Under the pieces are notes generated by a model. That model did not search any database. It was not told the origin of the DNA and worked only from the letters and a program-made list of their open reading frames with translations. Source: a virus. Taken from it: a DNA stretch of 45,333 nucleotides. Position numbers and translations under genes: made by a program. The stretch is from positions 1 through 45,333 of IMG/VR virus record IMGVR_UViG_3300042868_012464, one strand, 5' to 3'. Of this stretch, positions 1 through 45,333 are shown piece by piece (positions within the stretch are counted from its first letter, which is position 1; each line of letters begins with the position of its first letter).

Positions 1-1350
1 GCTTGAATTTATATATCCAGTAATAAAAGCAGTAGTCCTTGAACCTGAGCCAGTGTAAGTTCCACCATAAAATTTCTGTATTTTTAATACACCAGCATCA
101 TGAGTTATATTCCCTTTTACTCGCCCATTTATAATAGTTTCTTGATTGCTAGAAGCTACAGTTAAAGTTGTACATTCAATGTCTCCATTTATATTTGAAC
201 CTAGATAATACTGATTTGCATTACCTAAAGAAACCGTTGCTCCTTTTATACTTCCATTTAAATTAAAAGACCTACATTGACCAGCAGAAGATGAAACTGA
301 ACCTAAAATTGTTCCATTTACTGTATAATATCCTGCTCTTCCAATAAATGCATTTACAGATGCTGGAGTTTCAATATATCCATTAACTACTGCTGAACCA
401 GGAAAGTCAATACCTCCAAGTAATCCATAAAAGTTACCTGATAAATTAGTCAATCCAGTTCCATTGAATGCTCCTATAGTTCCAAATCTAGCGTCAAATG
501 ATTGACAATTAAATGTTATATTTCTTCGACCAGTATACTGGTCTATATTAACTTGTGCACCAGTTCCAATACTATATAAAGAAATTATATCAACAAACAA
601 ATCAACTGCACTACCAACTGTTACTGCAAAAAATTGTGAGCTTGCATTGTTTCCGTGCCAATTCCCTCCAACAATATATTCAGGAATTAAATTTGCTGAT
701 GTACTGCTGAATAAAACAAAATTTCCCCAGCTAATGTTATTATCTCCACAATCAAACCAAAAACCAGGCTTAAACCAATTTGATGTGGCAGTAGTACTTG
801 TAACTAATTTTATTGTTTTAATTGTCCAATAAGTTAAAGTAATTGTTGAACCAGTTCCAGTTGCTGTTTTGCTTATAACAATTGTATTTATAGTCTTTGA
901 AACAACTACTGAATTATAAGGAATATTTGTACCAGTGATATATTGACCTACTTTAATACTAGTAGTATCTGTAACACCTGTTATCGTAGCACTTCCATTA
1001 GCTGTACTTCCTGTTACAACTCCTGTGTTTGTAGTGGATGATAAAGCATATTCAACACTTGCATAAGGTTTGTCGATATTTCCTCTTCCTGAATCTCCAT
1101 TATCAGATCCATTAACTGAATCGATGTAAAGGATATCAGTTTGCGGAATTGTAGTTGAACCACCTGCTGCAAATATCTCAAGAACAATACCTGAACCATC
1201 TTTATAATGCACAAGTCCATCGCTCTTATCAAAAAAATAAGTGGAATTAGATACTCCAGTCCACTCATTAGAATTATCTATTACTTTAGAGTAAGGGATT
1301 CCAGTTGTGTAGGCTGTTAGGGTTAATCCTGATGGATTTGTTATTGCCAT
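1..1350 (-). CDS. Tail fibre / receptor-binding protein, partial (C-terminus beyond window)
   Basis: The reading frame is open for 450 codons from the ATG at 1350 to the left edge with no stop, so the C-terminus lies outside the window. The N-terminus carries a module shared with two other fibres here (genes at 1660-2907 and 4454-6301): the NSTYF(F/Y)D and VLEIF-type segments at about residues 28-55. It then shares a DNGDSGRGNIDKPYASVEY-like stretch with the 615-aa fibre. The rest is rich in Ser, Thr, Gly, Asn and hydrophobic residues with irregular short repeats, as in phage parallel beta-helix fibres. It is the last visible gene of the fibre operon and starts 2 nt after the preceding 97-aa gene. 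A role in host-surface binding is inferred from composition, shared modules and position; the receptor is unknown. Confidence 0.8.
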   Translation of the reverse strand, partial: MAITNPSGLTLTAYTTGIPYSKVIDNSNEWTGVSNSTYFFDKSDGLVHYKDGSGIVLEIFAAGGSTTIPQTDILYIDSVNGSDNGDSGRGNIDKPYASVEYALSSTTNTGVVTGSTANGSATITGVTDTTSIKVGQYITGTNIPYNSVVVSKTINTIVISKTATGTGSTITLTYWTIKTIKLVTSTTATSNWFKPGFWFDCGDNNISWGNFVLFSSTSANLIPEYIVGGNWHGNNASSQFFAVTVGSAVDLFVDIISLYSIGTGAQVNIDQYTGRRNITFNCQSFDARFGTIGAFNGTGLTNLSGNFYGLLGGIDFPGSAVVNGYIETPASVNAFIGRAGYYTVNGTILGSVSSSAGQCRSFNLNGSIKGATVSLGNANQYYLGSNINGDIECTTLTVASSNQETIINGRVKGNITHDAGVLKIQKFYGGTYTGSGSRTTAFITGYINSS

Positions 1351-1352
1351 GT

Positions 1353-1646
1353 TTATGCGTTTTTAATTTCAACAATTAAATCATCGACAAGTGAGATATT
1401 CAATTCAGAATATTCAACTCTAAAAAACCCATCAATTGAGCAATATTCTGCAAACATATTGTTGAATATATTTATGTTTATATAATTTGTACTCGCATTA
1501 TTGTCAACAGGTTTAAATGAATAAACCATATCAACAACAGCTTGTGCAGATGGACAAAGCTCAGTTAATACTTTTTTGTTTTCGTTTTCTGATATTATTT
1601 GGCATTCTCCGTAGCCAAAAATGTGTAATGTGTTGTAGTTTTCCAT
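1353..1646 (-). CDS. Small protein between fibre genes, possible fibre-assembly partner
   Basis: A 97-aa protein of unrecognised family with no signal peptide or membrane segment. It starts MEN, as the 58-aa protein at 6304-6480 does, and sits in the same kind of place: directly upstream (2 nt) of a large fibre gene. It has two Cys (near residues 15 and 31) and a third near residue 68, and an acidic, hydrophobic C-terminal part. Tail-fibre chaperones are often small proteins encoded next to the fibre they fold, so a chaperone or fibre-cap role is reasonable but rests only on position and size. It could instead be a minor structural protein. Confidence 0.7.
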   Translation of the reverse strand: MENYNTLHIFGYGECQIISENENKKVLTELCPSAQAVVDMVYSFKPVDNNASTNYININIFNNMFAEYCSIDGFFRVEYSELNISLVDDLIVEIKNA

Positions 1647-1659
1647 TTTTTATATATTT

Positions 1660-2907
1660 TTAAGCGTAAATAACTTCTGTTGTATCAATAGAACAAGTCC
1701 ATTGTATATTGGTAGATGCGGATCCAATTACTTGTACTAATAGCCCTCCGTAAAAAGTGCTAGCGGCAATTGTAGGCGTTCCCCACCCAGGAGTGTTTGA
1801 GACTAATGTAACATTTCCAGTTTCTAAAGTTACTGATGCAGCATTAGAACCTCTAACTATAAGTCCATCAATATCCCATGCTGCAACATTAGTTGTGCCT
1901 GATTGTTTACCTATAATACTTCCTTTAAATCTATATCCACTTTGATTAGAAAGAATGACTTGATTGTTAAAGCCTGCCGCATCATTATCTGCCGTTAAAG
2001 TGGTTGAGGTTGCGTTAGTTGTTCTCCTTTTTAAAATAAATAAAGACTTTTGAGAATCACCAGATGTTTGTATAAAGTTGCCTGCATATGAGTATCTACC
2101 ATAAATACTAAAAGTATCGCTATACCTTCCTAATGCAACGGAATATTGACCGCTAGCTGTATTTCTAGACCCCATTGATAATGATAGAAATCCAGATGTT
2201 GTGTTTTCTCTACCAAAACTATATGCATAACTAGTATTACTGACATTATAGTGACCTATAGCCATAGATTCTTGACCGCTAGCAGTACTTTGATAGCCTA
2301 TTGAAAAACTTTGCAAATTACTTGCAGTTCCAAAGCCTAATACCGCTGAATTAACACCGCTAGCAGTTCCAGTTCCTATAACAATAGCTGATGAATTTGT
2401 AGCATTCCCATCACTTCCTATTGATATTGAATCTGTTCCACTTGCAGTATTTTCTCTACCCATTGCAACTGAGTAATTACCACTTGCAATTCTTGATGAT
2501 GCGGCTCTCGTGAGCTGTAAATCTACTGAATATTGACCTCTCTTATTGCCTCCAGCTGTTCCACTGTTTGGAATAGCGGCAATTATAGCCCCATTACCTT
2601 TTGGTACAATAGCAACATCCATATTGGTTGAAGCACTTGTAGCTATAAGAGCTGCAACTGGAACAGTGGCATTGGGAGAAGTAGTTACTCCTGTTTCTGT
2701 GAAATATGTTAAGCCTCCTGATGAAGAAAATATTTCTAACACATTTCCACTTCCATCTTTATAATGAACAAGATTATCTGTTTTGTCGTAAAAATATGTG
2801 CTATTTGAAACTGATGCCCAATCTGATGAACTATCGGTTACTTTTGTTACCTGAATACCTAATTGATATTTTGATATACTTAATGATGTTACGTCTGATA
2901 CTGCCAT
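1660..2907 (-). CDS. Tail fibre with YadA-like repeats and conserved fibre C-terminal domain
   Basis: A 415-aa protein. Residues 1-65 hold the N-terminal module common to the fibres here (SNSTYFYDKTD, then VLEIFSS). Next comes a segment (TYFTETGVTT, GNKRGQYSVDLQ) that is nearly the same as in the 401-aa neighbour. About residues 135-275 are 14-residue-type repeats of the form ASGxxSxAxG, typical of trimeric YadA-head-like beta-rolls. The last ~110 residues (GKQSGTTN, NTPGWGTP, STNIQWTC, TTEVIYA) form a C-terminal domain common in phage tail fibres. The gene follows the 401-aa gene by 12 nt and is probably a duplicate that exchanged its N-terminus. It lies in the virion at the tail and probably binds the host surface; the receptor specificity cannot be read from sequence. 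Confidence 0.82.
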   Translation of the reverse strand: MAVSDVTSLSISKYQLGIQVTKVTDSSSDWASVSNSTYFYDKTDNLVHYKDGSGNVLEIFSSSGGLTYFTETGVTTSPNATVPVAALIATSASTNMDVAIVPKGNGAIIAAIPNSGTAGGNKRGQYSVDLQLTRAASSRIASGNYSVAMGRENTASGTDSISIGSDGNATNSSAIVIGTGTASGVNSAVLGFGTASNLQSFSIGYQSTASGQESMAIGHYNVSNTSYAYSFGRENTTSGFLSLSMGSRNTASGQYSVALGRYSDTFSIYGRYSYAGNFIQTSGDSQKSLFILKRRTTNATSTTLTADNDAAGFNNQVILSNQSGYRFKGSIIGKQSGTTNVAAWDIDGLIVRGSNAASVTLETGNVTLVSNTPGWGTPTIAASTFYGGLLVQVIGSASTNIQWTCSIDTTEVIYA

Positions 2908-2919
2908 TTTTATATATTA

Positions 2920-4125
2920 TTAACCATAAATAACTTCTGTTGTTTCTACCATACAAGTCCATTGTATGTTTGTTGATGCGGAGCCAATTACTTGAACTTG
3001 AAGACCTCCACTTGTTGTGTTTGCTGATAACACAGGAGTACCCCAACCAGGATTGTTGCTAACCAAATCAACAGATGAAAAAGTAAGTGTTGTAGATGCA
3101 GCGTTTGCGCCTCTTGCAATTAAACCTGTAATTTTCCACATACATGCATTTGTTGTTCCTGATTGCTTTCCTACAATTGTCCCTGTGAATCCGTAAGCTG
3201 AATTGTTAGACAAAGTAACCTGCGAACTTAATGGTTGACCTCCAACTGTTAGTGCGGTTGGTGTATTTCCAGTCGTTCTAACGCCTAATGGAAATGTTGA
3301 TTTTTGACAATTTCCAGAAACAGTACCACTACCATCTGGATTTCCAACCGTATAGCCAAATGTATTCCTACCTGTTATGCTAAATGCGTTTGATGAATTA
3401 CCCATAGCATAAGAAGCAACACCACTTGCTACGTTCCCATATCCGCCAAACGCCATACTAAATTGCGCAGTAGCTTGATTTGAGCCATTTATAGCTGTTG
3501 AATTATCTCCGCTTGCGATAGTGTCACCATAAGAATAAGACCCGAAAGCTACTGCGCCATAACCACTAGCTGTTGTTCTTGACCCATGCGCAAACGCTAA
3601 AATATTTGATGTAGTGGCTTGTTGTAATGCTGTAGACTGATTTCCTCCAGCGAACGCTAAATAACCACCAGCAATAGCATAAGTATTATATGCCCTATTA
3701 TCTCTACCGCCAATTATTGTAGAATAATCTGAACTCGCTACCTTATCTGCATTTGATCTTGGGCCATGCTGTAAATCTACAGCGTATTGACCTCTCTTAT
3801 TACCACCAGTTGTGGTGTTATCTGGTATATCAGCTAAAATTGCACCAGCTCCTTTAGCAACGATAGCAACATCCATATTAGTTGATGCACTTGTTGCGAT
3901 AAGTCCTGCAACAGGAATGGTTGCATTAGGAGAAGTTGTTACACCTGTTTCCGTAAAGTATGTTAATCCGCCCGTTGACAATGCTTGCCAAGATGTAGTA
4001 TAGGTATAATTAAAACCAGACGTTGTGTCGATATATTGATCACCCGTAGAACCAGAATGTGTTGGCGCACCAGTACCAACTGTATAAGTAACTCCTTGGT
4101 CTCTTTTTGTATATGTTATTGCCAT
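2920..4125 (-). CDS. Tail fibre with YadA-like repeats, paralogue of the adjacent fibre
   Basis: A 401-aa protein. The N-terminus (MAITYTKRDQGVTYTVGTGAPTH) differs from the other fibres and has a TGDQYIDT segment like those seen in collagen-type or virion fibre attachment regions. From about residue 50 it matches the 415-aa neighbour (TYFTETGVTTSPNAT, STNMDVAIV, GNKRGQYAVDLQ). It then has YadA-like ASG/S-AxG repeats and ends in the same C-terminal domain (GKQSGTTNA, NNPGWGTP, STNIQWTC). The two genes therefore share core and end but not the N-terminal attachment module. It starts 2 nt after the 107-aa gene. The pair probably arose by duplication within the receptor-binding operon. Confidence 0.82.
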   Translation of the reverse strand: MAITYTKRDQGVTYTVGTGAPTHSGSTGDQYIDTTSGFNYTYTTSWQALSTGGLTYFTETGVTTSPNATIPVAGLIATSASTNMDVAIVAKGAGAILADIPDNTTTGGNKRGQYAVDLQHGPRSNADKVASSDYSTIIGGRDNRAYNTYAIAGGYLAFAGGNQSTALQQATTSNILAFAHGSRTTASGYGAVAFGSYSYGDTIASGDNSTAINGSNQATAQFSMAFGGYGNVASGVASYAMGNSSNAFSITGRNTFGYTVGNPDGSGTVSGNCQKSTFPLGVRTTGNTPTALTVGGQPLSSQVTLSNNSAYGFTGTIVGKQSGTTNACMWKITGLIARGANAASTTLTFSSVDLVSNNPGWGTPVLSANTTSGGLQVQVIGSASTNIQWTCMVETTEVIYG

Positions 4126-4127
4126 AA

Positions 4128-4451
4128 TTAGTTATTTAATAAATTTGTACATTCTTGTAAAGCTGCGTCAATAATTGATTTATCATTTGAGTCCATTTCT
4201 GAAACCATCAAACAAACCACATTTCCTTCTATAGGTTGTATATCCAATCTATCCACATCAGTCGTGTATACCACGTAAGATATTGCGTTAACTTGTGTTA
4301 GACAGAAATCTCTTAAAGCAATAAATGGTGCTTTTTGAGATTCATCAAAATCACTAACGAATCTTGGAATAATTTCCAAGCTAGCATTTGTAGGTATAAT
4401 CATCAACGCTGTGTCCTCGTTTCTATATACTATTTGTTTAAATGTTTCCAT
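4128..4451 (-). CDS. Small protein between fibre genes, possible fibre-assembly partner
   Basis: A 107-aa protein that starts METFKQIV, resembling MENLQQIV of the 58-aa protein at 6304-6480. The following acidic stretch (FVSDFDESQKAPFIALRDF) is similar in pattern to YSELSDDEKLIYDNF of that protein. No transmembrane segment or signal peptide is visible. It lies 2 nt downstream of the 615-aa fibre and 2 nt upstream of the 401-aa fibre, so all three are probably made from one transcript with translational coupling. A chaperone-like or accessory role for fibre folding is inferred from this placement only; I do not recognise a known family. Confidence 0.72.
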   Translation of the reverse strand: METFKQIVYRNEDTALMIIPTNASLEIIPRFVSDFDESQKAPFIALRDFCLTQVNAISYVVYTTDVDRLDIQPIEGNVVCLMVSEMDSNDKSIIDAALQECTNLLNN

Positions 4452-4453
4452 AA

Positions 4454-6301
4454 TTAATAATTTGTATTTTCATAAAGTAAACCACCAGCTAAATCATTAG
4501 CGGCATATGATGTACTAGCACTAAAAGGCACTAGCAAACCATAACTAGAACCATTGCAGTTTGTTATAGTATGGAAATTATAAATATTTGTTGATGTTGA
4601 TGCGCTAGAACTACATCTTAAAGGCCCTCTTGCATTTGCAACTTTTAAATAAGACCCTGGGTATAGATATAAATCACCTCCATCTTTTATGATTGTTGGA
4701 ACCGTTGTTCCTGTAACTGTAGATTCTATTTTTTTATAATTCCTAAGCGTTCCTGTTGATGAAATAGTAATAGATCCTGATGTCAAAATGATGTCTGCAT
4801 TATTTACCATTTCACCATTTAATGCAATTGAAGTGGTATTTAACTCCCCATTAACAATTAATTTTGAGCCCGCAGCTATTGATGCATTTCCTGGTGTTAC
4901 TTTGGCATTAAGAATCATTTTAGATGTGTTTTGGAGCGTTATGTTATAAGGAGTCATATCAGCATTTACTTCAACTACTGCACTATTTCTACTTACAATA
5001 CCCCAAGTCGGCACTCTATAAATTCTATTATATCCAGCGTCACAATAAAGATAACTCGTGTGCTGACCGTATAAATCAACATTTCCATTTAATATTGCAG
5101 CATCTGGGATATTGCCATACATAACCATACCTTTTAAGTTACAAGTGGTACTACCAACTATATTTGAATAAAAAGGTACTCTAGTAGCACCTCCACCTTT
5201 GCCATTAAAGCTAACGCTACCTGTTATTGTACCATTTGAAAACACCATATTGCTTCCTCCATTTCCACCATCGCTTATAGCATAAACAGAAGCTGGAGTG
5301 GTTATAGAACCATTCCAATATCCAGACCCTTGGAAATAATCATATAATACACCGCCCAATAAGCCATATGTGTAATCTATATCAAAATAAACATTTTGGA
5401 ATGACCAACCAATTCCACATGCATATCCAAGTTTAGCATTTAAAATTTTACCACTAAATCTATAATTACCATAATAATATGGTGAAGTACCTAGTGTTAA
5501 AACATAAGAAGTTGTATTACTATGTATACTTGTGAATTTAAAACTCATTGTTGTATCCGATGTTTGAACATTCGCAACATTATAAAACCACTTACTAGTT
5601 GAAGTTGTGCCATAATAATTAAACTCTCCATTGTTTATATATGGTATAACCGATAAAGCAGTAACTTCATAAAGACTAAAAGCTCCCCACTTAACTATCA
5701 CAGAAGGATTAGAATCGAAATAGAAACCTTGTCTAAACCAATTGGATGTTGCTGTAAAATCACCATTTAGTCTAAGTAATTTAGGTGTCCACCAAGTTAA
5801 GGATGCGCCACTTGATGAAGCTGTTGCAGTTGTGCTAATCGTTATTGTAGAGCCAGTTTTTGACAAGACAACAGAATTATAAGGAATACCATTTCCAGTT
5901 ATAAATTGTCCAGATTGAACACTTGACACATCTGTTGTCCCAGTGATAACTGCACTACCAGATGATGTTATTGCTGTAAAACCGCCTGAGTTTGTCACTG
6001 ATGATAATACATATTCTACAGAAGCATATGGTTTATCTATATTCCCCCTGCCTGAGTCTCCATTGTCAGCCCCGTTGGTAGCATCAATATAGATAATGTT
6101 AGCCTGAGGAACTGTTGCGCCACCACTACTAAATACTTCCAATACAGTACCACCTGAGTTTTTATAGCGAGGCAATCTATCAACCAAATCATAAAAATAA
6201 GTTGAGTTTGATACACTTGACCAATCACTAGATCCACTTGTGGTATAGCTATAATTTATTGCTGCGGCTTGTGTGGTTGCCGTTAATGCTGTTACTGCCA
6301 T
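4454..6301 (-). CDS. Parallel beta-helix tail fibre / receptor-binding protein
   Basis: A 615-aa protein. Residues ~20-60 carry the shared fibre N-terminal module (SDWSSVSNSTYFYD, VLEVFSSGG). This is followed by IYIDATNGADNGDSG, a pattern often found at the start of pectate-lyase-like right-handed beta-helices in phage tailspikes. The remainder is Ser/Thr/Asn/Gly-rich with many short beta-type turns (for example WNGSITTP, GSVSFNGKG, LNGNVDLYG) and no visible lectin or glycosidase catalytic signature. It is closely related in its first ~200 residues to the partial fibre at 1-1350. The ATG at 6301 follows the stop of a 58-aa gene by 2 nt. It probably forms a trimeric spike that binds surface polysaccharide; an enzymatic activity cannot be excluded. 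Confidence 0.82.
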   Translation of the reverse strand: MAVTALTATTQAAAINYSYTTSGSSDWSSVSNSTYFYDLVDRLPRYKNSGGTVLEVFSSGGATVPQANIIYIDATNGADNGDSGRGNIDKPYASVEYVLSSVTNSGGFTAITSSGSAVITGTTDVSSVQSGQFITGNGIPYNSVVLSKTGSTITISTTATASSSGASLTWWTPKLLRLNGDFTATSNWFRQGFYFDSNPSVIVKWGAFSLYEVTALSVIPYINNGEFNYYGTTSTSKWFYNVANVQTSDTTMSFKFTSIHSNTTSYVLTLGTSPYYYGNYRFSGKILNAKLGYACGIGWSFQNVYFDIDYTYGLLGGVLYDYFQGSGYWNGSITTPASVYAISDGGNGGSNMVFSNGTITGSVSFNGKGGGATRVPFYSNIVGSTTCNLKGMVMYGNIPDAAILNGNVDLYGQHTSYLYCDAGYNRIYRVPTWGIVSRNSAVVEVNADMTPYNITLQNTSKMILNAKVTPGNASIAAGSKLIVNGELNTTSIALNGEMVNNADIILTSGSITISSTGTLRNYKKIESTVTGTTVPTIIKDGGDLYLYPGSYLKVANARGPLRCSSSASTSTNIYNFHTITNCNGSSYGLLVPFSASTSYAANDLAGGLLYENTNY

Positions 6302-6303
6302 AA

Positions 6304-6480
6304 TTATTTACTTTTTATCATATTTATGAAGTTATCATAAATTAGTTTTTCATCATCAGATAACTCTGAATAAACAATTTCCACTTGAGTGCTTGGAACT
6401 ATACTTTCGCCATATTGTGCTAAAGCTCTCTTATACTCTGATGTAGTTTCTTGCACTACTATTTGTTGTAAATTTTCCAT
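6304..6480 (-). CDS. 58-aa protein between fibre genes
   Basis: A short frame of 58 codons from the ATG at 6480 to a TAA at 6304, filling the gap between the giant repeat fibre (ends 6486) and the 615-aa fibre (starts 6301). The protein starts MENLQQIV, like METFKQIV of the 107-aa protein, and has an acidic segment VYSELSDDEKLIYDNF. The tight spacing on both sides (5 and 2 nt), the similar start and the equivalent position to the 107- and 97-aa genes support it as a real gene. Its function is unknown; a small fibre-assembly factor is the best guess. Confidence 0.72.
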   Translation of the reverse strand: MENLQQIVVQETTSEYKRALAQYGESIVPSTQVEIVYSELSDDEKLIYDNFINMIKSK

Positions 6481-6485
6481 AATTA

Positions 6486-9400
6486 TTATATTAAAATGTT
6501 TCCTTGATTATCGTGTGTATTTATTATACCTTGTGTGATGTTAGGATGAACTGGTGTTGTCATACCAGCATATACGTTATTGGCATATTTTGGTGTATAA
6601 GCACTAGCGCCATGAAGAGCATATGCTGATGCATTACCAACTCTAAGTGTACAATTAGTGATTACACTATCACTAGATGTAATAGCGACTGCGTGACCAT
6701 CAGAATTATTCCACAAACTTTCAATAGTACAATTTGTGGCCTCAACACTATGTGCATTTAAAGCAACAGCTGCTGATGATAATAAAACACAATTGTTAAA
6801 TTTTAAATCACCACCTAATGAAGCATAAAACGCATTGTTAACTGTTGACCACAATAAACAATTGTCATATCTTGAATTTGCGTTATAAATATATGCAGCA
6901 TAACTACCACTTGAAATGAATACTGAATTTCTAGCTAAACCATTATTAAACAATAAACAAGCATAACTAGTTAAAGAATAGATATAAGAATTGGTTATAC
7001 CATATGCGCCATTAACAGCGGCTGATGCGTAAGATATTACAGTTGTATTATTTAAATAACAATCACCTACAGATGTTCCAGTTCCTCTATTTATGACATT
7101 ACAATTATTTAAAGTAACACCAGCTGAAGCTAAAGCACCACTAGATGTTGAAGTCCCTATAAATGTACAATTATTAAAATTAGAACCTGAACCTTGCACA
7201 CCAATACCTGCACCAGTAGTTATAAGAGTTAAGTTGTATATATTACCTGGTTGAGAGAAGTGGAATAAAACACCATTTTGATTTGTTTTTATGGTTGTTC
7301 CATTAAAATAAACATTGTAAGGTGAGAATGGAACACGATTAATTACATATCCACCCGTAGCGTTTGTTCTAATTATGTTATAATTATAAATAAAGTGATC
7401 GTCATTTGTTCCAAAAGAGAATGTATCTGTATCTCCACTTGCTGTATGGAAATAGGAGTGACCATTACCCTGAAGGATGACATTTGGCTTTATTAAAACA
7501 GTTGTACCACTTACGCTTTCTGTATAGTCAGCAAACACTTCAATAGTTTGACCTGCACTAGCAGCAGACATAGCCAAGCTAAGTGTTGCATAATATGTAT
7601 ATGTGCCTCCAGAATTAGAAATACCAAACACACCAGTCGAACCGCTTATTGAAGATGATGATCTATATTTTATTGTACCATCTGTATCTCTAACAAGCAG
7701 CTGAGTTAAAGTATTATCGTTTGAAGGTGCTGTATTGATGTTTAAATTTGGAACATAAACAGTGTTTGCTATTCCTCCTGTAATATTATTACCCAAAACA
7801 ATAGTTCCACTTCCACCAGCAGTACTTCCAGAACCATGAACGAATGAAGTTAAACCAGAAGCAATTGATGATATACCTCCAGCGTGTGAATAATTACCAC
7901 TAGCTACTGTTGAACTACCTTCTGAGTGACTTGCAGTTCCAGATGCTGTTGTAGATTGTCCTTCAGCATGACCTGCAACGTTAGACGCTGTTGTTCCAGA
8001 TCCTTCAGTATGACTTTGATCACCTGTTGCTTTTGTCGATAGACCTTCTGAATGTGAATATAACCCGCTTGCCGTTGTTGCACCACCTTCAGCGTGAGAT
8101 GCTGTATTTAATGCACGAGTATTTAAACCTTCAGCGTGTGCAGCTTGAAATGTTGCTTGATTTGATTGACCTTCAACGTGAGAATAAGCACCAGAAGCTA
8201 GTCCGCCATAACCTTCAGCGTGCGCTCCTTGACCATTTGCTGTTCCAAATAAACCTTCAGCATGTGATTGAGCACCTCCTGCTGTTGTTAAACTTCCTTC
8301 TGCGTGAGAACTACTTCCTGAAGCTATTGTTGAATATCCTTCGGCGTGTGAATAAATACCAATAGTAATCGCACTATAACCTTCAGCATGTGATGAATCA
8401 CCACTAGCTATTGTTAAATAACCCTCAGCATGTGAATAAGCACCAAAGGCCGTTGTGCCACTTCCTTCTGAATGCGCTGTATTGCCAACTGCTGTTGTTT
8501 GCTGACCCTCTGCGTGAGATGATTGACCGCTGGCTATAACACCATCACCTTCTGCATGTGAATAAGTACCTATTGCATTAGATCCATTACCTTCTGAGTG
8601 AGAGTAATTTCCATATGCATTAGAACCATTTCCTTCAGAGTGAGAACCAATTCCAAATGCTTGAGAACCATCGCCTTCTGCGTGAGAATGATTACCATAA
8701 GCATTAGAACCATTACCTTCTGCGTGAGAATTATCTCCATAAGCGTTAGACCCATTACCTTCAGCGTGCGATGTAGAACCTGATGATCTCGAGCCATTAC
8801 CTTCTGCGTGAGAGTATAATCCTATTGCTTCAGAATAATTACCTTCAGCATGAGAAGATTCTTCGTAGGCTGTTGTGTAATAACCTTCAGCGTGAGAATT
8901 AAGACCAATTGCAATTGCATAATAACCTTCTGCGTGAGAATAATCACCTAATGCTGTTGTTGTAAATCCTTCAGTGTGAGAACCACTACCAGTGGATGTT
9001 GTACTTCCACCTTCAGCGTGCGAATAACCACCAATAGAAGTAGACATAAGGCCTTCTGCATGTGAAAACTCACCAATTGCCGCTGTTTGATCACCTTCAG
9101 CGTGAGAATTAACACCAATTGCCGCTGTTTGATTACCTTCAGCATGTGATGAAACACCAACAGCAGTCGTATAACCACCTTCAGCGTGTGATGAATCACC
9201 ACTAGCTATTGTTAAATAACCCTCAGCATGTGATGAATCACCACTAGCTATTGTTAAATAACCCTCAGCATGTGCAGCTGTATTTGATGCGGTTGTCCCA
9301 GAACCTTCAGCGTGTGATGAAACACCAACAGCAGTCGTATAACTACCTTCAGCGTGTGATGAATCACCACTAGCTATTGTTTGTTGCCCCTCAGCATGTG

Positions 9401-11468
9401 AAACTGTACCTATGGCAACTGTTCCATTACCTTCAGAATGTGACGCACTACCACTAGCAGTTGTTCCTAAACCTTCAGCATGTGAATTAACACCAATAGC
9501 TTTTGTGTTAGCACCTTCAGAATGCGATGCAGCACCAATGGCAGTTGTATTATTACCTTCAGCATGTGATGAAGTATTTGATGCAGTTGTATTATTACCT
9601 TCAGCATGTGAATTTTGACCAATAGCATTTGTGTTAGCACCTTCAGCATGTGAAGATTGACCACTAGCTATTGTAGATTGACCTTCAGCGTGTGAATTGA
9701 TACCATACGCTAATGTTTGACTACCTTCAGTATGTGAATTATCACCAATTGCAGTTGTTTGACTACCCTCAGCATGTGATGAACTACCACTTGCAATTGT
9801 ACTATCACCCTCAGCATGCGATGCATAACCACTTGCTATCGTAGCAACACCTTCAGCGTGTGAATAATCACCAACAGTTGTTGTATTAGCACCTTCAGCA
9901 TGTGATGAACTACCACTAGCTATTGTAGTATTACCCTCAGAATGTGAATATAAACCACTAGCCCTTGTTAAATAACCCTCAGCATGTGCAGCTGTATTTG
10001 ATGCGGTTGTTCCAGAACCCTCAGAATGTGATGAATCACCAACAGCTATTGTAAAAGCACCTTCAGCATGTGAACCACGAATACCAATTGAAGTTGTTGC
10101 ATAACCTTCAGCGTGAGATGTATCACCAATAGCATTAGTATCTTCACCTTCAGCATGTGATGCTCCACCAATAGCTTTAGCACCTTGACCTTCAGCATGC
10201 GAATTATTACCAAAAGATGATGTGCCATAACCTTCAGCATGTGAATAATCACCACTAGCAGTTGTTAAATAACCTTCAGTATGTGAAACTTCACCACTAG
10301 CTGTTGTTTCGACACCTTCAGCATGTGAATAATCACCACTAGCTATTGTTTCGAAACCCTCAGCGTGTGATGAAATACCACTAGCTATTGTAAACTGACC
10401 CTCAGCATGTGAACCACCAATACCAATTGAAGTTGTTGCATAACCTTCAGCGTGAGATGTATCACCAATAGCATTTGTGTTAGCACCTTCAGAATGCGAT
10501 GCAGCACCAATGGCAGTTGTATTATTACCTTCAGCATGTGATGAAGTATTTGATGCAGTTGTATTATTACCTTCAGCATGTGAATAATCACCACTAGCAG
10601 TTGTTAAATAACCTTCAGTATGTGAATTATCACCAATTGCAGTTGTTTGACTACCCTCAGCATGTGATGAACTACCACTTGCAATTGTACTATCACCCTC
10701 AGCATGCGATGCATAACCACTTGCTATCGTAGTAACACCTTCAGAGTGAGAAGCTATTCCTATGGCTGTTGTAGATTGTCCTTCAGCATGTGATGATGTC
10801 CCACTAGCTATTGTTGAAGCTCCTTCTGAGTGAGAGTCACCGCCTATTGCTGTTGTTCCTTGACCTTCGGCGTGAGACGCAGTACCCAAAGATATAGAAG
10901 TATCACCTTCTGCGTGAGACTGATCGCCTACTGCTGTTGTGCCACCTCCTTCTGCGTGAGAATTTATACCCGTTGAGCTTGTATTATATCCTTCAGCATG
11001 TGCATTTAAACCTGCTGCAACTGTGAACCTACCTTCAGCGTGTGATGATTCACCACTTGCTATTGTCCCCTTACCTTCTGCATAACTATAGTCACTAGTT
11101 GCATCTAAGCCAGAATCATTATTGGCTTTTATAGAATAACTGCCACTCGAACCAGAAGTAAATACTGAACTTCCAGTTAAATAAGATTCTAATGGCGCAG
11201 ATCCTACAAAATAGGAGCTTGCTGACAAAGAAGAAAATAGTGGATTATCTGTGACACTAATTGTATAAATAGGTGCAGAACCACTATAACTTAAAGAGGC
11301 ATCAATGTTAGTTGAGGCGGATACAATAGTTGTTCCTGTATTTGCGGCAACTTGTAAGTTTATTACAGTGTCCTGTAAACACTCAAAGTTGTTATTTATT
11401 TTAACTCTACCTTCATTTGGATTGTCAGTAGATAAAACTTGTTGTATGGTGCAGGCTGTTAAAGGCAT
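6486..11468 (-). CDS. Giant SHAEG-repeat tail fibre with C-terminal beta-helix
   Basis: A 1660-aa protein. Residues 1-127 are a unique N-terminus (NPNEGRVKINNNFECLQ), probably the virion attachment part. Residues 128 to about 1210 are about 77 consecutive units of 14 residues (two units have 15), of the form SHAEGxxTxASGxx or SHAEGxxTxAIGxx. This is the pattern of YadA-type head repeats, which fold as trimeric left-handed beta-rolls. A linker (VYVPNLNIN, LLVRDTDGTIKYR) is followed by ~370 residues with beta-helix character (FNNCTFIG, LNNCNVIN, FNNCVLLS). It leads the fibre operon and is preceded by a TATTTATA promoter-type motif. It probably forms a very long, thin trimeric fibre with a receptor-binding tip at the C-terminus. 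The repeat assignment is clear; the fold and role are inferred. Confidence 0.88.
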   Translation of the reverse strand: MPLTACTIQQVLSTDNPNEGRVKINNNFECLQDTVINLQVAANTGTTIVSASTNIDASLSYSGSAPIYTISVTDNPLFSSLSASSYFVGSAPLESYLTGSSVFTSGSSGSYSIKANNDSGLDATSDYSYAEGKGTIASGESSHAEGRFTVAAGLNAHAEGYNTSSTGINSHAEGGGTTAVGDQSHAEGDTSISLGTASHAEGQGTTAIGGDSHSEGASTIASGTSSHAEGQSTTAIGIASHSEGVTTIASGYASHAEGDSTIASGSSSHAEGSQTTAIGDNSHTEGYLTTASGDYSHAEGNNTTASNTSSHAEGNNTTAIGAASHSEGANTNAIGDTSHAEGYATTSIGIGGSHAEGQFTIASGISSHAEGFETIASGDYSHAEGVETTASGEVSHTEGYLTTASGDYSHAEGYGTSSFGNNSHAEGQGAKAIGGASHAEGEDTNAIGDTSHAEGYATTSIGIRGSHAEGAFTIAVGDSSHSEGSGTTASNTAAHAEGYLTRASGLYSHSEGNTTIASGSSSHAEGANTTTVGDYSHAEGVATIASGYASHAEGDSTIASGSSSHAEGSQTTAIGDNSHTEGSQTLAYGINSHAEGQSTIASGQSSHAEGANTNAIGQNSHAEGNNTTASNTSSHAEGNNTTAIGAASHSEGANTKAIGVNSHAEGLGTTASGSASHSEGNGTVAIGTVSHAEGQQTIASGDSSHAEGSYTTAVGVSSHAEGSGTTASNTAAHAEGYLTIASGDSSHAEGYLTIASGDSSHAEGGYTTAVGVSSHAEGNQTAAIGVNSHAEGDQTAAIGEFSHAEGLMSTSIGGYSHAEGGSTTSTGSGSHTEGFTTTALGDYSHAEGYYAIAIGLNSHAEGYYTTAYEESSHAEGNYSEAIGLYSHAEGNGSRSSGSTSHAEGNGSNAYGDNSHAEGNGSNAYGNHSHAEGDGSQAFGIGSHSEGNGSNAYGNYSHSEGNGSNAIGTYSHAEGDGVIASGQSSHAEGQQTTAVGNTAHSEGSGTTAFGAYSHAEGYLTIASGDSSHAEGYSAITIGIYSHAEGYSTIASGSSSHAEGSLTTAGGAQSHAEGLFGTANGQGAHAEGYGGLASGAYSHVEGQSNQATFQAAHAEGLNTRALNTASHAEGGATTASGLYSHSEGLSTKATGDQSHTEGSGTTASNVAGHAEGQSTTASGTASHSEGSSTVASGNYSHAGGISSIASGLTSFVHGSGSTAGGSGTIVLGNNITGGIANTVYVPNLNINTAPSNDNTLTQLLVRDTDGTIKYRSSSSISGSTGVFGISNSGGTYTYYATLSLAMSAASAGQTIEVFADYTESVSGTTVLIKPNVILQGNGHSYFHTASGDTDTFSFGTNDDHFIYNYNIIRTNATGGYVINRVPFSPYNVYFNGTTIKTNQNGVLFHFSQPGNIYNLTLITTGAGIGVQGSGSNFNNCTFIGTSTSSGALASAGVTLNNCNVINRGTGTSVGDCYLNNTTVISYASAAVNGAYGITNSYIYSLTSYACLLFNNGLARNSVFISSGSYAAYIYNANSRYDNCLLWSTVNNAFYASLGGDLKFNNCVLLSSAAVALNAHSVEATNCTIESLWNNSDGHAVAITSSDSVITNCTLRVGNASAYALHGASAYTPKYANNVYAGMTTPVHPNITQGIINTHDNQGNILI
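9218..9301 (-). repeat. Adjacent near-identical 42-bp units
   Basis: Two consecutive units encode the same YLTIASGDS-SHAEG peptide with the same codons (the plus strand shows the same caccactagctattgtt core twice, 42 bp apart). This looks like a very recent single-unit duplication. Confidence 0.85.
9502..9613 (-). repeat. 112-bp exact direct repeat, copy 1 (copy 2 at 10474-10585)
   Basis: Reading by eye, 112 consecutive bases at 9502-9613 are identical to 10474-10585, 972 bp away. The block covers units encoding the NNTTASNTS / NNTTAIGAA / SEGANT series. Recombination between the copies would remove or add about 23 repeat units in frame. Confidence 0.85.
9723..9844 (-). repeat. 122-bp exact direct repeat, copy 1 (copy 2 at 10611-10732)
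   Basis: Bases 9723-9844 and 10611-10732 are identical by eye, 888 bp apart. The spacing equals 21 units, two of which have an extra codon. The block encodes TIASGYA / DSTIASGSS / SQTTAIGDN. It points to segmental duplication or gene conversion inside the fibre gene. Confidence 0.85.
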
Positions 11469-11485
11469 TTTCTCCGATTTATTTC

Positions 11486-11497
11486 TTTATAAATATT
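11486..11497 (-). promoter_or_regulatory. TATTTATA-class (probable late) promoter motif of the giant fibre operon
   Basis: On the minus strand the sequence ATATTTATAAAG lies about 20 nt upstream of the ATG at 11468. The same TATTTAT core occurs at similar distances before many other start codons in this window, in the sense direction. Confidence 0.6.
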
Positions 11498-11526
11498 TGG
11501 AGAAAATATTAACTAAGGTTTTTAAG

Positions 11527-12285
11527 TTAAAAATTTATGTTCAAAAATTTAATGACATCTTTATTGTCTAAACTACTAAAATCGGTAGAGAAAAGTAGAA
11601 ATTCTTTTATGAAGTTTTTATATTTTTTTATTGGCTCCTGATTGGCTTTTCCCTGTTGTTGAACAACCATTCTAGAAGGCACATCAATTTCTATTGTAAC
11701 GTGTGGTTCATTCTTTCCATCTCTTATTGAAAGGATTATGGATAAGCCATTTTTTATTTTTTGCTTATAGTTATTTCCCCCTACACAATGACCCATAACT
11801 TTGCCCTCATACTTCAACTCTTCCGCATTTAGAAGATATAGGAAATGTTTCTTATCAGAGAATCTAAAAACAATTCTTTCCTCGTCTATGTTTGGAATAT
11901 TTATTTTCTCAATTTCATACTTTGAAATCATTTCTAAGTGCCAAATAGCTTGACATTCAAAAGCTTCCTGAAATGAGTAAGCAAATAAATCAATCTTTGT
12001 TTCTATAGCCCAATCCACAATTAGTCTTAGGTCAACAATTCGATTTAAAATGGAGATGTTCTTTTTTGCTTCTTTAGCAATCCAAACATCATATTTATGT
12101 TTTCTCTGATTGTTTTTTAAATCATCCTTACTAATATTTGTACCTACATAACCAAGACTTTCACCTACTTGAGAAATTTTTCTAATTATATCCTCAACTT
12201 CATTTTCAGACATATACTCAACCCCCTCCTTTTTTGTGTTTGGGATAAAAATGCTTTTTATAAATGATTCTCTTTTGGATAACAT
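11527..12285 (-). CDS. PcfJ-like domain protein
   Basis: A 252-aa protein whose C-terminal half matches the PcfJ-like family (named after a protein of plasmid pCF10). Visible features are EGKVMGHCVGG (residues 160-170), then a basic region, LSIILSIRDG (181-190), PHVTIEID (194-201) and VVQQQGKANQEP (207-218). The N-terminal half is helical and charged, with no known domain. PcfJ-like proteins occur on plasmids and phages, but their biochemical role is not established as far as I know. The ATG at 12285 is used; an in-frame Met at residue 25 is an alternative. The start lies next to a set of TAGCTAAT half-sites that may be an operator. It is not clearly in an operon with the fibre genes, because a TATTTATA motif sits between them. 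Confidence 0.8.
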   Translation of the reverse strand: MLSKRESFIKSIFIPNTKKEGVEYMSENEVEDIIRKISQVGESLGYVGTNISKDDLKNNQRKHKYDVWIAKEAKKNISILNRIVDLRLIVDWAIETKIDLFAYSFQEAFECQAIWHLEMISKYEIEKINIPNIDEERIVFRFSDKKHFLYLLNAEELKYEGKVMGHCVGGNNYKQKIKNGLSIILSIRDGKNEPHVTIEIDVPSRMVVQQQGKANQEPIKKYKNFIKEFLLFSTDFSSLDNKDVIKFLNINF

Positions 12286-12335
12286 ATTAGCTAGAATTTG
12301 CTTTTTTTGGTGGAAATAGCTAAAATATTAGCTAT
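12286..12335 (-). promoter_or_regulatory. Operator-like inverted repeats upstream of the PcfJ-like gene
   Basis: An 8-bp-arm inverted repeat (ATAGCTAA, 4-nt spacer, TTAGCTAT) occupies 12316-12335, and a further half-site ATTAGCTAG lies at 12286-12294, directly at the start codon. No T-run follows the hairpin, so it does not look like a terminator. Three related half-sites in 50 bp suggest a protein-binding site that controls the 252-aa gene. Confidence 0.5.
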
Positions 12336-12338
12336 GAT

Positions 12339-12602
12339 TTAGTCAACATATATTTTTAAAAGAATCTTGTCTGTTGTTGGTATTTCTTCTATTGAATAAC
12401 CCCCTGTGTTGACGTTTGAATCGTCGATTCTTACTTTGTTGATTCTATAACTTTTTTGAAATGAAAATTTATTCTCATTATCATCCAACTGAAAGTTTAC
12501 TACTGTATAGCACTTCATAACAACCCTAAGTTTGTGTTGCAAGATTGTTAACTTTCTTCTTAGGAATAGTTTTTTTTCTATGATAAATTCTCTAGCAATC
12601 AT
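12339..12602 (-). CDS. Hypothetical protein, 87 aa
   Basis: An 87-aa protein with a basic, hydrophobic N-terminus (MIAREFIIEKKLFLRRKL) and a C-terminal part of alternating polar and hydrophobic residues ending ILLKIYVD, which suggests a small beta-rich fold. It begins 3 nt after the stop of the 183-aa gene, so the two are probably co-transcribed and translationally coupled. No membrane segment, Cys cluster or known motif is visible. I do not recognise the family. Its location between structural-type genes hints at a virion or assembly role. Confidence 0.72.
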   Translation of the reverse strand: MIAREFIIEKKLFLRRKLTILQHKLRVVMKCYTVVNFQLDDNENKFSFQKSYRINKVRIDDSNVNTGGYSIEEIPTTDKILLKIYVD

Positions 12603-12605
12603 AAA

Positions 12606-13157
12606 TTATTCTCCTTTACTTCTTTTGCTTCCAGGTTTTGGTCCACGCTTTTTCTTTCTACCTGGTTTCTTTTTATAGTTATATTTCTTTTTTTCTTTTA
12701 CAGGCTCACCTTCTTCCACATATTCCTCAGCTTGTTTTTTGGCTTCATCTATAATTGAGTTTTCACCCTCAAAAAGCAAATCAACCGCAAGCAAATCCTT
12801 GTAAGGATCTTCAGATTCTGTGATTGCAGATTCTATATCAGTCGATAGCACACTTAAGATTTCCGCTTTAAAATCTGGAATGTTATGAAAATTTAAAAGG
12901 TCTTTCTCTATGTCTTTATCCCAAGTTGCCACAATAGTTCCATTTTCAGTATCAACGGAAATTGATTCAAATTCTGCATTCGCAACTGAGATTAAATTTT
13001 TTCTCTCAAAAACCCTCATAGATTTTGTCATTTCCTCACCATCAGAAAAAATAACCTCACCAGGATTAATAGAAACCAAAATATCATCCGAATCTTTCAC
13101 CTTTACAAAGAACTCTAGCTTTATATTAGAAATGTTAGTTATTTTATTTTTAATCAT
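12606..13157 (-). CDS. Virion-type protein with basic, AT-hook-like C-terminal tail
   Basis: A 183-aa protein. The N-terminal ~60 residues (LEFFVKVKDSDDILVSINPGE, then MTKSMRVFERKNLISV) follow a pattern I know from small proteins of tailed-phage virion gene clusters: an NPGE turn, then a T-x-S-M/L-R-x-x-E/x-R/K-x-x-L/G-I stretch. The middle is acidic. The last ~35 residues are strongly basic (KKPGRKKKRGPKPGSKR), with two GRK/GPKPG segments similar to AT-hooks, so contact with DNA or RNA is likely. It heads the short unit 13157-12339 and lies just downstream of a terminator. The precise function is unknown; packaged-DNA binding is an inference from charge only. Confidence 0.75.
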   Translation of the reverse strand: MIKNKITNISNIKLEFFVKVKDSDDILVSINPGEVIFSDGEEMTKSMRVFERKNLISVANAEFESISVDTENGTIVATWDKDIEKDLLNFHNIPDFKAEILSVLSTDIESAITESEDPYKDLLAVDLLFEGENSIIDEAKKQAEEYVEEGEPVKEKKKYNYKKKPGRKKKRGPKPGSKRSKGE

Positions 13158-13202
13158 AAAAAAGAATATTTAGAAATATATTACAAACTATAAAAAAAGT
13201 AA

Positions 13203-13234
13203 AATAAAAAATCCACCCTTCTCAGAGTGGATTT
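13203..13234 (-). terminator. Rho-independent terminator after the 552-aa gene
   Basis: The perfect 8-bp stem AAATCCAC / GTGGATTT (13227-13234 with 13209-13216) is followed on the minus strand by a T-rich run. It lies 20 nt past the stop at 13253. Confidence 0.85.
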
Positions 13235-13252
13235 AAAATTTATTTATTTAGA

Positions 13253-14911
13253 TTATCTTCCAATTTTAAAATTCGGATTATTAACCAAGTTACCCGTGCT
13301 CAAGTCAAGAATATAAGCTTTGTTCTCGTTCATAAAGTCATCTTTGAAAACTTTGTACATTACATTTGTCAATGACTTTGGCTTAGCAACAACTACAACT
13401 TCTTTACCATCTACAAATTCTCCTGCTTCAGCATTTTGATTTCTTTGCATAAATTCTCTTTCGTTTTCTTCTTGACCTTGATCCATTGTTACCAAGTTAT
13501 CACCTTCATAAGAATCTGAAGCTCCGCAAGTGCATTCATTCATACATTCGCACATTCCTTCTGCTTTGTGAATTGTTTCGTATGTTTCAAACAAAGAAAG
13601 TTTTTTCCATCTGTCTTTCTCTTCGTCTACATTTCTTTTCTCAGTAACAATATATCTTTTGTTTACACCTTCTTCATCAGAAGTGAATTTTCTTTTTACC
13701 ATTGATTCTTTTAGCAATTTAGAGTCATTAAGTTTTTCATCTACTCTTTGGATAGATTCGTTAGTGTTTTTGGAATGTTGTCCCATAACATAATTTTTAT
13801 CCATACCTTTAGGAACATATCCAGATCCTGGAATAATTTCAACTGAAGTCCAAAAAGTATCTCCCTCATTTTTCATCTTAGATACAGTTCTCTTTTTCTG
13901 ACCTTTTGCATAATGAGTATCTTCAAAACTTCTTTTCATAATTCCTTTATCCATTTCAAAAGGATTAGCTGCGAATCCGATTTGTCCAACATTTCCAGTT
14001 GTAGCTTCTTCGTCTATTTTACCTCTTTCTTCTTTAGATTTCCAACCAGCATTAATCGCTGTCCATTGAGATTTTGATAAGCCTTTAGGATTTTCAACAC
14101 CATACTTTTCCATATGCTTTCTAAAGTAAGATGCATAATCTTTTCCGTGTTTTTTCTTAGCTTCTTCAAGAGTTTCGAAGTCAAAAAGTAATTTACCTGG
14201 AGAATTAGCAGCAACCACTTCTGGGCTATTCATTTCTTTTTTACCTTCATTTATGTAGTTTCCAACAATATCAGAAACTTCATCAAAAGAAGAATTGTAA
14301 AGACTAGATAGAGTAAATTTATTTTTTTTCATATGTTCAACCATTGAGTTAATACTTTTTTCTGTTTTATCTTCTATGCCCATTTTTGTTTTAGTTATTT
14401 GAGCAACTTCTTTTTGGGCAAATTTGTCAAACATTTTTTTAAGATCTTTCTTAAAAGAATCCACTGATTTAATTACAAAATTAAACCTAGCATCAACTAG
14501 ATGAGGCCCTTCTTCTGAATCATAACCTCTGAAGGCAGCACCTTCGGGAGTTTTATAAGCCAATTCAATAGTTTTATTTTTAGCATCCCAGCCTATAGAT
14601 ACTTCTATAATATACTCCTTACCTCCAAAGTAAATGATTTTTTCGAAGTAAGTATTTGTATTTGGTCTACTAGATAATCTTACGTTAAAGTGATGCAATT
14701 CAGTTCCTTTACCATACTTTTCTCCAGTGGCATACTCACCTGCGGCATCTTCTTTTAGTTTGTAACTTTTATCCTCGAATGCTTTCTTAGATGACTCTAA
14801 AGCAACTTCTTTGATAGCTTCGTATACATCATACTTAAATTTCTGATTGTCACTAAATGATTCAGTTTGTTTAGGATAACCTTTAGGATATATCTCTTCT
14901 TTCTCTGCCAT
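13253..14911 (-). CDS. Large hypothetical protein, probable virion or assembly protein
   Basis: A 552-aa, highly charged protein with no membrane segment or signal peptide. An N-terminal ~180-residue region looks like a folded alpha/beta domain (YFEKIIYFGGKEYIIEVSIGWD). The middle is helical and lysine-rich (FETLEEAKKKHGKDYASYFRKHMEKYG), with LSKSQWTAINAGWKSKEER near residue 280. A cysteine cluster, CECMNECTC, lies at about residues 451-459 and could bind metal. The C-terminal ~50 residues contain KSLTNVMYKVFKDDF. It is a single-gene unit with its own TATTTATA motif and its own terminator, which suits a protein needed in quantity late in infection. I do not recognise the family; scaffold or internal head protein are possibilities. 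Confidence 0.75.
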   Translation of the reverse strand: MAEKEEIYPKGYPKQTESFSDNQKFKYDVYEAIKEVALESSKKAFEDKSYKLKEDAAGEYATGEKYGKGTELHHFNVRLSSRPNTNTYFEKIIYFGGKEYIIEVSIGWDAKNKTIELAYKTPEGAAFRGYDSEEGPHLVDARFNFVIKSVDSFKKDLKKMFDKFAQKEVAQITKTKMGIEDKTEKSINSMVEHMKKNKFTLSSLYNSSFDEVSDIVGNYINEGKKEMNSPEVVAANSPGKLLFDFETLEEAKKKHGKDYASYFRKHMEKYGVENPKGLSKSQWTAINAGWKSKEERGKIDEEATTGNVGQIGFAANPFEMDKGIMKRSFEDTHYAKGQKKRTVSKMKNEGDTFWTSVEIIPGSGYVPKGMDKNYVMGQHSKNTNESIQRVDEKLNDSKLLKESMVKRKFTSDEEGVNKRYIVTEKRNVDEEKDRWKKLSLFETYETIHKAEGMCECMNECTCGASDSYEGDNLVTMDQGQEENEREFMQRNQNAEAGEFVDGKEVVVVAKPKSLTNVMYKVFKDDFMNENKAYILDLSTGNLVNNPNFKIGR

Positions 14912-14928
14912 ATTAAAGAATAATTTCT

Positions 14929-14936
14929 TATAAATA
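14929..14936 (-). promoter_or_regulatory. TATTTATA-class promoter motif before the 552-aa gene
   Basis: On the minus strand CCTATTTATAAG lies about 17 nt before the ATG at 14911, in the same position as in the other late-type units. Confidence 0.6.
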
Positions 14937-14971
14937 GGTAAAAATTCCCTTTTTTGTGATAATATAAAAAA

Positions 14972-14997
14972 TAAAAAAGCCCGATTAAATCGAGCTT
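14972..14997 (-). terminator. Rho-independent terminator after the 97-aa gene
   Basis: The stem AAGCTCGA / TCGGGCTT has one wobble pair and is followed on the minus strand by a run of T. It lies 7 nt past the stop at 15004. Confidence 0.82.
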
Positions 14998-15003
14998 ATT
15001 TAT

Positions 15004-15297
15004 TTAAAGTAATTTCTTTCTTTTCCAAGCATTCCAAGTCTCTTGGTCTACTCCTTGAATACCTGGGTTGTCAATATAGATATTGTTTTTATACATATAA
15101 CCAACAAATCTTTTTCTGTTAATCTTTTTCTTCTTTGGAACTAGTTTAAATGTGTAGTCCATGTCATATTCATTGACTTCCACGATGTGCTGATCTTCTT
15201 TGTACATTTTTTTAGCAAAAAGCCAAAATTTATAATTCCAAAGTGTATTCAAAATGTAAAATCTCATTCGAGAATGTTTCCAAATATTCCTAAACAT
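15004..15297 (-). CDS. Hypothetical basic protein, 97 aa
   Basis: A 97-aa protein rich in Lys, Arg, Tyr and Trp. It starts MFRNIWKHSRMRFYILNTLW, has a basic stretch KKKKINRKRF near residue 57, and ends ETWNAWKRKKLL. No clear transmembrane helix is visible, although residues 10-30 are hydrophobic and aromatic and could lie on a membrane. Its start overlaps the stop of the 76-aa membrane protein gene by one base, so the two are coupled. It is the last gene of its unit, followed by a terminator. I do not recognise the family. Its pairing with a two-helix membrane protein suggests a joint role at the membrane, but this is speculative. Confidence 0.68.
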   Translation of the reverse strand: MFRNIWKHSRMRFYILNTLWNYKFWLFAKKMYKEDQHIVEVNEYDMDYTFKLVPKKKKINRKRFVGYMYKNNIYIDNPGIQGVDQETWNAWKRKKLL

Positions 15298-15527
15298 TAT
15301 CCTAGTGTAATTTTTACGAAAATGAAGTAAAACAAAAATACAATCAAAGATACTATAGCAGAAAAAATAGAAAAGAAGGTAAAGTTAAAACGTATTCTTT
15401 GCCAAATAGATAATTCATCGAAACCTTCTGTTTCTTTAATTTTTTTGTAATCTAAATAAACAAATCTAGTAGCTAAACCCATAGCTACTGAAAGTAAGAA
15501 CAATATAACTTTTAATACATATACCAT
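15297..15527 (-). CDS. Small two-helix membrane protein
   Basis: A 76-aa protein with two predicted transmembrane helices, about residues 3-24 (VLKVILFLLSVAMGLATRF) and 49-72 (FTFFSIFSAIVSLIVFLFYF), joined by a charged segment (YKKIKETEGFDELSIW). No cleavable signal peptide is evident. It starts 4 nt after the stop of the 96-aa gene. Small two-helix phage proteins can be holins, antiholins, spanin parts or superinfection-exclusion proteins. Nothing here selects one of these, and the lysis cassette is elsewhere (38033-42201). Confidence 0.72.
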   Translation of the reverse strand: MVYVLKVILFLLSVAMGLATRFVYLDYKKIKETEGFDELSIWQRIRFNFTFFSIFSAIVSLIVFLFYFIFVKITLG

Positions 15528-15531
15528 AACA

Positions 15532-15822
15532 TTATTTTTTTAGCTCCTCATCATTTTCAGACCTAGTACCGCCTTTTTGTTTTTCCTTTAAAATAGTTGA
15601 CAATAAATTTTCTTGCACTTGGACTTGGAAGTATCTGTTTAGCTCCAAAGCTTTTTCTATTGTTGCTAATTCCAAGATACTTTCGTATACATTAGAAACC
15701 CTATCAGAGGTTGTAGAATTTAAAGATGAGCTGATTATATCCATCAACTCATCCCTTCTAACTTCTAATTTAGAGTGAACCAATTTCAATATTGATTGAC
15801 CATTAGTAGTCTCCATTTTCAT
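15532..15822 (-). CDS. Hypothetical protein, 96 aa, helical
   Basis: A 96-aa, largely helical, charged protein (MKMETTNGQSILKLVHSKLE at the start, KEKQKGGTRSENDEELKK at the end) with no Cys, membrane segment or known motif. Its start lies 20 nt inside the end of the 203-aa gene, in another frame. This points to translational coupling and possibly to functional association with the 203-aa protein. A Met at residue 3 is an equally possible start. The function is unknown. Confidence 0.7.
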   Translation of the reverse strand: MKMETTNGQSILKLVHSKLEVRRDELMDIISSSLNSTTSDRVSNVYESILELATIEKALELNRYFQVQVQENLLSTILKEKQKGGTRSENDEELKK

Positions 15823-16414
15823 CTAAGATATTTGCATCTACCACTTCTCCGCTTTTAGCCCTCTTAGCTTCTTCTTTTGCTTGTTCTATAGCTTGAGCAC
15901 AAGCCATATCAACAATCTCAGAACTCTTAAGAACTTCATCTGCACCAAAGTGTCTCATGTTTTCTGTATACTCCCTAGAGTCAGTTTGTTTCTTTTTGAA
16001 TAAAACTTCCGATGGATCTTTTCCAGGAGCAATATCTATACCGCAAAGAATTTTATCTAATTGAATTGTTTTTTGTTTTGAATCTAATGATTTCCAAGCT
16101 GGGTGGAAAACAACCAAGAAGTAGTCGTATTCATCATTAACCATTTTATCCATATTTGACCTAGCAATCAGGTAACCAGCAATATATCTACCTGCGTCTT
16201 TCTTTGGTCTCTTTGTGTAAAGAAACTTAATTCTAGTTGGGTCAATTTCTGAATTGTGAGAAGTTTTTTCTTTAATGAATTGAGCAATTACTCTTAGTTC
16301 ATCGTCTGCATCTTGGAACTCCCAATCCCCAAAATTCTCAGAAGGAAATTCAGGAGTCTTTAAATAATCTAATTCTGCGAATGCAGAATTTGCGAAAGTT
16401 GTTGTTGAAGTCAT
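15803..16414 (-). CDS. Possible degenerate phage metallopeptidase-like protein
   Basis: A 203-aa protein. Residues ~58-135 (DPTRIKFLYTKRPKKDAGR, YDYFLVVFHPAWKSLDSKQK, TIQLDKILCGID) resemble the layout of a putative phage metallopeptidase family. In that layout a strand ending in VxF/xxxWxxL is followed by a helix with an HExxH zinc site. Here the expected helix reads LDKILCGID and lacks HExxH, so it would be inactive if the relation is real. The C-terminal ~50 residues are helical and charged. It has a host-type promoter (16437-16465) and overlaps the next gene. The family assignment is from memory of the pattern and is uncertain; an unrelated structural protein is possible. Confidence 0.65.
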   Translation of the reverse strand: MTSTTTFANSAFAELDYLKTPEFPSENFGDWEFQDADDELRVIAQFIKEKTSHNSEIDPTRIKFLYTKRPKKDAGRYIAGYLIARSNMDKMVNDEYDYFLVVFHPAWKSLDSKQKTIQLDKILCGIDIAPGKDPSEVLFKKKQTDSREYTENMRHFGADEVLKSSEIVDMACAQAIEQAKEEAKRAKSGEVVDANILDENGDY

Positions 16415-16436
16415 ATAAGTGTTTTTAATTTAAACA

Positions 16437-16465
16437 CAAATATATGTTTTTTATTTGATTTCAAA
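16437..16465 (-). promoter_or_regulatory. Bacteroidota-type promoter (TTTG-N17-TATATTTG)
   Basis: On the minus strand TTTG (16462-16465) is followed after 17 nt by TATATTTG (16437-16444), which fits the Bacteroidota TTTG / TAnnTTTG promoter consensus. It lies 22 nt before the ATG at 16414. Confidence 0.6.
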
Positions 16466-16470
16466 AAAAA

Positions 16471-16926
16471 TTATCTAATATTATTTCTTCCTTTTGTAGT
16501 ACTCATTAAAGTTGAGTCAAATATACCCATTCCTTTTTTGTTTCCAGCACCACCAGCTTTTCTTAGATTTTCTTTAGTCTTCATACTGCTATCATGAAAC
16601 TTAGATAGCTCTCTTTCAACCCAATCTCTACACGCATCACCACCATGTAGATTCCAACTTTGGTCTTTCTTATTTTCTTCGTTTTCCTCAACTGATTTAA
16701 AAAAATCTCTCAGCTTTTTTATTTGATTGAATGTTTGTGCTTTACCACTAGACAATTCAACAGCCTTCTCTAGTTTAGACCCAGTAGAAGCCATAGCTTG
16801 CTTGGCAATGTTCATAACATCGCTTGGAACGGGAAATGTTTTATTGTAGCTGAAGTCTCCTACATTTTCATTTACCAATTCCTGATAAGATTCTTCTATT
16901 ATTTTTCTGATTATTTTTCTAATCAT
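16471..16926 (-). CDS. Hypothetical protein with short amphipathic N-terminal helix
   Basis: A 151-aa protein that starts MIRKIIRKIIEESYQELVNE. This is a short amphipathic helix of the kind seen at the N-terminus of several proteins in this window, followed by a Glu-rich end that could be a prohead-protease-type cleavage region. The rest is polar, with SWNLHGGDACRDWVERELSKFHD near residues 90-112 and a Gly/Lys/Asn-rich C-terminus ending KGRNNIR. It begins 1 nt after the stop of the 154-aa gene. No known family is recognised. An internal capsid protein carried by its N-terminal helix is one possible reading. Confidence 0.7.
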   Translation of the reverse strand: MIRKIIRKIIEESYQELVNENVGDFSYNKTFPVPSDVMNIAKQAMASTGSKLEKAVELSSGKAQTFNQIKKLRDFFKSVEENEENKKDQSWNLHGGDACRDWVERELSKFHDSSMKTKENLRKAGGAGNKKGMGIFDSTLMSTTKGRNNIR

Positions 16927-16927
16927 T

Positions 16928-17392
16928 TTATTCTCTATCTTTATTAGATATCATTGAAACAATTTTGTTTTTAATATCTAAAGGGCTTTTTGCTGGAAAT
17001 CCTAGTTGAGCTAAATTCCAATTTACCTCTTCATAAAACTCCATATTATTTACAGGCGCTCCAGATTCTAATGCTCTTTTAACTGCAATTTCAAAAGCCT
17101 CATCGCTTCTTAAAGGTTGCTTGATAGGCTTAAACGACACAGCAGGATTGTTATAGATATTATCAATCATACTATTAACACTCATTCCTTGTCCTGCTAA
17201 ATTCCAATCGTTTGGCATAGCAAAATTTTCTTTAAAGTCTGCGTTTTTAGCACCAGTGCTTAAATCCTTCAGTCTTTTATATTCACCCGAAAGAATTTCT
17301 TCGTTGATTTCTTTTTTATTATCAGTAAAGATTTCGTCTTTTTTTTCGTACATCTTTACTAAATCTCTCATTCTATTTTTTTCTGTGCTCAT
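16928..17392 (-). CDS. Hypothetical protein, 154 aa
   Basis: A 154-aa soluble, charged protein with no Cys or membrane segment. It has a helical N-terminus (MRDLVKMYEKKDEIFTDNKKEINEE from residue 8), a central NDWNLAGQGMSVNSMIDNIY segment and a C-terminal SDEAFEIAVKRALESGAPVNN followed by LAQLGFPAKSPLD. It lies in the unit 17886-16471, 11 nt after the 160-aa gene and 1 nt before the 151-aa gene. I do not recognise it. Co-transcription with proteins that have late-type promoters suggests a structural or assembly role. Confidence 0.7.
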   Translation of the reverse strand: MSTEKNRMRDLVKMYEKKDEIFTDNKKEINEEILSGEYKRLKDLSTGAKNADFKENFAMPNDWNLAGQGMSVNSMIDNIYNNPAVSFKPIKQPLRSDEAFEIAVKRALESGAPVNNMEFYEEVNWNLAQLGFPAKSPLDIKNKIVSMISNKDRE

Positions 17393-17403
17393 ATCTTATA
17401 ATA

Positions 17404-17886
17404 TTACCATGTGATAATTCCAATTCCTAAATCTCCAGAGTAGAATCTTATTGATTTAGGAATTGCTGATTGATAAACTCTCTCCAAATCCCATCTTATT
17501 TTGTCACCAACCATTCTGCCATTTGCATTTGTTGGAAGGTCTGTACTAGCCATAATGTCTCCATTGTCATCAACAATTTCATTCATATTTGCTATAAAAG
17601 GATCTGTTTCACTTGATGTGTTTACAAACTTTTCTAAATATGATTTAAATATTTCTGGAGCTTCTTTACCTTTTTTTTCGCTTTTAGAATACCACTTTAC
17701 AAAATCATCATAATTAGCGACAACACTCATAGGTTTGTCATATGTTGTTGTAAAATCTATTCTTATATAGTTATCATCTTTAGACAAAGAAACATCATCA
17801 ACGTCTCTTATTGAACTCTCGTCCAAATAAAAAAAGTCTTTTGTGTTTTCATTTAAGAAACTCAAATATAAATCTTTGATTCTCAT
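17404..17886 (-). CDS. Hypothetical protein, 160 aa, first gene of a late-type unit
   Basis: A 160-aa protein that starts MRIKDLYLSFLNENTKDFF, resembling the short N-terminal helix plus N-E sequence of T4-type capsid-targeted proteins. The rest is acidic and beta-rich (DDNYIRIDFTTTYDKPMSVVANYDDFVKWY) and ends SIRFYSGDLGIGIITW. It has a TATTTATA motif about 15 nt upstream and is the first gene of the unit 17886-16471. No known domain or membrane segment is visible. The capsid-targeting reading is an inference from the N-terminal pattern. Confidence 0.72.
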   Translation of the reverse strand: MRIKDLYLSFLNENTKDFFYLDESSIRDVDDVSLSKDDNYIRIDFTTTYDKPMSVVANYDDFVKWYSKSEKKGKEAPEIFKSYLEKFVNTSSETDPFIANMNEIVDDNGDIMASTDLPTNANGRMVGDKIRWDLERVYQSAIPKSIRFYSGDLGIGIITW

Positions 17887-17900
17887 TAGTCGGATTTTTC

Positions 17901-17908
17901 TATAAATA
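17901..17908 (-). promoter_or_regulatory. TATTTATA-class promoter motif before the 160-aa gene
   Basis: On the minus strand CCTATTTATAG lies about 15 nt before the ATG at 17886. Confidence 0.6.
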
Positions 17909-17921
17909 GGATAAAAAAACT

Positions 17922-18272
17922 TTAAAGTTTACTTATTAGCCCATCTATAATACCTGATTGTATTGTGAATAATTTTGGCGTCCCATCAAAATCTGATTCA
18001 ACTCTAGATATCTGTTTTGGAAATTCAATACGAGCAGATTCTTTTGAAATTGCTCTTATAGAGTATTCATATCTATCCAATGGACTAAACCATAATTTTA
18101 CATCATTTTCGAATGTGGTAATAACTCTCCTGGCATTAGTTTTGTTTTTTTCTTTAAAAAATTCTACACTAATCAAGTTTTTACCTTCGGTCATATAAAA
18201 AAATGCCAAGCTTTTCTTATGAAACTTGGCAACTATTTTTAAATGATTATTTTTGTCATATATAAAAATCAT
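17922..18272 (-). CDS. Hypothetical protein, 116 aa (start uncertain)
   Basis: A 116-aa, beta-rich basic protein (MIFIYDKNNHLKIVAKFHKK at the start, RVITTFENDVKLWFSPLDRY in the middle, SRVESDFDGTPKLFTIQSG near the end). The ATG at 18272 overlaps the stop codon of the 667-aa gene (ATGA type), which favours this start by coupling. However, a hairpin with a T-run (18197-18231) lies inside codons 14-26, just before an alternative ATG at 18194 that would give a 90-aa protein. If the hairpin terminates transcription, the shorter form would need its own promoter, and I see none. The family is unknown. Confidence 0.62.
   Translation of the reverse strand: MIFIYDKNNHLKIVAKFHKKSLAFFYMTEGKNLISVEFFKEKNKTNARRVITTFENDVKLWFSPLDRYEYSIRAISKESARIEFPKQISRVESDFDGTPKLFTIQSGIIDGLISKL
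18197..18231 (-). terminator. Terminator-like hairpin inside the 5' part of the 116-aa gene
   Basis: The 7-bp stem TGCCAAG / CTTGGCA has a 13-nt loop and is followed on the minus strand by seven T. It lies 38 nt after the stop of the 667-aa gene and within the reading frame of the next gene. It may attenuate rather than end transcription. Confidence 0.6.
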
Positions 18273-20272
18273 TCTTCTGAATCTATTCTTAAATCTTTAA
18301 TAGGTTGGAAGGAAACATCTTTAATTTCTAGCCATTCCATAACCAATTTTTTAAATCGATTGCTACCTAATTTATTTGCAAAACCTTTGACCTGATCAAA
18401 AACAAGACCTTTATATTTATCGTGTTTAAACCCTATTGTATATCTAATAAGCTCATCTTCTTGCCTGTTTTCATCTCTGTCGAAAACCTGACCCATAAGA
18501 TATTGGCCTGATGCAACATTTTTTGCGTATGCAGCTCCGCTATGTCTTAACTCTACACCCTCTTTAATAATCATCGCAGGAGTTGACAGGAGTTTAATCT
18601 CCAAAGGCCCGTTATAATTACTTCTATCTTCTAGGAAGGCAAATTGAGATACGAATTTTTCAATAGCACCATTCTGTTCTTCTGATTTTATTGTTTTGAA
18701 GTACTTAACCAAATTATCGTGGTATTCATTTAGTTCTTTCCAAGTTTTTATCTTATCAAAATGTCTTCTTCTATCAAACTTTAATACAGTCATCATCATA
18801 AGTGAGTCATCATAAGGAATAAAGTCAAAATCTTTTAACATTTCAAACCTTGATTCTGATGACTTGCTTCCGATAATAGATGGCATATTACTTTTATAAT
18901 CAACGAAGTCAATCATAATATCCAATACCCTTTGGAATTCTTTAAAATCAGTCACCTTGTCTCTAAAGTATAACAAATCTATTGCGTAAGAAAGAAACTC
19001 TAAATCATACTTTTGAAGAAGAACGATAAGCTCCTGTTTATTTATTAACTTGAAATATTTTATGATATACTTGTAATCACTAAATCTAGTTATGTTTTTG
19101 AAGATGAATTTAGAAACACTGCCATCTTCGATTGCCTCCAATACTCCGAAACCAAATCCAGTATCTTTAACTCTACCTGCTTTATAATTTCTATTATTTG
19201 TGAAATTGATATTAAGAGTTTTTTCTTCGTCTGATTCTTTTACAACAGCTTTAGTTATTTCATCGCCTTGCTTGTCTTTTACGATTTCTCCTTTTTCATT
19301 CACAACGGTTTCGAACTCTATTAGTTTTTTAGACTTGAACGTGAATTCTTGTTTGTCTTTATCTTCAGCAGAAATATCTTTACCTAATTCATTTACATAA
19401 TTTTGTGCCAAGAAATTGAATATCTTTATCGGAGAGGTTACTTTGTTTTCTATAAGAACTTTTGGTTTTGGAATCTTACACTCAATCATCATATCGTATA
19501 AGAACATAGGACCTTTAGTCATTGCTATAGTAGATAGATTTGAATACTTAATAATTCCCAAAAATACAATAACGACTTTTTTAACCACATCTAATCCCAT
19601 ATCACCATTGCGATTTTTGATTGAGTCAATCATTTCAGTCATTATATCTATATTACTACGATCAATAACAAGATTTGATAAGGAGTGAATAAATGTGTGC
19701 AAATCAAATGCGTTGTATACAATTTGAGTTTCAGTGATGAAAATTTTATTTACAACACTTACGATTTCATCCAAATCAAATTCATGCTCAACATTGTCGT
19801 AATCAGAATAAAATAATTGCTTATTGTTTTTATCAATTCTTATATATTTATAATCTTCAATAAAATCAAAATCAGAATTGTAATCAAATTTGACTTTAGA
19901 ATAATAAAGCTTGGATTCTGATTCGGATTCTTCGAATTTGAATCCAGATACAAAATAAACACCTTTGGTGATAAGTTTTCTCCTATTTTCTTCTTTTAGG
20001 AAGCTCTTCTTACAAGAAGGACATTCAACCTTCTCGTGCATAGACATATTTATATTTTTGTAAAGATCTCCAAACTCTTCCATCAAATTACTATCATCAT
20101 GTAGCATTTGAGAGACCTCGCTATTTACTTCAGCTAATTCTTTTTTTAGCTCAACGCTTGTATTTTCTATATTAAATCTATGTCCGCATGAACATAAATA
20201 AACATCTCCACTTTCTGTATTGTTTTCTACGAAAGATAAATCTTGTAACACCTGATTTTTATCTAGAATCAT
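18269..20272 (-). CDS. Large PcfJ-like protein with split N-terminal zinc ribbon
   Basis: A 667-aa protein. Two Cys pairs at the N-terminus, C27-x-C29 and C84-x2-C87 (LCSCGHRF and VECPSCKKSF), flank a helical insertion and probably form one split zinc ribbon. Residues 100-550 are charged and mostly helical with no known motif. The C-terminal ~107 residues match the PcfJ-like layout: EGVELRHSGAAY (571-582), ASGQYLMGQVFDRD, IRYTIGF, and FDQVKGFANK (625-634). In the 252-aa PcfJ-like protein of this phage the matching motif is MGHCVGG; here the Cys is replaced (RHSGAAY). It has a terminator upstream and is coupled to the 116-aa gene downstream. The zinc ribbon suggests nucleic-acid or protein binding; the function is unknown. 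Confidence 0.72.
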   Translation of the reverse strand: MILDKNQVLQDLSFVENNTESGDVYLCSCGHRFNIENTSVELKKELAEVNSEVSQMLHDDSNLMEEFGDLYKNINMSMHEKVECPSCKKSFLKEENRRKLITKGVYFVSGFKFEESESESKLYYSKVKFDYNSDFDFIEDYKYIRIDKNNKQLFYSDYDNVEHEFDLDEIVSVVNKIFITETQIVYNAFDLHTFIHSLSNLVIDRSNIDIMTEMIDSIKNRNGDMGLDVVKKVVIVFLGIIKYSNLSTIAMTKGPMFLYDMMIECKIPKPKVLIENKVTSPIKIFNFLAQNYVNELGKDISAEDKDKQEFTFKSKKLIEFETVVNEKGEIVKDKQGDEITKAVVKESDEEKTLNINFTNNRNYKAGRVKDTGFGFGVLEAIEDGSVSKFIFKNITRFSDYKYIIKYFKLINKQELIVLLQKYDLEFLSYAIDLLYFRDKVTDFKEFQRVLDIMIDFVDYKSNMPSIIGSKSSESRFEMLKDFDFIPYDDSLMMMTVLKFDRRRHFDKIKTWKELNEYHDNLVKYFKTIKSEEQNGAIEKFVSQFAFLEDRSNYNGPLEIKLLSTPAMIIKEGVELRHSGAAYAKNVASGQYLMGQVFDRDENRQEDELIRYTIGFKHDKYKGLVFDQVKGFANKLGSNRFKKLVMEWLEIKDVSFQPIKDLRIDSEE

Positions 20273-20309
20273 ATAAATTTAATTTTGTAAAAATATAGCG
20301 AATAGAAAC

Positions 20310-20340
20310 AAAAAAACCAAGGCTTTTGACCTTGGTTTTT
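20310..20340 (-). terminator. Rho-independent terminator after the 226-aa gene
   Basis: The 11-bp stem AAAAACCAAGG / CCTTGGTTTTT has a 7-nt loop and continues into more T on the minus strand. It lies 20 nt past the stop at 20361 and separates that gene from the 667-aa gene. Confidence 0.88.
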
Positions 20341-20360
20341 AATATTTGGAAATTTATTTA

Positions 20361-21041
20361 TTAATCTTCTTTTAAAAGAGCTTCGCTTAATTTCTTAGCC
20401 TCTTCATTGATGAAGTTGATTAATTCTGATTTATTTTTGAAAGACTCTGGAAGTTGGATTCCTTGAGCGATTCTCTCAGCAGTTTCTTTTTCGTTTTGTG
20501 CTTTTTCAGAGAAGTTAGCTTTGTGCTGACCCGTAGAAGCTCCTTTATGCAATTCTGCACCTGCCTCAACATATGTTTTAGCGCCATCATCTGTTGCTTT
20601 ATCCTGAGAGTTCATTTCGACTTTATCCTCTCTTTCTTCAAAAGGAGCAGAAGAAGCTGTTGAAGGGTTTTTATCTTTAGATTCAAAATTTGCATTTTTC
20701 ATACCTTCAATTGAAGCGCCTTTTTTTGTAGAGCTCGCAGCATCAACTTTAACAGCTGCGGCGATTTGCTCGTCATGACCTTGGTCTCCGTCCATTTCAT
20801 TCATGTCAATTTCCAATGGTTCTTCTGTATCTTCAATGTTTTCTGCAGCTTTTGGCTCGGCACTTTTCTTTACGAAACCACCTTTTTCTTTTGCCATAAC
20901 TAAGGCGTCACCTGTAGAATTTCCAGGATTTGTCATTTTATTCATATCAACACTTAAAGGATCACCTAAGCTCATAATTTTTTCAGCTTCAGCGATAATC
21001 ATCTTTTTAAGTTCTGAAAGGTTTAGTTTTTCTGTGGCCAT
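20361..21041 (-). CDS. Acidic low-complexity protein, possible internal head or scaffold protein
   Basis: A 226-aa protein rich in Ala, Glu, Lys, Ser and Asp, with few hydrophobic residues and no Cys, so it is probably largely disordered. It starts with the helix LNLSELKKMIIAEAEKIM (residues 6-23), the type of N-terminal helix shared by several proteins here. Two short related segments follow, DPLSVDMNKM and EPLEIDMNEM (about residues 27 and 73), then a C-terminal helix LINFINEEAKKLSEAL. It is a single-gene unit with its own TATTTAT motif and terminator. Abundant, disordered, acidic late proteins are often scaffolding or prohead core proteins. That role is inferred, with no recognised family. 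Confidence 0.72.
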   Translation of the reverse strand: MATEKLNLSELKKMIIAEAEKIMSLGDPLSVDMNKMTNPGNSTGDALVMAKEKGGFVKKSAEPKAAENIEDTEEPLEIDMNEMDGDQGHDEQIAAAVKVDAASSTKKGASIEGMKNANFESKDKNPSTASSAPFEEREDKVEMNSQDKATDDGAKTYVEAGAELHKGASTGQHKANFSEKAQNEKETAERIAQGIQLPESFKNKSELINFINEEAKKLSEALLKED

Positions 21042-21059
21042 AATAAAAAGTTTTTATTA

Positions 21060-21067
21060 ATAAATAT
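21060..21067 (-). promoter_or_regulatory. TATTTAT-class promoter motif before the 226-aa gene
   Basis: On the minus strand ATATTTATTAATAAA lies about 20 nt before the ATG at 21041. It is divergent from the IF3 promoter at 21094-21122. Confidence 0.55.
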
Positions 21068-21093
21068 ATTAAAAAAGTAAAAGTTTGATATTT

Positions 21094-21122
21094 TTGTAAC
21101 TTCTTCGTAAATTTAGCGTATA
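21094..21122 (+). promoter_or_regulatory. TTGTAAC-N16-CGTATA promoter of IF3
   Basis: TTGTAAC (21094-21100), 16 nt, then CGTATA (21117-21122), 31 nt before the ATG at 21154. The same two boxes with exactly 16 nt between them precede the genes at 25670 and 27011. Confidence 0.7.
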
Positions 21123-21153
21123 AAACAAAAAATTAAAGCAACAAATACAATTA

Positions 21154-21681
21154 ATGAAAAATTATAACAACAAAAAAACTGAAGAACACAAGATAAACAC
21201 CAACATTAAAGAATTTGAGGTGAGGCTAGTTGATTTACCTGAAAATTATGAAAATGGAGTTTACAAAACAGATGTTGCCTTAAGAATAGCAGAGGAGATA
21301 GGTTCTGATTTGATTCTTATTTCAGACAAAACCAAGCCTGTCATATGTAAGATTATGGATTATTCCAAATTTAAGTATGAAAAAAAGAAAAAAGAAAAAG
21401 ATTTAAAAAAGAAGACTTCCGTTTTAAAAGAATTGAAGTTTAGTCCTGATATTGCAGAAAATGACTTGATGATAAAGTCAAAAAAGGCAATAGAATTTTT
21501 GAACGAAGGGAATAAAGTTAGAGTAACTGTTCAATTCAAAGGAAGGGGGATTGTATTTAAAGATAGAGGCGCAATTGTTTTACTTAAATTAGCAGAACTA
21601 GCACAAGAAGCTGGACTTCCAGAGTCTATGCCTGAATTAAACGGAAAAAGAATGTCTTTCACATTAAAGCCTAAGAAATAA
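21154..21681 (+). CDS. infC: Translation initiation factor IF-3
   Basis: A 175-aa full-length IF3. The N-terminal domain (about residues 15-80) has INTNIKEFEVRLVD, ALRIAEEIGSDLILIS and KPVICKIMDYSKFKYE, which match the IF3 signature. A Lys-rich linker helix (KKKKEKDLKKKTSVLKELKF) leads to the C-terminal domain with KAIEFLNEGNKVRVTVQFKGRG, KDRGAIVLL and the end ELNGKRMSFTLKPKK. The FKGRxIVFKDRG and LxGKRM forms are those I associate with Bacteroidota IF3. In cells IF3 binds the 30S subunit, controls start-codon and initiator-tRNA choice and prevents premature 50S joining. The gene has a strong shared promoter and is followed after 2 nt by the 167-aa gene. Phage-encoded IF3 is unusual; capture from a host and use to bias translation towards phage mRNA is inferred. 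Confidence 0.93.
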   Translation: MKNYNNKKTEEHKINTNIKEFEVRLVDLPENYENGVYKTDVALRIAEEIGSDLILISDKTKPVICKIMDYSKFKYEKKKKEKDLKKKTSVLKELKFSPDIAENDLMIKSKKAIEFLNEGNKVRVTVQFKGRGIVFKDRGAIVLLKLAELAQEAGLPESMPELNGKRMSFTLKPKK

Positions 21682-21683
21682 AT

Positions 21684-22187
21684 ATGAGTTTTGAATTAAA
21701 GCCAAGAATATCACCATCTGAAAAAGATTTTTTTGTAAAACTAGGATCAAATTGGGTTCAAGAAAAAAATGATATCTTTAAAGATGTGTTAGAACAAAAT
21801 GAGTGCACATGTCAAGGTTGTGGCTATAGGGTGCACAATGAAGAATCTGCCTCAAAAATTCTGCAACTACATTTAGTAGAAGAAAATCTAGATGATTTAA
21901 AGCAGTCTATATTTGTTTCTCTGTGTAAAGCTTGTCATACAACTCAGCACATAGATAAAGCAATTGAGCAAGGTTGGGTAAATGTGGTTAATTCAAGTTT
22001 CTCCCAAAAAAGTCTTATTGAAATGTGTAGAATAAGCACAATTGGTCAACACATAAGAACTGATGAAGTTAGGGTTTTAAGAACTACTCCAGAAGAATAT
22101 TTGGATAATCTAAAAAACGAAACCCTGCCATTACATAGCAGGGTTAAAGTAATATTCACAAATAAATTCGATTGGGGCGACTTATAA
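21684..22187 (+). CDS. HNH-like zinc-binding protein downstream of IF3
   Basis: A 167-aa protein with C43-x2-C46, H63 (QLHLVE), C81-x2-C84-H85 and H89 (SLCKACHTTQHID). This is the layout of a treble-clef HNH-type domain with two structural Cys pairs, although the classical central His-His pair and Asn are not complete. The C-terminal half (SLIEMCRISTIGQHIRTDEVRVLRTTPEEYLDNL) has no known match. It starts 2 nt after the IF3 stop, so both proteins come from the same TTGTAAC/CGTATA-promoted transcript. It could be an HNH endonuclease, possibly of homing type, or a non-catalytic zinc protein acting early in infection. Its 3' end overlaps a terminator that serves the opposite strand. Confidence 0.75.
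   Translation: MSFELKPRISPSEKDFFVKLGSNWVQEKNDIFKDVLEQNECTCQGCGYRVHNEESASKILQLHLVEENLDDLKQSIFVSLCKACHTTQHIDKAIEQGWVNVVNSSFSQKSLIEMCRISTIGQHIRTDEVRVLRTTPEEYLDNLKNETLPLHSRVKVIFTNKFDWGDL
22112..22145 (-). terminator. Rho-independent terminator after the 289-aa gene, inside the opposite-strand gene
   Basis: The 8-bp stem AACCCTGC / GCAGGGTT is followed on the minus strand by TTCG and TTTTTT. It stops transcription arriving from the gene that ends at 22192 and is embedded in the last codons of the plus-strand HNH-like gene. Confidence 0.75.
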
Positions 22188-22191
22188 TCTA

Positions 22192-23061
22192 TTATCTTTT
22201 TATTTGTACTGGAGTTAATTTATATAATTTCCCATCCGCTGTCTTAATGATAGACTTTTCTTTATTATATACTTCGTAGAACATTTTACTTTTTTGAGTT
22301 TCTGTAAAATCAGTAAGAACTTTTTTGATTGTTTGTTCTGCCATAGTTTTTGCAATACTCTCCATCATCATTTTCATAGCAGGAGTAATTCCCATGTTTT
22401 GAGTTTGCTGTCCAGCGTAAGGATCCTGAACTGCGTAATCAGAAGGATTTCCTGTTGGGTTTTGTTGTGCAAACTGCAAGAAAGAATTGCTTTGAGCTTT
22501 TTCCTGTGCTCTTTGAACTGCATGTTCAGGATTAAAGCTAGGCATAGCATTTAATGTATTTCCTAAGTCTAGTTGTGTATTTTGAGCTCTTTGAGGAATT
22601 AATGGCTGACCAGAATCAAAAGAGTTACCTCCGTAAGGATTCATAGAAACTCTAGAGCCTTCACCACTAAACATAGCATCAATCATTGAAAGTTCTGAGT
22701 TGTCAACGCTTTTATTTGGAGCGCTAAAATTATCTAATGGAACTTTATATTCAGAATTAACTTGCTGAGTTGGTGCGTTTGGATTTTGTCTATTAGGCTT
22801 TGCCTCTGGAATAGGGTCAAAACCTGCCAATCCTGGCGTAGATGATCCACTTGATTTTGATGCGGCTGAAACATATTTGTTTAATTCAGATTTTGCAGCT
22901 CCACTTTTTATTTGCTGTATTTTTTGAAGAACATTTAAGTTTTTAGCCCCAGAAGCAACGGTAGTTTCTGCAACCATTTGTCCTGCATTTTTAATGCCCA
23001 TCTTTTCAAACATCTGCCTTCTTTGTTCTCTTAAGGCATCAATTGGGTTATTACCTTCCAT
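22192..23061 (-). CDS. Gln/Asn-rich hypothetical protein, 289 aa
   Basis: A 289-aa protein. A helical N-terminus (DALREQRRQMFEKMGIKNAGQ) is followed by a long Pro, Asn, Gln and Ser-rich region (residues ~60-220) that is probably disordered. The C-terminal part is helical and basic (ITPAMKMMMESIAKTMAEQTIKKVLTDF), then KSIIKTADGKLYKLTPVQIKR. No Cys, membrane segment or known domain is seen. It is the last gene of the amidase cluster (25568-22192), 12 nt after the 151-aa gene, and ends in a terminator. A minor virion or tail-assembly protein is a reasonable guess from the context. Confidence 0.72.
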   Translation of the reverse strand: MEGNNPIDALREQRRQMFEKMGIKNAGQMVAETTVASGAKNLNVLQKIQQIKSGAAKSELNKYVSAASKSSGSSTPGLAGFDPIPEAKPNRQNPNAPTQQVNSEYKVPLDNFSAPNKSVDNSELSMIDAMFSGEGSRVSMNPYGGNSFDSGQPLIPQRAQNTQLDLGNTLNAMPSFNPEHAVQRAQEKAQSNSFLQFAQQNPTGNPSDYAVQDPYAGQQTQNMGITPAMKMMMESIAKTMAEQTIKKVLTDFTETQKSKMFYEVYNKEKSIIKTADGKLYKLTPVQIKR

Positions 23062-23073
23062 AATTTATTTTTT

Positions 23074-23529
23074 TTAAAATTCGTTATTTTCATATGTATT
23101 CACCTCTTCTTCTTCATCTTCTTGTAGAGTTTTCTTACATTTTAATAAATCTTCTTTAGTCATAATTTTCACATTAGAAATCATAAAGTCATGAAAAAAG
23201 GAAAACTTTTCTTTTATGGCTTCTTCTGTATAAATATTCTTTTTATCTTTAGAAATAACATTTCCGCCTAAAATATCTTTAAAAATGTTAAACTCCTTTT
23301 CTAACATATCCGCTTTTACAGTTAAAGAATTGTTTTCTCTATAGAACTTTCTAAATTTAATTTCTTCACCAACCTTTTCAAAAACCATAGTTTTTAAATC
23401 GATATAACTCTCCTGTTCAACTTCAGCATAAGTAACACAATCCCCGTAAAATTCCTCAAAGTGATTCATTGAATAAGCGTATCTTATATCAATTAATACA
23501 GGAATGGTATTCTTTCTATTTTTTGCCAT
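23074..23529 (-). CDS. Hypothetical protein, 151 aa
   Basis: A 151-aa acidic alpha/beta protein (RKNTIPVLIDIRYAYSMNHFEEFYGD at the start) with charged helical parts and a very acidic tail (EDEEEEVNTYENNEF). Three Cys are scattered without a metal-binding pattern. Its start overlaps the end of the 97-aa gene by 14 nt in another frame, so they are translationally coupled. It sits in the cluster led by the amidase gene. I do not recognise the family. Confidence 0.7.
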   Translation of the reverse strand: MAKNRKNTIPVLIDIRYAYSMNHFEEFYGDCVTYAEVEQESYIDLKTMVFEKVGEEIKFRKFYRENNSLTVKADMLEKEFNIFKDILGGNVISKDKKNIYTEEAIKEKFSFFHDFMISNVKIMTKEDLLKCKKTLQEDEEEEVNTYENNEF

Positions 23530-23809
23530 AATTATATATTATAGTTTCATTGTTTTCTTCATCCCACCAAGCATAAAACTCTTCACTTCTTTTTTTGGAT
23601 AGGAAAAATAAGGAATCAATGCTTTTTACGAATTTTGTACCTTTGATTCTCTTGCTTAGTTTATCTTTTTCTCCTTTTATGTAAGTGTCTTTTGTATTTA
23701 TACTTGATAGCTCTCTCTTTAGTGCTATGAACTCATTCTTTAAAGAACTAACAATCTCATTCTTATATTTGCTTTGATTATCTATTATTTGTTGAATTGT
23801 GTGAGTCAT
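23516..23809 (-). CDS. Hypothetical protein, 97 aa
   Basis: A 97-aa helical, lysine-rich protein (IIDNQSKYKNEIVSSLKNEFIALKRELSS forms a likely coiled helix at residues 8-36), ending SEEFYAWWDEENNETIIYNYGKK. No membrane segment or Cys is visible. It overlaps the next gene by 14 nt and lies 42 nt after the 196-aa gene. I do not recognise it. Context places it with small proteins of the amidase-led cluster, possibly tail-assembly related. Confidence 0.68.
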   Translation of the reverse strand: MTHTIQQIIDNQSKYKNEIVSSLKNEFIALKRELSSINTKDTYIKGEKDKLSKRIKGTKFVKSIDSLFFLSKKRSEEFYAWWDEENNETIIYNYGKK

Positions 23810-23851
23810 ACGTGAAATATATTAAACACAACCGATAAAATAAATGAAAAA

Positions 23852-24442
23852 TTAAATCGCCTGATCTTCAGTTTTAGGATAATTCAACTTCTCTCTCCAT
23901 GTCTTTTGCCAAACAACAAAGTGATTGTATATGTTTTCTGAAATCATTTTTGTGTCATTGTCCAGTTTTAAGTTTTGAGCATTTAGAGTAACACCATTCA
24001 TAATTGAATAAAACCACATTATTTTCCCATCACTACCAAGATTAATGATACCCGAAGCAATAGCATCAATCCCATCTGATTTTTTTGTTGCCAACAATGA
24101 ATATCCATTCTTTTGCTTATTGAACACAACAGTTGCATTTGGCAACATACCTAAAAGCTCCTTAAAGCTGTTTTCAAATTCTTTTATTTCTGTTGTTGTT
24201 ATTTTAATGTCGTTCATATTATTTTCTTTAATAGTAAAAGTTCTAGAAGAACCATCTTCTTTCTTAGGCTCACTACCACCAAAGAAAAGAACTTTATCAA
24301 AATCATCTTCAGTGATTTCTTCTGATTTTAAATATGATTCAGAAGATTCAATTTTCTCTTGAGACGTAGCCCCTTTGGCTTTATCAACTAAAGCATTTCT
24401 AATTTCCGAACTAATCAATTCAGATAACTCCTGTTTATTCAT
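23852..24442 (-). CDS. Hypothetical protein, 196 aa, with N-terminal amphipathic helix
   Basis: A 196-aa protein that starts with a short amphipathic helix (MNKQELSELISSEIRNALVDKA) of the kind repeated at the N-terminus of several proteins in this window. An acidic linker follows, then a probable compact domain (KITTTEIKEFENSFKELLGM, VVFNKQKNGYSLLATKKSDGIDAIAS, KIMWFYSIMNGVTLNAQNLKL). No Cys or membrane segment is visible. It starts 3 nt after the 71-aa gene in the amidase cluster. The family is unknown; a virion-associated role is inferred from the cluster and the N-terminal pattern. Confidence 0.72.
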   Translation of the reverse strand: MNKQELSELISSEIRNALVDKAKGATSQEKIESSESYLKSEEITEDDFDKVLFFGGSEPKKEDGSSRTFTIKENNMNDIKITTTEIKEFENSFKELLGMLPNATVVFNKQKNGYSLLATKKSDGIDAIASGIINLGSDGKIMWFYSIMNGVTLNAQNLKLDNDTKMISENIYNHFVVWQKTWREKLNYPKTEDQAI

Positions 24443-24445
24443 TTT

Positions 24446-24661
24446 TTATAATTTATTAATATAAATACTTGATTTCTCCCACATCCACTTATAGTGATTG
24501 ATAAACATTGTTCTAACCAACTTTCTAACCCCTTCTTCGTCCATAGACTTCTTTTTTAAAGCAGTCAGCTCATCTTTCATTGAGTCGAACTTTTTATTTA
24601 CCTTGTCTAATTCAACTCTTAGAACATCTTTTGCAATTCTTCTTATATCCGCTTCGCTCAT
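24446..24661 (-). CDS. Small helical protein, 71 aa
   Basis: A 71-aa almost fully helical protein (MSEADIRRIAKDVLRVELDKVNKKF, then MKDELTALKKKSMDEEGVRKLVRTMF) with a coiled-coil-like heptad pattern over residues 10-45 and an aromatic end (HYKWMWEKSSIY). It begins 1 nt after the stop of the amidase gene, so the two are coupled. Its first 20 residues resemble the N-terminal helix pattern of the 196-aa and other proteins nearby. I do not recognise the family. It could be an oligomerisation partner or accessory of the amidase. Confidence 0.7.
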   Translation of the reverse strand: MSEADIRRIAKDVLRVELDKVNKKFDSMKDELTALKKKSMDEEGVRKLVRTMFINHYKWMWEKSSIYINKL

Positions 24662-24662
24662 A

Positions 24663-25568
24663 TTAAGGATTATATTTTTTAGCTAATCTATTCAACAACT
24701 CTAATAATCTATGATCTGGATAAGAATCAAACTTATCTTTTCTACAATTTACGTGCGTCCACAATCCAGCAGTTTTATTAGAAATCAATTCAGGCATATA
24801 TTCAAACCAAGACATACCAAAATCTTTCTGAACAGGAATATTATAATTTTCAATTAAATATTCCAAGAGCTTTTCTAATGTGTCTAATTGTGCATCTGTA
24901 TATGCTTGATAGTATTTAAAACCTTTAAATGGAGTTTCCAATTCATACACTTCTTCAGCAGGAACTTCTGTTTTCCAATCGCTAGGCCAAGCATAATATT
25001 TATCTCCAACTTTTTTAAGTGGACCAAAACAACAAATTTCTATACCAATAGATTTTTTATCTAAAGCTCCATTTGTTCCTTTTACGCCCAAATGCCAGCC
25101 CCAATAATCTGGATGAAATGCTTCATACGCCTTTCCATCGTCACCATCTATTACGTATGCAGTAGATACTTTTATTTCATCATTTGCCCAATAGCCTATT
25201 GTCTTAGAAGCACTTTTTCTTCCAGCGGTAAAATGTATAAATATTTTATCCTTATCTGTCTTTTGTTTTACATATTGGGAAACATCTAGTTGATGAGTTC
25301 TTACAATATCTAAATTTCCATAAACTTTTGGAGTAATCGTACCCTTCTCTTCTTTTGAAGTTCTTTTTTGAGCAGCTTTTAAAGCCTCTAATGTTTTGGA
25401 TCCTACAACACCATCTGTTTCTAAATTTACCTTTTTCTGAAAAGCCTTTACCGACCTTAATGTTCTATCTCCAAACTGACCATCAACAATTAAATCATAT
25501 CCCAAAAAGGATAAGTACTTTTGCACCTCTGAAACTTTTGAACCAATATCCCCGTATTTTAAACTCAT
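24663..25568 (-). CDS. PG-binding N-acetylmuramoyl-L-alanine amidase
   Basis: A 301-aa enzyme. Residues ~3-66 are a peptidoglycan-binding domain of the PG_binding_1 type (VSEVQKYLSFLGYD, VDGQFGDRTLRSVKAFQ, TDGVVGSKTLEAL). Residues ~105-285 are an Amidase_2 (T7 lysozyme/PGRP-like) domain: H112 in FIHFTAGR, HPDYWGWHLG (152-161), and WTHVNCRKDKFDSYPD (270-285). H112, H272 and D281 are the likely zinc ligands. The enzyme would cleave the MurNAc-L-Ala bond in peptidoglycan. There is no signal peptide. It leads a cluster of small genes, far from the holin/lysozyme operon, so it may be a virion- or tail-associated enzyme used at entry or an additional endolysin. The promoter motif lies inside an inverted repeat (25574-25610). 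Confidence 0.9.
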   Translation of the reverse strand: MSLKYGDIGSKVSEVQKYLSFLGYDLIVDGQFGDRTLRSVKAFQKKVNLETDGVVGSKTLEALKAAQKRTSKEEKGTITPKVYGNLDIVRTHQLDVSQYVKQKTDKDKIFIHFTAGRKSASKTIGYWANDEIKVSTAYVIDGDDGKAYEAFHPDYWGWHLGVKGTNGALDKKSIGIEICCFGPLKKVGDKYYAWPSDWKTEVPAEEVYELETPFKGFKYYQAYTDAQLDTLEKLLEYLIENYNIPVQKDFGMSWFEYMPELISNKTAGLWTHVNCRKDKFDSYPDHRLLELLNRLAKKYNP

Positions 25569-25573
25569 AAAAA

Positions 25574-25610
25574 AAACACTTTTTCTATAAATAGTTCATA
25601 AAAAGTGTTT
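25574..25610 (-). promoter_or_regulatory. Inverted repeat enclosing the TATTTATA motif of the amidase gene
   Basis: Perfect 11-bp arms (AAACACTTTTT at 25574-25584 and AAAAAGTGTTT at 25600-25610) flank a 15-nt centre that contains TATTTATAG on the minus strand (25586-25593), 17 nt before the ATG at 25568. An operator surrounding a late-type promoter is the simplest reading. A hairpin with T-run is also possible on the minus strand, but no gene lies upstream for it to terminate. Confidence 0.55.
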
Positions 25611-25618
25611 CATAATTA

Positions 25619-25647
25619 TTGTAACCTTTTGAATTTAATTGCGTATA
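25619..25647 (+). promoter_or_regulatory. TTGTAAC-N16-CGTATA promoter of the 121-aa membrane protein gene
   Basis: TTGTAAC (25619-25625), exactly 16 nt, then CGTATA (25642-25647), 22 nt before the ATG at 25670. The same element occurs before IF3 and the gene at 27011. Confidence 0.7.
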
Positions 25648-25669
25648 TTAAAGTATAAAAACAAATGTT

Positions 25670-26035
25670 ATGGAAAAGGTTAGTCAAGAAGAATTGAATG
25701 AAGGATTGAAAGCTTACAGCGATGTTTCTACCAAAATGGTTGAAAAACTGAACAAAAAGTTTAAATTTATTTTGTTTTTGTATAACAAAAATACATTATT
25801 TATAATGTTTTGGATTGCAACAATGTTACCATGTTTTTTTCTGTATTTATTTGCTGGAATAACTTATGCAACAAACCTAATTGCTTCGATTGTGTTTTTG
25901 ATTTACCCAATACTATTCTTTATTTATAAAAGAACAATGTTTAAATATAGTGAAATAGAAGATGAATACTTCAGAAGAAAAGTTGAGGTTTTTGAATATG
26001 TATTAAAAAATAGAAAAGAAAAAGGGGCTAAATAG
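25670..26035 (+). CDS. Small two-helix membrane protein, presumed early
   Basis: A 121-aa protein. A charged helix (VSQEELNEGLKAYSDVSTKMVEKLNKKF) is followed by two transmembrane helices at about residues 44-66 (LFIMFWIATMLPCFFLYLF) and 70-90 (TNLIASIVFLIYPILFFIY), then a charged C-terminal helix of ~30 residues. It is a single-gene unit with the TTGTAAC/CGTATA promoter and its own terminator, on the strand opposite to the neighbouring late-type genes. The sequence is not clearly similar to the 106-aa membrane protein at 27011, but the layout is the same. An early inner-membrane role, such as exclusion of other phages or host takeover, is possible; the function is unknown. Confidence 0.78.
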   Translation: MEKVSQEELNEGLKAYSDVSTKMVEKLNKKFKFILFLYNKNTLFIMFWIATMLPCFFLYLFAGITYATNLIASIVFLIYPILFFIYKRTMFKYSEIEDEYFRRKVEVFEYVLKNRKEKGAK

Positions 26036-26050
26036 CCCCTTTATTATTTT
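26021..26050 (+). terminator. Rho-independent terminator overlapping the stop of the 121-aa gene
   Basis: The perfect 10-bp stem AAAGGGGCTA / TAGCCCCTTT (26021-26030 and 26033-26042) contains the TAG stop codon and is followed by a T-rich run. Confidence 0.88.
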
Positions 26051-26063
26051 TATGTGATTCCAA

Positions 26064-26903
26064 TTATTTTGATCTTGGAAGGCTTAACATATCTTTTACT
26101 GTATCTATAAAACCAATTCTTTGGTCAGAAGCAAGTAATCCGTCAATACCAGCTTGATCAGCGATTCCATCTAGATATTTCTCTATATCTTTTATTACCA
26201 AACCTTTAGCTCTAGCATCTACAGCTTGTTTAAATTTTTCTACATACGCTAAAAGATTTCTATCTTTAACAGTGTTAGCAGCTAATTCGATATAACCTTT
26301 TTTAACTTTTTTAGCTCCTACTATAAGATTAATAATTCCTAATATAAATGAAAGAGCAGCTGAATATACAAGCGGGTTTGCTAACATAAATCCTCCTGGT
26401 ATTGCTCCAGTGGCTACAGCCCATGCAATTCCGCCTAATATAATACCTATACTAAAAGTACCAAATCCAAGACCTTTTAATATTTTACCAAATCTAATTT
26501 TAAATTCACCAATATTTTCTTTGACAGTTTGATTATCATCTTCATTTAAAGCATATTCTTTTAATACGTTTTGAGCAACAGCAGCAGCCTGTTTTGCTTC
26601 TCCAGCAGGATTACTAAGTGCGTCTTGAGCTTCTGAATCCTGACTAATACCTTGAGCAATTTGCTCTGGAGTCATTTTTATAGCAGATAAAAAACCTTGA
26701 ACGTCTGCCTGTGTAGCTGGTCTTACCTTAACAGGCGCAGCCCCTTCTTCAGCTTCGTCCATAACTTCCTCCATATACATTTCATTAAGTCTTTTAAGAA
26801 GTTTTTTCTTTTCAGCCTCTAGAGTTAATTTCTTTTTAAATCTAGCAGCTTCCTCAGAAATAATTTCTCTAAGTCTAGATTCTGATATAATTTCTTTTGC
26901 CAT
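26064..26903 (-). CDS. Membrane-segment protein with duplicated N-terminal tag
   Basis: A 279-aa protein. Residues 1-50 (MAKEIISESRLREIISEEAA, then FKKKLTLEAEKKKLLKRL and an acidic end) are nearly identical to the start of the 151-aa protein at 27386-27841. An Ala/Gln-rich region follows, then two hydrophobic stretches at about residues 150-172 (FGTFSIGIILGGIAWAVATG) and 176-200 (MLANPLVYSAALSFILGII). The rest is a charged C-terminal domain (KKGYIELAANTV, KDIEKYLDGIADQAGIDGLL). It has a TATTTATA motif. The shared tag on otherwise different proteins suggests a targeting sequence, perhaps for packaging into the head. A membrane-active protein delivered with the DNA would fit, but this is speculative. 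Confidence 0.75.
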   Translation of the reverse strand: MAKEIISESRLREIISEEAARFKKKLTLEAEKKKLLKRLNEMYMEEVMDEAEEGAAPVKVRPATQADVQGFLSAIKMTPEQIAQGISQDSEAQDALSNPAGEAKQAAAVAQNVLKEYALNEDDNQTVKENIGEFKIRFGKILKGLGFGTFSIGIILGGIAWAVATGAIPGGFMLANPLVYSAALSFILGIINLIVGAKKVKKGYIELAANTVKDRNLLAYVEKFKQAVDARAKGLVIKDIEKYLDGIADQAGIDGLLASDQRIGFIDTVKDMLSLPRSK

Positions 26904-26939
26904 AGCTTTTGTTTTTAATTTATTTATAAATATGAAAAA
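26769..26939 (-). repeat. Duplicated promoter plus N-terminal tag, copy 1 (copy 2 at 27707-27877)
   Basis: About 170 bp covering the TATTTATAAATA promoter motif, leader and first ~45 codons are nearly identical to 27707-27877. Differences are few and mostly silent or conservative. Outside this block the two genes are unrelated. Confidence 0.85.
26925..26932 (-). promoter_or_regulatory. TATTTATA-class promoter motif before the 279-aa gene
   Basis: On the minus strand CATATTTATAAATAAATT lies about 21 nt before the ATG at 26903. The identical element precedes the paralogous start at 27841 (27863-27870). Confidence 0.65.
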
Positions 26940-26952
26940 AAAATTAAATTCT

Positions 26953-26981
26953 TTGTAACATATTTATAATTATAACGTATA
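26953..26981 (+). promoter_or_regulatory. TTGTAAC-N16-CGTATA promoter of the 106-aa membrane protein gene
   Basis: TTGTAAC (26953-26959), exactly 16 nt, then CGTATA (26976-26981), 29 nt before the ATG at 27011. This is the third member of the class. Confidence 0.7.
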
Positions 26982-27010
26982 GTAAGGTATAAACAATAAA
27001 TTTAAAAAAG

Positions 27011-27331
27011 ATGAGTAGTTTGCCGTTTGAAATGAGAGAGGAACAAGATAAGCAAAGAAAAGAAAAACTTGAGCTTATTCATAAATTCCAAGATAAGCTA
27101 AATTTTTCAATAGTTAGCTTAGTGTTCTTTGTTGCACTAACTGGATATACATTCTTTGTGCCAATTATTTTTACTGGCGTTATTTTGCCTATTTTATTTG
27201 GGGCTATTTCGTTAGTTTTTGTTCAACAAGTTATTCGTTCATATAACTACCTTGAGTTTTACAAAAACAACTATAGTTTTATGGAGAGTGTTTATAATAT
27301 AGTAGAAGAAGATTTTAATTCAAATAATTAA
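27011..27331 (+). CDS. Small two-helix membrane protein, presumed early
   Basis: A 106-aa protein with a charged N-terminal helix (EMREEQDKQRKEKLELIHKFQDKL), two transmembrane helices at about residues 31-52 (FSIVSLVFFVALTGYTFFVP) and 55-75 (FTGVILPILFGAISLVFVQQ), and a short polar C-terminus. It has the TTGTAAC/CGTATA promoter and a terminator of its own, exactly like the 121-aa protein at 25670. The two are probably expressed together early. The function is unknown; superinfection exclusion or another membrane takeover role is a guess from the layout. No signal peptide or lipobox is visible. Confidence 0.78.
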   Translation: MSSLPFEMREEQDKQRKEKLELIHKFQDKLNFSIVSLVFFVALTGYTFFVPIIFTGVILPILFGAISLVFVQQVIRSYNYLEFYKNNYSFMESVYNIVEEDFNSNN

Positions 27332-27335
27332 AAAC

Positions 27336-27365
27336 AAAAAAGCGACTAACTTAGTCGCTTTTTTG
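27336..27365. terminator. Bidirectional terminator between convergent genes
   Basis: The stem AAAAAAGCGACTAA / TTAGTCGCTTTTTT has A and T runs on both sides and lies between the stops at 27331 (plus) and 27386 (minus), so it can serve both. Confidence 0.9.
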
Positions 27366-27385
27366 TTTAACTTAAATAGTTATAT

Positions 27386-27841
27386 TTATTCTCTAATTGG
27401 ACTTCCCTTCCCTTGGTCTCTAAGTGCTCCTCCTGCGATTGTTCCAAGTTGTTGCAACTTAGTAAGGTTTGGCGCAAAAGCTAACACTAAATAATCACCA
27501 CGCTTAGCTGGTTTTAAACTAAGACTACCTTTGAAAGGGATGCTTGCTGACGCAGCTTGTTTAAGAATATCTTCTTTAGAAGGAAGTATTTTCTTACCCT
27601 GAGGTGCTGTTGCTAGTAAGGCATCTAATTCTTTTACAAAAGATTGTCTATTAGCTTCAACTTCTTCTTTGCTAGGGCCAAACCATGCTTCTTCCATAGC
27701 TTCTTCTTCCATGTAGATTTCTTGAAGTCTGTTAAGAAGTTTTTTCTTTTCAGCCTCTAGAGTTAATTTCTTTTTAAATCTAGCTACTTCTTCAGAAATA
27801 ATTTCTCTAAGAGCAGATTCTGATATAATTTCTTTTGCCAT
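27386..27841 (-). CDS. Protein with duplicated N-terminal tag, 151 aa
   Basis: A 151-aa protein whose first ~48 residues (MAKEIISESALREIISEEVA, FKKKLTLEAEKKKLLNRL, YMEEE) repeat the start of the 279-aa protein. The rest (residues 55-151) is unrelated: a helical part (FVKELDALLATAPQGKKIL), then a basic, beta-type segment (FKGSLSLKPAKRGDYLVLAFAPNL) and a Gly-rich end. No membrane segment is visible. It has the same TATTTATA promoter and leader as its partner. The shared tag with a different body suggests the tag directs both to the same place, for example the prohead. The function of the body is unknown. Confidence 0.75.
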   Translation of the reverse strand: MAKEIISESALREIISEEVARFKKKLTLEAEKKKLLNRLQEIYMEEEAMEEAWFGPSKEEVEANRQSFVKELDALLATAPQGKKILPSKEDILKQAASASIPFKGSLSLKPAKRGDYLVLAFAPNLTKLQQLGTIAGGALRDQGKGSPIRE

Positions 27842-27862
27842 TGATTTTATTTTTAATTTATT

Positions 27863-27870
27863 TATAAATA
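27863..27870 (-). promoter_or_regulatory. TATTTATA-class promoter motif before the 151-aa tagged gene
   Basis: On the minus strand CATATTTATAAATAAATT lies about 21 nt before the ATG at 27841, identical to the element at 26925-26932. Confidence 0.65.
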
Positions 27871-27880
27871 TGAAAAAAAA

Positions 27881-27940
27881 TTACTTTTCTTTTATTCTAT
27901 TCATTAAACTTTTAAAAATACTTTCATCCGAATGTTCCAT
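27881..27940 (-). CDS. Possible 19-codon peptide or gene remnant
   Basis: A frame of 19 codons (M27940 to TAA at 27881; peptide starts MEHSDESIFKSLMNRIKEK) with an A-rich leader. It lies between the tagged 151-aa gene and the plus-strand endonuclease gene, just where a mobile endonuclease may have been inserted. It could be a real small peptide, the 3' remnant of a disrupted gene, or chance. The stop codon in frame just upstream shows it is not part of a longer open frame. Confidence 0.25.
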   Translation of the reverse strand: MEHSDESIFKSLMNRIKEK

Positions 27941-27962
27941 TTCTATTTTTAAATTTTAAAAC

Positions 27963-27970
27963 TATTTATA
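27963..27970 (+). promoter_or_regulatory. TATTTATA motif directly before the endonuclease gene
   Basis: ACTATTTATAAATA ends only about 6 nt before the ATG at 27980. If used as a -10-type box it would give a leaderless or nearly leaderless transcript. Confidence 0.45.
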
Positions 27971-27979
27971 AATAAAAAA

Positions 27980-28870
27980 ATGTTTGCAGAAAAAGCTAAA
28001 AAAGTACATAGTGATAAATACGACTATTCTTTAGTTGAATATAAGTCGGCTAAAACAAAAGTTAAGATAATATGTAATAAACATGGTGTTTTTGAGCAGA
28101 CACCGAGCAACCACTTATCAGGTAAAGGATGTAGGTTTTGCGCTAAAAATGTAAAATATACAAATGAAGAGATAGTAGAAATGTTTAAGAGAGAACATAA
28201 AAACAAATACTCGTATGGTGAAGTAAAATACGAGAGTATGTTTAAAAAAGTAAAAATAAAATGTATAACACATAATTTTTTTGAGCAAACACCCAAAAAT
28301 CATTTAATGGGAAAAGGATGTCCGAAATGTGCTGGCAAAAAATTAGATAAATATGAAATCATAAACGAGTTAACAAATGTGCACGAAGGTGTTTATGATT
28401 ATTCACAAGCCGAACCTAAAAAATCAAAAGACAAGATTAAAATAATATGCAAAACACATGGAGTTTTTTTGCAAACATTAGATTGCCACAAAAGAGGTCA
28501 AGGGTGTCCTAATTGTAAAAAATCAAAAGGGGTTAATTTGGTAAAAAAATTTTTAGAAAAAAATAATTTACAATATGAAAATGAATTCACTTTTGATCAG
28601 TGCAGGAATCCGAAAACACAAAAACTACTTCCGTTTGATTTTTATATACCAATTAAGAATACTTGCATAGAGTATGATGGTGAACAACATTTTAAACCTA
28701 TGAGATTTTCTAGAGACAATCAAAAATCACTAGAGGATATAAAATTCAGAGATAACATAAAAGATATTTTTTGTAAAAACAATAACATTAACTTACTTAG
28801 AATAAACTTTAAAGAGTTTAATGATATAGAAAAATTATTGACTTTTTATTTTTTCAATCAAAGCCTTTAG
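27980..28870 (+). CDS. Probable mobile (homing-type) endonuclease with three zinc ribbons
   Basis: A 296-aa protein. Three related repeats of ~60 residues each have HxxKYxY...K(V/I)KI-x-C-x2-H...G-x-GC-x2-C: C32/H35/C51/C54, C95/H98/C114/C117 and C157/H160/C176/C179. They are probable DNA-binding zinc ribbons. The C-terminal ~100 residues hold a PD-(D/E)xK-type nuclease of the VSR-like EDxHD group: PFDFYIP (D220), then CIEYDGEQHF (E231, D233, H237). This architecture is common in free-standing homing endonucleases of phages. It is encoded on the strand opposite to its neighbours, and its last 36 nt overlap the 3' end of the helicase gene, as expected for an invading element. Its target site is not known. 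Confidence 0.85.
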   Translation: MFAEKAKKVHSDKYDYSLVEYKSAKTKVKIICNKHGVFEQTPSNHLSGKGCRFCAKNVKYTNEEIVEMFKREHKNKYSYGEVKYESMFKKVKIKCITHNFFEQTPKNHLMGKGCPKCAGKKLDKYEIINELTNVHEGVYDYSQAEPKKSKDKIKIICKTHGVFLQTLDCHKRGQGCPNCKKSKGVNLVKKFLEKNNLQYENEFTFDQCRNPKTQKLLPFDFYIPIKNTCIEYDGEQHFKPMRFSRDNQKSLEDIKFRDNIKDIFCKNNNINLLRINFKEFNDIEKLLTFYFFNQSL

Positions 28871-30769
28871 CATATTATAATCCCCTGTATGAACTTTTTT
28901 ATCCACCCTTTTGTTGTCTAAAACCATAGTTACTACTTGGTCTTTTTCATCTAAAAACTCCATTATATCTTCATCTATAGTCCCAGAACAATATAAAGTA
29001 ATAATTTGAATATTGTCGTGAGTTGTTGACGCTCTGTGAATTCTATCTTCGGCCTGCATCATATCTCCAGGCGTCCATCCAAAACCTAAAAATATCAAAC
29101 GACTTGCCTCTGTAAGACTTATTCCAACACCAGAAGCCATAATCATGCCTGAAAAAATTTTGATATCTTTATTTTTTTGAAAACTTTGATATGACTCAAA
29201 CTTATCATTTTCGCTCATAGATCCAGTGTGTAGAACTGATATTTTAGGAAATAGTTTATGCACTTCCTCAGCAAGTTCTTGCAAGTCTGACATAATTACA
29301 ACTTTTTCACCACCATCAATTATGTCTTGAATGTAATCTACAGCTCTTTTTAGCTTGCATCTACCTGTAAACAATTTTAGTTTTGCAATTTTTGCCAAAT
29401 AAGATTCTTCTGTAGACTTTCCGTCTTTATCTTCTTTTTTGAAAGATTTTATAATTTGTTCGTATTCTTTATACTCAGCATCCGTTAATTCGATTGGAAC
29501 ATTAGTATATGTTTTAGGAGGTAAATCCTTCAATACATCTTTTTTTAACCTTCTTAAGAACACCCCTGATATTCTAGTGAACAATTGTTCTAAATTAGAT
29601 ACACCACTATAATCCCAACCAAAACCAGTATCATATCCAGCGCAATACTTAACGCCAAACTCGTGTTGATTATTCCACTCGTCTTTATTCAGAAAGTTCA
29701 AAGAAGTAAAAAACTCAGAAGGTCTACTTTTAATTGCTGTTCCTGAAATTAAAATCTTTCTAGGAACAACATCCCTAAAAGCACGCACAATTACTTGTGT
29801 CCACCCCGTCTTCTTTTCTTTGATTCTGTGTGACTCATCAATTACAATCAAATCATAGTCTTCGGGATTTAAATATTCTCCAAAACCATCTTCGAAATAT
29901 TGTAAAGAATGAAATGTTGATTTAAATGTTTTTTTATTTTTACACTGAGGACATTCTGTTTGAGTCTTATTTAGGTTTATTATTTCACAACCGCACTCTG
30001 TCATTCCATTACCAGTGGTTTTAACCATCTTTCCCTTACACTTATGCTTATATTCAATTTTAATGTAGCTATCTAAAGATTCATAGTTTATAACGTGAAA
30101 AAGTGATTCATCTTTTTTATAAGCCACATCTTTACTTCTTTTTTTGGGAACATATTTGTAGACAAACGCTTTCTCGTTTGTGAAGTCATCAATCTCTTTT
30201 CTCCAATTAAGCTTTAGGGAGGATGGGCATATGACAAGTGTTTTATATTTATGCTTTACAGCATAAGAAATAGCAGACAAGGTTTTTCCGACACCTGGTT
30301 GATCTCCAAGTATTGCCCTTCCATCATTTATTTCGAAAAACTTTACTGCTTGTTTTTGATAATTATATGGTTGTTGTTTTAAGAAAGAATAATCTTCATT
30401 TTCAACACTTAATTGTTCAGCTTTAAGTCTTAATATTTCCGCAAGCCTTTTCTGCCTATCTAAATATTCCTGTCTTAATTTATTTATGTCGTCCTCTGGT
30501 ACATTTTGAAATGTGAACGGGATTCCGTTATCAACCATAAAGTTAATTACGTTTCCCATTGCATATTCACGTATAGACCTTACCCATTCATCTTTTTCTA
30601 CACCATCGGCATTTATTACAGAATCTTTCCTAGTAGTTCTATGTTCTTTAGGGAGTGACTTTATGTACTCAGATAGCATTTTATTGAAGTCATATCTAAG
30701 TTCGTAGTTTGTCTTTAGCTTTCTTATATTTACAGCATTCTTTTGTGAATCTGATTGTTTTTTTGCCAT
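28835..30769 (-). CDS. SNF2-like DNA helicase / DNA-dependent ATPase
   Basis: A 644-aa superfamily 2 helicase. Visible motifs are a Q-type YNYQKQAV (135-142), Walker A GDQPGVGKT (155-163), DESH box (311-314), SGTA (motif III, about 342-345), and C-terminal motifs SGVGISLTEASRLIFLG and QAEDRIHR (572-579). The order and the Q-x-x-DR-x-HR end are of the SNF2/SMARCAL1 type. A cysteine-rich insertion between motifs I and II (C244, C259, C261, C273, C276) is a probable zinc site. In phages such enzymes remodel forks and recombination intermediates, as UvsW does in T4, though this one is of the SNF2 rather than UvsW type. It is the last gene of the recombination module and starts 1 nt after the 110-aa gene. 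Confidence 0.9.
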   Translation of the reverse strand: MAKKQSDSQKNAVNIRKLKTNYELRYDFNKMLSEYIKSLPKEHRTTRKDSVINADGVEKDEWVRSIREYAMGNVINFMVDNGIPFTFQNVPEDDINKLRQEYLDRQKRLAEILRLKAEQLSVENEDYSFLKQQPYNYQKQAVKFFEINDGRAILGDQPGVGKTLSAISYAVKHKYKTLVICPSSLKLNWRKEIDDFTNEKAFVYKYVPKKRSKDVAYKKDESLFHVINYESLDSYIKIEYKHKCKGKMVKTTGNGMTECGCEIINLNKTQTECPQCKNKKTFKSTFHSLQYFEDGFGEYLNPEDYDLIVIDESHRIKEKKTGWTQVIVRAFRDVVPRKILISGTAIKSRPSEFFTSLNFLNKDEWNNQHEFGVKYCAGYDTGFGWDYSGVSNLEQLFTRISGVFLRRLKKDVLKDLPPKTYTNVPIELTDAEYKEYEQIIKSFKKEDKDGKSTEESYLAKIAKLKLFTGRCKLKRAVDYIQDIIDGGEKVVIMSDLQELAEEVHKLFPKISVLHTGSMSENDKFESYQSFQKNKDIKIFSGMIMASGVGISLTEASRLIFLGFGWTPGDMMQAEDRIHRASTTHDNIQIITLYCSGTIDEDIMEFLDEKDQVVTMVLDNKRVDKKVHTGDYNMLKALIEKIKSQ

Positions 30770-30770
30770 A

Positions 30771-31103
30771 CTATCTTCTTTTTCTTTTTTCTTCTAGCTT
30801 CTTAATTCTTGCGTCTTCTTTTTTCAGCCTCAAAATCTCAGCTTGAATTGCTTTATCTATTGCAGACTCATCACTTAGGACTTTGTTTTTCCTTTTCCTA
30901 TCTCTCCTTTGTATTTGATCTCTCATAATTAAAGAAAGAAGCCTAATGTCTTGCAATGTCTTTCTTACATCAACACCAGCGGCGTGATTATTATGCAAAA
31001 CAAGCTCTGTTCTTTTTTTTGCACCCTCAGCCACCTCGATTATTTTATACAATAAATCAAGTTCGCTTAAGTTTTTTAGATTTTCTAGTTCGTTCAAATC
31101 CAT
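30771..31103 (-). CDS. Small basic helical protein, possibly histone-H1-like
   Basis: A 110-aa, highly charged helical protein. Residues ~38-67 (HNNHAAGVDVRKTLQDIRLL, then MRDQIQRRDRKRK) resemble the NKAAGxRxRKxxxxIxxLxxxxR pattern of the small Hc1-like DNA-binding proteins common in Bacteroidota. The C-terminus (LRLKKEDARIKKLEEKRKRR) is a basic helix. It lies in the replication/recombination module, 1 nt after the 137-aa gene and 1 nt before the helicase. DNA binding is plausible from charge and motif, but the family link is by eye and uncertain. Confidence 0.72.
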   Translation of the reverse strand: MDLNELENLKNLSELDLLYKIIEVAEGAKKRTELVLHNNHAAGVDVRKTLQDIRLLSLIMRDQIQRRDRKRKNKVLSDESAIDKAIQAEILRLKKEDARIKKLEEKRKRR

Positions 31104-31104
31104 A

Positions 31105-31518
31105 TTAGGAATTGTTTTTTAGGTTTTTCAAATGGTCTTTTAATTTATCTGCCATTTCTGCTTTTTCTTCTTCAGAAACACTTCTTACTTTTGCAGCTTC
31201 TTCATTTCTTTTTCTGATAACTTCATATACAGGAACACCCTCTTGAGTTGCTTGGTAACAATCAATTGCGTATCTATCGTCACAATATAAATCAAACTCT
31301 ATTTTTACAAAAACAGAACCTTCCATTTTTATATTCATATTCCCACTACTTTCTACAGTTTGCATTTCAACCCAAAACATAGGAATTAAATCTTCTTCAT
31401 CGCCAAGTTTTCTAGCACACTCTTCTAGGTTAACCATAACTCTGATTTCGCCATTTTTTGCTCTTTGCAAAACATCCTTAATATAATTGGATACTTGTTG
31501 TTTAGTATAATAAGCCAT
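31105..31518 (-). CDS. Hypothetical protein, 137 aa, of the recombination module
   Basis: A 137-aa protein with an N-terminal helix (YYTKQQVSNYIKDVLQRAKNG), a central beta-rich part (IPMFWVEMQTVESSGNMNIKMEGSVFVKIEFDLYCDDRYAID) and a charged C-terminal helix (SVSEEEKAEMADKLKDHLKNL). No metal site or nuclease motif is visible. It lies 3 nt after the Fe-S type nuclease and 1 nt before the 110-aa gene, so it is co-expressed with DNA-processing proteins. The function is unknown. Confidence 0.72.
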   Translation of the reverse strand: MAYYTKQQVSNYIKDVLQRAKNGEIRVMVNLEECARKLGDEEDLIPMFWVEMQTVESSGNMNIKMEGSVFVKIEFDLYCDDRYAIDCYQATQEGVPVYEVIRKRNEEAAKVRSVSEEEKAEMADKLKDHLKNLKNNS

Positions 31519-31521
31519 AAT

Positions 31522-32445
31522 TTATTTTTTATATTCTATTAATAATTTTCTGTGCTGTCTATCAGAAGAATCACACATTGGATGCTTTCCTCCTTTAAGC
31601 GGACAAAACATACAACCCATTCTTTCTCCCATTGTAAACTTCACCTTTGGGAAACTTTTTTCTATGTGAATCATACGAATTGACTTTGCTAATTTTTCAA
31701 GTGAATATTTTATTTCATCCTCGCTTGAATTTATGTCCACAGTCTGTATGTTCCCAGGATATGAACTTGGATCCTTCTTTTTTCTCAACCTATTCAGTAC
31801 AACATAGGAACAATCTACATTACTCAAAGATACATTATTTTTTTTAGACCAAAAGAATTTATAAAACCTCATTTGACACAAAAATATTTCATCTTTTTTC
31901 TTTTTGTTAACATCCCAATCCTCACCTGATGTTTTCCAATCCAAAATCTTATATCTCTTTGTCATTTTATGCCTTAAGACCAAATCTATAAAACCCTTAA
32001 AAAAATACTTAGAAAAAATATTTTCATACAAAGGTTCTTCTACTGAAACCAAATCGTACTCATCCAATATCTTATTTAAATCCAAAAACTTTAATATGTG
32101 CTCTCCTTGCGTTAAAAAGTGTTGAAAATTTAATTTGTAGTCGTTCGTATCTTTCATGTTATCCATCATTTCCTTGGAAAACGTGGCTTTAAAATAGTCT
32201 ATTCTTTGATTTATTGACCAATTTTTTTTGAGAGATAATTCTATTGATGAATGGATTGCGTTACCAAAAAAAAGATGAATTGATGGTGGTTGTTGTAAAA
32301 TACCCAAATGCTTCTCAAGCAAATGTCTATGACCGCATTGATTAAATAAAGAAAACTCACTAAAACTTATATGTCTTCTATCTGCATTTTCTTTATTTAA
32401 TATATCGTAGCTCTTATTTTTATCTGTTACTTTTTCTATTACCAT
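31522..32445 (-). CDS. RecB/Cas4-like PD-(D/E)xK exonuclease with probable Fe-S cluster
   Basis: A 307-aa nuclease of the PDDEXK_1 group. Visible motifs are SFSEFSLFNQC (residues 27-37), GNAIH with H65, GFIDLVL with D154, ILDWKT with D169 and K171, and QMRFY with Q191. This is the H...D...DxK...QxxxY order of RecB, AddB and Cas4 nucleases. C37 and the C-terminal C278-x2-C281-x9-C291 give four Cys in the arrangement that holds a 4Fe-4S cluster in Cas4/AddB-type enzymes. It probably processes DNA ends during recombination-dependent replication. It heads the unit 32445-28835. A TATATTTG box lies just before the ATG, but no matching -33 element is clear. Confidence 0.88.
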   Translation of the reverse strand: MVIEKVTDKNKSYDILNKENADRRHISFSEFSLFNQCGHRHLLEKHLGILQQPPSIHLFFGNAIHSSIELSLKKNWSINQRIDYFKATFSKEMMDNMKDTNDYKLNFQHFLTQGEHILKFLDLNKILDEYDLVSVEEPLYENIFSKYFFKGFIDLVLRHKMTKRYKILDWKTSGEDWDVNKKKKDEIFLCQMRFYKFFWSKKNNVSLSNVDCSYVVLNRLRKKKDPSSYPGNIQTVDINSSEDEIKYSLEKLAKSIRMIHIEKSFPKVKFTMGERMGCMFCPLKGGKHPMCDSSDRQHRKLLIEYKK

Positions 32446-32493
32446 AATTTACAAATATACAAAAAAATAGCGTAAAAATAAGTTTTTTGGACA

Positions 32494-32500
32494 TATTTAT
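32494..32500 (+). promoter_or_regulatory. TATTTAT-class promoter motif before the 183-aa gene
   Basis: CATATTTATTAAAG ends at the ATG region of 32506 (about 5 nt before the start). Confidence 0.45.
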
Positions 32501-32505
32501 TAAAG

Positions 32506-33057
32506 ATGTTACTTAGTGAATCATACAAGGATAGACTGAAGAAGTTAGCTGGCTTAATGCCACTAGATGAAGCTATGAGCGTAGCTGATAAAACAGTCGC
32601 TATGAATAAAAGCTCTGAAAGATTTGGATTTAATGCTGAAACTATGAAACAAGCCATAGAACAAGGTCGTGAAATTGGTCTGAATTTTCAATCCAATAAC
32701 AAGAAATATAAAATGCCCACAACAAAATCTAGAATTATTTGGCCTGTTGCAATGGGTATGGATGAAAAAGGAAATCTTGTAATTAGAGGATATCACTTAG
32801 AGGGTCAATCTGAAAAAGTGGCAAGAGAAACAGGGTCTAGAAGTGCGGAAGCACAAGATGTTTGGAGACTATTTAAAGCCTCTAACATTAAAAGTATGTG
32901 GTTTACAGATAACTTCTTTAGCCAACCACTTCCTAACTACAAAGAAAGAGATAGTGCAATGGTTAGCATGATGGCTAGCTATAGCCCTGCTAAAGCAAAA
33001 GCATATCAAGATTCAATTAAAAACCAAGTAGAGCCAAACTCAGAAACAGAAGTTTAA
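32506..33057 (+). CDS. Hypothetical phage protein, possible WYL-like fold
   Basis: A 183-aa protein. It starts MLLSESYKDRLKKLAGL, a short N-terminal helix of a type I know from T4-like phage proteins and that may direct proteins to the prohead. A folded domain follows with KSRIIWPVAMGMDEKGNLVIRGYHLEGQSEK (I avoid the full run), then DVWRLFKASNIKSMWFTDNFF. The P-x-x-x-G-x-x-x-x-GN-x-x-x-R-x-Y/x-H-x-x-G plus WR-x-F-x-x-x-x-I-x-S-M pattern recalls WYL-type ligand-binding domains. No DNA-binding HTH is present. It is on the plus strand between minus-strand modules, convergent with the 145-aa gene (4-nt overlap). The function is unknown. Confidence 0.75.
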   Translation: MLLSESYKDRLKKLAGLMPLDEAMSVADKTVAMNKSSERFGFNAETMKQAIEQGREIGLNFQSNNKKYKMPTTKSRIIWPVAMGMDEKGNLVIRGYHLEGQSEKVARETGSRSAEAQDVWRLFKASNIKSMWFTDNFFSQPLPNYKERDSAMVSMMASYSPAKAKAYQDSIKNQVEPNSETEV

Positions 33058-33491
33058 AAAATTAACAATTTTTCGGCTTTTCCTTTTATGTTTTCCAAAT
33101 TATAAGAACAAGAGGTATATCCAATTTTTGATCCTTCCAATAAGAAAGATTTATCTTTTACATATAGATTATATATTGAATAACCTCTTTTTATTTCAAA
33201 TACAAGCATGTTTCTTACAAAGCCTTTCAGTAGCCCGTTGTTGACTATTTCCCATCTAATCTTATCTCCTTTCTTGAGAGCATCTTCGATTGTTTTTATC
33301 TTTTTTTGTTCCTGAACTTTTCTTTGGTTGTCTCGGATTTTTCTATCTATAATTGATTGGATAGCTTGACGTTGAAGCATTTCTCTTTCGTATGCTTCTC
33401 TCTGAAGGTTCATAGCTCTTTCTTCCGCAGCTTTCTTTATAAACTCGGATGGATTTTCCTCTATTGGTTTATCTTCGTATTCGTCTTCCAT
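33054..33491 (-). CDS. Hypothetical protein, 145 aa, with N-terminal coiled coil
   Basis: A 145-aa protein. Residues ~15-70 form a long charged helix likely to be a coiled coil (EFIKKAAEERAMNLQREAYE and on to KKIKTIEDAL). Residues 73-145 form a small beta-rich domain (KGDKIRWEIVNNGLLKGFVR, VFEIKRGYSIYNLYVKD). KGDKIRWEI...G.VR looks like a small SH3/KOW-like barrel start. It overlaps the stop of the SbcDC gene by one base and is therefore coupled to it. It may be an accessory of the recombination nuclease; the family is not recognised. Confidence 0.72.
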   Translation of the reverse strand: MEDEYEDKPIEENPSEFIKKAAEERAMNLQREAYEREMLQRQAIQSIIDRKIRDNQRKVQEQKKIKTIEDALKKGDKIRWEIVNNGLLKGFVRNMLVFEIKRGYSIYNLYVKDKSFLLEGSKIGYTSCSYNLENIKGKAEKLLIF

Positions 33492-36400
33492 TATGATATT
33501 GATAATGTTGTTACACCTGCTTCAGGGTTTGCATCTAAAATCTCTTGAGGTATTCCTTTTTTTATCTTGGTAACCTCAATGATGTTATCAGCAAAATCCT
33601 TAATCTCATTTTTGTGAGTAACAAAAACTACATTCTTGTGCTTATTCTTTAAATATTGTAAAATATTTACAATTTCCAAAGAAAGTCTATCACCTAGTGT
33701 ACCAAACCCCTCATCTATAATGGACATAGATGGCTTTGTAAGCGTGCTAATAAAGTGTAGAGCATCTTTTATAGCAATGGAAGCTACGAACTTCTGAGCG
33801 CCAGATGCAAACTGCAAAGGAAGTGAATCTGATTTATCTTCGCTATAATAGAAATACTCAAAAATATCTCCATTAGGAAGAATATCTAACTCAACTTTAA
33901 ACCCTACTATCTGTTGCAATATCGAATTTATCTTGCTGTTTATTATAGGAAGTTTCTTTCTGATAATCAAAGCAGGAATTCCATCTCTGTGCATAGCTTG
34001 CAGGTAGATAGAATATTTTTTAAACATTCTTTCTACTTCTTTTATAGATTCCAATTTTTCTGAATTTATCTTTATATCAGACTCCAAAACTCGAATATCA
34101 CCATATACTTCAGTGATGTTCTTATCTAGACCATATAACGTTACTTTGTATGCCTTTAGAAATTCATCTTGTGAATCTATGTAATCTTGAATTTGTTTAT
34201 TTTTATCTTCCTTATTTTTGTTTTCAGCAATTTTTGTTAAATTTTCCTTCAAAGATTCTATTGTTTTTTCCGCTTTTGACTTTACGGCTCTACCTTTTTC
34301 TAGTCTTGATGAATTATCTTCAACCTTTTTGTTATGTTCTATAATTTCCTTCATAGATTCAAACAAAGACAATCTGTCTTTAAGTAAATCTATTTTCTCT
34401 TTTCTGTTCTTTAGTGAATCAGTAAGATTTTTTTTCTTTTCAACCTGACCATCAATTACAATATTTTGTTTTGTAATCTCATTGAAGGAGTTTATTTGAG
34501 CTTGTAAAGTTTCAATTTCGCCCTTCTTCAACTCTATATTAGCTAAACATTCTTTCTCCTTTTCAGGATCTGCTTTTTGTTGAACATTTCCACAGGTAGG
34601 ACAAGATTTACCCCTAAGCGTTGGAAGCTGGTTTTGAAGACTTGTCATTTCTTCCCTTAGCAATATTATCTTTGCGTCCAAACCATCAATATTTGGCAAA
34701 TCTTTTTTAGGGTTTTCTTTTACCCAAGAATCAATCTTAACATAATCATCTTTCTCTGTTTTAAAAACAGATTGTACGGACGCCAATTCTTTAGAAACTC
34801 CTTCCTCAGTCTCCCCTTCTTTGAATGGGAGTTCTTTTTTAAAGTTTTTAGACAACCAATCTTCAAGGTCTTTGATTGCGGTGTCATATTTTTCTATATT
34901 TTCACCTTCTTCTTTAAGAAGTTTTTCTACTACTGAAGAATCGTTGTGTGTTAATTTTTCTACTTTCTCTAACTTCTTTGTTTGTTCTAAAATATCCGTT
35001 TCTACAGCTTCTTTATTTTTTGAAACATCTTCTTTTTCGGCCTTTAGCCTATCAAGCATAATATCTTTTTCTGACTTAGTTTTTTCTAAATCAGTAATCT
35101 TTAACTCAATCTCAAGCTTTGCTCCAATTTCTTTCTGTTTCTTTTTTATCTCCTTAAAGTACTCATTTGCGTACTCATATCTCATTTTATAGGCTTCCAA
35201 TCCAAGGTATCTGCTTATCAAGGAGTTTTTTGGTTGTTGACTTTGATTGATGTAATCATCTTTGCCCCCCTGAACTTGAAGGGTTACTTTTGTGAAATCA
35301 TCCACATCCCCAATAGCTTCTTCCACCAAACTTTCAACCTCTCTTTTTTCTGCAGTTGCTTTGTCTGACTTTTCGTTTTCCCAAGATTCACTTTCCAGGT
35401 CACCATCACCATCATAACCCAACTCTAGTGATTGATATTTTATACCATAAGAATTTGATATTCTACCATCCTTATGTTTTGTTGTTTTTACAGTACGATG
35501 AATCTTGAATTTTTTATCATCTATAGTCAAGTATATTGTTACATATCCTTGATTAGAATCTGTATATAAGTTGACAAGGAACTTTGGATCCCCGCCTCCC
35601 AATATCTCTTTGTAAAGTCCCCAAACTATCGCCTTAATAACATTCGATTTCCCATTGTAGTTTTCTCCGAATAAACCAGTAATACCATTGAGCGAGTTGA
35701 AGTCGATAGTTGTTGGTTTTATTGGAAAAGAAAAAATATTACTTATTTCTATTTTTTCCATATACCACGAACTACCAGTCTTATCTTCGTGTTCGTTTAT
35801 GCCAAGCTCCTGATTGATTTGAGCGTTTAATTTTAAAATATCTTTAATCTCCTCATCATCACAATCAAATGTCCCATCAGCAATAAACTCTTTGATATAC
35901 TCCTCGCTTTGTTTTCTTGGGTCTTCTTGCGACTCATCATCTACGAGAATATCCTTAGCCACAAATGAATGTTCTACTTTTACAATTTCACACCCATGAT
36001 CTTCTTTTATCTTTCTAGCAATTTGATTCTCTCTTTCTTGTGAAAAGTTTTCTTCCAATTCCTCGATGATAATATGAACTCTAGTTTTCTTTTTATTGTG
36101 GCTAAATCTCAAATGAGTTAATCTATCCTCAATGTTTTCACCTCTTGCAATCACAAGTTTAGAAAATCCGTAATCATTCGGAATAAACTTTCTAACGTGA
36201 GAATTTGAATCTGTATCCCACAACAAATAACCTTTGTCGATAGACTCGCCATAATTTTGTTGTATAAGGCTTCCACAATAAGCAACAGAGGCATCGTCTC
36301 TAAAAGATTGGTACTCATGTATATCTCCAAGCATAACCATATCAAAATGCTTGAATGTGCTTAATCTCATAAGATTATCGCCTTTTTGCTCGTAACCATT

Positions 36401-36946
36401 ATCACCCCTAGCCCCATAGACAGTTCCATGATATAAACCAATATATGTTTTATCATCATCTTTATCTAAAAGCTCTAGAATTTCATTATCCTTGCAAGAA
36501 AAAACTCCGTAAACAACATCATTTCCTATATCATAAAAACCACTATCAGGAAAGTAGTAAACGGCGTTTTTGCTATAATCTATCTTATCTTTATTTTCAT
36601 CAGTAACAATAAATGCAGTTTTATCCCCATCTTTTTCAAACATACTACCCAATTTGAATATTGGGGAAATTGCATCACCCTGCTCAAGCTGTTGTAGGTT
36701 TAAATCATGATTTCCCAATATTACATCCGTTGGTGCTATTTTTGATAAATTTAAAAGAAGCTCAGCCAACAACTCAAAAGAGTTTGGAGACATATTAATT
36801 TTGTGATGAACCAAGTCACCACCAAGAAAAATCCTATCAGGTTTTTGTAATTTTAAATCATCATAAAGTCTTTTAAAAACTTGTCTATATTCGTCATGTC
36901 TAGATCCAAATCGTATTTGGATGTCCGCTAAATGTGCAATTTTCAT
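33491..36946 (-). CDS. Fused SbcD-SbcC (gp47-gp46-like) recombination nuclease
   Basis: A 1151-aa single polypeptide combining both subunits of the Mre11/Rad50-type complex. Residues 1-~340 are the metallophosphatase (D8, D44 in GGD, GNHD at 78-81, H173 in LYHG, GDIH at 207-210). In the first motif the usual D-x-H reads D-I-Q. Residues ~396-1151 are the SMC-like ATPase: Walker A GENYNGKS (427-434), a long coiled coil with a zinc hook CPTC (782-785), the signature near LQFASGAQKF (1044-1053), Walker B SIIDEGFG (1075-1082) and VFVTHK. In T4 the two activities are separate genes (47 and 46) that resect DNA ends for recombination-dependent replication. The start overlaps the primase stop by 4 nt. 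Confidence 0.94.
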   Translation of the reverse strand: MKIAHLADIQIRFGSRHDEYRQVFKRLYDDLKLQKPDRIFLGGDLVHHKINMSPNSFELLAELLLNLSKIAPTDVILGNHDLNLQQLEQGDAISPIFKLGSMFEKDGDKTAFIVTDENKDKIDYSKNAVYYFPDSGFYDIGNDVVYGVFSCKDNEILELLDKDDDKTYIGLYHGTVYGARGDNGYEQKGDNLMRLSTFKHFDMVMLGDIHEYQSFRDDASVAYCGSLIQQNYGESIDKGYLLWDTDSNSHVRKFIPNDYGFSKLVIARGENIEDRLTHLRFSHNKKKTRVHIIIEELEENFSQERENQIARKIKEDHGCEIVKVEHSFVAKDILVDDESQEDPRKQSEEYIKEFIADGTFDCDDEEIKDILKLNAQINQELGINEHEDKTGSSWYMEKIEISNIFSFPIKPTTIDFNSLNGITGLFGENYNGKSNVIKAIVWGLYKEILGGGDPKFLVNLYTDSNQGYVTIYLTIDDKKFKIHRTVKTTKHKDGRISNSYGIKYQSLELGYDGDGDLESESWENEKSDKATAEKREVESLVEEAIGDVDDFTKVTLQVQGGKDDYINQSQQPKNSLISRYLGLEAYKMRYEYANEYFKEIKKKQKEIGAKLEIELKITDLEKTKSEKDIMLDRLKAEKEDVSKNKEAVETDILEQTKKLEKVEKLTHNDSSVVEKLLKEEGENIEKYDTAIKDLEDWLSKNFKKELPFKEGETEEGVSKELASVQSVFKTEKDDYVKIDSWVKENPKKDLPNIDGLDAKIILLREEMTSLQNQLPTLRGKSCPTCGNVQQKADPEKEKECLANIELKKGEIETLQAQINSFNEITKQNIVIDGQVEKKKNLTDSLKNRKEKIDLLKDRLSLFESMKEIIEHNKKVEDNSSRLEKGRAVKSKAEKTIESLKENLTKIAENKNKEDKNKQIQDYIDSQDEFLKAYKVTLYGLDKNITEVYGDIRVLESDIKINSEKLESIKEVERMFKKYSIYLQAMHRDGIPALIIRKKLPIINSKINSILQQIVGFKVELDILPNGDIFEYFYYSEDKSDSLPLQFASGAQKFVASIAIKDALHFISTLTKPSMSIIDEGFGTLGDRLSLEIVNILQYLKNKHKNVVFVTHKNEIKDFADNIIEVTKIKKGIPQEILDANPEAGVTTLSIS

Positions 36947-37947
36947 TCGTTTAATATTTTTGTAAGCCTATAAGTTATGTCCAATCTTTTTGCTGTTTTT
37001 AATAAAGCAGTAACAGCACCCTGCCCCTCATCTTCAAATAGTTTTGAAATATCTTTTTTGTTTGTCAAATCCACAAAGTAAACATCCAATCCCAACGATG
37101 TTAATTGGTCGTAATACTGAATACTATCTTTAAACGCATCTCCATCCAAGCAAAGCACAACCTTAGAATTATGTTCTAACAATTTGCTTATTAACAACGG
37201 AGAAATAGCTTTACCTAACAATGGAATAGAATTTGGCACTCTAAGTGAATCAAATACACCCTCAACCAAATATATTGTTAAATCCCAATTGATAAAGTAT
37301 TCATTATAAATTATATCCTGTACATCTGGAAACTCTGGTTTATAATATGGTATTTTCGGATTAAGCATATACGACCTTGCTTCAAAATAATTTATCTTAC
37401 CAAGCGAATTAAGCGATGGTAATATTATTCTATATTTTCTTGAGCCAGATTCCGTATAACCGATTTTATATTTATCTATTTGCTGTGGCGTTATTTTTCT
37501 TTCTTTGGTTGCATAATCATAAGCCATTCTATAAAGATTCGTATTCCTTTCATAGCTTAGTGGTAAATAACCATCAGGTAATTCGCAGGTAACTAAATCA
37601 TAGTTAATTTCAGGCTTTCTAAATATATTTAGATTCTGACTTTTATGCTCAGGAAGAAGCAACCTTAGCCTAGCTAAATCAGATTGCTTTCCGTAGTCAT
37701 TAACAAGCTTATGAATGAAACCACTATACTTGCACTTCCAACACTTGAAAACAAAATTAGAAGATTGATAAGCTAAGTTAAATTTATTGTGATCGTGTCT
37801 ACAGGTTGGGCTAGGGCAATTAAATTCCCATTGACTTTTGTTTTCTGCATTTCTAGAATTTTTTGGGCTACCTAAAAAACCTTCAATCAGATTAACAATT
37901 AAAAATTTATTTTCATCTTGACCAACCATAAAGACAAAGTTAGTCAA
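36943..37947 (-). CDS. DNA primase with zinc finger and Toprim domain
   Basis: A 334-aa primase of the DnaG/T7-type layout. The zinc-binding region has C44-x4-C49, H51/H53 and C69-x2-C72 (FNCPSPTC, FKCWKCKYSG). A linker leads to a catalytic core with a Toprim domain: TIYLVEGVFDS (E229, D233), LCLDGDAF (D268, D270) and KKDISKLF. It makes RNA primers for lagging-strand synthesis. No helicase domain is attached, so a separate replicative helicase must lie outside the window. All of about 14 Arg codons are AGA or AGG by my reading, which is typical for this phage. It is the first gene of the unit that continues into the SbcDC fusion. Confidence 0.9.
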   Translation of the reverse strand: MTNFVFMVGQDENKFLIVNLIEGFLGSPKNSRNAENKSQWEFNCPSPTCRHDHNKFNLAYQSSNFVFKCWKCKYSGFIHKLVNDYGKQSDLARLRLLLPEHKSQNLNIFRKPEINYDLVTCELPDGYLPLSYERNTNLYRMAYDYATKERKITPQQIDKYKIGYTESGSRKYRIILPSLNSLGKINYFEARSYMLNPKIPYYKPEFPDVQDIIYNEYFINWDLTIYLVEGVFDSLRVPNSIPLLGKAISPLLISKLLEHNSKVVLCLDGDAFKDSIQYYDQLTSLGLDVYFVDLTNKKDISKLFEDEGQGAVTALLKTAKRLDITYRLTKILNE

Positions 37948-38012
37948 AAAAATTGATTAAAAAATTACGTAATCATACAAATAAATATTTTTTGCATTAA
38001 AAAAATTTTTAA

Positions 38013-38019
38013 TATTTAT
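38013..38019 (+). promoter_or_regulatory. TATTTAT-class promoter motif of the lysis operon
   Basis: TAATATTTATTAAAAAAAG lies about 13 nt before the ATG at 38033. The 85-nt gap before it (37948-38032) is otherwise A/T-rich and holds a short palindrome ATTACGTAAT (37964-37973) between the divergent primase and holin genes. Confidence 0.55.
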
Positions 38020-38032
38020 TAAAAAAAGAACA

Positions 38033-38308
38033 ATGAAAAAATTTTTTAGAGAGCTTGTATCAGATAATAACAAAGTAAACGAGCAAGCATTTGTAGGAGT
38101 AGTAGCGTTTTTCGCTATGGTATTTATCTTAATAGTTGATGTGGTTACAGGTATTTGGAGTAAAGAATTGGTAATTAAGGAATTCATTTTTGATGGATTT
38201 ATGATTATTACTCTTGGAGCATTTGGAATTACGACAGCAGGTAGAATTATATCACTTAAAAAAAACAATAAAGATGAAAATAACGAAGACGGGGAAAGCG
38301 GGAATTGA
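38033..38308 (+). CDS. Holin-like two-helix membrane protein
   Basis: A 91-aa protein with two transmembrane helices at about residues 20-41 (FVGVVAFFAMVFILIVDVVTG) and 52-72 (FIFDGFMIITLGAFGITTAG). It has a charged N-terminus (MKKFFRELVSDNNK) and a highly charged C-terminal tail (KKNNKDENNEDGESGN). This size and layout, directly in front of a lysozyme gene that it overlaps by 35 nt, are typical of class II/III holins. These form inner-membrane lesions and release the endolysin at a set time. It is the first gene of a six-gene plus-strand operon that also holds signalling genes. Confidence 0.82.
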   Translation: MKKFFRELVSDNNKVNEQAFVGVVAFFAMVFILIVDVVTGIWSKELVIKEFIFDGFMIITLGAFGITTAGRIISLKKNNKDENNEDGESGN

Positions 38309-38732
38309 TATGATTAAAGCATTTGAAGGGTTCAGAGCAGCTCCTTACAAATGTTCCGCAGGTGTTCCTACAATTGGATACGGAGCTACTTTTTATCCTG
38401 GTGGTAAAAAAGTAACAATGACGGATGCAGCTATAACAGAAGAGCAAGCTGTTGAATTGTTAGCAAATATGCTTGTAAGTTTTGAAAAATATGTAGACAG
38501 CTACTGTGTAGATACTATTACACAGAATCAGTTTGATGCATTGGTATCATTTGCATACAACTTAGGTCCATCAAGCTTAAAATCTTCTACCCTGCTTAAG
38601 AAAGTAAACACTAACCCTGAAGATGAATCAATCAGATTAGAATTTATGAAGTGGGTTAAAGCTGGAGGTAAAACATTAAAAGGTCTTGTAAGACGCAGAG
38701 AAGCTGAAGCAAATCTATATTTTACAAAATAA
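38274..38732 (+). CDS. Phage lysozyme (endolysin), T4/P22-type muramidase
   Basis: A 152-aa lysozyme. The ATG at 38274 is chosen because the family N-terminus begins there; a longer frame back to 38214 would lie inside the holin gene. The catalytic motif is E18-x8-C27-x5-T33 (FEGFRAAPYKC, then PTIGYG), the E-8-D/C-5-T form with Cys in place of Asp. Further family features are TQNQFDALVSFAYNLG (83-98) and LVRRREAEANLY near the end. It cleaves the MurNAc-GlcNAc bond in peptidoglycan. There is no signal peptide or SAR helix, so it depends on the holin for release. It is followed 21 nt later by the histidine kinase gene. Confidence 0.93.
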   Translation: MKITKTGKAGIDMIKAFEGFRAAPYKCSAGVPTIGYGATFYPGGKKVTMTDAAITEEQAVELLANMLVSFEKYVDSYCVDTITQNQFDALVSFAYNLGPSSLKSSTLLKKVNTNPEDESIRLEFMKWVKAGGKTLKGLVRRREAEANLYFTK

Positions 38733-38753
38733 AAAAACCTAGTTGGCATAGTT

Positions 38754-40376
38754 ATGAAATATCGCTTAAGAACAAAAATTACATTAGCTATTGCTATTAT
38801 AACGATGCTAATTTTTGGATGGGTTAAAACCTCAGTTCTTATCGGCCATATGCCTTCTACAAATACTACTAGGTGGACGGAATTTATATGTTTTATCTTA
38901 TTCATTCCTATATTCATTCTATTAATCCGAGATGCAATCAATTCTACTAAATATTCAGTATCTAAAGATTTAGTAAATAAGGTGACTGATCTTGAGATTT
39001 TTTTAGATTCTTCTTCTATCATTTCTAAAGCGGATAAACACGGAAAAATCACTTATGTGAATGAGAAATTTACGGAAGTATCTGGTTATTCACTAGAAGA
39101 AGTGATTGGCAAAGACCATAACGTTGTAAACAGCGGAACACATTCAAAAGAGTTTTGGTCTGATATGTATCGTACAGTTGTTAAAGAAAAAAAAATTTGG
39201 AACGCTATATGCACCAATCGCAAAAAAGATGAATCCCTATATTACGTAGATACGTTTATTAAATGTGAGTTTGATGAAAAAGGTAATCTTCAAGGATTTA
39301 TGTCAATTCGCCAAGATGTTACTGAATTAAAAAGAAAAGAAACTGAGATTTCTAACAGAATGAACGCTATTAACCAGTCGAATGCGGTTATTGAATTTGA
39401 CTTAGAGGGTAACATAAAATTCGCTAATAAGCTATTTTTAAAAACTTTAGGATATGATAAAAATGAAGAGCTTGTCGGAAAACATCATAGTTTATTTGTT
39501 GAAGATGGTGTAAGAGATACTAAAGAATACCGAGATTTTTGGAAAACTTTAGGTGAAGGAAAATTCTTTAGTGGAGAGGTTACACGAAAGAAAAAAGACG
39601 GAACTATAATTTATCTTCAAGCAACATACAATCCTATTATAGATAATGACGGTAAATCTTATCGAGTAATGAAAATTGCTACTGATATTACCGAAAGCTA
39701 TAATCAGCAGAAAGAGATAGAAAAGAAAAATACATATCTTGAGCATGCTGCTAAAATACTTAGGCATGACATGCATAGCGGAATTAACACTTATATGCCT
39801 CGTGGTTTGACTTCGTTAGACAGAAGATTAACTGAAGAACAAATAAAAGAATTGAAAATTGAAGCTCCTATTAAAATGATAAAAGAAGGCCTTCGACATA
39901 CACAGAAAGTCTATAAAGGAGTTTACGAATTTACTAATCTTGTAAAGAAAGATGTAGTGTTAAATCGATTGAATTGTAATCTGAAAGCTATTCTAGAAGA
40001 TTATCTTTCTGCAACAGCTTATAGATCTCAAGTTAATCTTTCTGACCTAGGGGAGTTTAGTGTTAACGAAGCGTTATTTTGCACATCATTAGATAATTTA
40101 ATACGCAACGGTCTTAAATATAATGATAGCTTATCTAAAATGATAAATATATATAGAGTAGATGATACATTATTTGTAGAAGATAACGGTAGAGGTCTAT
40201 CCCAAGAAGAATTTAATCATTTATCTAAGCCATATACTCGTAAAGAAGGGCAGCAAGAATCTGGAACAGGCCTAGGTCTTAATATCTGTATTGCTATATT
40301 AGAAGAGCATAAATTTTCAATTACTTGTGATAAATTACCTCAGGGTGGAACTCAAATTAAAATAAAATTAAAATAA
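38754..40376 (+). CDS. Membrane histidine kinase with two PAS domains in the lysis operon
   Basis: A 540-aa sensor kinase. Two transmembrane helices at about residues 9-24 and 43-59 enclose a short ~20-residue external loop. PAS 1 covers ~80-195 (ISKADKHGKITYVNEKFTEVSGYS) and PAS 2 ~205-315 (AVIEFDLEGNIKFANKLF). The dimerisation helix carries H338 in ILRHDMHSGIN. The ATPase domain has an N-box LDNLIRNGLKYN (446-457), G1 VEDNGRGLS (475-483) and G2 GTGLGLN (504-510), so all catalytic boxes are present. Of 24 Arg codons about 13 are CGN, against none in the adjacent primase gene, which suggests later acquisition from a bacterium. It lies between the lysozyme and a receiver gene (1 nt). The signal sensed is unknown. 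Confidence 0.93.
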   Translation: MKYRLRTKITLAIAIITMLIFGWVKTSVLIGHMPSTNTTRWTEFICFILFIPIFILLIRDAINSTKYSVSKDLVNKVTDLEIFLDSSSIISKADKHGKITYVNEKFTEVSGYSLEEVIGKDHNVVNSGTHSKEFWSDMYRTVVKEKKIWNAICTNRKKDESLYYVDTFIKCEFDEKGNLQGFMSIRQDVTELKRKETEISNRMNAINQSNAVIEFDLEGNIKFANKLFLKTLGYDKNEELVGKHHSLFVEDGVRDTKEYRDFWKTLGEGKFFSGEVTRKKKDGTIIYLQATYNPIIDNDGKSYRVMKIATDITESYNQQKEIEKKNTYLEHAAKILRHDMHSGINTYMPRGLTSLDRRLTEEQIKELKIEAPIKMIKEGLRHTQKVYKGVYEFTNLVKKDVVLNRLNCNLKAILEDYLSATAYRSQVNLSDLGEFSVNEALFCTSLDNLIRNGLKYNDSLSKMINIYRVDDTLFVEDNGRGLSQEEFNHLSKPYTRKEGQQESGTGLGLNICIAILEEHKFSITCDKLPQGGTQIKIKLK

Positions 40377-40377
40377 A

Positions 40378-40809
40378 ATGATAGATTCAATTTTACTAGT
40401 AGATGATGAAAGTTTATTTCATCTAGTATTCGAAGACGCTTGTAGCCTTCTAGATATTTCACTTTCATTAGAGAGTCTGGATAGCTCTGATGAAGCAGCT
40501 AAACTTTTCTCAGGTTGGCAAAAAGAACCAAATGGAAGACCTGAGTGTGTATTTGTTGACTTGAATATAATCGGTTCTTCATACGATGGTATCGAGCTTA
40601 TACGTAAAATAAACTTTGAATATGGTAACAATGTAGTTATTGGAATTATATCCTCTTCTGATGAGCCTGAAGAACAAGCAAAAGCTGTTAAATCAGGAGC
40701 TCAATTTTGGATAATCAAGTCAGATGATATTGAGCCAAGGCTTGAAGAATTTAAAAAGGATTTTGAAGGTTATAAAAATAGAACAAATCCTTTCAAAATA
40801 TACAGGTAA
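40378..40809 (+). CDS. Stand-alone response regulator receiver protein
   Basis: A 143-aa CheY-like receiver with no output domain. The acidic pocket is D9-D10 (LLVDDE), the phospho-acceptor is D61 (VFVDLNI), the switch Ser is in GIISSSDEPE (about S92-S94) and the conserved Lys is K114 (FWIIKSDD). All receiver residues are present. The last ~25 residues (RLEEFKKDFEGYKNRTNPFKIYR) are a charged helix plus tail that could contact a partner. The gene starts 1 nt after the kinase stop and its stop overlaps the next start (TAATG), so the kinase, the receiver and the membrane protein are translationally coupled. It may act by protein-protein contact, for example on the following membrane protein. Confidence 0.9.
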   Translation: MIDSILLVDDESLFHLVFEDACSLLDISLSLESLDSSDEAAKLFSGWQKEPNGRPECVFVDLNIIGSSYDGIELIRKINFEYGNNVVIGIISSSDEPEEQAKAVKSGAQFWIIKSDDIEPRLEEFKKDFEGYKNRTNPFKIYR

Positions 40810-41381
40810 TGAAAGTAGACAAAACCATAAGGGATTGGTTAATAGAAGTTCAAAAGACAAAGCGTGTGTCTCTTGAGGGTAACATTCTAAAGCTTATTGA
40901 TGCTGAGGAAGATGATGTAGATTTTAAGACTTATCTTTCATCTTCAATAGAAAAAGATAAAGAAAGCCGTAGGAAAAGACTTGAAATTACAAAACAGGTT
41001 CAGACAAGAAACCGTGAGTTGCAAGAATCTGAAGAAGAAAATTTGCGAATTAACAAAGAATTAATTGTTGCTTTACAAGACGCTGAAGAGTCTAAAAATG
41101 AGGCATTGCAAATGAAAGATAAGGCATTAACTGATTTAGATGTGTTGCAAAAAAAGTCTCAATTTGAGCTGATTGGAACAATTGTTAAAACAGCACTATT
41201 TATCATTATCGGTGTTGGTATTTTTACTACAATAATGTACGGTGTTGCAATGATTACTGGTAAAGACACGCAGATTATTGGTTCAACTTGGTCTAATATG
41301 TTTGGCATCTTACTAACGAATGCATTTTCTATAGTAGGAACAATAATGGGGGTTAAATATGCAACTGAAAATAAACAATAA
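40809..41381 (+). CDS. Coiled-coil two-helix membrane protein, possible effector of the two-component system
   Basis: A 190-aa protein. Residues 1-45 are a small polar region (KTIRDWLIEVQKTKRVSLEG). Residues ~48-118 form a long charged coiled coil (ESRRKRLEITKQVQTRNREL and following). Two hydrophobic helices lie at about 122-148 (LIGTIVKTALFIIIGVGIFTTIMYG) and 162-182 (SNMFGILLTNAFSIVGTIMG), then a short basic/acidic tail. The membrane part is holin-like in size. Coupled translation with the receiver suggests that the coiled coil or N-terminus could bind the receiver and transmit a signal to the membrane. No known family is recognised; an antiholin, second holin or adaptor are all possible. 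Confidence 0.85.
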   Translation: MKVDKTIRDWLIEVQKTKRVSLEGNILKLIDAEEDDVDFKTYLSSSIEKDKESRRKRLEITKQVQTRNRELQESEEENLRINKELIVALQDAEESKNEALQMKDKALTDLDVLQKKSQFELIGTIVKTALFIIIGVGIFTTIMYGVAMITGKDTQIIGSTWSNMFGILLTNAFSIVGTIMGVKYATENKQ

Positions 41382-41394
41382 AAAACAGAATAAT

Positions 41395-42201
41395 ATGATA
41401 CTAAAAAAAGGAGACAACAATGATACTGTTAAAAAAATTCAAGCAGTATTAGGTGTAGAACAAATAGGAAGTTTTGGTCCTAAAACAGAAGCTGCTGTTA
41501 TTGAGTTTCAAAAAAAACACGGATTAACCCCAGATGGAGTTGTAGGCTCTACAACATTAGCTAAAATGGGTATCGTCCTAGATGCTAAACCAGTAATAGT
41601 AACAACACCAACAGGCAAGTATACTAAAGAACAAATTGAAACTGCCGTTAAGACGAAAGGTCATAAGTGGTTTGATGATAAAGACTTTGTATTAAATATT
41701 GTTGGAGTAAGAAACTCTTCGACAGGTCAAAAAGTAACTAATGTGTTTGATGACCACATAACTCTTTCATACAAAGAAGGTGGCGTTTGGAAATGCCATG
41801 TTTGGCCAGCTACTACAGACCCTGGAACAAAAGGAGTTATGCAGTATGGCAATAAAGCTGGTGTTGCTAGATTAGTTGAAGGTCAATATACTAACTCTCA
41901 TATTATGAGACTTCATGCAGGTAAATATGAAGCATTAGGGCAGAATAAACCCGTAAAAGTATATCGTGATCCAAACAAGGATATGATATATGATGAAAAG
42001 TCTATTCAAGAAGGTCTTTTTGGAATTAACATTCACAAAGCTGGTGCTGATTCAACATATGTTGAAAACTGGTCAGAAGGATGTCAGGTATTTAAAAAAT
42101 CTGCAGACTTTGAAGAATTTATGAAAATATGTAGAAAAGCTAAAGATTTGCATGGCAATAACTTTACATATACATTAATTGAATCAAAAGATATTATATA
42201 A
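41395..42201 (+). CDS. PG-binding protein with L,D-transpeptidase-like catalytic fold
   Basis: A 268-aa protein. The ATG at 41395 is preferred over an in-frame ATG at 41359, because the family N-terminus starts there and it does not overlap the previous gene. Residues ~3-57 are a PG_binding_1 domain (VKKIQAVLGVEQ, FGPKTEAAVIEFQKKHGL, DGVVGSTTLAKMG). The C-terminal domain has INIHKAG with H214 and NWSEGCQVF with S227-E-G-C230. This is the H...S-x-G-C arrangement of YkuD-type L,D-transpeptidases, with C230 as probable nucleophile. The expected final Arg after the motif is replaced (CQVF). It could crosslink, cut or edit peptidoglycan peptides. It closes the lysis operon and ends in a bidirectional terminator. 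Confidence 0.82.
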   Translation: MILKKGDNNDTVKKIQAVLGVEQIGSFGPKTEAAVIEFQKKHGLTPDGVVGSTTLAKMGIVLDAKPVIVTTPTGKYTKEQIETAVKTKGHKWFDDKDFVLNIVGVRNSSTGQKVTNVFDDHITLSYKEGGVWKCHVWPATTDPGTKGVMQYGNKAGVARLVEGQYTNSHIMRLHAGKYEALGQNKPVKVYRDPNKDMIYDEKSIQEGLFGINIHKAGADSTYVENWSEGCQVFKKSADFEEFMKICRKAKDLHGNNFTYTLIESKDII

Positions 42202-42204
42202 GGC

Positions 42205-42263
42205 AAAAAAATCAATGATGCTAAGTTTTAACATAAGTTGAAAATTGGCATCATTGATTTTTT
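42205..42263. terminator. Long bidirectional terminator closing the lysis operon
   Basis: A ~15-bp stem (AAAAATCAATGATGC / GCATCATTGATTTTT) with a ~26-nt loop and A/T runs on both sides lies between the convergent stops at 42201 (plus) and 42264 (minus). Confidence 0.9.
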
Positions 42264-42806
42264 TTAACTATTTAGTTGTCTATTAATTACAATTAAGTGA
42301 CAGGCGCCAACCACATATGAATCACTCATATCATAGTTCTCATCCATCAACTTTCTTGTTCTTGGGCTATATCTCCAATTGATTTGTGGTTCTTTCTCCA
42401 TAACTTTTCTCCAAACTTCGTGTTTGATTGACCCTTCTTCCTTTATGACTTTTAAACCTGGGAACACAGTTGATCTAGCGTTATTTACATTGTAATATGC
42501 AGGCTCTTGATTGTAGTTTGTGTATAACCAAGAACTAATCATTCCATTGAAGTGATTTAAAGTTGCAATAGTGTCAGCAGAAGAGAATTTTCCTTTAAAC
42601 TTTTTTAAGGGCTCTTCTATTGCAACTGTCTCAATTTCCATCTTATCTATACCTTCTTGACGCATTTCTACGATAAACTTTTCTAGTCTCTCAAACTTTG
42701 TTTGCTTGCTATTGAATTTTACGCAACTCATCTTTAATAATTTTCCTGCGTTGTTAAATACACAATAACCAATACAAGTTGTAGAAATATCTAATGCTAA
42801 TACCAT
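42264..42806 (-). CDS. RuvC-like Holliday junction resolvase
   Basis: A 180-aa RNase H-fold protein. Motifs are LALDISTTCIGYCVF (D6), TVAIEEP (E64/E65) and the C-terminal YDMSDSYVVGACH (D159, D162). The spacing matches the D, E, D-x2-D catalytic set of RuvC. Size is close to bacterial RuvC (~173 aa). It resolves four-way junctions made during recombination-dependent replication before packaging. It is separated from the upstream structural genes by a terminator and lies apart from the main recombination module. A related phage resolvase or a regulatory RuvC-fold ATPase-independent protein cannot be told apart without structure. Confidence 0.88.
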   Translation of the reverse strand: MVLALDISTTCIGYCVFNNAGKLLKMSCVKFNSKQTKFERLEKFIVEMRQEGIDKMEIETVAIEEPLKKFKGKFSSADTIATLNHFNGMISSWLYTNYNQEPAYYNVNNARSTVFPGLKVIKEEGSIKHEVWRKVMEKEPQINWRYSPRTRKLMDENYDMSDSYVVGACHLIVINRQLNS

Positions 42807-42825
42807 AATAATTTTTTAATAAACA

Positions 42826-42855
42826 TAAAAAAAGCCCTGACTAATATCAAGGCTT
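42826..42855 (-). terminator. Rho-independent terminator after the 367-aa structural gene
   Basis: The stem AAGCCTTGA / TCAGGGCTT has one wobble pair and is followed by seven T on the minus strand. It lies 21 nt past the stop at 42876. Confidence 0.85.
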
Positions 42856-42875
42856 CTTTTTAATATTACTTTTAT

Positions 42876-43979
42876 TTAAACATCAATATTCAAAGTGAAA
42901 TTGATGATGTTTGTATAGGTTTTCTCTAGTGGCTCACTTAGTTTTGCAACAGCTACCAACTCATTTATTCTGTTATACAAACCAACTTCTGTTACATAAA
43001 CAGATTCGAAACCATTAGTTTGGTTTAGCATTTCATTATAGTTGTATAAAAAATCCCAACTTGGATTATTAGAAAAATAAAACTCTTGTGGTAGCGCTAA
43101 ACAAACAACGGTAGTCTTATACTCAATACTGATATCTATATAAGAAATATTTGATGTCGGTGTTGCTGAGAAATAAATATTTGAAGTTCCTGCAGCAACA
43201 TTTGGTGTTCCAGTATATTCTTCTTGACCTAAATTCCAAGGAATATTATTAACAATAGAAGGGTGCGTAAATACAATGAAACCTTTATCTAACGCAACAA
43301 AACCAAGAGGAATGTCATAGTTGTAACCTTGATTTGTGTTTGTAGGGTAGTTTTCAGGGACTCCATTTGCCAATGTAACGCTTGACCAAGGTCTTTTATC
43401 CGTATTAATATCAGAAGTCATTAAATCAGCATAAGAAACCGCAGCAGGTCTTTCTGTGTAGGTCAATCCTAATCCCCAAGTTGTATTTGCGGAGTGAGAA
43501 ATTGTCCCACCACCTGTTTTACCTGTGTATGGCTTATTTATTTCATCAGAAAATAAAAATGCTATGTTGTTTCCTAATATTGGATTGCTATCTGTCTTCG
43601 TTAAAGTTGTATATGTGCTAGAGTATATAGTTTTAGCGCTTATACCTGTAGACCCGCTAAGTTGAGGTACATCTATAGTAATACTTCTTCCGTCAATTAC
43701 TTCGCTATAATTTTCTTTTGGAATTGGTACAATAACTATCTTATCACAATTGACTTGATATATTTCAGGATATTGTTTTGCCAATGTAGATCCACTAGAT
43801 AAAGCATCGTATTCATACGGAAGACCAAATGAAGAAAAATAATTTGCTTCTTTAGAAACAGTGTCTGTTCTATCGCACAAAGTATAAACTAACTCACTAC
43901 CATTCATTCCAGTGAAGGATATCTTTTCCTGTCTACTAGAAATCATGCTGGTTACTGGCTTAAATAATGTATTAGGCAT
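42876..43979 (-). CDS. Tail/baseplate-type structural protein, 367 aa
   Basis: A 367-aa soluble protein, beta-rich and Ser/Thr/Asn/Tyr-rich, with no Cys cluster or membrane segment. Its C-terminal ~45 residues (NGFESVYVTEVGLYNRINEL, then VAVAKLSEPLEKTYTN) match the C-terminus of the protein cut off at the right edge (45186-45333): YVTEIAVLDSTGELVAIGKPTEPIKK. The VTEVGLYN-x-x-x-ELVAVAK-x-SEP pattern is common in phage tail-associated proteins. It is followed by a terminator. By context it belongs with the tail or baseplate; the exact part is not known. Confidence 0.78.
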   Translation of the reverse strand: MPNTLFKPVTSMISSRQEKISFTGMNGSELVYTLCDRTDTVSKEANYFSSFGLPYEYDALSSGSTLAKQYPEIYQVNCDKIVIVPIPKENYSEVIDGRSITIDVPQLSGSTGISAKTIYSSTYTTLTKTDSNPILGNNIAFLFSDEINKPYTGKTGGGTISHSANTTWGLGLTYTERPAAVSYADLMTSDINTDKRPWSSVTLANGVPENYPTNTNQGYNYDIPLGFVALDKGFIVFTHPSIVNNIPWNLGQEEYTGTPNVAAGTSNIYFSATPTSNISYIDISIEYKTTVVCLALPQEFYFSNNPSWDFLYNYNEMLNQTNGFESVYVTEVGLYNRINELVAVAKLSEPLEKTYTNIINFTLNIDV

Positions 43980-44039
43980 ATTTTTATGTTTTTATTTTTT
44001 ATTTTTTATTAAATTTATAACTTTTCGATATCTTATAAA

Positions 44040-44675
44040 TTATCCACCTATTACACGACCTGGAAACCCTGTTATTTGAGTAGCTATTGTTTGACGACCT
44101 GGAACACTTGTTACTGGTGTTGTAGGGGTGGCAAATGAAGTTGCTAATTGATTTTCTACTGATTGTGCAACTTCCAATTGAGTACTAAATAAAGCACTGA
44201 ATGTAAAATAGAAAGTGACGGCTTCTGCTGGTTTATTTGTAGAACTTCCGTATGTTGTAAATCTTAATGCTTTTGTTTTTGTTCCAGTAGCATTAAATTG
44301 TTGAGAAACAGGTAGATGTGAAATTATAAATTGTTTTAATTTACTTTTGTATGTAGTTGGAATTCCAGTTTTATAATCATAAAAACCATCTGCCATATTA
44401 GAATTTTTAACTGCAAATGTCAAATATATTCTATTACTAGAAGTTCCATTTGGAAAGTGAAATTTTAAATATGGAGCTCCCTGACCAGTGTCTGAAGTAA
44501 TAGGAACTACACATTTTTTACCACCAGTTAAAGTTACAGAAGTGATAGTACTATTGAAAGGCCCGCTTACATTATAGCCTTCAGCTATAATTTGTCCTGA
44601 AATTTCATCTGTTGTAGAAAATGTAATTTCCTTATGAAATATTGTTGTTGGATCTGAATTTTGTGTTGTTGCCAT
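44040..44675 (-). CDS. Structural-type protein, 211 aa
   Basis: A 211-aa protein rich in Thr, Ser, Phe and Gly with a beta-sandwich-like pattern (IFHKEITFSTTDEISGQIIA, GPFNSTITSVTLTGGKKCVV, LKFHFPNGTSSNRIYLTFAVKN). It ends in a Pro/Thr/Gly-rich tail (TTPVTSVPGRQTIATQITGF). No known motif or membrane segment is seen. It lies between two structural-type genes on the same strand, with gaps of 43 and 60 nt that are A/T-rich. A baseplate or tail decoration protein is likely from context only. Confidence 0.72.
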   Translation of the reverse strand: MATTQNSDPTTIFHKEITFSTTDEISGQIIAEGYNVSGPFNSTITSVTLTGGKKCVVPITSDTGQGAPYLKFHFPNGTSSNRIYLTFAVKNSNMADGFYDYKTGIPTTYKSKLKQFIISHLPVSQQFNATGTKTKALRFTTYGSSTNKPAEAVTFYFTFSALFSTQLEVAQSVENQLATSFATPTTPVTSVPGRQTIATQITGFPGRVIGG

Positions 44676-44718
44676 ATTTATATTTTTATTAAATTAATAA
44701 TTTACATTTATAGTCTTA

Positions 44719-45144
44719 TTAGGTAAACTCAATACCAGTAAGAACAACTCTAATTTCAGGCGGAGTATCTGTTGCTGTTGGGAATTGAGTCGCACTATCC
44801 ACGTCTAATGTCAATATATCATTAGGAGCGCTTGTGTCATAAAGAGGGTCTGATAAAATTAAAACGTCAACAGTTTGATACAATAAATTTGTTTGAGTAT
44901 AATCCGTAGTTGCTTTTATACAATTATCGTTTTTTCCAGAAATATCAGGAACATCTCCTGAAATTAATCTAGCAGCTGTTTGATAATTTGTATCTACGTC
45001 ACTTAGTGTAAAGTACAAAATCTCTAATAAGTCATTCCCAGCGCTATCAAACCTAATGTTACCTTGATTGAAAAGGTATTTTCTACCTTTTTCCGTAAGG
45101 TAAGCGGTGGCATATACTGTACTCGCTGATTCTATTTTTCCCAT
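44719..45144 (-). CDS. Structural-type protein, 141 aa (tail/baseplate region)
   Basis: A 141-aa protein. Residues ~10-50 (TVYATAYLTEKGRKYLFNQG, then DLLEILYFTLSDVDTNY) show an AYLTEKGRKYLFNQGN pattern that I know from small structural proteins next to tail genes of large phages. The rest is beta-rich and acidic (DVLILSDPLYDTSAPNDILT). A TATTTAT motif lies about 17 nt upstream. It is upstream of the 211-aa gene (43-nt gap) and downstream of the partial structural gene. A tail or baseplate component is the best guess. Confidence 0.75.
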   Translation of the reverse strand: MGKIESASTVYATAYLTEKGRKYLFNQGNIRFDSAGNDLLEILYFTLSDVDTNYQTAARLISGDVPDISGKNDNCIKATTDYTQTNLLYQTVDVLILSDPLYDTSAPNDILTLDVDSATQFPTATDTPPEIRVVLTGIEFT

Positions 45145-45160
45145 AATTTTATTCTTTTAA

Positions 45161-45168
45161 ATAAATAT
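45161..45168 (-). promoter_or_regulatory. TATTTAT-class promoter motif before the 141-aa gene
   Basis: On the minus strand CAATATTTATTTAAAAG lies about 17 nt before the ATG at 45144. Confidence 0.5.
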
Positions 45169-45185
45169 TGTAAATTAAATTTTTT

Positions 45186-45333
45186 TTAAAAATCTATTTC
45201 CAATTGTATTGCTAAATATCTGTTTACATTCTTTTTTATAGGCTCTGTTGGCTTACCTATTGCCACCAATTCACCTGTAGAGTCTAATACTGCAATTTCA
45301 GTAACATAAATGTCTGTATCGTAAGCCGAATCA
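45186..45333 (-). CDS. Structural protein, C-terminal part only (cut by window edge)
   Basis: The frame is open from the right edge to a TAA at 45186 and gives the last 48 residues of a protein whose start lies outside the window. It reads DSAYDTDIYVTEIAVLDSTG, then ELVAIGKPTEPIKKNVNRYL. It is related to the C-terminus of the 367-aa protein at 42876-43979 (VYVTEVGLYN, ELVAVAK, SEPLEK), so at least two paralogous tail-type proteins flank the 211- and 141-aa genes. Its full length and N-terminal domains cannot be judged here. Confidence 0.75.
   Translation of the reverse strand, partial: DSAYDTDIYVTEIAVLDSTGELVAIGKPTEPIKKNVNRYLAIQLEIDF

What the first reader, a model, noticed from the sequence alone, without database searches (positions are those of the whole stretch)
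26769..27877. Duplicated promoter plus N-terminal tag on two unrelated proteins
About 170 bp covering the promoter motif, leader and ~45 codons is nearly identical before two proteins whose bodies differ (one with membrane helices, one soluble). Copying only the expression signal and first ~48 residues suggests that the tag is functional, for example a capsid-targeting sequence like that of T4 internal proteins, with an acidic end suited to prohead protease cleavage.
Basis: partly seen in the sequence, partly recalled or inferred. Interest (0 to 1): 0.68.

Follow-up and report, generated by a model that had tools for sequence, protein, structure and literature searches.

The report
Shared head-packaging tag on phage proteins
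Two unrelated proteins of an uncultured T4-type phage start with the same copied promoter and ~46-residue tag, which looks like a removable address label that loads proteins into the virus head so they can be injected into the host; similar labels occur on well over a hundred unrelated proteins in environmental phages.

Summary
A 190-nt repeat (26765-26954 and 27703-27892, 89% identical) covers a late-promoter-like motif, the leader and the first ~46 codons of two minus-strand genes (279 and 151 aa) whose bodies are unrelated. Relatives put the same tag on two further unrelated bodies, and diverged relatives keep a tagged gene at the same place, between a helicase gene and an amidase gene.

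The best reading is a T4-type capsid-targeting propeptide. In all 20 tagged homologues of this phage group the tag ends in [LIMV][DE]E followed by a small or hydrophobic residue (shuffles 2.6 +/- 1.5 of 20). A looser form of the tag, MKxTxxxL[KR]xIIxEE, begins 155 ORFs in 137 body families; 84 of the 137 carry T4's [LI]xE protease motif just after it (shuffles 35 +/- 5). [LI]xD and [LI]xxE are not enriched. Two same-clade relatives encode a T4-type prohead protease and major head protein, and similar tags sit on genes inside the protease-scaffold-capsid cluster of three related phages.

Packaging, cleavage and injection are inferred, not shown, and the window holds no head genes. T4 internal proteins work this way, so the kind is known; the tag family, its breadth and its swapping between bodies appear undescribed.

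The parts
26765..26954 (-). Repeat copy 1: late-promoter-like motif, leader and first ~46 codons of tagged gene A
   Evidence: (89% to copy 2 over 190 nt)
27703..27892 (-). Repeat copy 2: promoter-like motif, leader and first ~46 codons of tagged gene B
26918..26934 (-). Late-promoter-like motif ATATTTATAAATAAATT upstream of gene A; TATTTATA begins 29 nt before the ATG
27856..27872 (-). Late-promoter-like motif ATATTTATAAATAAATT upstream of gene B; TATTTATA begins 29 nt before the ATG
26766..26903 (-). Tag of gene A (residues 1-46); L/I-X-E sites after E8, E13, E17, E41; relaxed junction site MDE|A after E50
27704..27841 (-). Tag of gene B (residues 1-46); L/I-X-E sites after E8, E13, E17, E41; relaxed junction site MEE|A after E51; predicted as one continuous helix, residues 8-54
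26064..26903 (-). Tagged gene A, 279 aa, body B1 with a hydrophobic hairpin-like region (residues ~141-200); no confident Pfam or PHROG family
   Evidence: ortholog in G002 (L004 6935-7774)
27386..27841 (-). Tagged gene B, 151 aa, body B2 small, soluble, basic (pI 9.7); orthologs in G002 and L035
25670..26035 (+). Small predicted membrane protein gene convergent with tagged gene A; arrangement conserved in G002
27011..27331 (+). Small predicted membrane protein gene between the two tagged genes; arrangement conserved in G002 and L035
32506..33057 (+). Gene whose orthologs carry exchanged N-terminal segments, mostly ending in [LI]xE; candidate second packaged protein

Best explanation
The repeat is a late-expressed capsid-targeting cassette of a T4-type phage. 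The ~46-51-residue N-terminus is a long helix that docks each protein into the prohead core. The T4-type prohead protease then cuts after Glu at L/I-X-E-like sites, several inside the tag and one near the tag-body junction. This frees the body inside the mature head, from where it would probably be injected with the DNA. The phage multiplies and exchanges cassettes (promoter plus tag) so that different bodies get the same delivery; body B1, with a membrane-like segment, and body B2, small and basic, are two cargoes. Shown: repeat, modularity, conserved locus, junction motif, and protease plus head cluster in same-clade relatives. Inferred: packaging, cleavage, injection and cargo function.
For: One tag on four mutually unrelated bodies in three closely related contigs, and on further bodies at the same helicase-amidase position in diverged relatives. 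Junction [LIMV][DE]E[GALIV] in 20/20 versus 2.6 +/- 1.5 shuffled, maximum 8 of 2000; the reversed motif is not enriched. In the wider MKxTxxxL[KR]xIIxEE family, [LI]xE at residues 17-34 in 84/137 body families versus 35.1 +/- 4.6; followed by A/G/S in 38 versus 8.6 +/- 2.8; [LI]xD and [LI]xxE at shuffle level. The site clusters at E21/E22, where tag conservation ends. S77 protease in same-clade relatives G021 and G029, with gp23 capsid protein. Capsid-protein N-domains in these phages hold MLNE|V, LLKE|A, ILKE|A, LLKE|S where T4 has FLTE|A. Tagged genes lie inside protease-scaffold-capsid clusters (L118, L119, L121). S77 in 16/26 tagged contigs versus 4/20 contigs picked by an arbitrary 14-mer, Fisher p = 0.007. 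pN/pS mostly 0.1-0.4 in the tag. A promoter-like motif sits ~25-30 nt upstream of the tagged and several structural-type genes. T4 precedent: CTS, L/I-X-E rule, Ip1-3 sharing only the leader (PMC9026906, PMC3012670, PMC12373910).
Against: No protease, scaffold or capsid gene was found on the window contig (45-kb fragment; protease search), so substrate and enzyme are paired only through relatives. The tag shows no obvious sequence similarity to T4's CTS and is longer (46-51 vs 10-20 residues). In the window copies the junction residue is M, not L/I (MDE|A, MEE|A); the strict sites lie inside the tag. The junction motif for the 20 homologues was defined after looking, and homologues are not independent. 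The protease association is not significant for contigs >=100 kb alone (10/13 vs 3/7, p = 0.17). No proteomics of any tagged protein was found.
Confidence: 0.77

Rival explanations
1. The tagged proteins are prohead core or scaffold components (like T4 gp67/gp68): the helix builds the core, and the bodies are consumed or stay as structural filler rather than being delivered to the host.
For: Similar tags sit on genes within the protease-scaffold-capsid cluster in L118, L119 and L121; the tag is a long acidic-ended helix with several L/I-X-E sites.
Against: The bodies differ completely from phage to phage, which fits variable cargo better than a structural core; most tagged genes in the wider family were found without reference to the head cluster; a site concentrated near the junction suggests that the body is kept.
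Confidence: 0.1
2. The tag is a docking helix for another virion part or machine (tail, baseplate, membrane or replication proteins) and is not a packaging signal.
For: The window locus lies beside an amidase gene and near tail genes; an amphipathic helix could bind many partners; the related contig G004 holds mainly tail and baseplate type genes.
Against: The head-protease motif at the tag end is specific: D for E, or a one-residue shift, removes the enrichment; similar tags occur in head clusters; tagged contigs are enriched for the S77 protease.
Confidence: 0.08
3. The repeat is only a recent duplication or gene-conversion tract without a special function; the shared N-terminus is a passenger of promoter copying.
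For: The two window copies share a promoter variant (TATAAATAAATT) not seen in the G002 copies, and tag identity does not follow orthology, so recombination homogenises the region.
Against: The tag peptide is under purifying selection (pN/pS mostly 0.1-0.4) and is recognisably kept in relatives with only 42-54% identity in the Mre11/Rad50-like protein; 137 body families carry the related tag.
Confidence: 0.03

Closest known systems
T4 internal proteins IPI, IPII, IPIII and Alt with their capsid-targeting sequence (CTS), processed by prohead protease gp21
   Same: N-terminal leader shared by proteins with otherwise unrelated bodies; hypervariable cargo; L/I-X-E sites; T4-type protease and gp23 in relatives; late-promoter-like upstream motif. 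IPI and IPIII N-termini were read here from the T4 record; Ip1-3 sharing only the leader is from PMC12373910.
   Different: Tag 46-51 residues against 10-20; sequence not recognisably related to MKTYQEFIAE; promoter motif TATTTATA(A) rather than exactly TATAAATA; cargo functions unknown.
Propeptides of phiKZ-like giant phages (SPN3US gp45, gp47, gp53, gp54)
   Same: N-terminal propeptides removed by a gp21-related protease after a short X-X-E motif, proposed to target ejection proteins to the prohead; gp53 and gp54 share an identical N-terminal 15 residues (PMC5694885).
   Different: Motif A-X-E or S/A-X-E, no sequence similarity to this tag noted, mostly longer propeptides (>100 residues), more distant head genes.
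Own N-terminal tag of cultured Flavobacterium phage vB_FspM_immuto (MENFDLKKFLVENKLTxNSxLLKE)
   Same: Four proteins with the same ~22-residue N-terminus and unrelated bodies; three of the four read [LI]xE at the tag end; capsid protein 44% identical (over 60% of its length) to that of a same-clade relative; S77-type protease annotated.
   Different: Different tag sequence; no published proteomics found.

Membership tests
T4-type capsid-targeting sequence / internal protein | N-terminal leader common to proteins with unrelated mature parts | tested here: met
   Two in window, three in G002, four bodies in the close group; 137 body families in the wide family
T4-type capsid-targeting sequence / internal protein | gp21-type cleavage motif L/I-X-E in or at the end of the leader | tested here: met
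   Strict sites at E8, E13, E17, E41 in both window tags; relaxed junction motif 20/20; strict motif 84/137 vs 35 shuffled in wide family
T4-type capsid-targeting sequence / internal protein | Same phage encodes an S77 (gp21-type) prohead protease and gp23-type capsid | tested here: inconclusive
   Protease not on the window fragment; both present in same-clade relatives G021 and G029
T4-type capsid-targeting sequence / internal protein | Late expression | tested here: inconclusive
   TATTTATA motif upstream of tagged and other structural-type genes, 9 vs 0.74 expected; transcription not measured
T4-type capsid-targeting sequence / internal protein | Sequence homology of the leader to the T4 CTS (MKTYQEFIAE) | tested here: inconclusive
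   Only read side by side; the LKxIIKEE DNA pattern has 0 matches in T4; no obvious similarity beyond MK and an X-X-E end
T4-type capsid-targeting sequence / internal protein | Protein is packaged in the head and its leader removed | not testable with these tools
   Needs virion proteomics
T4-type capsid-targeting sequence / internal protein | Mature protein is ejected into the host | not testable with these tools
   Needs infection experiments
phiKZ/SPN3US-type propeptides | Cleavage after A-X-E or S-X-E by a phiKZ-type protease | tested here: not met
   Enrichment is for [LI]xE; the [VMFA]xE class is below shuffle level (30 vs 44); S-X-E was not tested separately

The most novel reading that the evidence does not exclude
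An L-[KR]-x-I-I-x-E-E helix followed by [LI]xE is a widely used address code in environmental T4-type phages. It marks a large, fast-changing arsenal of head-packaged and injected proteins, is passed between bodies as a promoter-plus-tag cassette, and allows injected effectors of uncultured phages to be listed from sequence alone.
Probability: 0.6. Interest if true: 0.8.

Novelty: new variant of a known kind. Interest (0 to 1): 0.64.

Why it matters
Most small genes of environmental phages have no known function. If this tag is a packaging signal, it marks which of them are carried in the virion and delivered at the start of infection, the position from which T4 Ip1, Ip2 and Ip3 disarm restriction enzymes. 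It would turn anonymous ORFs into a testable list of injected, possibly anti-defence, proteins, and would give a new loading tag for putting chosen proteins into phage heads.

Tried and rejected
PHROGs and Pfam gave no confident family for either body; the phrog_305 tape-measure hit of protein A (E 5e-4) covers residues 44-195 at low score and was not accepted. tblastn of either protein, of a 29-residue tag and of one tagged protein in 'phages' found nothing. The S77 protease was sought in the window and close contigs and is absent (fragments). The strict or relaxed LKxIIKEE pattern has no match in T4, KVP40, S-PM2, P-SSM2, HTVC008M, RM378, Mel-JY01, PA5oct, Slickus01, Va1 or immuto, and three in the 484-kb metagenomic phage LR756508, so the tag family is not a general T4-phage feature in that exact form. 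The AlphaFold model of protein A is unusable (pLDDT 36). The model of protein B is moderate (75) with no PDB match at E <= 0.001, so body B2 stays unidentified. Literature searches for the motif strings found none, and searches for a published metagenomic CTS survey returned nothing fitting. PA5oct head-cluster proteins annotated as seen by MS (MKINDIITE|GYYN, MSHRKELEKVLDLLLNE|N) fit the idea but are too few to count.

Full report
What is there. Two minus-strand genes, 26064-26903 (279 aa) and 27386-27841 (151 aa), begin with a nearly identical block. The direct repeat is 190 nt, 26765-26954 and 27703-27892, 89% identical. It spans an AT-rich promoter-like motif (CATATTTATAAATAAATTAAAAA), the leader and codons 1-46; similarity stops there and the bodies are unrelated. 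The first body has a hydrophobic region at residues ~141-200, the second is small, soluble and basic (pI 9.7). Neither body has a confident Pfam or PHROG match.

The same block elsewhere. IMG/VR contig G002 (3300042564_007729) and its near-twin G003 carry three tagged genes: orthologs of both window genes plus a third body of 165 aa. Contig G001 (3300044630_007490) carries a fourth, 251-aa body at the same spot next to the helicase gene. Using the 1151-aa Mre11/Rad50-like protein (window 33491-36946) I fetched 49 related loci. At least 14 of the diverged ones keep a tagged gene in this neighbourhood, typically right after the 644-aa helicase gene and before the amidase gene, with a diverged but alignable tag, for example MAKKELTISEFREIIREEALKLKKRIVLENEKKAL in L035 and MKIQEKELQQIIKEEAIRLKKKMMLEAEKSKIL in L044. 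Bodies at this locus fall into several unrelated groups. Tag nucleotide identity does not follow orthology, and the two window copies share a promoter variant not seen in the G002 copies, which points to recombination or gene conversion between cassettes; pN/pS over the tag is mostly 0.1-0.4. One body with different tags also occurs: orthologs of window 32506-33057 begin MLLSESYKDRLKKLAGLMPLDE|A in the window and MSKLTESYIRGVIREILSETLILE|I in L037, L038 and L052.

The junction. T4's prohead protease cuts after Glu in L/I-X-E (PMC9026906). Both window tags contain four strict sites (E8, E13, E17, E41). Near the tag-body junction, 20 of 20 homologues have [LIMV][DE]E followed by G, A, L, I or V (LEE|GLFGPS, IDE|GLFDMF, LDE|GLFGPG, MEE|GIFGNI; window MEE|AWFGPS and MDE|AEEGAA), against 2.6 +/- 1.5 in 2000 shuffles with a maximum of 8; the reversed motif scores 3 against 2.6. 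This motif was defined after looking and the sequences are related, so I sought an independent set. The 155 ORFs that begin with the corresponding peptide fall into 137 body families. T4's motif [LI]xE occurs at residues 17-34 in 84 of 137 representatives (shuffles 35.1 +/- 4.6, maximum 52 of 2000), and with A/G/S following in 38 (8.6 +/- 2.8). [LI]xD (21 vs 22.6) and [LI]xxE (38 vs 33.0) are not enriched, and [VMFA]xE is depleted. The Glu sits mostly at 21 or 22, where tag conservation ends. L165, beginning MKITKEELKQIIREEAYKFKKKLQLESE, bridges this family and the window tag.

Link to the head. Relatives G021 and G029, in the window's clade, carry an S77 prohead protease and a gp23-type capsid protein. 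Their capsid N-domains hold MLNE|VTL, and the more distant records L119-L121 hold LLKE|ASS, ILKE|AST and LLKE|STT, where T4 has FLTE|AEI. Inside the protease-scaffold-capsid cluster there are tagged genes: L119 12712-13152 (MKITEKQLNQIIQEEIDQAIEEGWLDRL) and L121 13318-13839 (MKVTKQYLEQIIKEELESVVQESQLEEGFFDRV), plus L118 7031-7549 with a weaker match. S77 is found in 16 of 26 tagged contigs and 4 of 20 contigs picked with an arbitrary 14-mer (Fisher p = 0.007); for contigs of at least 100 kb it is 10/13 against 3/7, not significant. The motif TATTTATA lies within 50 nt upstream of 9 of 54 called window genes (0.74 expected), at ~25-30 nt before the tagged genes, the amidase gene and the large repeat protein gene, and not before the helicase, primase-like or Mre11/Rad50-like genes.

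Structure. A six-sequence model of protein B (pLDDT 75) makes the tag one helix, residues 8-54, with the body starting at about 58, so the predicted cut after E51 lies near the domain boundary. No PDB fold matched. The model of protein A failed.

Interpretation. T4's IPI, IPII, IPIII and Alt carry a short N-terminal capsid-targeting sequence that docks them to the prohead core and is removed by gp21 (PMC7411985; PMC9026906). T-even internal proteins are described as a diverse set with only the CTS conserved (PMC3012670), and Ip1-3 share only this leader and each inhibit a different GmrSD restriction enzyme (PMC12373910). The window has the same design with a different, longer tag. I judge it works like the T4 CTS (0.77). 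I do not claim that it descends from it: sequence homology is not demonstrated, packaging and cleavage are untested, and the window contig has no head genes. The cultured phage immuto, whose capsid protein is a close match (44% over 60%) to that of relative G029, shows the same design with yet another tag, MENFDLKKFLVENKLTxNSxLLKE, on four proteins with unrelated bodies, two of them just upstream of the terminase gene, and is the most practical test organism.

Novelty. The kind is known from T4. The tag family, its presence on well over a hundred unrelated proteins, tag swapping in both directions and the promoter-plus-tag cassette at a fixed locus were not found in the literature library; that library lacks most subscription papers.

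Noticed in passing
window 32506-33057 (+): 183-aa protein whose orthologs carry exchanged N-terminal segments, mostly ending in [LI]xE (PLDE|A, SLDE|G, VIEE|A, LILE|I); looks like another packaged protein with a different tag.
   Followed up: partly
window 17404-17886 (-), 16471-16926 (-): N-termini MRIKDLYLSFLNE|N and MIRKIIRKIIEESYQELVNE|N resemble short T4-type targeting leaders; the first has a TATTTATA motif upstream.
   Followed up: no
window 21154-21681 (+): Phage-encoded homologue of translation initiation factor IF-3 (phrog_9787, E 7e-39).
   Followed up: no
window 38754-40809 (+): A PAS/histidine-kinase-like protein (540 aa) directly followed by what looks like a response regulator (143 aa): a two-component pair on a phage; conserved in G001.
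   Followed up: no
window 6486-11468 (-): 1660-aa protein made of dozens of SHAEG-type ~14-residue repeats, preceded by the late-type motif.
   Followed up: no
window 27980-28870 (+): HNH/homing-endonuclease-like gene (phrog_559, E 3e-71) next to the promoter of tagged gene B, absent from this spot in G001 and G002; it has its own TATTTATA motif.
   Followed up: no
window 25670-26035 and 27011-27331 (+): Small membrane-protein genes interleaved with and convergent to the tagged genes; the arrangement is conserved in G002.
   Followed up: no
L042 19473-20243: The second half of the tag (KEKxQLKKQLNELxED) is repeated in tandem inside one protein.
   Followed up: no
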